A DNA stretch of 39,561 bases. Source: Oscillospiraceae bacterium (GTDB taxonomy: Bacteria > Bacillota > Clostridia > Oscillospirales > SIG519). The notes beneath the pieces are model-generated. The model was given only the letters and a program-made list of their open reading frames with translations. It had not been told where the DNA came from and made no database searches. This document shows, piece after piece, positions 1 through 39,561 of this stretch (its first letter is position 1; every line of letters begins with the position of its first letter). The stretch lies in the NCBI GenBank assembly GCA_015067255.1, contig SVMS01000020.1, forward strand, positions 1 to 39,561, read 5' to 3'. The translations under genes and the position numbers were made by a program.

Positions 1-127
1 CAACAAGGTTCTGGGGTACCCGCCCGCATTTTCAATGCGTAGGCGGGTGAGGTTCTTATTGTGCAAACAACAAGGTTCTGGGGTACCCGCCCGCATTTTC
101 AATGCGTAGGCGGGTCAGGTTCTTATA
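1..127. repeat. Tandem 67-bp repeat, two copies, each with a GC-rich hairpin
   Basis: Two copies begin at 1 and 68. They match at 58 of the first 59 positions; the only difference is G at 49 against C at 116. Each contains a hairpin (18-48 and 85-115): ACCCGCC-CGCATT pairs with AATGCG-(TA bulge)-GGCGGGT over a TTC loop. Each hairpin is flanked by short direct repeats AGGTTCT. The GC-rich stem contrasts with the AT-rich surroundings. The first copy starts at the window edge, so the array may extend further left. It does not look like CRISPR, because the unit is itself a hairpin and the gap is only about 7 bp. No gene is seen in 1-286. Confidence 0.85.
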
Positions 128-132
128 AAAAA

Positions 133-166
133 ATATAGGAAAAGAGAAAAAACTCCTTTCCTATAT
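133..166 (-). terminator. Intrinsic terminator downstream of the GH1 gene
   Basis: ATATAGGAAA (133-142) pairs with TTTCCTATAT (157-166), and GAG (144-146) pairs with CTC (153-155) around an A6 loop. Read on the minus strand the stem is followed directly by a T-run (complement of 126-132), which fits a Rho-independent terminator for leftward transcription from the GH1 gene. Confidence 0.65.
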
Positions 167-236
167 ATGTTTTAAAAATCAGCTTCAACCTATTTGCTTT
201 TTCCTTTTCTGCGGTCTGTGCCTTTTTCGACAGTCT

Positions 237-270
237 AAAGCAAGAACGAAAAAATTTCGTTCTTGCTTTT
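237..270. terminator. Perfect 15-bp hairpin, probable bidirectional terminator
   Basis: AAAGCAAGAACGAAA (237-251) pairs perfectly with 255-269 over an AAA loop. On the plus strand it runs into five T; on the minus strand the stem ends in TTT. It lies 17 bp beyond the GH1 stop codon and is probably the first terminator for that gene, with a second hairpin further left. Confidence 0.75.
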
Positions 271-286
271 TGATGTTAAGGCACTG

Positions 287-1618
287 TTACTTATTCTTCT
301 CTTGTGCTATGTAATTTTTATAGAAATAATAGCTGTCTTTTGGAGTGCGTTCAAGGGTTTCGGGATCAACTCTTACCAAGCCGAATTTGGGCTCATATCC
401 TTCTGCCCATTCGAAATTATCCAAAAGAGTCCAGTAAAAATAGCCGAAGATATTAAGACCGAGAGCGTTTGCTTTTTCAACTGCTTCGAGATGAAGCTTT
501 AAGTATTCCACACGGTCATAGTCGTGAATAGAGCCGTCCTCAGAAACTGTATCTCTCCACGCAGAGCCGTTTTCGGCAAGTAAAAGAGGAAGGTCTGTAA
601 ATTCACGCAAAAGCTGTGCAAGGTGAATTATTCCGTCAGGAGTAACATTCCAATTAAGCATTGTTTTCTTATGAGGAGTATCCATAACTGTTTCATAATC
701 CACAATGCCGTCTTTTTCGCTGCGGTATCTTAAGAATTGCTCCTGATAATAATTAAGAGCCACAAAATCCATTTTTTCGCCGATAATATCAAAATCTCCG
801 TCTTTGATATAATCAAAAACATTGGGGATATGCGCATAAAGCTTTTTACCCTCTTCGGGATAACAGCCCTTGAAAAGAGGATATAAATACCAGCCGTTGA
901 AGGCTTTATGTGCAAAATCGGAAGCACGCTTGTCCTCAGGAGAGTCGTTGTAAGGCATAAGATTTTGAGTGTTTAAAACCAAGCCTATAGGCTTTGAAAA
1001 ACCAAGCTCGTGGTATTTTTTAATAGATAAGCCGTGGCACAATGCAACGTGATGCCATGCTCTTAAAAAGCTCTCTGTATTTTTGATACCGGGGGCAAAA
1101 ACACCGCTGCCGTAACCGATTTCAGCAACACACATAGGTTCATTTATCGTAAACCACATATCACACATATCGTCAAGCTCAGCAAAGCATTTTTCTGCGT
1201 ATTCTACAAACCACTCGCAAATCTCACGGTTGGTAAAGCCGCCTAAATCCTGACACCATTGAGGTAAATCCCAATGATAAAGAGTAATTGCTGTTTTTAA
1301 GCCCTTACTTTTAAGCTTTTTCAAAAGATTTTTATAAAATTCCATTCCCTTTTCGTTATAGACCTTTTTCTGAGGGAAAATTCGGGGCCAGGAGATAGAA
1401 AAACGGTAATAGTCAACTCCGAGATTGGAAATAAGCTCAACATCTTCGTCAACTCTGTGATAATGATCGCAGGCAATATCTCCGTTATCGTTATTTTTGA
1501 TTTTTCCGGGGATATGGGAAAAGGTGTCCCAGATAGAAGCAGTTTTTCCGTCCTCAAAGGCAGCGCCTTCAATCTGATAGGAGGAGGTTGCAACTCCGAA
1601 AACAAATGACTTATCCAT
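287..1618 (-). CDS. GH1 family beta-glucosidase
   Basis: A 443-residue glycoside hydrolase family 1 enzyme, the usual length for the family, which releases terminal beta-linked sugars with retention of configuration. The N-terminus has the GH1 signature FVFGVATSSYQIEGA. The acid/base glutamate is in TINEP (about E160) and the nucleophile in LLAENGSAW (about E349). The C-terminal NFEWAEGY segment, with Glu where 6-phospho-beta-glucosidases usually differ, favours an unphosphorylated substrate. This agrees with ABC rather than PTS transport in the locus. There is no signal peptide, so it should act in the cytosol. The ATG start is supported by AAGGAG about 8 nt upstream. The gene is divergent from the rest of the locus and shares its intergenic operator region. 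The precise substrate cannot be read from the sequence. Confidence 0.95.
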   Translation of the reverse strand: MDKSFVFGVATSSYQIEGAAFEDGKTASIWDTFSHIPGKIKNNDNGDIACDHYHRVDEDVELISNLGVDYYRFSISWPRIFPQKKVYNEKGMEFYKNLLKKLKSKGLKTAITLYHWDLPQWCQDLGGFTNREICEWFVEYAEKCFAELDDMCDMWFTINEPMCVAEIGYGSGVFAPGIKNTESFLRAWHHVALCHGLSIKKYHELGFSKPIGLVLNTQNLMPYNDSPEDKRASDFAHKAFNGWYLYPLFKGCYPEEGKKLYAHIPNVFDYIKDGDFDIIGEKMDFVALNYYQEQFLRYRSEKDGIVDYETVMDTPHKKTMLNWNVTPDGIIHLAQLLREFTDLPLLLAENGSAWRDTVSEDGSIHDYDRVEYLKLHLEAVEKANALGLNIFGYFYWTLLDNFEWAEGYEPKFGLVRVDPETLERTPKDSYYFYKNYIAQEKNK

Positions 1619-1704
1619 AAAAAATTCTCCTTAATAAAGTTTAGTAGAAAAATTTTGCAAAATTATAAACAGAGCTGTTCGAACTAATTATAATTATTAA
1701 TTAT

Positions 1705-1732
1705 ATTATAGTAGCAAATGCAAAATATTCAA
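1705..1732 (-). promoter_or_regulatory. Promoter of the GH1 gene
   Basis: On the minus strand, TTGAAT (complement of 1727-1732) and TATAAT (complement of 1705-1710) are separated by 16 bp, about 90 bp upstream of the start. The first base of the -35 box lies 51 bp from the centre of the intergenic palindrome. Confidence 0.6.
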
Positions 1733-1761
1733 GGAAAAAAACTATCTTTTTAACAAATCAA

Positions 1762-1804
1762 AATTTTGTATGGGTAAATTTTTAAAAATTACCTATACAA
1801 AATT
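1762..1804. promoter_or_regulatory. 43-nt near-perfect palindrome between divergent promoters (candidate operator)
   Basis: The palindrome is centred at 1783 and has only two mismatched pairs (1772/1794 and 1778/1788). Its outer arms are AATTTTGTAT and ATACAAAATT and its inner arms contain GGTAA/TTACC. The centre is 51 bp from the outer base of the -35 box on each side, so it is equidistant from both divergent promoters. It shares ATGGGTAAATTT and CTATACAAAA with a second site at 4904-4944. A position upstream of both -35 boxes suits an activator, or a repressor that loops. The regulator is unknown; the AraC protein of the locus is one candidate. Confidence 0.65.
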
Positions 1805-1833
1805 GGCACAATTGCTTTTTTAGGCGTATTTTG

Positions 1834-1862
1834 TTGACAAAACGAAAAGCGCAGTTGATAAT
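1834..1862 (+). promoter_or_regulatory. Promoter for the GH106-like gene
   Basis: TTGACA (1834-1839) and GATAAT (1857-1862) have the optimal 17-bp spacing, a strong vegetative-type promoter. The transcript would have a leader of about 100 nt before the ATG at 1967. Confidence 0.65.
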
Positions 1863-1966
1863 ATGAATATAAAATCTGTTTATTTTATTTTTATTGTGCA
1901 ATCATACAAATAATTTTAAATTTTAAAAAATTAAAACATTTCAAAAAATGAAATGAGGATAAATTT

Positions 1967-4879
1967 ATGGATATAAAAATTTATAAAAATCCCGATTCGA
2001 AATACAGAAGCTCGCCTTTTTGGTCCTGGAACGGAGAAATGGATGAGGAACGTCTGAAAAGACAGATATCTGCATTTAAGCAAGGCGGAATGGGCGGAGT
2101 TTTTATGCACAGCCGTCCCGGACTTAAGACAGAGTATTTGGGAGAAAAATGGTTTAAATGCGTTCATGCCTGCGTTGAACAATCAAAGGAAGTTGGTATG
2201 GAGGCTCATCTTTACGATGAGGATAAATATGCCTCGGGAACAGCAAGCGGAGAATTGGTGAGAAGAAATCCCGAATTTGAACTGAAACAGCTGGTAGTAA
2301 GCACAGGCATAGAAAAAGAGAGTAATTTAATAGCAGTTTTTGCTGTCGGCTTTGATGATGACGGAGCTATTACTGACTATAAAAAAATAGATAAAGACCA
2401 TGAGGCTGAAAGCGGAAAGCAAAAGCTTTATTTCCAGACTATAAGACATACAAGCAATCAGGGCTGGTATAACTTTTCAAGCGCAACAGACTTATGTAAT
2501 CCTGATTTGACAGATGCCTTTTTAAAATGCACCCACGATGAATATTACAAAAGGGAAAAGGCGGATTTCGGAACGACAATTCCCTCTATGTTTACAGACG
2601 AGGTTTCTGTTTCCTGGCTTGCCCACGGGGTTGATTATCCCGATATAATTGCAAAGCACCAATGGACCTTAGGAATTGAGAAGAAATTTAAGGAAAGATA
2701 CGGCTATGATTTTACAGAGTATCTTCCCGAGCTGTTTTTCGGCAAGGTGGACGGCAGTGATAAAAACGTTGATTTTGACTATATCACATACATACAGGAG
2801 CTTTTTGAAGAAAACTATTCCCATAAAATAGCCGATTGGTGCGGGGACAGAAACATCGCATTGACAGGTCATCTTCATTTTGCATGCTTCCTTGATTTTG
2901 CAGAAATAGGAAATCCGATGAAGCATTTTTATTATTGGCAATGGCCCGGAATGGATATTTTAACAGATGCCGTAGCAAAGCTATCGGCTTTTAAAATGAC
3001 AGCTTCCGCTGTTCATCAGTACGGCAAAGACCGCTGCGCCTGTGAAACCTACGGCTGCACAGGCTGGGATTGGCCTCTTGAAAGACATAAATTTCACGCA
3101 GGCTGGCAGTTCTGTCTTGGTGTAACCTTCAGAAATCTTCACCTTTCCCACTACACACTTGCAGGCTGGGGTAAAAAGGATTACCCTGCAAGTATATCCC
3201 CTCATTCGCCTTGGTTTAAATGCTATAGTCTTATTGAGGATCGCTGCGCCCGTATATCCTATCTTCTTTCTCAGGGAAAATACGGCGGAAAGGTTTTGGT
3301 TGTGTCGCCCATAAATACTGTTTATAAGCTGTATCACGGCTTTCATAAGGTAGGAAAGTATGACAAATGGGGCAAAACACTTTTTGCATATAACGACATC
3401 TGGGAAAAAATCACTCAGACACTCATAAATGAGCACGTGGACTTTGATTTCGGCGATGAAGAAATGACCTGTAAATTGGGAAAAGCTGAAAACAAAGAAA
3501 TAATTATCGGCGATATGAGCTATGATACTGTTGTTATTCCGCCAATGCTTGAGCTTGACGAAAATATGGCAAAGCTTATTAAGGAAAGCGGAGTAAGGGT
3601 TTTTGATTTTAATAACGAGCAGGGCACAGAGGATGAAAAAATAGAAAAAATGCTATCCTTTGTTCCTAAAAATGCAAGCATAACAGAAAATTCACAAGAA
3701 GACGGTAGAACCTGGTCTATTGTTCGTGATGTGGATAAAGGACAGCTGCTTTTTATACAGTCTATGGAAAAGCGTGAAAAGACAGTAAAAATAAAAATGA
3801 AGGATTTGGGAGATGTAGTTTCCTTTGATGTGCAGACAGGAAAAATATATCCTGTTGAAGCAACAAGAAAAGACGGCTATGTTTTCTTTGAAGCAAAGCT
3901 TACAGAAACAGACAATAAGCTTTTTGGCTGCGGAATAAATTGTGAATGTGATGAATTGCCCGAAAAGGCGGAAAATGTTATTAAGGTTGAAAAGCAAATG
4001 TTTGAATACCGTTTGTCCGAGCCTAACGCTATGCCCCTTGACTATTGCAGATTCTCAATAGACGGCGGCAAAATGTCCGAAAGTGTCAGCGTATCTGAAA
4101 TGGAGGATATAATTTTAAGACATTACGGACTTCCCTCTAAAGTGTTCTATGAATCCTGTCAGCCTTGGTATGCTCATAAGGAAATGTATAAAAAATACGG
4201 AAAAATAAAGGCAGAATTTGAATTTATCTTAGAGACGGCTGCAAAGGGAATAAGCTTGGCTATGGAAAATACAGGCACTATAAAAGCCTTTGTAAACGGA
4301 AATGAAATAGGAGAAGCGACAGGCTGTTTCATAGACGAGGATATAAAAACCTATGACATTTCAAGCCTTGCTGTTTTTGGCAAAAATACAGTTACACTTG
4401 AGGTTGATTACGATACCGATACAGAGCTTGAAAATATGTATATAATCGGAGATTTTTCTGTTGAAAAGGCAGAGAAAAACAAGCCTCTTTGTCCGTCTAA
4501 TTTGGTTATCAGAGAAAAGCGTGAAAAGATATCGGGCGGCAAATTAAGTGAAAACGGATTGCCCTTCTACACAGGAAGCGTATATTACAAGCTTTTCGCA
4601 GAGTGTGAGCAGACAAGCAGGTTGGTTCTTGACAAAATAAACTGTATTGCCTGCGGAGTTTTAATTGACGGCAACAGTCAATACAAAGCCTTCGGTCCCT
4701 TTGAATTTGATATTACCAAGGGGAAAACAGCTTTTGAAATAGAGCTTATATGCGGAAGAAAGAATATAATGGGTCCTGTTCACGTAACAAGAGAGGGGAT
4801 TGTTGAGCCTGATGACTTCAGATTTGACAGTCCGTACTGGAAATATGAGTACCAAACTGATGATTTTTATTTGCTTTAA
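1967..4879 (+). CDS. GH106-like glycoside hydrolase (alpha-L-rhamnosidase-like), cytosolic
   Basis: A 970-residue protein without a signal peptide. The opening PFWSWNGEMDEERLKRQI followed by GGMGGVFMHSR resembles the start of the TIM barrel in GH106-like proteins (PF17132-type alpha-L-rhamnosidases). Candidate catalytic carboxylates lie in FTDEVS (about E212) and CETYGCTGWDW (about E360), assigned by motif context only. The C-terminal part, about residues 720-960, contains segments like a GH2-type sugar-binding beta-sandwich (VNGNEIGEA, YDISSLAVFGKNTVTLEV). It is the first rightward gene after the divergent promoter. In family terms it would release L-rhamnose or a related sugar from imported oligosaccharides. 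The family assignment is moderate and the substrate is not proven. The ATG start follows GAGG with suitable spacing. Confidence 0.65.
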   Translation: MDIKIYKNPDSKYRSSPFWSWNGEMDEERLKRQISAFKQGGMGGVFMHSRPGLKTEYLGEKWFKCVHACVEQSKEVGMEAHLYDEDKYASGTASGELVRRNPEFELKQLVVSTGIEKESNLIAVFAVGFDDDGAITDYKKIDKDHEAESGKQKLYFQTIRHTSNQGWYNFSSATDLCNPDLTDAFLKCTHDEYYKREKADFGTTIPSMFTDEVSVSWLAHGVDYPDIIAKHQWTLGIEKKFKERYGYDFTEYLPELFFGKVDGSDKNVDFDYITYIQELFEENYSHKIADWCGDRNIALTGHLHFACFLDFAEIGNPMKHFYYWQWPGMDILTDAVAKLSAFKMTASAVHQYGKDRCACETYGCTGWDWPLERHKFHAGWQFCLGVTFRNLHLSHYTLAGWGKKDYPASISPHSPWFKCYSLIEDRCARISYLLSQGKYGGKVLVVSPINTVYKLYHGFHKVGKYDKWGKTLFAYNDIWEKITQTLINEHVDFDFGDEEMTCKLGKAENKEIIIGDMSYDTVVIPPMLELDENMAKLIKESGVRVFDFNNEQGTEDEKIEKMLSFVPKNASITENSQEDGRTWSIVRDVDKGQLLFIQSMEKREKTVKIKMKDLGDVVSFDVQTGKIYPVEATRKDGYVFFEAKLTETDNKLFGCGINCECDELPEKAENVIKVEKQMFEYRLSEPNAMPLDYCRFSIDGGKMSESVSVSEMEDIILRHYGLPSKVFYESCQPWYAHKEMYKKYGKIKAEFEFILETAAKGISLAMENTGTIKAFVNGNEIGEATGCFIDEDIKTYDISSLAVFGKNTVTLEVDYDTDTELENMYIIGDFSVEKAEKNKPLCPSNLVIREKREKISGGKLSENGLPFYTGSVYYKLFAECEQTSRLVLDKINCIACGVLIDGNSQYKAFGPFEFDITKGKTAFEIELICGRKNIMGPVHVTREGIVEPDDFRFDSPYWKYEYQTDDFYLL

Positions 4880-4903
4880 AAATGCATTTTTGATATAAGT
4901 TGC

Positions 4904-4944
4904 TTTTTGAATGGGTAAATTTCTAATTTTTATCTATACAAAAA
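4904..4944. promoter_or_regulatory. Second, more diverged copy of the operator palindrome
   Basis: Centred near 4924. Outer arms TTTTTG and CAAAAA pair, and the interior carries ATGGGTAAATTT and CTATACAAAA, both shared with 1762-1804. It lies about 60 bp upstream of the predicted -35 of the lipoprotein gene, similar to the spacing at the divergent promoters. The symmetry is weaker, with several mismatches or G-T pairs. Confidence 0.5.
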
Positions 4945-4985
4945 TGTGAACTTTGGCAACTGAAAGAGAAAATGAGCGCATTTTA

Positions 4986-5014
4986 TTGAATTTTAGTCAT
5001 TTTAATATTAAAAT
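4986..5014 (+). promoter_or_regulatory. Probable promoter for the lipoprotein gene and the long array
   Basis: TTGAAT (4986-4991) and TAAAAT (5009-5014) with 17-bp spacing, about 70 bp upstream of the chosen GTG start. No equally clear promoter was seen between here and 34990, so this may drive a long transcript, although weaker internal promoters cannot be excluded. Confidence 0.45.
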
Positions 5015-5082
5015 ATAAAAAGAGAACAAGGTATCTATTGATTTTACCTAAAAAGTTTTTAAAAAAGCAAAGGAGTGGCATT

Positions 5083-6693
5083 GTGAAAATTAAGAGAATA
5101 GTAATTTTCATATCTATAATAGTTATGCTGTTTGGCATGGTTGCTTGTACAGTAAAGGATAACGGGGAGTCAAGCTCACAAAGCTCGTCAAGTAACAGTC
5201 AGTCCTCGTCCTCAAGCGACTCGTCCTCAAGCAGCTCTTCAAGCTTAGAGTCCTCTGAAGATGAAAGCAGTTCATCGTCTATTGTTGATGATTCTTCATC
5301 TTCTCAGATAGGCTCATCCTCATCATCTTCCTCAACAGGATATGTTGAAAAGGAACCTATCAAGTATACATATCTCGGACAGAAGTTTACCGATGAAACA
5401 ATCAAAATTACTTGGATTAACGTATGGAATGCTTCTTCTGAATCCTGGGTAATTCCTCAGAATTCCAACGGCTTCAGAATTCTTATTGACGGCGTTTGGA
5501 GAGGTATTGACTGGGATATTCAAAATATAATGAATAAAACTCTTAAGGAAATAAAGAATGCGGGAATTGACGTTATTGTATTTGACCTTACAAACGGCTT
5601 CCAATCCTGGCATATGAACCGTTCCGTTAAGATTGCCGAGAAGTGCAGAGAGCTTGGACTTAAGTTTTGCTTTGCGGCTGGTAATACCACAACCGATGGA
5701 ATAAATACAAGAGCGAAAATGACCTGGGATGATTTTGCAGGCGTAGGCGCTCCCTTTGAGGATGTATATTTCCACAAGGACGGCAAGCCCGTATTTGTTG
5801 ACTACGTTATAGAAAGTCAGTTTAAGGAAATTTCCTCAAGCAATCTTGAATATATCCAGAAATTTACTCACGTTTGGGCATCAGGCGGCGAGGCTTATAT
5901 AGACAAATGGGGTTGGCAGTTGGTTCCCTCTATCGGAAGCATTCCCTCTAAGGATTCAATGTATGTTACTCCTTCAACCTATTGGGGCTCTGATACATAT
6001 GAGTGGAGTCATAGTATGGCATTCCTTGATTATAATCTTCTCCTTGCTTCAAAAAATCAGCCTAAGCATATGATAATCGGTGCTTATGACGATGCTTTCG
6101 AGAGAAACTCCTGGATGATTGCCGATACAACAGGTGCTATTCCCGAGCGTCAGCAGAATGACAGATACGGAAACCTATCAGTTGACGGACTGTATATAAG
6201 AGTATGCGAATGGCTCAGTGAAAAAGGTCCCAGCGTTGTTTCGGGCGGTATTCTTCCCGACGGCGCATACTTAATGAGAAACAAAAACAGCGGCTTGATT
6301 CTCGGAACAAACAATCTTCAGTTTGTTGATGAGCTTGAAATGCAGCAGATTAATGAAGCAGATAATTTAGGCGATTACATATGGCTTTATCATTTGGGAA
6401 ATCAGAAATACAGAGTAGTAAGAATGACAACAGGTAAATCCCTTGCAGTTGTTAAGGGAGATATGGAAATCGGCGGTCCTGTTATTCAGAAATTTGACGA
6501 AAATGTTAAGGAACAGATTTGGACTATTTCCAAAAATGCAGACGGAAGCTACAGCTTTAAAAACGAAGCTTGCGGATATATGATTGATGTAAAGAAAGCA
6601 TCAAAAACAAACGGCGCATTTATAGTTTTGGAAGAAAAGAGCGACTCTGACAGTCAGAAATGGCTTATGGAGCCTATTCTCGTTATGGAATGA
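5083..6693 (+). CDS. Surface lipoprotein: poly-Ser linker, unknown TIM-barrel-like hydrolase domain, ricin-like tail
   Basis: A 536-residue protein. I chose GTG at 5083 because AAAGGAG precedes it and translation begins MKIKRIVIFISIIV, a lipoprotein signal with lipobox cysteine in GMVAC (Cys22). An upstream in-frame TTG at 5038 lacks such a site. Residues about 27-85 form a serine-rich linker with mixed Ser codons. Residues about 107-385 form a barrel-like domain with FDLTNGF (about 167-173), GKPVFVDYV, KWGWQL and GAYDDAFERNSW (D336, D337, E340). Residues about 390-536 resemble a ricin-type beta-trefoil. The YDDxxERN segment sits where GH99/GH71-like barrels have a late-strand acidic motif, but I cannot place it in a named family. 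It is probably a cell-surface glycanase. Close paralogues are the next gene and the C-terminal part of the protein at 11608-16329. Confidence 0.75.
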   Translation: MKIKRIVIFISIIVMLFGMVACTVKDNGESSSQSSSSNSQSSSSSDSSSSSSSSLESSEDESSSSSIVDDSSSSQIGSSSSSSSTGYVEKEPIKYTYLGQKFTDETIKITWINVWNASSESWVIPQNSNGFRILIDGVWRGIDWDIQNIMNKTLKEIKNAGIDVIVFDLTNGFQSWHMNRSVKIAEKCRELGLKFCFAAGNTTTDGINTRAKMTWDDFAGVGAPFEDVYFHKDGKPVFVDYVIESQFKEISSSNLEYIQKFTHVWASGGEAYIDKWGWQLVPSIGSIPSKDSMYVTPSTYWGSDTYEWSHSMAFLDYNLLLASKNQPKHMIIGAYDDAFERNSWMIADTTGAIPERQQNDRYGNLSVDGLYIRVCEWLSEKGPSVVSGGILPDGAYLMRNKNSGLILGTNNLQFVDELEMQQINEADNLGDYIWLYHLGNQKYRVVRMTTGKSLAVVKGDMEIGGPVIQKFDENVKEQIWTISKNADGSYSFKNEACGYMIDVKKASKTNGAFIVLEEKSDSDSQKWLMEPILVME

Positions 6694-6703
6694 GGAAGAA
6701 AAA

Positions 6704-7978
6704 ATGGGATTATTTGATAATTCGCATAAAGCTACCTGGATAAATATATGGGTTGCTTCATCTGAAAAGCATTGGTTTAATCCTGATAATCACAACGGAA
6801 CAAGGGTTGAAATAAACGGAGTTAAAAAGGCTATAAACTGGGATGAAGCCGAGCAGGTGGATATTCATCTTAAAAGTATAAAAGAAGCAGGCGTAGATAC
6901 TGTTTTATTTGACCTTACAAACGGTTTTCACGATTTTATTATGGAAAGGTCAAAGCGTGTAGGCAGAGTTTGCAGAGAGTTAGGACTTAAGTTTGCCTTT
7001 GCCGCAGGAAATACAGATGATGACGGCTTTGAACAAAGAGCAGAGCTTACATATAAAGATTTTTGCGGTGAAGATGCAGAGTTTAATGACTGCTATCTTA
7101 AAAAGGACGGTAAACCTCTTTTAGTTCTTTATGTTGTAAGAGAGCAGTATGAACGCCTTTCAAAAAGTCAGGCAACCTATCTTTCAAGGTTCAATCGTGT
7201 ATGGGCTTCGGGAGAGGACCCTGATATCAATAAATGGGGCTGGCAGTTAAGTCCCGATGTGGCGACAGTTGCATCTGATGATGCTATGTATGTAACCTCA
7301 TCTTTACGTTGGGACTACAGATTTCCTGAAAGATGGCATAAGTCGGCAGAATTTTTAGATTATAACTTATTAAAAGCATATGTAAATTCTCCTAAATTCC
7401 TTATAGTCGGCTCTTATGATGATGTATTCGAAAGAAATTCGTGGATGCTGGTAGATACAACTGACGCAGGCGAGCATCTTAAGCAAAAGGATATCTTCGG
7501 AAACGTTTCGGAAAGCTCTTATTATGAGAGAGTATGCGACTGGCTTAAGGGAAAGCCGAAATCAATTGAAGGCGGCTTGCTTGCAGACGGTGCATACAAA
7601 ATGTTAAGCTCTGATGGTAAAGTAATCGGAACAACCGGTATACAGGATTTAGAGGGCGGACAGGTTGAGTGTGTAGCTGATGACCAAAGCCTTAACAGTC
7701 TTATATGGCTGTATCATCTTGGAGATAATTATTACCGTATTTCGAGACTTTCTGCAGGAAAATCTCTTAAAGATAACGGGCAAGCTCTTATACAAGGCTG
7801 TGATGAAAACTGTGATACTCAAAAATGGCAGCTTAGTATAAATCAAAATGGACAAGTGAGCTTTAAAAATTTGAAAACAGGAAGATATATCGGAGAAAAC
7901 GGACTTTGTGAAAATCAAAGTGAAAAAGCTTTCTGGAGCTTGAAGCCCGATTTAACGATGGATTTAATTAAAGATTAA
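6704..7978 (+). CDS. Unknown TIM-barrel-like hydrolase domain with ricin-like tail, no signal peptide
   Basis: A 424-residue paralogue of the preceding lipoprotein without signal peptide or linker; it begins almost directly with the catalytic-type domain (ATWINIWVASSEKHW). It keeps FDLTNGF, GKPLLVLYV, KWGWQL and VGSYDDVFERNSW (D239, D240, E243). The C-terminal 130 residues form a ricin-like region with the repeated pattern YRISRLSAGKSL / QKWQLS. It starts 10 bp after the upstream stop and has a weak but acceptable ribosome site. Without an export signal it should be cytosolic, so it may process imported oligosaccharides of the same linkage cut outside by its paralogues. A beta-trefoil on a cytosolic enzyme is unusual. 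The enzyme family is unrecognised. Confidence 0.75.
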   Translation: MGLFDNSHKATWINIWVASSEKHWFNPDNHNGTRVEINGVKKAINWDEAEQVDIHLKSIKEAGVDTVLFDLTNGFHDFIMERSKRVGRVCRELGLKFAFAAGNTDDDGFEQRAELTYKDFCGEDAEFNDCYLKKDGKPLLVLYVVREQYERLSKSQATYLSRFNRVWASGEDPDINKWGWQLSPDVATVASDDAMYVTSSLRWDYRFPERWHKSAEFLDYNLLKAYVNSPKFLIVGSYDDVFERNSWMLVDTTDAGEHLKQKDIFGNVSESSYYERVCDWLKGKPKSIEGGLLADGAYKMLSSDGKVIGTTGIQDLEGGQVECVADDQSLNSLIWLYHLGDNYYRISRLSAGKSLKDNGQALIQGCDENCDTQKWQLSINQNGQVSFKNLKTGRYIGENGLCENQSEKAFWSLKPDLTMDLIKD

Positions 7979-8007
7979 AATATATTTTAGATGGAGGTAT
8001 ATGGTAA

Positions 8008-11000
8008 ATGAAACGTACATTATCTGTAATTTTAGCATTAGTAATACTTGTTTCAACACTTTTGACAACCGCAGTAATTTTGCCTGTATTTGCGGCAGAT
8101 GTTCAGATTGCAGTGCTTAATGACGGAACAGCAGCGACAACCTCGGCAGTGGGCGGAAATATCGCAGATTGGCTTCACGCTGCAGCGACATCTCATTCAG
8201 CAACAGGCGGACACAATAACGGTGCCGCAATCAAATGCGATGCCAGCGGCTATACAAAAATAAGTGTCTATAACACTTCAAACCTTTCAAATTGGGAAGG
8301 AGCAAGCTATTTACAGATTTATGTAAATGCGCAGGGCTCATCAACAACAAAGCTTGAAATTATGTTAAAGGACTATGAGCCTGCTTATGACGGTCTTCAA
8401 AGCTATGGTTTAAGTCCTACGGGAATAGTTTATTACTCAACAGACGGCTCTGACTTTTCAAAAACCCTTAGTGTAGAGTCCAAAGAAGTAGTTACATCAG
8501 GTACAAGCGCAGGCAATTACGGTAACATACTGATTCCTGCAAACTTCAAGGGATATATAAGAATACCGTTAAATTCCACTAACATTATTTGTAATCACGT
8601 GTGGGGAGATAACTTTAACGGCGGCGCAGCTTATTCTACTTCTTTTAGAGTAAATAATGTTAAATTCTTATTTGAGTATACAGGACAGACAACCCTTTAT
8701 GTTGACGATATCGCTCTTGTAGGCGCAAGTCTTTCAACATCTGCTTCCAAGGTTTCCGAAAGCGAGTATTTTGCCGCATTCAACCAAGGGGACAAGGTTT
8801 ATGTTCTTAATGACGGAACTGAGGCAACAACTTCTTCGGTAAGCGGCAATATTTCACAGTGGCTTTACAATGCATCGGCTGAACATTCAACGTTAGGCGG
8901 ACATCATAACGATTCGGCTGTAAAGTATTCAGCGAGCGAATACGCAAGATTCAGAGTTTACAACACTTCAAGCCTTTCTGATTGGAGAGGTGCAGAGTAT
9001 TTACAGCTTTATGTTAATGCAACAGGCTCAACGGCTACATATGCGCAGATATACCTTAAGAGCGATGCAAATGCATATGACGGCTTCCAAAGCTATAACT
9101 TTAAAACTACTGCAACAGCATATCTTTCGACAGACGGTTCAGACTGGTCCACAAGGGCTTCCTTTGTAGCTCAAGATATGAATACAGCAGGAAGCTATGC
9201 AGGTACATACGGTCATCTTGTTATCCCTGCAAACTTTAAGGGTTATATCAGAATTCCTCTTGATGCAAATACATTAGATTGTGCTGATGTATGGGACTGG
9301 AACGGCAAAGCAGACTATTCAACAGCTTTTGCAGTAAATAATCTTGACTTCCAATTCCGTTTCCTTGGACAGACAACAATGTATGTTGACGATATTGCTC
9401 TTGTAGGCGCAAATCTTTCAACATCTGCGCAGAGTGTTCCCGAAAGTGAGTATTTTGCTGAAACTAAGGTTTATATTCTCAATGACGGAACTGAGGCAAC
9501 AGCCTCAGCTGTAGGCGGAAACATTTCAGATTGGCTTCACGCTGCAGCCGCAGCACATTCTGCAAACGGCGGACATAATGACGGGGCTGCAATCAAATAT
9601 GACGCAAGCGGCTATTCAAGACTCAGTGCTTATAACAGTGAAAATCTTTCTGACTGGAGCGGCGCAGAATATTTACAGTTTTATATCAATGCGAAGGGCT
9701 CATCAAATACAAAGCTTGACCTTTATTTGAAGGACTATGCAGGCGCTTATGACGGCTTACAAAGCTATGGCTTAAGCCCCAATGCAACAGTTAATTACTC
9801 AACAGACGGAAAAAGCTGGACAAACACCTTGAGTGTAGAAAGCAAAACAGTAACCACAGAAGGTATAAATGCAGGTAATTACGGTAATTTAATTATCCCT
9901 GCAAACTTTAAAGGATATATAAGAATAGCATTAAATTCTACTAACATTATAAATAATCATGTGTGGGCAGATTGGAACGGCGGAGCGGATTATTCTACAG
10001 CCTTTAAGGCAAATAATGTTAAATTTTTATTTGAGTATACAGGACAGACAACCCTTTATGTTGACGATATCGCTCTTGTAGGTAAAAACATTAGCTTAAC
10101 AGATGCTGAGGCTATAAACGAAAGCAGTTATTTTATGGCTGTTAATGTTTCTTTGACAGGAAAAACAATAAAGGGATATACATATAATGTATCTCTTGCA
10201 AACACACAAGAGGGAACAAATTATAAGGCGTATGTCAAGGATGAGATTTACGGCTGGATTTTAGCAAAGCCTTACGGAACAGAAACAGAGTTTGAAATAA
10301 CAGTAGCAAACCCCTGCAATCCCTTTGAGCTTGAAATTCTTGAAGAGGATGCGAGTGTAGGAACAGTAGAAAATCCCACCTACAGCAAGGAAATTTCCGA
10401 GATGGGACAGATAGCAGTTTCAAGTGCAGCAACAGGTATATATAACATAGGGGATACAGTAAACTTTACTGCAAATGTATTGGTTCCCAAGGGAAAGTCA
10501 GCAGCATATACGCTGTATTTCTCAGACAGCCGTGATTTTGTAGAGGGAACAGTAAATGGTGGCAAAGTAACAGCAACAACAACTGCTGTAAGAGCAGGAA
10601 CATATACAGCAACTCTGACAGTATATGTAGTCGGAGAAAAAGATTATAATATAACAATAGAGAATTTTGATTATACTATTGTAGATGCAAATATAGCTTC
10701 AAAGCCGTACTTTAACGGAGACGAGCTGGAAGTAATCGGCAACATAGCAGGAAAAGAAACAAAAATAACAATACCCGGAATAGTAAATGCAGACGGAACA
10801 AAAACAATAACAAGAGTAGTGGGCGAGTTTGGTCCTTGCGCCTTCTCAACGGCAACAGATGCAGTTACTATAACAAAGCCCGGACTGTATGAAATATATA
10901 CAGAGGTAAGAACTGCAGATGGCAATATAGCAGATACTGTATATAAGAGAGTAAGAATATACAGAGAAGAAAACAATGTTACAATCAATTCTGTATCAGG

Positions 11001-11523
11001 ATTATCTGCAACAGCAGATAAGGACACAAACTATACTGTAACTGTCAATGCAACAAACGCTACTGAATATATGTTCATACGCCGAGAAGCAGGAAAATAT
11101 GTGATAGTAAAAGACTGGGGAGAAGAAAACACTTGGGAGTGGACTCCTGTAAGAGACGGTATATATGAAATACAGTGTTATGCAAGAGGAAATGACGCAG
11201 GCGGACACGAGGCTCTTAAGATAATCAATGTCAACGTAGGAAATGTTACGGGAACAGCCACAAGCTATTCAATCACCGGAACAAAAGCAGGACAGCTTTC
11301 TACAATATCTGTAACAAATCCTGCTGCAGATACAGAATATAGCTTTGAGATATACGATAATTACAGCGATAAGAACATCAAGTCTGCATATTCAACAGAT
11401 ACTTCCTTCAGCTTTATTGTTGATAAGGCAAGAACCTATACTATCAATGTATACGCTAAGAATGTTTCTAACGCAGGTGCTTATGATACTGTAACCACAG
11501 GCAAGTGTACATTTACATATTAA
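8008..11523 (+). CDS. Secreted multi-domain glycan-binding protein: three A modules plus Ig/Y_Y_Y-like tail
   Basis: A 1171-residue protein with a signal peptide (about 1-30, ending VFAADVQ). Three tandem A modules follow (about 32-256, 263-484, 487-710). Each starts with (V/I)LNDGT and ends with a beta-sandwich signature, GQTT(L/M)YVDDIALVG. The pattern EYLQxYxNA ... PANFKGYIRIPL ... YVDDIALVG is typical of carbohydrate-binding jelly-roll folds, but I cannot name a CBM family. Residues about 715-1171 contain several Ig-like repeats resembling Y_Y_Y domains (GLYEIYTEVRT, DGIYEIQCYARG). There is no catalytic motif and no C-terminal membrane anchor or sortase signal, so it should be released or held by another protein. 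GGAGGT precedes the ATG. It probably captures glycan at the cell surface. Confidence 0.8.
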   Translation: MKRTLSVILALVILVSTLLTTAVILPVFAADVQIAVLNDGTAATTSAVGGNIADWLHAAATSHSATGGHNNGAAIKCDASGYTKISVYNTSNLSNWEGASYLQIYVNAQGSSTTKLEIMLKDYEPAYDGLQSYGLSPTGIVYYSTDGSDFSKTLSVESKEVVTSGTSAGNYGNILIPANFKGYIRIPLNSTNIICNHVWGDNFNGGAAYSTSFRVNNVKFLFEYTGQTTLYVDDIALVGASLSTSASKVSESEYFAAFNQGDKVYVLNDGTEATTSSVSGNISQWLYNASAEHSTLGGHHNDSAVKYSASEYARFRVYNTSSLSDWRGAEYLQLYVNATGSTATYAQIYLKSDANAYDGFQSYNFKTTATAYLSTDGSDWSTRASFVAQDMNTAGSYAGTYGHLVIPANFKGYIRIPLDANTLDCADVWDWNGKADYSTAFAVNNLDFQFRFLGQTTMYVDDIALVGANLSTSAQSVPESEYFAETKVYILNDGTEATASAVGGNISDWLHAAAAAHSANGGHNDGAAIKYDASGYSRLSAYNSENLSDWSGAEYLQFYINAKGSSNTKLDLYLKDYAGAYDGLQSYGLSPNATVNYSTDGKSWTNTLSVESKTVTTEGINAGNYGNLIIPANFKGYIRIALNSTNIINNHVWADWNGGADYSTAFKANNVKFLFEYTGQTTLYVDDIALVGKNISLTDAEAINESSYFMAVNVSLTGKTIKGYTYNVSLANTQEGTNYKAYVKDEIYGWILAKPYGTETEFEITVANPCNPFELEILEEDASVGTVENPTYSKEISEMGQIAVSSAATGIYNIGDTVNFTANVLVPKGKSAAYTLYFSDSRDFVEGTVNGGKVTATTTAVRAGTYTATLTVYVVGEKDYNITIENFDYTIVDANIASKPYFNGDELEVIGNIAGKETKITIPGIVNADGTKTITRVVGEFGPCAFSTATDAVTITKPGLYEIYTEVRTADGNIADTVYKRVRIYREENNVTINSVSGLSATADKDTNYTVTVNATNATEYMFIRREAGKYVIVKDWGEENTWEWTPVRDGIYEIQCYARGNDAGGHEALKIINVNVGNVTGTATSYSITGTKAGQLSTISVTNPAADTEYSFEIYDNYSDKNIKSAYSTDTSFSFIVDKARTYTINVYAKNVSNAGAYDTVTTGKCTFTY
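8101..10140 (+). repeat. Three tandem A modules within one gene
   Basis: Repeat units begin near 8101, 8794 and 9466, about 690 and 670 bp apart. Units 1 and 3 are most alike and share a 56-nt identical stretch (8668-8723 and 10027-10082). Unit 2 is closest to the modules of the next gene and shares 59 identical nt with it (9365-9423 and 12260-12318). Confidence 0.85.
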
Positions 11524-11607
11524 AATTGCGCAAAGCGTATTAAAGCGTCTTATGAAAAAGAGCAAATATTGGAAACAATTAAAAATAAAAAACGGAGGAA
11601 AAAAAGA

Positions 11608-14600
11608 ATGAAACGCATACTATCGGCAATTATGGCAATAGCAATTCTTCTGACAACGGTAATGATTTTACCTGTGTCAGCGGCAGAAACACAAATCGCA
11701 GTGCTTCACGACGGCACATCAGCAGTAAATGCCAACGGTTCTAACATCTCACACTGGTTGGCAAGCGCATCGGCAGAATTTTCTGCAACAGGCGGACATA
11801 TTAACGGTATGTCTGTAAAATATTCGGCGAGCGAATTTGCAAGATTCAGAGTTTATAACAGCTCAAATCTTTCTGACTGGAACGGTGCTGAATATTTACA
11901 GCTTTATATCAATGCAGAAGGTTCAACTGCAACAAATATGCAGATTTATATCAAAGAAGATGCAGGTACATATGACGGCTTCCAGAGCTACTGCTTCTCA
12001 GAATTTGCAGAAGCATATCTTTCAACAGATGGCGAAGACTGGTCAACAATGGCTGAATTCGTAGGCGAAGATATGATTACAGCAGGAAGCTATGCAGGTA
12101 CATACGGACATCTTGTTATCCCTGCTAACTTCAAAGGCTACATCAGAATTCCCCTTGATGAGTATACCTTGGAAAACAGCGGTTTATGGGGCTGGAACAA
12201 TTCAGCAGACTATTCAACATCCTTCCCTGTAAACAACCTTGATTTTCAGTTCCATTTCTTTGGACAGACAACAATGTATGTTGACGATATTGCTCTTGTA
12301 GGCGCAAATCTTTCAACAACAGCTGATAAGGTTAGCGAATACGATTATTTTGCTCCCCTTAATGCAAAGCAGGTTCTTATGCTTAATGACGGCTCAGCCG
12401 TAACAACCTCTTCCGTTAACGGAAACATTTCACATTGGCTTCATGCTGTATCAGCAGAACATTCAGCAACAGGCGGACATCTTGACGGCGTAGCTGTAAA
12501 ATATACAGGAAGTCAATTCGCAAGATACAGAGTTTACAACACTTCAAATCGTTCTGATTGGAACGGCGCAGATTATTTACAGCTTTATATCAATGCAACA
12601 GGCTCAACAGCTACAAATATGCAGATATATATTAAAAATGATGCAGGCTCAATGGACGGTTACCAGGGTTATCATTTCAGCACAACTGCGACAGCGTATC
12701 TTTCAACAGACGCTCAAGACTGGTCTACAAAAGCTTCCTTTATATCTGAAAATATAGATGCGGCAGGCGCATACGGACAGCTTGTTATTCCTGCAAACTT
12801 CAAGGGCTATATAAGAATACCGTTAAATTCCGACAACATTATGTGTAATCACGTGTGGGGAGATAACTTTAACGGCGGAGCAGCTTATTCAACAGCCTAT
12901 GCGGCAACTAACCTCGATTTCCAATTCCATTTCCTTGGCGAAACAACAATGTATGTTGACGATATCGTTCTTATAGGTGAGAATTTCAGTGCTTCCAACA
13001 CCGGCGCTGTTATGACAGAAACTGAATATATGAAGGGTGGTCCTAAGATTAGCTATGCTGATATGGACGGCATTGAGCTTCCTATAAGAACAGCACTTGA
13101 CTTCGAAAACGGCGAAGCTTCCGGCGTAGAAAGCGGTATTAACTTTATCAACGTTGCTTTCTCACAGTCATCTGACTATGTAAGCGGCGGCAACTATTCA
13201 TTAAAGGTAACAGACGGTACAGACTATACATCTACTCCTTTCCTTTCTCAGATACAGCCTAAAGTATTAAATACAGGCGATATTTCAGGTGCGAAATATT
13301 TTGAATTCTGGGTAAAGAATGCAAGCAATACAACCTATCAGCTTACCTGGGCAAAAATCAACGGAGTTGAATACTCTGCTTTAAGCACAGAAATTTCCCG
13401 TTTTGACGGCGAAGGTTGGGAAATTCTTACTTCCTATACAATTCCCGCAGGCTATGAAGGAAAATTCAGAGTTAAAGTAGGTAAGGGCTTTGTTGATATC
13501 GGCTCAACACTTTCAAGCTTTGAATTTGCAATTCAGGATGATACAAACAGCGGCGGTACACTTTACTTTGACGATTTCAAGTTTATCGGTCTTATGACTC
13601 TCGGCGAAGAGGTTTCTATGCCCGAAGGTCTTGAGGTACTTTCAGTATTCCACGATTTTGAAGACGAAGAAAAAATCAATTCAGGTATCAACTACATTCC
13701 TGTTGATTTCTCAACTTCAACACTTTTCAGCGACAGCGGAAAATCTCTTGCAATTACAGCAGCAAACAGAAACGGCTCCAACCCCAGTCTTTCACAGGTA
13801 CAGCCTGCTTGGACAGGTGCTGACGTTTCCAAGGCTCAGTATATTCAGTTCTGGGCTAAGAACGCATCAGGCGTTGACTTGGGTATGACCTGGTTAGAAT
13901 TTGACCAAGTTTCCTACAACCATTCCAACACAGAGATTTCATTACTTTATGACGGAAAATGGCACAGAGTAGAGGCTTATGCACAATTGGCAGATGCTTT
14001 CTGTATTCCTGCAGGCTATGAAGGCTATATAAGAATTAAAGTTGGCGGCGAAAACGGCGTTAATATCAACAATGGCTTCATCAACAGACTTTCTATGGCT
14101 GTTCGTGATGATACACGTACAGTAGGCTCAACCCTTTACCTTGACAGCTTCGCTGTTGTAGGTGTAAACGAAAAGGTTGTTCCCGTTATTTCCGACAATC
14201 TCAATGCAACAATCAGCAACATCGGTATCGGTTCTGCTGCAGGTCTTGACAAGACAGCAATCGGCGGCGGCAAAACAACAGCAAATGTTACAGACGGCAA
14301 AATTGTTGCTTCATCCACAGCACAGGGCTTCGGTGTAACATTTGAAATCGGCGCAAATCTTTCCGGAAAAGAATTTATCGAATTTGACCTTAAGACAAAT
14401 AACGATAAGCTTTTCTATGCTGATAAGAACAATGCATATATCACACTCTTTAACACAGCATCAAATGCAAGCACAGTTTATGATTTCGGTGACACTCTTG
14501 TTAAAGGCTTGAATCACGTAAGAATTCCTCTTTCTTACTTCAAGAATATTGACCTTTCTAACATCACAAATGTTGAAATTTCAGTAGTTCCCGTTAACAA

Positions 14601-16329
14601 TGCAGCTGCTCCCAATGCAAATATTGAAATTTCAAATCTTCGTGCTGTTAAATATTCAAACGGCGGAAGTGACGCTCTTTTAAATATTGCAAACGAATTT
14701 ATAACAGATATTGACGAAGGCGCTACATATAAGTATATCAAGGATATCGTAGGCGATAAGCTTGATATAATGGCAAACAGCCTTACAGACGTAATCGCAA
14801 CAGGCGATGTATTTACAGTTGGCAATACAACAGTAACAGCTGTTATAGACGGCGATGTAAACGCTGACGGTAAAGTGTCAGTAATTGATATGATTGCTGT
14901 CAGAAACGTACTTTTAGGAAAAGCAGCATTAAACGATGCACAGGCAAAAGCTTCAAACGGCGCTACAATTTTAAGCTTGCTTGAGCTTAAAAAGACAGTT
15001 ATTACAAAACCCGCACCTTTAGCTGATGTATACTCAGTTGCAAACGCAGCAGATATGGCAATTGACGGCGATGTAATTGCTGCAACCTGGCTCACAGTAT
15101 GGAATGCAAATACTGAGCCTTGGTATGATTTCACATCATCAAACGGCATAACAACAAACATCAATGGCTCTGACAGAGCTATCAACTGGGACGATATGGC
15201 TCAGGTTGAAATGATGCTTAACGACATCAAGGCGGCAGGTATTGACCTTGTAATCTTCGACCTTACAAACGGCTTCCACGACTATGTAATGCCCAGAGTT
15301 GCAAGAGCTTCAAGAATTTGCAGAACATTGGGTATGAAGATAGCATTTGCAACAGGTATCGGCACAGGCATTGATACTGTTATTTCAAATGCAACGATGG
15401 CTTGGAATGATTATTGCAAACCCGGTGCAGAGTTTGAGGATATTTACTTCAACTATCAGGGCAAGCCTTTACTTGTAGATTATATGACAAATTCATATTT
15501 CGTTGAAGCTTCCGAAAGCACAAATGAATATCTTTCTAAGTTTACTCATCAGTGGGCAGCAGGTCATCAGCACGGCGCAAATAAATGGGGCTGGCAGGTT
15601 GACCCCTCAACAGGTACAGTTTCATCTCCCGATGTTGTATTTGTAACAGGCTGTGTATATCAGAATCATGAGAATGCTGAATCCTGGTTAACATCAATAG
15701 CAATGCTTGATAACAATATGATGGTTGCTAAGAAAGCAGGAGCTTCCATAGTTGTAGTAGGCTCTTATGATGATACCTATGAGCGTAATCTATGGGGTAA
15801 ATTTGATACAACTAACTCAACTGTAGCAGAAAGACAGCTTAAGAATATTTACGGTGATGTTTCCGTATTAGGCTACTACAACCGTGTAACTGAATGGCTC
15901 AATGACGGTCCTACATATATCGCAGGCGGAGTTTTGAAAGACGGTATCTATAAGCTATCCAATAACGGTAAATATATTGCAGTAAACGGCGAGCAGTTTA
16001 CAAACGGCGAAGCTGTAACTACAACAGCTACAGAGGATAACCTCAATACCTGTGTATATATTTATCATCTTGGAAACAACGAGTACAGAATTATCAGACT
16101 TACAGCGGCTAAATCCTTGACAATCGACGGTTCAAGTGTTGTTCAAAATTCCGATGAAAATCTTGATACACAAAAATGGACAATTTCCGCAGGAAATGAC
16201 GGTAAATTTGTAATTACAAATAAGGCAAACAACAATGCTCTTACAGCAGGGGCTCAGGTTACAACCTCCTCTTACAGCGGAGCAGCTTCTCAGCAGTGGA
16301 CCTTTGAAGCTTTGACAACTATTCAGTAA
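11608..16329 (+). CDS. Giant secreted enzyme: A-A-B-B modules, dockerin-like segment, unknown barrel, ricin-like tail
   Basis: A 1573-residue protein. ATG at 11608 is chosen over an upstream in-frame TTG because ACGGAGG lies just before it and a normal signal peptide (MKRILSAIMAIAILL...SAAET) follows. Order: two A modules (about 29-470), two B modules (about 488-855), a further beta-sandwich-like segment (about 863-1060), a dockerin-like segment (about 1080-1130), the unknown barrel (about 1154-1435) and a ricin-like domain (about 1440-1573). The dockerin-like part has one canonical calcium loop (DVNADGKVSVID from D1083), but the second half lacks the acidic residues. The barrel keeps FDLTNGF and VGSYDDTYERNLW (D1388, D1389, E1392). 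This is the only protein here joining the binding modules to a putative catalytic domain. No anchor is visible. Confidence 0.8.
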   Translation: MKRILSAIMAIAILLTTVMILPVSAAETQIAVLHDGTSAVNANGSNISHWLASASAEFSATGGHINGMSVKYSASEFARFRVYNSSNLSDWNGAEYLQLYINAEGSTATNMQIYIKEDAGTYDGFQSYCFSEFAEAYLSTDGEDWSTMAEFVGEDMITAGSYAGTYGHLVIPANFKGYIRIPLDEYTLENSGLWGWNNSADYSTSFPVNNLDFQFHFFGQTTMYVDDIALVGANLSTTADKVSEYDYFAPLNAKQVLMLNDGSAVTTSSVNGNISHWLHAVSAEHSATGGHLDGVAVKYTGSQFARYRVYNTSNRSDWNGADYLQLYINATGSTATNMQIYIKNDAGSMDGYQGYHFSTTATAYLSTDAQDWSTKASFISENIDAAGAYGQLVIPANFKGYIRIPLNSDNIMCNHVWGDNFNGGAAYSTAYAATNLDFQFHFLGETTMYVDDIVLIGENFSASNTGAVMTETEYMKGGPKISYADMDGIELPIRTALDFENGEASGVESGINFINVAFSQSSDYVSGGNYSLKVTDGTDYTSTPFLSQIQPKVLNTGDISGAKYFEFWVKNASNTTYQLTWAKINGVEYSALSTEISRFDGEGWEILTSYTIPAGYEGKFRVKVGKGFVDIGSTLSSFEFAIQDDTNSGGTLYFDDFKFIGLMTLGEEVSMPEGLEVLSVFHDFEDEEKINSGINYIPVDFSTSTLFSDSGKSLAITAANRNGSNPSLSQVQPAWTGADVSKAQYIQFWAKNASGVDLGMTWLEFDQVSYNHSNTEISLLYDGKWHRVEAYAQLADAFCIPAGYEGYIRIKVGGENGVNINNGFINRLSMAVRDDTRTVGSTLYLDSFAVVGVNEKVVPVISDNLNATISNIGIGSAAGLDKTAIGGGKTTANVTDGKIVASSTAQGFGVTFEIGANLSGKEFIEFDLKTNNDKLFYADKNNAYITLFNTASNASTVYDFGDTLVKGLNHVRIPLSYFKNIDLSNITNVEISVVPVNNAAAPNANIEISNLRAVKYSNGGSDALLNIANEFITDIDEGATYKYIKDIVGDKLDIMANSLTDVIATGDVFTVGNTTVTAVIDGDVNADGKVSVIDMIAVRNVLLGKAALNDAQAKASNGATILSLLELKKTVITKPAPLADVYSVANAADMAIDGDVIAATWLTVWNANTEPWYDFTSSNGITTNINGSDRAINWDDMAQVEMMLNDIKAAGIDLVIFDLTNGFHDYVMPRVARASRICRTLGMKIAFATGIGTGIDTVISNATMAWNDYCKPGAEFEDIYFNYQGKPLLVDYMTNSYFVEASESTNEYLSKFTHQWAAGHQHGANKWGWQVDPSTGTVSSPDVVFVTGCVYQNHENAESWLTSIAMLDNNMMVAKKAGASIVVVGSYDDTYERNLWGKFDTTNSTVAERQLKNIYGDVSVLGYYNRVTEWLNDGPTYIAGGVLKDGIYKLSNNGKYIAVNGEQFTNGEAVTTTATEDNLNTCVYIYHLGNNEYRIIRLTAAKSLTIDGSSVVQNSDENLDTQKWTISAGNDGKFVITNKANNNALTAGAQVTTSSYSGAASQQWTFEALTTIQ
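11692..13025 (+). repeat. Two tandem A modules (copies 4 and 5)
   Basis: Both units contain LNDG/LHDG, WNGA(E/D)YLQLYINA, PANFKGYIRIPL and (G/E)TTMYVDDI. Copy 4 ends with 59 nt identical to copy 2 of the upstream gene. Copy 5 carries 35 nt (12844-12878) identical to 8590-8624 in copy 1. This patchwork suggests recombination between the two genes. Confidence 0.85.
13075..14165 (+). repeat. Two B modules
   Basis: Each unit of about 180 residues has the pattern DFE ... SGINFI/SGINYI, (Y)FEFWVKN or YIQFWAKN, E(I)S ... IPAGYEG(K/Y)(F/I)R(V/I)KV and LYFDDFKF(I)G or LYLDSFAVVG. This is a beta-sandwich binding-domain pattern related to but distinct from module A. Three more copies are in the protein encoded at 17563-20739. 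Confidence 0.75.
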
Positions 16330-16342
16330 TTGTTGGTAAGGA

Positions 16343-16369
16343 GGATATGCCGGTTTAACCGGCATATCC
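16343..16369 (+). promoter_or_regulatory. Stable intercistronic hairpin
   Basis: GGATATGCCGG (16343-16353) pairs perfectly with 16359-16369 over a TTTAA loop, 14 bp after the stop codon of the giant enzyme gene. No T-run follows, so it is more likely an mRNA stability or partial termination element than a strong terminator. Confidence 0.55.
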
Positions 16370-16398
16370 CCATTACTTGAAAGGTATGGTTTTTAAAA

Positions 16399-17535
16399 AT
16401 GAAAAGAATTTTTTCAATAATTCTTGTAGCTTTATTGGCTTTACAGGGCTTTACAGCTTTTGCGGCTGATTTCAAGCCTTCTTCATCAAATAACGTAAAT
16501 ATCCTTTGTAGCTTTGAGTCAGGAGATTGGATGCCTATGCTTCCCGACAATATGACATCTCTTGACCAGTATAACAATGCAAATTTTGAAAATAAAATCG
16601 TTTCCAAAAACGCTTATACAGGTTCAAAGTCCTTTGAAGCAAAATGTGTAAGCCCGGAGGGCGGTTATTCCACTTTTGAGTGGTATCAGATGGACGATGC
16701 TAAAACAAAGCATTTATATGTAAGAGACGGAAGAAATACAGACCTTATGGAGCTTTACAAAGCAGGCAAAGGCTTGAAGCTCAAGGATGCTGAATATTTA
16801 CAGTTTTATGTAAACAACCCTTCAAACTATCCCCTTTCTATTAAATGGCTTTCACTTTACGGCGAAGATTACTGGAGCTTAAAGGTTGCCGCAAAATACG
16901 TTACATATCTTGTTGACGGCGAGTGGGAAAGCTTAAGAGTTGCAAACGAAACTATTCCGGTTCCTGCAAAATATACAGGATTTATAAGAGTTGCTCTTAC
17001 AAAAGACAACTTTAAAAGCGGTAACTGGGACGGAAAGTCTCTCAAGCTTGACCTAATAACCGCTGTCGGCGCTTATTTGGACTCTCAGAACGGTCAGGAG
17101 GGCGCTACATTTTACATTGATGACGTTGCATTTGTAGGCAAAAACCTCAATGCAGGTATGAATACAAAGGTTGTTAAGGAAGATGAATACTTCAAGAATT
17201 TCTTAGGTACAACCGATGACACTCCTGCAAGCAAGCCCGTTTCATCAACAACATCATCTGAAAACAAGGATACTTCATCTGAAACAAACTCTTCAGATGC
17301 AATTTCTTCTGAAACAACAGATTCTTCGGATGCAATTTCTTCCGAGACAACAAGCTCAACTGAGCAGACAACCTCAAGCGAAGCAATAGAGTCTGATATT
17401 TCACAGGCAGGAAACAATGCATCGGAAGACAAGGGCGCTAATACACCTATTATTATAGTTGTTGTTATTATAATTGCGGCAGTAGTTATTGCAGGTGTAG
17501 CAGCTTTAATAATTGTTAAAACAAAGAAAAAATAA
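16399..17535 (+). CDS. Membrane-anchored glycan-binding-type protein
   Basis: A 378-residue protein with a signal peptide (about 1-23, ALQGFTAFAADF) and one beta-sandwich-type module (about 30-255). The module contains AEYLQFYVNNPSN, PAKYTGFIRVAL and TFYIDDVAFVGKNL, so it is a diverged relative of modules A and B. A Ser/Thr/Glu-rich linker follows (about 275-340, repeated SSETTDSSDAIS). A C-terminal transmembrane helix (about 347-373, TPIIIVVVIIIAAVVIAGVA) ends in positive charges (KTKKK). The arrangement presents a single binding module outside the membrane. No catalytic motif is visible. The ribosome site is weak and lies far from the ATG. Confidence 0.75.
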   Translation: MKRIFSIILVALLALQGFTAFAADFKPSSSNNVNILCSFESGDWMPMLPDNMTSLDQYNNANFENKIVSKNAYTGSKSFEAKCVSPEGGYSTFEWYQMDDAKTKHLYVRDGRNTDLMELYKAGKGLKLKDAEYLQFYVNNPSNYPLSIKWLSLYGEDYWSLKVAAKYVTYLVDGEWESLRVANETIPVPAKYTGFIRVALTKDNFKSGNWDGKSLKLDLITAVGAYLDSQNGQEGATFYIDDVAFVGKNLNAGMNTKVVKEDEYFKNFLGTTDDTPASKPVSSTTSSENKDTSSETNSSDAISSETTDSSDAISSETTSSTEQTTSSEAIESDISQAGNNASEDKGANTPIIIVVVIIIAAVVIAGVAALIIVKTKKK

Positions 17536-17562
17536 CATATCTTTCGGGAAGGAGAGAAACGA

Positions 17563-20500
17563 ATGAAAAAACGTCTTTCGATATCGGTTGCGTTGTGTAT
17601 GCTTCTCAGTATAGTTTTAACTCTTTTCGTTACAGTAGCACCTATTTCAGCAGCGTCAACCAATATTACAATTATCAATGACGGTACCTCTGACTTGTCA
17701 AAGCTTTACGGCGGCGACCCGAAAGAATGGTTACCAAGCGGTACCTTTGGTTATGCTCCTAACGGAGGACACGCTAACAGCGACAGCTATAAATATGAAA
17801 ACCCCGAATTTGTCAGAATAAGCGTTTACGATTCCGAAAGCTATTCTAACTGGACAAATGTAGATTATATTCAGATGTATGTATTTAATGACGGTACAAC
17901 TGAAACATATTTACAAATATATATGAAAAGCAATGCAGGAAGCTATGATGGCTTTGAAAGCTATTGCTTTTCCCCTGATGCTGTGGCTTATTTATCCTCT
18001 GACTGTGTGGATTGGTCAAGAGAGGCTGAATTCAAGTCTGAAGATATGTATACTGCGGCAACCTATGCAGGTAAGTACGGACATTTAATTATTCCCGCAG
18101 GCTTTAAGGGATATATAAGAATCCCTGCAACAAGTGAAACCTTATACAATGCAAAAGAGTGGGCTAACGATTACAATAACGCATATTCAAGCGCATTCTT
18201 GTGCGAAAATTTAGATTTTCAGTTCCACTTAGGCGCAAACACAAAGCTCACAGTTGATGATATTGCTCTTGTAGGCGAGGGGGTAGGTGCAAATTTCCCT
18301 GACTATACCTTTACAATGGATGAGTATATTGCAGGCGCTGTTATTCAGCACAGCCCCTATGCAAAAATGCCTGCACATACTCAGGTTTTACACACTGCTC
18401 TTGATTTTGAAAGCAACGTAACCATCAATTCATCACCCAACGACTTAAGTCTTTCCTTTGAACGTTCAACCGATTACAAGGCTACTGGAGATTACTCCTT
18501 AAAGGTTACAGATGGTGCTGATGAAACAGGTACAAGCTTTACTTCTCAGATAAGACCTTCTGCAATAGCAAGAGAGAATATTTCAAAGGCAGAATATTTT
18601 GAATTTTGGGTAAAGAACACATCAAGTGTTGATTACACAATAGTAAACCTTAAATTAAACAACATTCTCGTTGACGCTTCTGCAACTGAAATTACCCGTT
18701 TTGAAGCAGAGGGCTGGCTTAAGCTTAAGGATATGGTTATTCCTGCCGGCTATGAGGGTAAATTCAGAGTAGGCATAAACGGAAACTTTATAAACGTAGG
18801 TGCAAGGTCAAATAGATTGGAATTTTCTCTTAAAGAACAAACAGGTACAGGCGGAACATTATACTTTGATGATTTCTGCTTTGTTGCAGAATACTATCCT
18901 CCCGTAAAGGTTACAATGCCTGAGGGTATGGACAGAGTTGCTGTTATCGAGGACTTTGAAACGGGTATTTCCAATATAAAAAGCGGAATTAACTACATTA
19001 AGCTTGACTTTGCCTCCACCACAGATTTTGTTGACGAGGGAAGTAAGGCTATGAAGCTTACAACGCTTTCTCAGACAGGCGGTTCTGAACCTGTTACTCA
19101 GATTCAGTTTGTAAACGGAGGCGAGGCAAACGCTGAGGGCGCTAAATATCTTCAGTTCTGGGTTAAGAATACCTCTGCTGTTGAATTTGGTGTAACTTGG
19201 GTACAAATCAACGGAGAGCTGCTTAATGCTAAGCTTTATGAGATTTCTCTTTTCAAAGACGGAGATTGGTATCTTGTTAACAAATACAACAAGGCAGACG
19301 ATATTTTTGCAATTCCCGCAGGCTATGAGGGCCATATCAGAATAAAAATCGACGGTTCAGAAAACGGATATAAGGTTAAAAACGATTATATCGACAAATT
19401 CGAGCTTGCTATCTGGGAAGAAACAAGAACAGCAAATTCCGTTCTTTATATTGACGATTTCTGCACAGTAGGTACACCTCCTGCACCATATGTAAAAACA
19501 GAGGTTACAATGCCTGAGGGTATGGAAGTTGTTAAGGTTGTGCTTGATGCAGAGGATGTAAACATAAAATCAATCGGCAGCGGTATCAACTTTGTTCCTG
19601 TTAAATTCTCATTATACGAGGGCTTTGCAGGAGAAGGAAAATATTCCATCGAAATAAAGAATACGGGAGAAAGCGGCGGAAGTCCTGCTATTTCCGAATT
19701 CCAGCCTAAAGACAGCTTCCTTAACTGGACAGGCGCAAGATATTTCGAATTTAAGGTTACAAACCCCACAGAGTATGATTACGGTATTAGCTGGATTAAG
19801 ATTAACAATATAGCCTATAACCTTAAAAACACCGAAATTTCATATTCTGAAAACGGTAAGTGGTATAACGCTGAAAACAACAATTATCAGAACGGTATCA
19901 AGATATACCCCGGATATGAGGGCTATATCAGAGTTAAGCTTACAGGAATAGAGAATGAAATAGAGGACTTTTCAGTAGTAAACGGCTTTATGTTCGGTGT
20001 ATATCAGAAAAACAGAACAGAAGGTCTTGCTATTTACGTAGACGATTTCAGAGTAATCGGCTATATGGATGAGCATACAGAGCCTGAAGACAATCTTCAG
20101 CCCTATACAGAATTCCCTGTTGATGAGGTTATTGAAAAGATTGAAAAAGGCAAAACAGAAATTACCTGTTATCTCCTTTCAAACGGCACTATTCCAGAAA
20201 AGGTAATAGCTGCAATAAAAGGTAAAGATATAAATCTTAACGTAGGCGTATTCAACGAGGCAGGAAGAACTCTTTATCAGGTAAGACTTAACGGATTGAA
20301 TATAACAGAGGAAGCTGATTACGTTTTAGGCACTGAAATCGGCGAGGTTAAAACTGACGGAGAAGCACTTATTCTCCCTGTTAAATTGCCCGAAAACAAA
20401 AATAAGGCTGATATTGCCGTAAATGTTTTAGGCATATATCCCGCGCAATCCAACCTTTTCTTCTATAAGGAAAAGGGAGAAAGCGCTGTAATGTGTGAAT

Positions 20501-20739
20501 ACGACAGAGAAACAGAAAGCACAGGCTTTGTTGTTATCAACGAATCACAAAGCGGAAGCTATTTCCTCTCCGATGTTATACTTGATAAATATGACAATGA
20601 CATTATTCCACAGGGCGATATTACAAGTCCAGACACTTCTGACAGACAGGGAATGATGGCAAAATTCTATATTTTTTCGGCATTCTTATCAGTTATTTCA
20701 ATAACAGTTATTCTTAAGAGAAGGAGACTTGTTAAATGA
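17563..20739 (+). CDS. Surface-anchored multi-module glycan-binding protein: A-B-B-B
   Basis: A 1058-residue protein with a signal peptide (about 1-31, ending PISAAST). It has one A module (about 33-255), three B modules (about 275-443, 460-638, 653-835), a further domain (about 850-1015) and a C-terminal anchor. The B modules repeat MPEGMxxVxV(I/L)xDxE as a start and (L/A)Y(I/V/F)DDF as an end. The end of the protein has SPDTSD, a hydrophobic stretch and KRRRLVK, like a degenerate sortase signal or a simple C-terminal membrane anchor. No catalytic motif was found. AAGGAG precedes the ATG. The stop codon overlaps the start of the next gene by 4 nt (ATGA), so translation is probably coupled to that binding protein. 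Confidence 0.8.
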   Translation: MKKRLSISVALCMLLSIVLTLFVTVAPISAASTNITIINDGTSDLSKLYGGDPKEWLPSGTFGYAPNGGHANSDSYKYENPEFVRISVYDSESYSNWTNVDYIQMYVFNDGTTETYLQIYMKSNAGSYDGFESYCFSPDAVAYLSSDCVDWSREAEFKSEDMYTAATYAGKYGHLIIPAGFKGYIRIPATSETLYNAKEWANDYNNAYSSAFLCENLDFQFHLGANTKLTVDDIALVGEGVGANFPDYTFTMDEYIAGAVIQHSPYAKMPAHTQVLHTALDFESNVTINSSPNDLSLSFERSTDYKATGDYSLKVTDGADETGTSFTSQIRPSAIARENISKAEYFEFWVKNTSSVDYTIVNLKLNNILVDASATEITRFEAEGWLKLKDMVIPAGYEGKFRVGINGNFINVGARSNRLEFSLKEQTGTGGTLYFDDFCFVAEYYPPVKVTMPEGMDRVAVIEDFETGISNIKSGINYIKLDFASTTDFVDEGSKAMKLTTLSQTGGSEPVTQIQFVNGGEANAEGAKYLQFWVKNTSAVEFGVTWVQINGELLNAKLYEISLFKDGDWYLVNKYNKADDIFAIPAGYEGHIRIKIDGSENGYKVKNDYIDKFELAIWEETRTANSVLYIDDFCTVGTPPAPYVKTEVTMPEGMEVVKVVLDAEDVNIKSIGSGINFVPVKFSLYEGFAGEGKYSIEIKNTGESGGSPAISEFQPKDSFLNWTGARYFEFKVTNPTEYDYGISWIKINNIAYNLKNTEISYSENGKWYNAENNNYQNGIKIYPGYEGYIRVKLTGIENEIEDFSVVNGFMFGVYQKNRTEGLAIYVDDFRVIGYMDEHTEPEDNLQPYTEFPVDEVIEKIEKGKTEITCYLLSNGTIPEKVIAAIKGKDINLNVGVFNEAGRTLYQVRLNGLNITEEADYVLGTEIGEVKTDGEALILPVKLPENKNKADIAVNVLGIYPAQSNLFFYKEKGESAVMCEYDRETESTGFVVINESQSGSYFLSDVILDKYDNDIIPQGDITSPDTSDRQGMMAKFYIFSAFLSVISITVILKRRRLVK
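18385..20065 (+). repeat. Three tandem B modules
   Basis: Units run approximately 18385-18890, 18940-19475 and 19520-20065. Shared features are SGINY(I)/SGINF(V), (K/R)Y(L/F)(Q/E)F.V.N, EIS/EIT followed by G.WY or GWLKL, (I)PAGYEG or YPGYEGYIR, and a final DDF. They match the two B modules at 13075-14165. Confidence 0.75.
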
Positions 20740-22106
20740 AAAGAATAATAAGCATAATTATTTGTCTTATAATGGTGCTTTCTGTATTGTGCGGCTGTGG
20801 AAACACAGCCGACACAAACAATCCTGCTGACAGCGACGGAAAAGATTTAGGCGGCAGAACCTTTAAAATTATGGTTAACGGTTGGAATATTCCCGACCTT
20901 AAGGATGAAAAGGATTCCTTTGCGCAGACAGCAAAAAAATTCGGCTGTAATTTCGAATTTATAGAGTTTTCAGACGAAATTGCAACATATAACAATCTCG
21001 TTATGAGCTATCTCGCAGGTACAGCTGACTACGATGCTCTTGTTATGAGAGGCTACAATGTATGTCCTCTTTATTCTGCATCGGGCGTTATTCTCAATAT
21101 GAGCAAACACTATGATTTTAAAACTGACAAAACCTGGTCTAATCCCCTTGTTTCTTCCGTAGGCGTATGGAGGGGCGACAGATACGGTCTTCCCGTACAT
21201 CCCGTTGAAACAGGCTATGCAATCTGGTATAACAAGAGTATGTTAAGTCAGGCTAATATTCCTGATTTATGGGAATATGTAGAAAACAACACCTGGACCT
21301 TTGAAACCTTCAGAGAGGTTTGTAAAAAGCTTACTCAGGTTAAAAACGGTAAGACCACAGTTTACGGCTTTGCAGGAGAAGAAATTTTCAGCTCCTTTAT
21401 GCTTGCAAACGGCGGTACATTCATTGACATCAACGGCGAAAAGGCTCAGCTTAAAATATCAGAAGACGCAAATATAAACGCTATGCAGTATGTGCTTGAC
21501 CTTTACAACGTTGATAAGTCCATTCCCTCCAAGGCTTTGATTGAGGAATGGGGCAACCCCTCTGTGCTTGATATGTTCTCCACAGGCAAGGTTGCTATGA
21601 CAGCTTACGGTGTATGGGCAGGCCCTGCTTTCCAGAATGCAGGTATGAAGCCTGAAAATCTCGGCTGGATTTACTTCCCCAAGGGTGAAGATGCAACCGA
21701 CTATGTTGTTCCCGGACTTACACCCCCAAGAACAATGGTTGTTCCCTCTCTTGCAAAAAATCCCGAAGATATAGTGGCAGTTCTTGCAGATGCTTTGGGC
21801 TATTGGGGAGAAACAAAGGAATACCCCAAAACAATCGAGAGCTATTATGATGAAGTATTGGAAAATGACCAGATGCTTGATATCCTTGTAGGTAATAATA
21901 AAAAATGCTACATCGAGGGTGCGGCTCTTACAAAATACACCAATCTTTACAATTATGAGGGCATTCTTAACGTATACGGAGAAATGACAGATAAGCTTCT
22001 TGCAAATGAGCTTACTCCTAAAGCCGCAGTAGAAAGCTACTCTTCAAAAATTCAAAGCAAAATTGATGTTATTGAAAACGGAATCAATCTGGAAGATTAC
22101 GAATAA
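20736..22106 (+). CDS. Carbohydrate ABC transporter solute-binding lipoprotein (family 1)
   Basis: A 456-residue lipoprotein with signal MKRIISIIICLIMVLSVLCGCG and lipobox LCGC. The length and pattern (YGLPVHPVETGYAIWYNKSML, DYDALVMRGYN, NTWTFETFREVCKKL, FSTGKVAMTAYGVWAG) match family 1 extracellular sugar-binding proteins. It should bind oligosaccharides outside the membrane and deliver them to the MalF/MalG-type permeases downstream. Its ATG overlaps the upstream surface-protein stop codon, which suggests coordinated amounts. A strong hairpin follows the gene. A second, much larger binding protein comes next, so either two substrates are used or the two proteins act in sequence. Confidence 0.9.
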   Translation: MKRIISIIICLIMVLSVLCGCGNTADTNNPADSDGKDLGGRTFKIMVNGWNIPDLKDEKDSFAQTAKKFGCNFEFIEFSDEIATYNNLVMSYLAGTADYDALVMRGYNVCPLYSASGVILNMSKHYDFKTDKTWSNPLVSSVGVWRGDRYGLPVHPVETGYAIWYNKSMLSQANIPDLWEYVENNTWTFETFREVCKKLTQVKNGKTTVYGFAGEEIFSSFMLANGGTFIDINGEKAQLKISEDANINAMQYVLDLYNVDKSIPSKALIEEWGNPSVLDMFSTGKVAMTAYGVWAGPAFQNAGMKPENLGWIYFPKGEDATDYVVPGLTPPRTMVVPSLAKNPEDIVAVLADALGYWGETKEYPKTIESYYDEVLENDQMLDILVGNNKKCYIEGAALTKYTNLYNYEGILNVYGEMTDKLLANELTPKAAVESYSSKIQSKIDVIENGINLEDYE

Positions 22107-22114
22107 TTCATAAG

Positions 22115-22150
22115 AGTTTGTCGAAACGCTTTCAAGCGTTTCGACAAACT
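22115..22150 (+). promoter_or_regulatory. Long perfect intercistronic hairpin after the binding-protein gene
   Basis: AGTTTGTCGAAACGCTT (22115-22131) pairs perfectly with 22134-22150. No T-run follows. Such structures after binding-protein genes often stabilise the upstream mRNA or partly terminate transcription, giving more binding protein than permease; that role is inferred here. Confidence 0.7.
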
Positions 22151-22179
22151 GCAATCATTATTATAATAGGGTAATAAAT

Positions 22180-25008
22180 ATGAAAAAAATTATAGCATTT
22201 CTTGTCATTATAAGTATAATGTTGGGCAACTTAATTATTGCTTCATCAGAGGAAGATACTACACTGTCTTCCTCCAATGTCGCATCCGATTATTCAGAAT
22301 ATAAGGTGCAAAATGCACAGGTGAATAAAGCAACCGAAGAAATAGTTATCAAAGCTATGGAGTTTTCCTCATACGAAGGAACACAGCCGCAGGCAGACGG
22401 AGAGATTCTTTATATTCCCGACGGATGTACTGTGAAATATAAGCTTAACATTGTAGAGGCGGGAATGTATAATTTGGCGCTTTGCTATGCTGCTGCCGAG
22501 GGAAAAGGACTGACCATTGAAAGAGGAATAAAAATCAACGGAAAGGTCCCCTTTGATTCGGCGGCAAGTATAGGTCTTTGCAGAATTTTTGCGGATGCAG
22601 AGAGTTTTAAAAAAGAAGGCAACGAATACCGTCCGCAGCAAAAAGAACAAGAAGTTTTTGCTGAAAGATATGTTACAGGCAGCGGAATTGAAAGTGATAC
22701 CGTTTTTGAGTTTAATTTTGAAAGCGGAGAAAACGAATTAGAGCTTACATATCTTTCGGAGCCTATGAAGCTTAAATATATAAAGCTTTGCCGTAAGGAG
22801 CAGGTACCTTCTTACAGCGAATACCTTTCTGCCAATTCAAATAACACCGCAAAGGCAAGCGGAGAAATCAAATTTCAGGCAGAGGATACGTATCTTAAAT
22901 CAGATGCAAGCTTATTCCCTCTTTCAGACCGTTCATCTGCGGCTAACGAGCCTATAAGCACAGTTTATACAAAGCTTAATTCAATCGGCGGAGAAAATTG
23001 GAGTATCCCTAAGCAGTGGATAAGCTGGAAATTTACTGTAAAAGAGGACGGCTGGTATAATCTCGGAATGAGATTAAGGCAGAATTTCAATTCAGGAACA
23101 GTTTCTAACAGAAGCCTTTATATTGACGGACAGCTTCCTTTTGCAGAGTGTGAGGAAATATCAGTTAAACACAGCCGTCAATGGCAGATGTTTACTCCTA
23201 AAAATGATGAAGGAAGCTATAAGTTTTATTTGACAGCAGGGGAACATACCATTACTCTTTACAATTCAATAGGTATTCTTTCCGACGTTATAAACAGAAC
23301 AAATGACTCTATGACGCTTCTTTCAAGCGTCTACAGACAAGTAATGATGATAACCGGGCCCAGCCCAGATGCATACAGAGATTATAAGATTGATAAAATA
23401 CTGCCCTCTGCAATGACAGCCTTTGAAGAGCAGTCAAAAGAACTGAGAGCTGTCTGTGAAGAGTTAGAGGGTATTGCAGGCAGAAGTAGTACAGGCTATG
23501 CATCAATACAAAAGCTTTTAATTCAGCTTGAAAGCTTTTTAGAAAAGCCCTCTTCTATTCCTGCAAGGCTTGACTCCTTCCGTTCAAATATAAGCGATGT
23601 TTCTTCCTGGGTGCTTGAATGTATAAATCAGCCCCTTTTGATAGATTATTTTGTATTTGAGCCGGTCGGACAAGAAATGCCTAAGGCAAACAGCGGCTTT
23701 TTCAAAAACCTTGTGTTTGGAATAGAGCAGTTTATTCAATCCTTTGTAAATGACTATAATAATATTTCTTTTACTGATTCAGAAGATATTTCCGAAAGTA
23801 TTACTCTTTGGATGGGAGCAACAGTAGCGGCAACAAGCGGCGCAAATGTCATAGGAAGCGGTCGAGACCAGGCTACAGCCTTGAAAAATTTAACTGACAG
23901 TTATTTTATACCGCAGAAAAAGATAAATGTTAACGTGCGTCTTGTTGATATGGCTTCCTTGCTTCCTGCGGTAGCATCGGGTATGGGTCCTGATGTTGCC
24001 ATAGGACAGGACAGAGCAAATCCTATGAATTATGCATACAGAGGCGCTCTTGTAAATCTTTCGGAGTTTGACGATATTAAAGAGGCAACCTCAGACTTTT
24101 TCCCTGAAGCACTCACCTCCTTCAGATACGGCGATGAAATATATGCACTTCCTGAAACCTTTGCATTTTCTCTTATGTTTTACAGGACAGATGTTCTTTC
24201 AGAGCTTGGAATAGAGGTTCCTAAAACTTGGGATGAGCTATATACAATAATTCCCAAGCTTTCAAATAAATATATGACAGTTGGTTTGCCCCTCTTATCT
24301 ACTGACAGCATAGAGCTTTTCCTTGCTCTTTTATATCAAAAGGGCGGAGAGGTTTATGATAAAGGGTATACCAAAACATTACTTGACAGCGAGGTTTCAA
24401 TTGAAGCCTTTAACGAATGGACAGATTTTTATACAAAATACGGGGTTGACCAAAAGGTTGACCTTCTCACAAGATTCAGAACAGGTGAAAGTCCCATTGT
24501 AATTACCCAGTACAGCTTTTACAATCAAATAGTTGCGACTGCTCCCGAGCTTATGGGAAAATGGGATGTAACAGGAGTTCCGGGATATGATGTAAATGAC
24601 AATTGTGTTTACGGAACGGGTACGGGAGCAGTTATATTTAAAAATTCCAAGAAAAAAGAAGAGGCTTGGGAATTTTTGAAATGGTGGACAAACGCTGATA
24701 TTCAGGTTGCTTTCAATCAGGAGCTGGAGGCAATTTTAGGTGAGTCTGCAAGAATTCCGACAGCCAATGCAAAGGCTCTTGAAAGACTTCCCTGGAATTC
24801 AAAAATGTTAAACGTAATTAAAAAGCAGTCTGAAAATGCAAAGGGCCTTCCCGAAGTGCCCGGAAGCTATCTTACAACAAGATATCTTTCAATGGCGGCA
24901 AGGCTTGTAATAAATAACGGTGTAATGGCAAGAGATTCTATAATGAGCTATGCTTTACAGATAAATGACGAGATTGATTCAATGAGAAAAGAATTCGGAC
25001 TTGATTAA
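22180..25008 (+). CDS. Extra-large solute-binding protein with N-terminal binding-type domains
   Basis: A 942-residue protein, about twice the usual length for a sugar-binding protein. An N-terminal signal segment (about 1-24) lacks a lipobox cysteine. Residues about 55-210 and 225-410 look like two beta-sandwich carbohydrate-binding-type domains (YKLNIVEAGMYNLALCYA with FNFESGENELELTYL; WKFTVKEDGWYNLGMRL with YLTAGEHTITLYNS). A helical stretch (about 420-500) follows. The C-terminal part (about 545-940) is a family 1 binding fold (GSGRDQATALKNL, MGPDVAIGQDRANPMNYAYRGALVNLSEF, YALPETFAFSLMFYRTDVL, PKTWDELYTII). It directly precedes the first permease pair and is probably their binding protein. 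It may be tethered by an uncleaved signal. Confidence 0.8.
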   Translation: MKKIIAFLVIISIMLGNLIIASSEEDTTLSSSNVASDYSEYKVQNAQVNKATEEIVIKAMEFSSYEGTQPQADGEILYIPDGCTVKYKLNIVEAGMYNLALCYAAAEGKGLTIERGIKINGKVPFDSAASIGLCRIFADAESFKKEGNEYRPQQKEQEVFAERYVTGSGIESDTVFEFNFESGENELELTYLSEPMKLKYIKLCRKEQVPSYSEYLSANSNNTAKASGEIKFQAEDTYLKSDASLFPLSDRSSAANEPISTVYTKLNSIGGENWSIPKQWISWKFTVKEDGWYNLGMRLRQNFNSGTVSNRSLYIDGQLPFAECEEISVKHSRQWQMFTPKNDEGSYKFYLTAGEHTITLYNSIGILSDVINRTNDSMTLLSSVYRQVMMITGPSPDAYRDYKIDKILPSAMTAFEEQSKELRAVCEELEGIAGRSSTGYASIQKLLIQLESFLEKPSSIPARLDSFRSNISDVSSWVLECINQPLLIDYFVFEPVGQEMPKANSGFFKNLVFGIEQFIQSFVNDYNNISFTDSEDISESITLWMGATVAATSGANVIGSGRDQATALKNLTDSYFIPQKKINVNVRLVDMASLLPAVASGMGPDVAIGQDRANPMNYAYRGALVNLSEFDDIKEATSDFFPEALTSFRYGDEIYALPETFAFSLMFYRTDVLSELGIEVPKTWDELYTIIPKLSNKYMTVGLPLLSTDSIELFLALLYQKGGEVYDKGYTKTLLDSEVSIEAFNEWTDFYTKYGVDQKVDLLTRFRTGESPIVITQYSFYNQIVATAPELMGKWDVTGVPGYDVNDNCVYGTGTGAVIFKNSKKKEEAWEFLKWWTNADIQVAFNQELEAILGESARIPTANAKALERLPWNSKMLNVIKKQSENAKGLPEVPGSYLTTRYLSMAARLVINNGVMARDSIMSYALQINDEIDSMRKEFGLD

Positions 25009-25025
25009 GAAAGGGGATAAATTCT

Positions 25026-25946
25026 GTGGTACGCAATCCTATACGCGACAGAGCGTCAGCTTTACTTCAAGAAATATATAAAAAAAGAGTATCCTATCTT
25101 ATGATGGCTCCTTTCCTTATCATATTCTTTTTGTTTACTGTATGGCCTGTAATATATTCATTGGGTATGAGCTTTACAAGCTTCAATGTATTTGAGCCCG
25201 CAAAGTTTGTCGGAATGGATAATTATGTAAAGCTGTTCTTTAAAGACGATTTGTTTTTGACAGCTATGCAAAACACAATACTGTTTGCTCTTATAACAGG
25301 ACCTGTAAGCTATATAATGTGTCTTTTCTTTGCATGGGTTGTAAATGAGCTTGAAGGCTCTATGCGTGCAATAATGACAACTATTTTATACGCTCCCTCA
25401 ATAGCGGGAAACGTATTTATAATATGGCTTGTTGTATTTGACGGAGATATATACGGATATCTCAACAGCTTTCTTTTACAGCTTGGGTTTATTGATGAGC
25501 CTATACAATGGCTTCAAGACCCTACCCATATGATGTGGATAGTAATATTGGTTCAGCTATGGATAAGCCTTGGAACCTCCTTTCTTACCCTGAGAGCAGG
25601 CTTTAATACTATTGATAAATCATACTATGAAGCGGCAGCGGTGGACGGAATGAAAAACCGTTGGCAAGAGCTGTGGTATGTTACTCTTCCTATGATGGCA
25701 CCTCATCTTATGCTTTCAGCTGTGCTTTCTATAACTGCAGCCTTTGGCTCAGGACACGTGGCACAGATTTTATGCGGTATTCCCAGTACAAACTATGCTA
25801 CATATTTACTTATACATCATCTGCAGGATTTTGGTACAGTACGATATCAGAGAGGATATGCGGCGGCTATTGCTACCGTACTCTTCCTTATGTCCGTAAT
25901 TGCCAATACCCTTGCAAAAAAATTCATAAGAAGGGTTGGAAAATAA
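25026..25946 (+). CDS. Carbohydrate ABC transporter permease, MalF type
   Basis: A 306-residue inner-membrane permease with about six transmembrane helices. The EAA loop that contacts the ATPase is visible as YYEAAAVDGMKNRWQELWYVTLP. The N-terminus RVSYLMMAPFLIIFFLFTVWPVIYSLGMSF is typical of the MalF/UgpA-type subfamily. The GTG start at 25026 is preceded by GAAAGGGG, 17 bp after the upstream stop. It should form a heterodimer with the next gene product, whose ATG directly follows its stop codon. No ATPase gene is in the locus, so a shared MsiK-like ATPase encoded elsewhere is expected. Confidence 0.93.
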   Translation: MVRNPIRDRASALLQEIYKKRVSYLMMAPFLIIFFLFTVWPVIYSLGMSFTSFNVFEPAKFVGMDNYVKLFFKDDLFLTAMQNTILFALITGPVSYIMCLFFAWVVNELEGSMRAIMTTILYAPSIAGNVFIIWLVVFDGDIYGYLNSFLLQLGFIDEPIQWLQDPTHMMWIVILVQLWISLGTSFLTLRAGFNTIDKSYYEAAAVDGMKNRWQELWYVTLPMMAPHLMLSAVLSITAAFGSGHVAQILCGIPSTNYATYLLIHHLQDFGTVRYQRGYAAAIATVLFLMSVIANTLAKKFIRRVGK

Positions 25947-26837
25947 ATGAAAGCATCACATAAGCGTATACTTAAAAAAATATTTTCCAACAAAGCAAAA
26001 AAGGTAAACAGAAGTAAAACGGGAAATCTTTTTATATTTATCGTTTTGCTTGTCTTTGGTCTTTACAGTGCGCTTCCTCTTATATTGGCTGTACTGCAAT
26101 CAATAAAGCCTTTAAACGAGCTGTTTTTATATCCCCCGAGATTTTGGGTTGAATCGCCCACAGTCGATAACTATTTTTCCCTTGTGGATTTAATGACAAC
26201 CAGCTGGGTTCCTTTTTCAAGATATACTTTCAATACAATTCTTATATCTGTTGTAGGAACTGTCGGGCATATAATAATTGCTGCGATGTGTGCATATCCT
26301 CTGGCTAAAAATAAGGTGCCGGGTGAAAAAATCATTTTCGGAATAATAGTATATTCCCTTATGATTCAGCCTACAGTTGCAGATATAGCAAATTATCAGA
26401 CAATGGCGTCTCTCAATTTTCTTGACAGCTATTGGGCAGTAATAATTCCTGCCTTTGGCTCAAGCCTCGGTCTTTATATTATGAAAAATTTTATCAGCGT
26501 TCTTCCTGATTCTATACTTGAAGCAGCAAGAATAGACGGTGCTGGCGAATTTAAAATATTCTGGCGTATAGTTATGCCAAATGCAAAGCCCGGATGGCTG
26601 ACTCTTGCAATATTCTCATTCCAAGGCTTGTGGAACGGAACAAACTCGACGTATATTTACAGCGAGGAGCTTAAAACCTTGCCCTATGCGTTAAATCAGA
26701 TTATCGCAGGCGGTATAACAAGAGCCGGAGCAGGTGCTGCTGTTGCTGTTGTTATGATGATTGTTCCTATTATCTTCTTTATTTTAACCCAAAGCAATAT
26801 TATGGAAACGATGGCATCCTCCGGAATGAAGGATTAA
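25947..26837 (+). CDS. Carbohydrate ABC transporter permease, MalG type
   Basis: A 296-residue permease with a short basic cytosolic N-terminus and about six transmembrane segments. The EAA loop is SILEAARIDGAGEFKIFWRIVMPNAKPGW, read in two parts as EAARIDGAGEFKIFW and RIVMPNAKP. It is the partner of the preceding MalF-type protein; the two genes abut without a gap. Together with the large binding protein they form the first import system of the locus. The substrate is probably an oligosaccharide released by the surface enzymes, which is inference from context. Confidence 0.93.
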   Translation: MKASHKRILKKIFSNKAKKVNRSKTGNLFIFIVLLVFGLYSALPLILAVLQSIKPLNELFLYPPRFWVESPTVDNYFSLVDLMTTSWVPFSRYTFNTILISVVGTVGHIIIAAMCAYPLAKNKVPGEKIIFGIIVYSLMIQPTVADIANYQTMASLNFLDSYWAVIIPAFGSSLGLYIMKNFISVLPDSILEAARIDGAGEFKIFWRIVMPNAKPGWLTLAIFSFQGLWNGTNSTYIYSEELKTLPYALNQIIAGGITRAGAGAAVAVVMMIVPIIFFILTQSNIMETMASSGMKD

Positions 26838-26871
26838 TATTTTTTCAACATTTATGAAAGGAGAAAACGGT

Positions 26872-28302
26872 GTGAAAAAAATTATATCTTTAATTGTTGT
26901 GTTGCTTGTTTTTGCTTCCTTTGGCATCAGTGCAACAACAAGCTATACATATTCAACTTATTCCGGAAGCACTACAACTGTACCTTGTCCCGATCCGTTT
27001 CTGCCTGAAAAAGTATATACAATGAGGAATACAGGCGTTAGCCTCAAAGCGCCGAAGGATATTTGCTTTGATAAAATCGGGAATATATATGTTCTTGATT
27101 CAGAAGCTGAAAAAATATATATTTTTGATGCAGATATGAAGCATACAACAACTGTGGACGGCTTTATTAAAGACGGAGAAAAGCAAAGCTTTGCAAAGCC
27201 GCAGGGTATGTTTGTTACCTCGGACGGACAAATTTATATTTGTGATACACAAAACAAAAGAGTGGTCTGGCTCAATTCGGATTTTACTTTTAATAAAGAA
27301 TATTTATGTCCTAAATCAGATGTTTTAGAAAGCGATTATAGGTTTTTGCCTAAAAAAATAACTGTTGATAACGCTAACAATCTTTATATTATAAATTCTG
27401 ATGAATATCAGGGGATTATGCAGATAGATGAAGCGGGAAATTTTATTGCTTTTGTAGGAAGCGATAAGGTTAAATACGACCCTATTACGCTTATGTGGAA
27501 GAAAATAATGTCTGAAAAGCAGGCAGAACAGCTTACACAGTTTATTCCCGTTGAATATTTCAATCTTTCCATTGATAATGAAGGCTTTATTTATGCTGTT
27601 TCCGCTGCAACGGGCGAGGAGCCTATAAAAAGGCTTAACACCTCGGGAAGCGATATACTCAACAGATACGGATATGTTAAAATATGCGGAGATATAAACG
27701 TTTCAAACGACGCTTCTTTTCAGGCTTCGCTTTTTACCGATATAGATTCAAACGAAAACGGTAATTACTTTGCTATTGATTCTGTAAGATGCAAAATATT
27801 TACATATAACAGGGACGGATATTTGCTTTATGTATATGACGCAAGCGACGTTATTACAGCCCCTGCTGCTCTTGCGGTAAATAACGATAAGCTGTACGTT
27901 ACCGATTTATATGACGGAAGCATTGTTTCTTTTTCATTTTCTAAGTTTGGAAAAACAGCTATTGATGCAGATAATATGTATTCAAAGGGAATGTTTGAGG
28001 AGAGCTTTGAAAATTGGGAAAATGTTTTAAAAATGAATGCCAATTATGAGCTTGCATATGCACAGCTGGGAAGAATATACTTGCGAAACGGCGAATATGA
28101 AAAGGCAATGGACAATTTCTTAAAGGGAAATATAAAGGGAAGCAGTGTTACCAAGCTTGACGGTTATAACAAAGCCTTCAGCGAGTGGCGTAAACAATGG
28201 GCTATGGATAATTTAGGTAAAGCCTTTGTTATTATTTTGGTGCTTGTGCTTGCCTATTATATCGTTAAGATAATACTTAAACGGAGGAGGAAAAATAAAT
28301 GA
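26872..28302 (+). CDS. NHL-repeat and TPR protein with C-terminal membrane helix
   Basis: A 476-residue protein. I chose GTG at 26872 because AAAGGAG precedes it and a signal peptide (MKKIISLIVVLLVFASFGIS) starts there; an upstream in-frame ATG at 26854 lies inside the ribosome site. Residues about 65-345 have NHL/beta-propeller repeats (APKDICFDKIGNIYVLDS, KPQGMFVTSDGQIYICDT, PKKITVDNANNLYIINSD). A TPR-like pair of helices follows at about 365-425 (MYSKGMFEESFENWENVLK, LAYAQLGRIYLRNGEYEKAM). A membrane helix (about 447-467) and a basic tail end the protein. The propeller should face outward. Its function is unknown; it overlaps the next membrane-protein gene by 4 nt (ATGA). It may be an accessory or scaffold of the transporter. 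Confidence 0.8.
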   Translation: MKKIISLIVVLLVFASFGISATTSYTYSTYSGSTTTVPCPDPFLPEKVYTMRNTGVSLKAPKDICFDKIGNIYVLDSEAEKIYIFDADMKHTTTVDGFIKDGEKQSFAKPQGMFVTSDGQIYICDTQNKRVVWLNSDFTFNKEYLCPKSDVLESDYRFLPKKITVDNANNLYIINSDEYQGIMQIDEAGNFIAFVGSDKVKYDPITLMWKKIMSEKQAEQLTQFIPVEYFNLSIDNEGFIYAVSAATGEEPIKRLNTSGSDILNRYGYVKICGDINVSNDASFQASLFTDIDSNENGNYFAIDSVRCKIFTYNRDGYLLYVYDASDVITAPAALAVNNDKLYVTDLYDGSIVSFSFSKFGKTAIDADNMYSKGMFEESFENWENVLKMNANYELAYAQLGRIYLRNGEYEKAMDNFLKGNIKGSSVTKLDGYNKAFSEWRKQWAMDNLGKAFVIILVLVLAYYIVKIILKRRRKNK

Positions 28303-28919
28303 TAGCAGATATTAAATTTGCATTTCACGTAATTTCTCATCCGTTTGACGGCTTTTGGGATATGAAGCACGAGAAAAAGGGGAAAATGTGGGTTGCAATT
28401 GTTTGCATAATCCTTTTTGCAATTGCCAATTTTATAAGTGCTGAATTTTCCAGCTTTTTATTTAACGATACAAAATTCAAGCTTGCAGATATTCTTTTTG
28501 AGTTTGAAAAGGTAGGCATATTGCTGATTGTTGTTTGTCTTGCAAATTGGTCAGTTACGACCTTGATGGAAGGCGAAGGCACTTTTAAAGATATATTTAT
28601 GACCTTTGGTTATGCCTGCTTGCCTGTAAGTATTATAACAATACCCGCAACAATACTTACAAATGTTGCATCGTACAGTGAAGGCGTATATATAAATATA
28701 CTTAATTACGGTGCGATGGTCTGGTTTATAGCACTGCTGTTTTTCGGACTGATGACGGTTCATCAATATTCTCTCGGAAAGATGGTATTGACTACTATAC
28801 TTACAATAGTTGCTGCGGCAGTAATAATTTTTGTATATTTGTTGTTCTTTAGCTTAATTACCCGTATGTTTACATTCTTTGCAACAATTTTCAAAGAACT
28901 GTCATTTAGATTAAAATAG
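28299..28919 (+). CDS. Yip1-family-like integral membrane protein
   Basis: A 206-residue protein with about five hydrophobic segments (for example WVAIVCIILFAIANFISA, GILLIVVCLANWSVTTLM, TIPATILTNVASY, WFIALLFFGLMTVHQYSLG, ILTIVAAAVIIFVYLLFF). The pattern and length fit bacterial YIP1-family proteins (five-helix membrane proteins of unclear role). It is translationally coupled to the NHL-repeat protein and followed 17 bp later by the large lipoprotein. Together these three genes separate the two permease pairs, suggesting a shared role in import or envelope organisation. The biochemical function is unknown. Confidence 0.7.
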   Translation: MIADIKFAFHVISHPFDGFWDMKHEKKGKMWVAIVCIILFAIANFISAEFSSFLFNDTKFKLADILFEFEKVGILLIVVCLANWSVTTLMEGEGTFKDIFMTFGYACLPVSIITIPATILTNVASYSEGVYINILNYGAMVWFIALLFFGLMTVHQYSLGKMVLTTILTIVAAAVIIFVYLLFFSLITRMFTFFATIFKELSFRLK

Positions 28920-28936
28920 ATAGGAATGGTCGCCGA

Positions 28937-31459
28937 ATGAAGAAAATCAGGTTTTTCGTTGCGCTTATACTTATAACCTCTATTATAAGCGGATGCGGAC
29001 GGCAGGCAGAGCAATATGAAGCTGTAAAAAAAGAAAATTTCATATATTCCGAATATACATCAGTTCCTAAAGTAGAGTATCAGCCGACAGCAGAACAGGC
29101 TGCGCTGCTTGAGGGCTATAAGCTTTTTTACGATAATGGGATATTAGCTCTTTATTGCGTACAGGAAAACGGCAATATCGCACTTATCGACAAGCGTTCG
29201 GGAGAGCTTTATTTTAATACATCTGTGTCAGCTGACAGCGACAGCATTGCAACGCAGGAAACAAAGATGTTTTTAAAATCAGCGCTTATAATAAACTATT
29301 TTGATAAGCAAACAGAGAAGACAGCTACAAGCTATGAGCTGTCGGTACAAAAAGACGGAGTCAAGACTGAAGCTGTCGATGGGGGCGTTAAGGTAATCTA
29401 TACCTTCGGAGACGGAGTACGTGATATTACCGATATTCCGCAAAAGCTTTCCGAAAAAAGATTTGAAGAGCTTTTTGTAAATCATCCGGCCCTTCTTGAA
29501 AACGATAAAAAGCGTGCAAAAATATATTATAAATATAGTGAAACGGAAAAAGCATATGTTTTATCTGACACTAAAAACACAACTATAAACTTACTTTCTC
29601 AAATTCTTGAAAGAATAAGCTATACAGATGAGGACTTAAAAAAAGACAATGAGGAAAACGGCTTAAAAACTGTTGCTTCACAGCGTCTTTATTTTGAAAT
29701 CCCCGTTTACTATACTCTTGAAAACGAAAGCATGAGGGTTAATATCCCTATGGATGAGGTTAAATATACCGAGTCCAAGCCCTTGCTGAGAATTACACTT
29801 AACAAATATTTCGGAGCAACCTCACAAACAGAGGGTGCGATGCTTGTACCCTATGAAAGCGGAGGTCTTTTGTTCTTCTCTGCTTCGGCGAATGATACAG
29901 GGGAATACAGTACCTCGCTTTACGGAAGCAACGATACAGATGCAGGAAAAGTAAGCAATAAAGCGGATAACAACAATTCTCTTGCTCTTTTCGGAATGTA
30001 TAAAAAAGACAGCGGATTTATAGGAATTATAGAAAACGGTGATGCTCTTTGCACCGTTTCTGCTGAAAAAGCAAATACTAAATCCTCACTCAATTCAGTA
30101 TGGGCTGATTTTCAGGTACGTAATTACATAACAGCGGTATTGGGAGACGGCGGCTTACAGTCCGATGTTAAGGTAGTTCAGAAAGAAATGTACAAGGGAG
30201 ACATATGCGTAAAATACAGCTTTGTTTCTAAAGAAGATATATCCTATGGGGATTTGGCTTCTTATTATCGTGGCTATGCTGCTAAAAAATATTCTCTCAC
30301 TCAAAAGAAAAACGATTCTGTACCTCTTACTGTTACAGCAGTAGGCTCTATAAGAGAGGATAAAAGCCTGTTTGGCTTTAAATACAACGGCGTAACAGCT
30401 CTTACAAGCTATTCGGGCGCAAAGTCTATGCTTGAATATCTGAATAGCCAAAGCATAAATAATATAAAAATGATTTTATCGGGAGCTTTAAAGGGCGGTC
30501 TTGAAAATGAGAGCATAAGTAAGCTGAAGCTTGAAAATAAGCTCGGAAAAAGCTCTGTGCTTTCAGATATAGCAAATAGTTCGGGCGTTGAGCTTTTGAT
30601 AAGCATTGATGCTTTAAGCGTTCCCAAGGATGCATCAGGTTTTAACCGTTATAACGATACCGCCCAAACAATAGATAAAAGTATTGCTAAAAAATATTCT
30701 TATGATATTGTAACTATGAAAAACGATGGCTACAGATATCTTATTTCTCCTTTAAAATACAGCAGCTTTACCAATGATTTAGTTAAATTCTTAGGAAAGT
30801 CATATTTTGAAGGAATAAGCTTTACCGATTTAGGTACAAAGCTATATTCTCATAATGCTGATGATGTGGTAATTACAAGGCAGGACGCAAAGAATATTTC
30901 TCTTGCACAGCTTGAAAAATATTCACAAAGCGGAGAGCTTGTGCTTTCAAACCCATATGAAGCTGCACTGCAGTATGCAGATGCGGTTATAAATCTGACA
31001 AGCTCAATAAACAAGAATATAGATGAGCAAATTCCCTTTTATCAGATGGTTTATCACTCTCTTGTTGATTACAGCGGTACCCCTATAAATGAGGCATCGG
31101 ATATACAAGAGGCTGTTTTAAGATGTCTTGAAAGAGGAGAAAATCCTTATTTCAGAGTTTTCTCATCAGAATTTAACAGTGCTGCAAATACTGATTTTTC
31201 ATATCTTTATTGTAACGGCTTTGAAGTTTTAAAGCAAGAAATTGCAGACATATATAAAACCATAGATTCTGTTTTGTCTGAGGTTTCGGGAATGTATATA
31301 ACAGGACACGAAAAAATTAAAGACGGTTTCTATAAAACAATCTATGGCGATAAAATAGCTATATATGTTAATTACAACGATAATGATGAGCAGTATAATG
31401 AAATTACAGTTAAAGCAAACAGCTACGAAAAAGAGGTGTTAAGCGTTGAAGAAAAATAG
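28937..31459 (+). CDS. Large lipoprotein resembling DUF5696 proteins
   Basis: An 840-residue lipoprotein with signal MKKIRFFVALILITSIISGCG (lipobox ISGC). The N-terminal half is beta-rich with (N)IALIDKRSGELYFN. The region about 460-720 alternates strands and helices (VTAVGSIREDKSLFGF, GVTALTSYSGAKSMLEYL, FEGISFTDLGTKLYSHN, LSNPYEAALQYADAVINL) and could be a TIM-barrel-like fold. By length and position beside sugar permeases, an NHL-repeat protein and a Yip1-like protein it resembles DUF5696-type proteins; that assignment is from memory of similar loci and needs a profile search. It may be an extracellular glycan-acting or substrate-handling protein. The end overlaps the next permease start by 14 nt. 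Confidence 0.65.
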   Translation: MKKIRFFVALILITSIISGCGRQAEQYEAVKKENFIYSEYTSVPKVEYQPTAEQAALLEGYKLFYDNGILALYCVQENGNIALIDKRSGELYFNTSVSADSDSIATQETKMFLKSALIINYFDKQTEKTATSYELSVQKDGVKTEAVDGGVKVIYTFGDGVRDITDIPQKLSEKRFEELFVNHPALLENDKKRAKIYYKYSETEKAYVLSDTKNTTINLLSQILERISYTDEDLKKDNEENGLKTVASQRLYFEIPVYYTLENESMRVNIPMDEVKYTESKPLLRITLNKYFGATSQTEGAMLVPYESGGLLFFSASANDTGEYSTSLYGSNDTDAGKVSNKADNNNSLALFGMYKKDSGFIGIIENGDALCTVSAEKANTKSSLNSVWADFQVRNYITAVLGDGGLQSDVKVVQKEMYKGDICVKYSFVSKEDISYGDLASYYRGYAAKKYSLTQKKNDSVPLTVTAVGSIREDKSLFGFKYNGVTALTSYSGAKSMLEYLNSQSINNIKMILSGALKGGLENESISKLKLENKLGKSSVLSDIANSSGVELLISIDALSVPKDASGFNRYNDTAQTIDKSIAKKYSYDIVTMKNDGYRYLISPLKYSSFTNDLVKFLGKSYFEGISFTDLGTKLYSHNADDVVITRQDAKNISLAQLEKYSQSGELVLSNPYEAALQYADAVINLTSSINKNIDEQIPFYQMVYHSLVDYSGTPINEASDIQEAVLRCLERGENPYFRVFSSEFNSAANTDFSYLYCNGFEVLKQEIADIYKTIDSVLSEVSGMYITGHEKIKDGFYKTIYGDKIAIYVNYNDNDEQYNEITVKANSYEKEVLSVEEK

Positions 31460-32354
31460 AATGACTCAAGAGAGAAAAAGGTCGCTTCAGGCTTACATAT
31501 ATCTTGCACCGTGGCTTGTCGGTGTGCTTATGTTTTTCATTTATGCAATTATTCAGACTACGGTGTATAGCTTTCAGACCGTTGAAAAATCAACGCTCAG
31601 CTTTTCCTTTGTAGGAATTTCCAATTTCAGATATGCTTTTCAAGGCGATGCAGAGTTTCCGCAGCTTTTGTTAAGCTCATTGATAACAATGCTTTCTAAT
31701 GTGCCTACAGTGTTGATTTTTGCTTTCTTTGTTGCGCTTTTGTTAAAGAAACGCTTCAAGGGCGATTTTATGATAAAAGCAATTTTCTTCTTAACCGTAA
31801 TTTTGTCTTCAGATGTTTTTTTAAATATGATGAGTGATACAAGCTCTCTTACTGCGGCGCAGGAAAATGCTGTTGTGGCAGATGGAGGAAGCTTTTTTTC
31901 GGCAATGGAATCCTTTGAGCTTGGCGAGTATTTTACAGAGTTTGGAATAGACCCTGCTTTTTTTGAATTTATAAGCGATGCTATTGAAGGTCTTTCTGAA
32001 ATAATGGTTAAGTCCGGAATACCTATTTTCATCTTTTTGGCAGGGCTGTATTCAGTACCTGAATCAATGTATGAGGCAGCAAACGTTGAGGGAGCAACAG
32101 CGTGGGAAAGCTTTTGGAAAATCACCCTTCCCCTTATGGGTCCCGTATTGCTTGTTAATATTGTTTATACAATAGTGGATTCCTTCTCATCTTATCTTAA
32201 TCCGACACTTGACTATATTTATGATCAAGGAATACAGAAATTCAATATCGGTTATGCTTCGGCATTATCTTGGATTTATTTTATTATAATAGGAATAATT
32301 TTAGGCGTTGTTGTTTTCTTTGTTAACAGAAAAATCTATTATCAGGGGGGTTAA
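31446..32354 (+). CDS. Second carbohydrate ABC permease, MalF type, with extracytoplasmic insertion
   Basis: A 302-residue permease starting at TTG 31446 with GAGGTG seven bases upstream; it overlaps the lipoprotein gene by 14 nt. The N-terminus LQAYIYLAPWLVGVLMFFIYAIIQTTVYSF is MalF-like. The EAA loop is MYEAANVEGATAWESFWKITLP. A hydrophilic insertion at about 125-185 (SDTSSLTAAQENAVVADGG ... FISDAIEGLSEIMVKSG) lengthens an extracytoplasmic loop compared with the usual family form. This loop could contact the lipoprotein or binding protein. It pairs with the following MalG-type permease. No dedicated binding protein or ATPase lies next to this pair. Confidence 0.9.
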   Translation: MKKNRMTQERKRSLQAYIYLAPWLVGVLMFFIYAIIQTTVYSFQTVEKSTLSFSFVGISNFRYAFQGDAEFPQLLLSSLITMLSNVPTVLIFAFFVALLLKKRFKGDFMIKAIFFLTVILSSDVFLNMMSDTSSLTAAQENAVVADGGSFFSAMESFELGEYFTEFGIDPAFFEFISDAIEGLSEIMVKSGIPIFIFLAGLYSVPESMYEAANVEGATAWESFWKITLPLMGPVLLVNIVYTIVDSFSSYLNPTLDYIYDQGIQKFNIGYASALSWIYFIIIGIILGVVVFFVNRKIYYQGG

Positions 32355-32356
32355 AA

Positions 32357-33319
32357 ATGAATAGCTCTTTACTTAAATTAAAAGCATTAAAAATCAGCAA
32401 AAAAGCTGTTGGTATAATTCTCAGGATAATATTTTTAAGCGGATTTTGTTTTGTCATACTTTACCCTGTAATATTGATGATTTCAAGAGGCTTTATGTCC
32501 AGAGTTGACCTTATGGACAATGAGGTAATTCTTATTTTTAAGAATTTTACTCTTGAAAATTTCAAGGTCGCTTCAATGCTGTTGGATTATGGGACATCAT
32601 TTAAAAATACTATTATTATAACACTTGGCTGTACGCTTTTTTCGCTTATTGCATCTTTGCTGGCAGGATATGCCTTCGGAAGATATAATTTTAAGCTGAA
32701 GCCTGTTTTATTCGGTATATTGCTCTTCACAATAATTGTACCGCCTCAGCTTATTATGATGCCACTTTATATGAAATTTAAAAGCTTTGATATTTTAGGA
32801 ATAATAGAGCTTATAAACGGCTCTCCTGCAAATCTTCTTAACAGCTTTGCACCCTTTTTCATTCTCTCTATAACGGGAATGGGAATAAAAAGCGGTATAT
32901 TTATATATTTGTTCAGACAGTTTTTTGCAGGTATGCCAAGAGAAATTGAGGAAGCAGCTATGGTTGACGGCGCAGGCTCCTTCAGAATTTTTGCTACTCT
33001 GATGGTGCCTAACGCAAAAACAATTATAGTAATGGTAATACTTTTCTCAATCGTATGGCAATATAACGACGTAGTTTATTCACAGCTGTTTTTAACTACA
33101 CAAAAGGTTCTTTCGATGCAGTATGTCAATTTAGAGCGTTTTACGCAGGAAGTGCTTGAATTCTTGGAAATGGCAAACGGCGACATTATGGTAGGTATGT
33201 ATGTTCCGCTTGTTAAAAGTGCGGGAGCTCTTATTATACTCGCACCCATAATAATAATGTTTCTTGTTGCTCAGAAATTCTTTGTAGAAAGCATAGAACG
33301 TTCCGGAATAGTAGGATAA
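32357..33319 (+). CDS. Second carbohydrate ABC permease, MalG type
   Basis: A 320-residue permease beginning 2 bp after the previous stop. It has the MalG-type N-terminal helix (IILRIIFLSGFCFVILYPVI), LAGYAFGRYNFK and PPQLIMMPLYMKF. The EAA loop is EIEEAAMVDGAGSFRIFATLMVPN. It is the partner of the preceding permease and forms the second transmembrane pair of the locus. It is somewhat longer than the first MalG-type protein, with additional sequence near NGSPANLLNSFAPF and near the C-terminus. The substrate is inferred only from the locus. Confidence 0.92.
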   Translation: MNSSLLKLKALKISKKAVGIILRIIFLSGFCFVILYPVILMISRGFMSRVDLMDNEVILIFKNFTLENFKVASMLLDYGTSFKNTIIITLGCTLFSLIASLLAGYAFGRYNFKLKPVLFGILLFTIIVPPQLIMMPLYMKFKSFDILGIIELINGSPANLLNSFAPFFILSITGMGIKSGIFIYLFRQFFAGMPREIEEAAMVDGAGSFRIFATLMVPNAKTIIVMVILFSIVWQYNDVVYSQLFLTTQKVLSMQYVNLERFTQEVLEFLEMANGDIMVGMYVPLVKSAGALIILAPIIIMFLVAQKFFVESIERSGIVG

Positions 33320-33341
33320 AATATAAGGAGAAAAATTTAAA

Positions 33342-34982
33342 ATGAAGAAGCTATCATTTTCACAAATAAATGGATATGGGGACGTAGGCTACAGAGCAAT
33401 AAAGAGCTTGTCAAGACTTGAGTCAAAAATATATCAGCCCGAGTATGTAAGAAAAATGGAACAGGAGACTCCTTGGCCGAGCGATTGGATAGGCAGAACA
33501 CTTTTAGGTGTTGTTATGCTTTCTAAGGCGACAGGAGTAAAGGGCGCATATCTTGAGCGTTTACTTGAATTGGTTGATGAACTTGAAAATGAAAAGGGCT
33601 ATTTGGGAGAGGTACAGGAAGGTATCTATGATGAACAGCAGCTTTCATCTCACAACTGGCTTTTGAGAGCCCTTCTTGAATATTATGATATGACAGGCGA
33701 CAAAAAAATCCTTAAGAAAATATGGACAATTGTTGAAAATCTTTATTTGCCTGTAAAAAATCATTATATAGAATATCCGACAAATAAAGAGGACAGAGTT
33801 TATACAGGAGAAAAGTCCGGTACTCTTACGGGCGCTGTTATAAACAACTGGAAAACCTCCTCAGATACAGGCTGTGCCTATATGTGTCTTGACGCTCTTT
33901 CGCAGATGTATGAAATGTTTCCCGATGAAAGAGTAAAGGTATTACTTGAAGAAATGATTTCTACCTTTGAAAAGATAGATTTTGTCAAAATAAGTATGCA
34001 AACTCACGCAACTCTTGCTGCAACAAGAGGAATTGTAAGATTTTATGCGGTAACAGGCAAAGAGGAATATCTTGATTTTGCTAAAAATTTGTTTAAGCTG
34101 TATCTTGATTACGGCGCAACGCCTAACTATGCTAATTTTAACTGGTTTTGCCGCCATGAGTGGACAGAGCCTTGCGCAATAACAGATTCTTATCTGCTTT
34201 GCTTTGAAATGTTTATACAAACCAAAGATATATATTATTTAAAAACAGCAAGCCGTATTTATTATAACGCATTCAGCTTTGCACAGCGCTATAACGGGGG
34301 CTTTGGCTGTGATATTTGTATAGGACCTGAGGAGAGAATACTTCGTGCAGATGCTGATTCTGGCTTGTGTGAGGCTTTTTGGTGCTGTACTATGCGCGGT
34401 GCAGACGGAATATCAAATTATATTCGCAATTCCTTTGTATCAGATGAAAAAACTTTGTATTTCACTCAATACATAGATTCTTGTGTAAAGCTTGACGGAT
34501 TAAAAATCGAGGAAAGGTCAGAATATCCAAAGGAAGGAAAAATCAGCATAAAAGCTGTTATGACAGACAATACTGAAATAGATACAATAGCTCTGTATGT
34601 TCCTGATTTTGCAAAGGGAAGCAAGCTTATTGTAAACGGAAAAGAACAAAGCATTTCAAATGTAGGTGGATTTGAAATGGTTAAGCTTTCTGACGGAGAA
34701 AATTCAATTCTTCTTACCTTTGATATTCCGATATATACAGAAAAAGCTTTAGGAAAGCTTATTAAAGATGAAAGATTTTGCTTCTGGCGCGGAGATTTAA
34801 TTATCGGTGTTGAAACTGATAAATGCCTTGATGAAGATAATTTTGAAATTGAATACATCGGAAACGGAAAATGTATTGATAAAAAAAGCGGTTTGGAATT
34901 TGTAGATTTAACAGATAATATAAATATTGAGCCTACTGAAAAAAGTCCTGTAAAATCAATTCAGGTTCTTTTTGGAAAATAA
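33342..34982 (+). CDS. Six-hairpin (alpha/alpha) glycosidase-like protein, resembling GH127
   Basis: A 546-residue protein without a signal peptide. Alternating helical repeats (SSHNWLLRALLEYYDMTGDKK, THATLAATRGIVRFYAVTGKEEYL, WTEPCAITDSYLLCFEMF) fit an (alpha/alpha)6 barrel, followed by a beta-sandwich from about residue 370. The segment LCEAFWCC (C343, E344, C348, C349) recalls the Cys/Glu zinc cluster of GH127 beta-L-arabinofuranosidases, with TASRIYYNAFSFAQ upstream as in DUF1680-type proteins. The match is partial, so the family call is tentative. It is probably a cytosolic exo-glycosidase acting on imported oligosaccharides. It is the last gene before the AraC regulator promoter. AAGGAG precedes the ATG. 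Confidence 0.6.
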   Translation: MKKLSFSQINGYGDVGYRAIKSLSRLESKIYQPEYVRKMEQETPWPSDWIGRTLLGVVMLSKATGVKGAYLERLLELVDELENEKGYLGEVQEGIYDEQQLSSHNWLLRALLEYYDMTGDKKILKKIWTIVENLYLPVKNHYIEYPTNKEDRVYTGEKSGTLTGAVINNWKTSSDTGCAYMCLDALSQMYEMFPDERVKVLLEEMISTFEKIDFVKISMQTHATLAATRGIVRFYAVTGKEEYLDFAKNLFKLYLDYGATPNYANFNWFCRHEWTEPCAITDSYLLCFEMFIQTKDIYYLKTASRIYYNAFSFAQRYNGGFGCDICIGPEERILRADADSGLCEAFWCCTMRGADGISNYIRNSFVSDEKTLYFTQYIDSCVKLDGLKIEERSEYPKEGKISIKAVMTDNTEIDTIALYVPDFAKGSKLIVNGKEQSISNVGGFEMVKLSDGENSILLTFDIPIYTEKALGKLIKDERFCFWRGDLIIGVETDKCLDEDNFEIEYIGNGKCIDKKSGLEFVDLTDNINIEPTEKSPVKSIQVLFGK

Positions 34983-34989
34983 TAGAATT

Positions 34990-35018
34990 TTGACAAATGA
35001 TAACTATTTTATTATATT
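34990..35018 (+). promoter_or_regulatory. Promoter of the AraC regulator gene
   Basis: TTGACA (34990-34995) and TATATT (35013-35018) with 17-bp spacing, about 27 bp upstream of the ATG at 35045. It gives the regulator and the following glycosidase-like gene transcription independent of the upstream array. Confidence 0.7.
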
Positions 35019-35044
35019 ATTATGTATAAAGAGGGGGTTGAAAT

Positions 35045-35953
35045 ATGGTAATTAAAGATTATTTTATAACTACTCTTGACAAAAATAAATACCCGAATCA
35101 TCCCATTGTTGATGCCATAGGATATGAAAAACGATTGAAAACAGATGAACTTAACTACGTCTGGGACTGTAAAAAAAGCAAGGAGTCCGTTTGCGTTTTT
35201 CAGTATACTATGAGCGGTAAGGGCGTTTTACAGATAAACGAGAAAAAATACGTTCAAAAAGCAGGAGACGTATTCTTAATCGAGCGACCGGGTAATTATA
35301 AATACTGGTTGCCCGAGGATTCTGACTGTTGGGAATTCAAATTTTTATCTATTTCATTTTCGGCAATTCCTTTTTGGTCGCCTATAGTCAACAATTACGG
35401 GCATACCTTTAATATTAAGGACGAGAACAATCCTGTAATGCGCCAATGGAATAAGCTTTTTGACCTTGTGGAAAAATCCACCACAACAACAAAAATCAAC
35501 GATACGGAAATTCTCAACGTTCAGCCTTTTGATACCTTTTTAGACAATTCTCTTTATGCCTATAAATTTCTTACAGTGCTTCACAAATATCTGTTTATCA
35601 ACGGACAGACCTCAAGCAATGCAGAATCAGTGCTTCTTTGTATTGAGTTTATAAACACTAATTTCAGCCGCGAGATTACAAACTATGATATTGCGCAGGC
35701 GGGCTTTATTTCCCCTTATTATCTCAATTCAAAGTTTAAAGATGCAGTAGGAATGACGCCTCTTCAATATCTTACTAAGGTGCGTCTTCAGAATGCGATG
35801 GCTATGCTGTATAATCTTGATTATACTATTGACTTTGTTGCAAAACAGTGCGGCTTTAAGAATGCAAACTATTTTACTAAAGTATATAAAAAGTATACAA
35901 ACTTAACACCAAGTGAATTCAGAACTCAAAAACGTTCTATGATATTACTGTGA
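35045..35953 (+). CDS. AraC-family transcriptional regulator
   Basis: A 302-residue regulator. The N-terminal half (about 50-150) is a cupin-like sugar-sensing domain (YTMSGKGVLQINEKKYVQKAGDVFLIERP). The C-terminal about 100 residues are the AraC/XylS double helix-turn-helix (FINTNFSREITNYDIAQAGF with YYLNSKFKDAVGMTPLQYL, then DFVAKQCGFKNANYFTKVYKKY and LTPSEFR). It has its own promoter and a GAGGGGG ribosome site. As the only sugar-type regulator in the window it is the likely controller of the locus, usually as an activator that responds to an imported sugar. Direct binding to the palindromes at 1762 and 4904 is a hypothesis. Confidence 0.93.
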   Translation: MVIKDYFITTLDKNKYPNHPIVDAIGYEKRLKTDELNYVWDCKKSKESVCVFQYTMSGKGVLQINEKKYVQKAGDVFLIERPGNYKYWLPEDSDCWEFKFLSISFSAIPFWSPIVNNYGHTFNIKDENNPVMRQWNKLFDLVEKSTTTTKINDTEILNVQPFDTFLDNSLYAYKFLTVLHKYLFINGQTSSNAESVLLCIEFINTNFSREITNYDIAQAGFISPYYLNSKFKDAVGMTPLQYLTKVRLQNAMAMLYNLDYTIDFVAKQCGFKNANYFTKVYKKYTNLTPSEFRTQKRSMILL

Positions 35954-35960
35954 GGAATGT

Positions 35961-37787
35961 ATGAAAAATTTAGATAACAGAACTGTACATTGTGTAGCAA
36001 ACGGAAAAATTTCTGCATACGCAAAGGGAATTGATTTATTTCAAATAGCAGGACCTCACTATGGCGTTCCGGTGGGCTGCAGACTTGAATATTCAAATCG
36101 GGATTTTGAATTTACTCAGAAAAGAGTAAAAAATACAAACATATGGAATTACACTGTGTCTGACGGTGAAAATCAAGGAGAAATTACTGATTTTTGTCAC
36201 GCTGATAAGTCTATATTATATAGAACTGTTGATTTTTCAAAGGAAGCGGTTTTTTATCTTCATTCGGAAAAAATAGAAAGCTTTTATAAGGTGCCTGAAG
36301 AAACTTGCGGGATGAAGAATTTTTATTACGGAGAAATTGCAGAGGGTGAAAAGCTGTATATATACTCTATAAATGAGGATATATGGAGAGGCTTTGTATC
36401 TGAAAGACCGTACTATTTCGGCATTAAATGCGACGGCGGGCTTTGCTCTGAAAAATGTGATGATAAAAAAATAAAAATAAGCGGTAAAAAGGGCACAATA
36501 TCTATATTTTTCGGCGTTAGCTTTGATGAAATATATTATTATGCAAAAGAAACTGCTTATTCAAGCTTAGAGAATATATATAATGCAGCAAAGAAAAAAT
36601 GGGAAGAAATGTCCTTGAAAAGAGAAAAAAATTCGGGCGTTAAGGACGAGCTTCTCAAAGAAATTCACGATGATATTTATGTGCTTATAAAATCTCAGCA
36701 GTCTGAGTCGGGCGGAGTGCTTGCAGGATATCCTTATCGTCTTGCTTATATAAGAGACAGCTACGGAGTAAACAGAGGCTTGCTTTCCTTAGGCGCTTTT
36801 GAAGAGTCTGAAAAGCTATTGAGATATTATCTGAATATATACAAAAAGTACGGCTGTATACATAATGCTCAGGGAACAGATTCCTATGCTTTTCATATTC
36901 ATGAAAACGACAAGACGGAAATTACTGCATATATGGTGCTTATGTTTCTTGATTATGCAAAAAAGACAGGAAAGCTTCAAACTCTTAAGGATGCCTTTGA
37001 GCTCATAGAATGGTGCATTATGCAGCAACATTCAATTCTTTACAACGGTATGCTTCCCTTCAACGGAGATGAAACCTATATAGCAGGCTTTATCCTTCCC
37101 AGAGAGGTTATAAATCACGGCTCTATGGAAGCGACGATGCTTTACCATAAATGCTGTACAGAACTTTTAAAGCTTGCAGATGCACTTGAAATCTCAAATG
37201 AGCTGAGAGATGTTTTCAAAAACGATATAGAGATAATAGAAAAAAGCTTTAAAAAGAATTTTTTTGTTGACGGCGTGCTTATGTGCAACAATCCCCATTA
37301 TTACGACGGTGTGGGAGAGCCTAAATTCAGAAACGGTATAAGAATGTGCGGTCACGGCTTAGGAGTAGGAGTTCTAAACAAGAATCATCGTTATGTTTGC
37401 TTTAATTGTTATGATAAGCCTGACGCTCCCAATGAAAGCTATAATAAGCTTTATCATCTGCAATCACCGTTGCTTATGGCAATCTATGTCGGCTCCACTC
37501 TCATAGATAAGGAAATCCTTGACGGAGAGTGCGAAAAGCTTGCACAGAAGTTTTTGGATAACGGCTGTCGCTGTTATGATGAAAAGGTAGTCGGTTACGA
37601 TTACGGAATAATGATTTACGCTTTAAAGGACAGACATCCCGAGCTTATAGAAAAGCTCAAAAAAACAATTGTTGATATGCGTGACGATTGCGGAGCGTGG
37701 TCTGAATACTATCTTGAAGGGCTCCCCTCGGGAACGATGTATCGACCTTGGGAAAGCGGTATAAATTTAGAGGCACTTACCCTGTAA
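35961..37787 (+). CDS. Six-hairpin glycosidase-like protein, family unrecognised
   Basis: A 608-residue protein without signal peptide. Residues about 1-210 look like a beta-sandwich N-terminal domain. Residues about 225-605 alternate helices of an (alpha/alpha)6 barrel (LLKEIHDDIYVLIKSQQSESGG, YIRDSYGVNRGLLSLGAFEESEKLL, LPFNGDETYIAG with D370/E371, GSMEATMLYHKCCTELLKLADAL). The overall layout recalls GH15/GH65-like or related six-hairpin glycosidases, but I cannot assign a family. It begins 7 bp after the AraC stop and is probably cotranscribed with it. A strong terminator follows. It probably acts on imported oligosaccharides in the cytosol; substrate unknown. Confidence 0.65.
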   Translation: MKNLDNRTVHCVANGKISAYAKGIDLFQIAGPHYGVPVGCRLEYSNRDFEFTQKRVKNTNIWNYTVSDGENQGEITDFCHADKSILYRTVDFSKEAVFYLHSEKIESFYKVPEETCGMKNFYYGEIAEGEKLYIYSINEDIWRGFVSERPYYFGIKCDGGLCSEKCDDKKIKISGKKGTISIFFGVSFDEIYYYAKETAYSSLENIYNAAKKKWEEMSLKREKNSGVKDELLKEIHDDIYVLIKSQQSESGGVLAGYPYRLAYIRDSYGVNRGLLSLGAFEESEKLLRYYLNIYKKYGCIHNAQGTDSYAFHIHENDKTEITAYMVLMFLDYAKKTGKLQTLKDAFELIEWCIMQQHSILYNGMLPFNGDETYIAGFILPREVINHGSMEATMLYHKCCTELLKLADALEISNELRDVFKNDIEIIEKSFKKNFFVDGVLMCNNPHYYDGVGEPKFRNGIRMCGHGLGVGVLNKNHRYVCFNCYDKPDAPNESYNKLYHLQSPLLMAIYVGSTLIDKEILDGECEKLAQKFLDNGCRCYDEKVVGYDYGIMIYALKDRHPELIEKLKKTIVDMRDDCGAWSEYYLEGLPSGTMYRPWESGINLEALTL

Positions 37788-37797
37788 TTGAAAATAG

Positions 37798-37829
37798 AAT
37801 GAGTTCGGTTTTACTCCGAACTCATTTTT
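37798..37829 (+). terminator. Strong intrinsic terminator of the locus
   Basis: AATGAGTTCGG (37798-37808) pairs perfectly with CCGAACTCATT (37816-37826), followed by TTT. It lies 10 bp after the last glycosidase-like gene. Confidence 0.92.
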
Positions 37830-37933
37830 GTATAAAGTCGAGTATGCAATTCGTCGCAAGACTTGGATTCTTTGGCGGAATTTGAATCCACGCACCATAA
37901 TCTCAATCAGCTCGTATAATATTACTACTGCCG

Positions 37934-38104
37934 TTGTTTCGAAACAATAAAGTCGATTATCTTAACGACATTAAGCAAAGTATAACAGTGATTGAGCACT
38001 CTGTTAAAAATGATACTTCAAATGCCGAAATACTTACAGAGTTGAAGGAAATAAACCATTTGTTAGATGAGTTTTCAAAAAACAGACAGCAGAAGAATAG
38101 TTGA
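37934..38104 (+). CDS. Small hypothetical protein or gene remnant
   Basis: A 56-residue open frame beginning at TTG 37934 (MFRNNKVDYLNDIKQSI ...) and ending QQKNS. The composition (many Asn, Lys, Glu, Ile) and heptad-like pattern (EILTELKEINHLLDEF) suggest a short coiled coil rather than random sequence. There is no good ribosome site at the TTG and the frame is open upstream only to a stop near 37900, so it could be the 3' remnant of a longer gene. It is followed by a terminator at 38165. No family recognised. The rest of 37830-38160 shows no gene. Confidence 0.35.
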   Translation: MFRNNKVDYLNDIKQSITVIEHSVKNDTSNAEILTELKEINHLLDEFSKNRQQKNS

Positions 38105-38164
38105 GAAATTAAAAAAATAAATCGACGAAATATATACGCATTTACAAAAAAAACTAGCCAAACT

Positions 38165-38195
38165 ACTGCCTATCATTTTGTTAGGCAGTTTTTAT
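38165..38195 (+). terminator. Intrinsic terminator
   Basis: ACTGCCTA (38165-38172) pairs with TAGGCAGT (38182-38189) over a 9-nt loop, followed by a T-run. It follows the small open frame and lies just outside the left end of the IS element. Confidence 0.8.
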
Positions 38196-38207
38196 TGTGT
38201 AACGAAT

Positions 38208-38228
38208 ACTACCAGCAGTGCTGGTAGT
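38208..38228. repeat. Left-end hairpin of the IS200-like element
   Basis: A perfect 9-bp stem with loop AGT. It matches the right-end hairpin at 17 of 21 positions, with stem changes that keep pairing, as expected for transposase-recognised subterminal structures. Confidence 0.75.
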
Positions 38229-38261
38229 TCCAAAAAGCTTTAGCTATGAGTAGAAAAAATA

Positions 38262-38321
38262 TCCTCCTTCGTCTAAAATAGAAGTGGGTTTGCCAACCAC
38301 AAGTAAAAAGACGAAGGAGGA
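38262..38321 (+). promoter_or_regulatory. RBS-sequestering stem upstream of the transposase
   Basis: TCCTCCTTCGTCT (38262-38274) pairs perfectly with AGACGAAGGAGGA (38309-38321). The right arm contains the GAAGGAGGA ribosome site of the transposase gene, so the stem would block translation. A small inner hairpin (GTGG/CCAC) lies in the loop. IS200 is known to limit its own expression by such a 5' structure. Confidence 0.8.
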
Positions 38322-38329
38322 ATCAAGTA

Positions 38330-38804
38330 ATGAAACTTGATACAGATAGTTTAGCACACACGAAATGAATTGCAAATATCACATAGTTTTCGCCCCCAAA
38401 TATCGACGCCAGGTAATCTGTGGAAAGATAAAGGGAGATATAGGGATAATGCTAAGGAAATTATGTGAATATAAGCAGGTAGAAATAATAGAGGCAGAAG
38501 CATGTAAAGATCATATACATATGCTGGTATCGATACCACCCAAATATAGTGTAGCACAAATAATGGGATATCTAAAAGGGAAAAGTAGTTTAATGATATT
38601 CGAGAAATATGCCAATATGAAATATAAATATGGCAATAGACATTTTTGGTGTAGAGGGTACTATGTAGATACAGTAGGAAGAAATAAAAAGCGATTGCGG
38701 AGTACATACGAAATCAGTTACAGGAAGATATATCATACGATCAAATGTCATTGGTAGAGTATGTAGACACCTTTATGGGACAGCAGGTAAAAGAAGGCAA
38801 ATAA
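38330..38804 (+). pseudogene. tnpA: IS200-type transposase (TnpA), two single-base frameshifts
   Basis: The reading starts ATG 38330 (MKLDTDSLAHTK), shifts one base at about 38366 where the expected KWNCKYH continues as NCKYHIVFAPKYRRQ, and shifts again at the A-run 38686-38690 after GRNKK. The continuation then reads AIAEYIRNQLQEDISYDQM and ends QQVKEGK at 38804. HUH-type histidines are visible in CKDHIHMLVSIPP, and GNRHFWCRGYYVDTVG contains the region of the catalytic tyrosine of IS200 transposases or lies close to it. Repaired length is about 158 residues, normal for the family. Both shifts are single missing bases, one in a homopolymer, so sequencing error is possible at least there. As given, no functional product is made. 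Confidence 0.88.
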
Positions 38805-38904
38805 AAAGCCCCTTTAGGAGCAGCCGGTGAAAGTGTTGCGGTTGGCAAACCTTTCGACGAGTCTATAGACTCGGCCGGTCTTATGTCCTAAGGGGGCAGT
38901 GCAT

Positions 38905-38925
38905 ACTACCGGCACGGCCGGTAGT
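38905..38925. repeat. Right-end hairpin of the IS200-like element
   Basis: ACTACCGGC (38905-38913) and GCCGGTAGT (38917-38925) form a perfect 9-bp stem with loop ACG. Just inside the element, GCCCCTTTAGGA (38808-38819) can also pair with TCCTAAGGGGGC (38886-38897) with one mismatch, a larger structure at the 3' end. Confidence 0.75.
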
Positions 38926-39131
38926 TATGATTCATCCCACTTTCTGCCCGGTACGGCTTCCATACCGAACATTGCGAGGGCTTGGTTGACTTTATGGAGT
39001 GTGATGTTGTCTTTACCTTGTTCGAGGTCGCGGAGGGCGTGGAGACCGATTCCTGAGAGCTTAGCAAACTGCTCTTGGGTTAGATTGGCGGCTTTACGCT
39101 CCATTTTAATAAATTCGGCTATCTTATTCAT
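38925..39131 (-). CDS. XRE-family HTH regulator, HipB/antitoxin-like, orphan
   Basis: A 68-residue helix-turn-helix protein (MNKIAEFIKMERKAANLTQEQFAKLSGIG ... HALRDLEQGKDNITLHKVNQALAMFGME, read here in parts). Length and pattern match short HipB/y4mF-type antitoxin repressors. These normally precede a HipA kinase toxin gene, but downstream on this strand is the IS element and no hipA was found. The stop codon TAA lies at the edge of the IS right hairpin, so the insertion may have cut the operon or the end of this gene. Two palindromes lie in its promoter, consistent with autoregulation. Confidence 0.85.
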   Translation of the reverse strand: MNKIAEFIKMERKAANLTQEQFAKLSGIGLHALRDLEQGKDNITLHKVNQALAMFGMEAVPGRKWDES

Positions 39132-39138
39132 AAATTCA

Positions 39139-39177
39139 CTATACGTAATCGGTATAGTTTTTGAAAACTACACTCAA
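39139..39177 (-). promoter_or_regulatory. Operator palindromes and promoter of the HTH gene
   Basis: CTATAC-7-GTATAG (39139-39157) and TAGTTTT-TG-AAAACTA (39155-39170) overlap by 3 bp. On the minus strand a -35-like TTGAGT (complement of 39172-39177) and a -10-like TATACC (complement of 39151-39156) are 15 bp apart, so one palindrome fills the spacer and the other covers the -10. This is a typical self-repression layout. No gene is seen in 39178-39282. Confidence 0.5.
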
Positions 39178-39282
39178 AGCTATTCCGATTTTGCAGTATT
39201 TTGGCACCTCTCTTTCTTTATTGAATTACGGGTGCATTTTAGTAGAAATACAGAGCTATAACAAACGTGCGAACATACAAAA

Positions 39283-39314
39283 AGCCCACTACCGAATTTT
39301 TTCGATAGTGGGCT
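39283..39314 (-). terminator. Intrinsic terminator for leftward transcription from ppdK
   Basis: AGCCCACTACCGAA (39283-39296) pairs with TTCGATAGTGGGCT (39301-39314), with one mismatch, over a TTTT loop. On the minus strand a T-run follows (complement of 39278-39282). Confidence 0.85.
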
Positions 39315-39458
39315 AAATGCTTGATATTACTAGCTAAATCCACACTTCATCGGTTATATCATCGAAGGAGTGGAGTCGCTGGTTCGGGCGAAATGCTTTA
39401 ATGAAATCTTCGGCATTTTCCCGATTGAGTTGGAACTGAAATGCTCGGATTTTTCCGA

Positions 39459-39561
39459 TTACTTCATTTCCTTTATAGCAGCCTGTGCAGCAGCAAGGCG
39501 AGCTATCGGTACTCTGAAGGGAGAGCAGGATACATAGTCAAGGCCAATCTTGTGGCAGAAT
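39459..39561 (-). CDS. ppdK: Pyruvate phosphate dikinase, C-terminal end (partial)
   Basis: Only the last 33 residues are inside the window. On the minus strand they read [20 protein letters not shown] and then [13 protein letters not shown] before TAA. This is the highly conserved C-terminal end of PPDK, which interconverts pyruvate and phosphoenolpyruvate using ATP/AMP and pyrophosphate and is common in anaerobic Clostridia. The gene continues beyond the right edge. An intrinsic terminator lies about 145 bp downstream. Confidence 0.9.

Follow-up and report, generated by a model that had tools for sequence, protein, structure and literature searches.

The genes for an NHL-repeat protein (N), a Yip1-domain membrane protein (Y) and a DUF5696 protein (D), found side by side in an Oscillospiraceae genome, are well supported as an obligate accessory set of a particular type of CUT1 ABC importer, in which they stand between two permease pairs. 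On balance we lean, if only slightly, towards the reading that the three proteins form a complex that is an obligate extracytoplasmic accessory of a CUT1-type glycan importer, with D serving mostly as a non-catalytic glycan-binding subunit.

The stretch of DNA analyzed (39,561 nucleotides, hereafter the window) contains one copy of the module, whose genes run head to tail in the order S1-A1-A2-N-Y-D-B1-B2 and whose permeases are of the CUT1 type. With an additional small binding protein gene, the features are as follows:

20736..22106 (+): s, second, small solute-binding protein, an optional part of the module (Pfam SBP_bac_1)
22180..25008 (+): S1, large solute-binding protein (Pfam SBP_bac_1)
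25026..25946 (+): A1, MalF/UgpA-type permease of pair A (PF00528, UgpA-like, EAA coupling loop conserved)
25947..26837 (+): A2, MalG/UgpE-type permease of pair A (PF00528, EAA loop)
26872..28302 (+): N, signal segment, NHL propeller, TPR and one C-terminal transmembrane (TM) helix (Pfam)
28299..28919 (+): Y, Yip1-domain membrane protein with five TM segments (PF04893)
28937..31459 (+): D, DUF5696 lipoprotein with a GH129-like fold (PF18952, structural model and fold comparison)
31446..32354 (+): B1, MalF/UgpA-type permease of pair B (PF00528, EAA loop)
32357..33319 (+): B2, MalG/UgpE-type permease of pair B (PF00528, EAA loop)

An initial annotation of this DNA had described N, Y and D as overlapping or nearly touching membrane-associated genes set between permease pairs, and its description of the locus withstands re-examination. 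All three are present on the forward strand exactly where it placed them; N and Y share 4 nt (ATGA at 28299-28302, comprising the N stop and the Y start), Y and D are 17 nt apart, and the 3' end of D overlaps B1 by 14 nt (31446-31459), the start codon of B1 being a TTG within D. Permease pairs flank the trio on both sides (25026-26837 and 31446-33319), and a membrane location is predicted for each member based on a signal segment and TM helix in N, the five TM segments of Y, and a signal segment and lipobox in D. The longest open reading frame (ORF) of N begins at 26854; we prefer the GTG at 26872 as its start because a good ribosome-binding site (AAAGGAG) lies just 5' of it. Scans of the window found terminator-like sites only at noise level, and promoter-like sites that exceeded those in shuffled sequences but were uninformative.

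Failure of the arrangement to recur in other genomes would have refuted the idea of a linked accessory module. A neighborhood survey of a class sample (293 genomes) and a phylum sample (398 genomes) found it in both Clostridia and Bacilli, with named carriers including Paenibacillus, Cohnella, Lederbergia, Halalkalibacter, Thermobacillus, Acetivibrio alkalicellulosi, Lachnospiraceae and Oscillospiraceae. The gene order is uninterrupted in 138 of 163 DUF5696 loci, a set that includes 80 named loci picked for closeness to one D alignment. Nineteen of the other 25 end at the boundary of a contig or fetched stretch, and six are real or apparent variants, comprising a broken Yip1 gene (L013), a relocated B pair (L014), an interrupted D (L049), a displaced A2 (L079 and L080) and an absent B2 (L122). 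In the interrupted case (G031, L049:5532-10926), two reverse-strand ORFs of 263 and 498 aa lie inside D and are probably a mobile element. Another genome (G161, L122:2483-8074 and L120) has no recognized B2 in pair B and instead a very large ORF (1864 or 1611 aa) after B1.

Co-inheritance of N and D is nearly complete in the class sample, where full-length D was found in 65 of the 293 genomes and N in 63, every one of which also carries full-length D. In the two genomes with D and no N, D lies at a contig end or on a short contig. Almost all N genes (88/89) have a D no more than 6 kb away on the same contig; the single exception and a D are on separate contigs, the D starting at base 7 of its own. 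The associated Fisher p value of 2e-62 takes no account of relatedness and is not to be read at face value. A near-full N match was found in about 42 of the 398 phylum genomes, the rest of the 58 being short generic NHL matches. Median intergenic distances are -4 nt from N to Y and 0 from D to B1. When distance matrices are compared, correlations among N, D, B1 and B2 are 0.88-0.92, against 0.78-0.80 for N and D versus A1; in the absence of a species-tree control this is no more than a hint that the trio has closer ties with pair B than with pair A.

The genome containing the window has six DUF5696 genes, five of them within a full set of S1, A1, A2, N, Y, D, B1 and B2 and the sixth cut by a contig end. 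One of the five copies has pair B upstream of S1 (L014), and another (L013; G000:C14) has a broken Yip1 gene at 10503-11137, comprising two ORFs of 113 and 87 aa, for which a frameshift, a pseudogene or an assembly error are alternative explanations. Pairwise identities among the copies are 0.20-0.28 for D, 0.26-0.34 for N and 0.38-0.52 for A1, that is, the copies are old paralogs (20-52% identical). All five Yip1 matches in the genome lie inside module copies, as do 22 of its 29 PF00528 matches; the other seven comprise one further CUT1 pair and permeases that are of polyamine, amino-acid or sulfonate type or unassigned, so that modules account for 11 of the 12 CUT1 (sugar) permease pairs of this organism. 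Because the arrangement recurs both in such divergent paralogs and in many other genomes, its recurrence is far beyond chance.

N contains NHL repeats (PF01436, Pfam 4.4e-12) and a weak TPR match, and an AlphaFold2 model of a fused N homolog (pLDDT 86.7) matches solved NHL propellers with E values down to 4e-16, so that N can be classified as an NHL-repeat beta-propeller protein on both grounds. In 83 of 110 N homologs the side after the TM helix is the more positively charged, and the propeller and TPR are therefore predicted most likely to be extracytoplasmic. Y matches Yip1 (PF04893; 1.3e-15, 58.1 bits against a cut-off of 28.6) over positions 1-172 of 173 and, with about the number of TM segments expected, qualifies as a member of that family. 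The two proteins are a single polypeptide in 37 of the 81 class loci with N, where a separate Yip1 gene is absent and N is about 700 residues long, compared with about 490 when split; one more fusion among the named loci (L204) brings the surveyed total to 38. Of 29 fused proteins scanned with Pfam, 28 were confirmed to contain Yip1, which is C-terminal in the two shown. N proteins of 701-702 aa at two loci (L156 and L177) were rejected as fusions and relabeled as split, as a separate Yip1 gene follows each. The fused or split state changes 11 times when mapped on a tree of the N ectodomain, and at least six of these changes are forced by well-supported branches; as this was a quick tree with long branches, the counts are approximate. 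Repeated fusion of this kind is classical evidence that N and Y work together. Together with the conserved order and the constant presence of D alongside N, it upholds the proposal of a linked accessory module.

D belongs to DUF5696 (PF18952; 1e-141, 473.8 bits against a curated cut-off of 25.6), the match spanning positions 2-612 of 612. Its designation as a lipoprotein is appropriate for the window copy, in which a signal segment and an ISGC lipobox can be read from the sequence, but does not extend to the family as a whole, since a lipobox is found in only 43 of 163 D homologs. GH129 enzymes are the best structural match to an AlphaFold2 model of the window D (pLDDT 89.4; Foldseek 1.8e-31; VIA-align Z 29.7, rmsd 4.1 and 573 residues aligned, with the next fold group at ~20) and are also found at the sequence level by a profile of the D alignment (hmmsearch, E 1e-18). 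D thus shares with GH129, represented by the alpha-N-acetylgalactosaminidase NagBb and the 3,6-anhydro-D-galactosidase ZgGH129, both detectable homology and a fold extending over nearly its whole length, as a member of that family should, but differs in its N-terminal membrane anchor, its ABC operon context and its mostly lost acid/base Glu. We take D435 and E478 of NagBb to be the catalytic Asp nucleophile and Glu acid/base of GH129, and located the corresponding positions by alignment with solo DUF5696 proteins encoded outside the module. The window D has D631 at the nucleophile position and S671 at the acid/base position and consequently lacks the catalytic pair; because the pair is incomplete, we file D as GH129-like rather than GH129.

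Among 163 module D proteins, 102, including that of the window, retain the Asp and 11 retain both carboxylates, and some of the 11 may be active judging from these residues. Combined with the fold and profile match, this leaves room for D being an active membrane-anchored exo-glycosidase, divergent but GH129-like, that trims oligosaccharides before import while N and Y hold it by the permeases. We regard such a role as unlikely, given that the acid/base Glu is present in only 18 of the 163 and is replaced by Ser in the window, whereas the solo relatives retain both residues without exception (12/12). Owing to the lost carboxylates, most module D proteins are instead predicted not to hydrolyze substrates by the usual mechanism, and the retained fold suggests, as an inference, glycan binding. 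A ligand other than a glycan, or an alternative acid/base residue, might also be possible. The solo DUF5696-type proteins (L123, L124, L125 and L213-L221; 561-619 aa), having both GH129 catalytic residues, are themselves likely to be active glycosidases, with DUF5696 as the main Pfam family to which they are assigned. Weak DUF5696 matches in other genomes (about 18-23 bits, around positions 260-430) are possibly distant TIM barrels.

The remaining subunits are those of a CUT1 importer. Both flanking pairs match BPD_transp_1 (PF00528) in Pfam and can be assigned as CUT1 permease pairs, two per module, and the E, G and P of the EAA loop are largely conserved in an alignment across all four permeases, which makes pairs A and B both look able to work with an ATPase. 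A degenerate loop in B1, indicated by a strict regular expression, was rejected on the strength of this alignment, in which the loop is largely intact. In B1 (31446-32354) the third and fourth hydrophobic segments are separated by about 60 residues, a longer stretch than in A1 and possibly an extracytoplasmic docking loop. S1 and s both match SBP_bac_1, as CUT1 binding proteins should; S1 has a carbohydrate-binding-like N-terminal region and a C-terminal binding protein domain (residues 581-842), and homologs of s precede S1 in Bacilli or follow B2 in Clostridia. With s present, the locus could also represent two separate importers instead of one assembly. No MalK-type ATPase is encoded in the operon; one was found in the genome (G000:C7), above the UgpC model cut-off, so an ATPase of the MalK/MsmX type is available at the genome level. 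Encoding the ATPase elsewhere is common to the module and to MsmX-type CUT1 importers, among which multitask ATPases serving several importers are established (PMC7658222), and we infer that this single UgpC-like protein serves all module permeases.

A simple lipobox pattern is found in only 9 of 143 S1 proteins versus 117 of 133 small binding proteins, suggesting that S1 may be held by another anchor, for which N, Y and D are a candidate. TPR and Yip1-type proteins have assembly or trafficking roles elsewhere, and the trio could accordingly be pictured as assembly factors, with N and Y (and D) folding, inserting or anchoring the permeases and the apparently non-lipidated S1 but playing no part in transport itself. 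This strikes us as quite improbable, as it leaves the conserved glycosidase-like fold of D unexplained and ordinary CUT1 importers have no need of such factors.

Permease pairs, solute-binding proteins and neighboring glycoside hydrolases bear out the sugar-import setting envisaged by the initial annotation, with a role in uptake only inferred. Carbohydrate is suggested as the transported substrate solely by the neighboring glycosidases, transport itself again being an inference. Modules of this genome neighbor genes for GH106 (in the window and at L014), GH31, GH2 and a GH78-type rhamnosidase, and those of other genomes neighbor GH10, GH26, GH9, GH5, GH130, GH3 and sulfatases, a variety suggesting that a single import platform has been adapted to several glycans. 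At 5038-16329, adjoining the GH106 gene, the window encodes large proteins, several of which have ricin-type lectin domains; one of them (11569-16329, 1586 aa) has a weak dockerin match, and another (5038-6693), recovered as a binding protein by our own profile (8e-7), was rejected as a Ser-rich sequence with a lectin domain. Directly 5' of the module are two genes (16399-17535, 378 aa; 17563-20739, 1058 aa) whose products match nothing in Pfam at E 0.01.

Next after the window locus comes a gene for an AraC-type regulator, and AraC-type genes are also among the flanking genes elsewhere; propellers and degenerate enzymes are, moreover, common sensor domains. N, Y and D might on these grounds be a glycan sensor, Yip1 signaling inward to control the expression or activity of the permeases. 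We see little likelihood of this, because Pfam found no kinase, response-regulator or anti-sigma domain in any of the three proteins and because the trio is nearly always within the permease operon, whereas the flanking genes vary.

Returning to the accessory complex that we favor, we envisage that N would display its propeller and TPR outside the cell, its TM helix holding it to Y, which would reside in the membrane beside the permeases, while D, anchored by its N-terminus, would contribute a non-catalytic glycan-binding subunit. The resulting scaffold would dock S1 and long oligosaccharides above the permeases, and the module copies, all presumably powered by one multitask MalK/UgpC-type ATPase encoded elsewhere, would differ by the glycan served. 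Gene order and co-inheritance show shared function rather than physical contact, there being no interaction, expression or uptake data; linkage of the genes is observed, and the existence of one complex, glycan binding by D and the transported substrate are inferred.

In its textbook form, an ABC sugar importer has two permeases, one ATPase and one binding protein. The module resembles CUT1 importers such as MalEFGK, UgpBAEC and the MsmX-dependent systems of Bacillus in its MalF/MalG-type pairs with EAA loops and its SBP_bac_1 protein, but differs from them in having two permease pairs per operon, three extra conserved membrane-associated subunits and an S1 of 900-1100 residues in which CBM_35 is detectable in 10 of 30 homologs. 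Sus-like systems of Bacteroidetes bring together surface glycan-binding proteins, a transporter and glycosidases in one locus. The module is comparable to these by analogy only, as it lacks the SusC and SusD families and is Gram-positive and ABC-driven, and no homology is claimed. A bolder proposal, tentative at best, is a Gram-positive counterpart of Sus in which N, Y and D would bridge the two permease pairs in one membrane supercomplex and, together with S1 and a retired glycosidase acting as a glycan clamp, would feed long plant oligosaccharides into two ABC channels with a shared ATPase, forming the main sugar platform of some bacteria.

We found no paper on DUF5696 in the open literature that could be searched, and the candidate papers examined there mention neither NHL nor Yip1. 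A module combining NHL, Yip1 and solute-binding proteins with polysaccharide utilization appears undescribed in the searchable open literature, most subscription papers being outside the scope of the search. Each family is known, and the combination of N, Y and D with permeases is provisionally new. The near invariance of the trio in a widespread eight-gene Bacillota operon suggests a larger, undescribed machine for plant-glycan uptake in many gut and soil bacteria. Bacillota would thus possess a widespread type of importer in which three additional subunits are conserved, including a degenerate glycosidase. This offers a testable role for DUF5696 and bacterial Yip1 proteins and bears on the competition for plant glycans among gut and soil members of the phylum.
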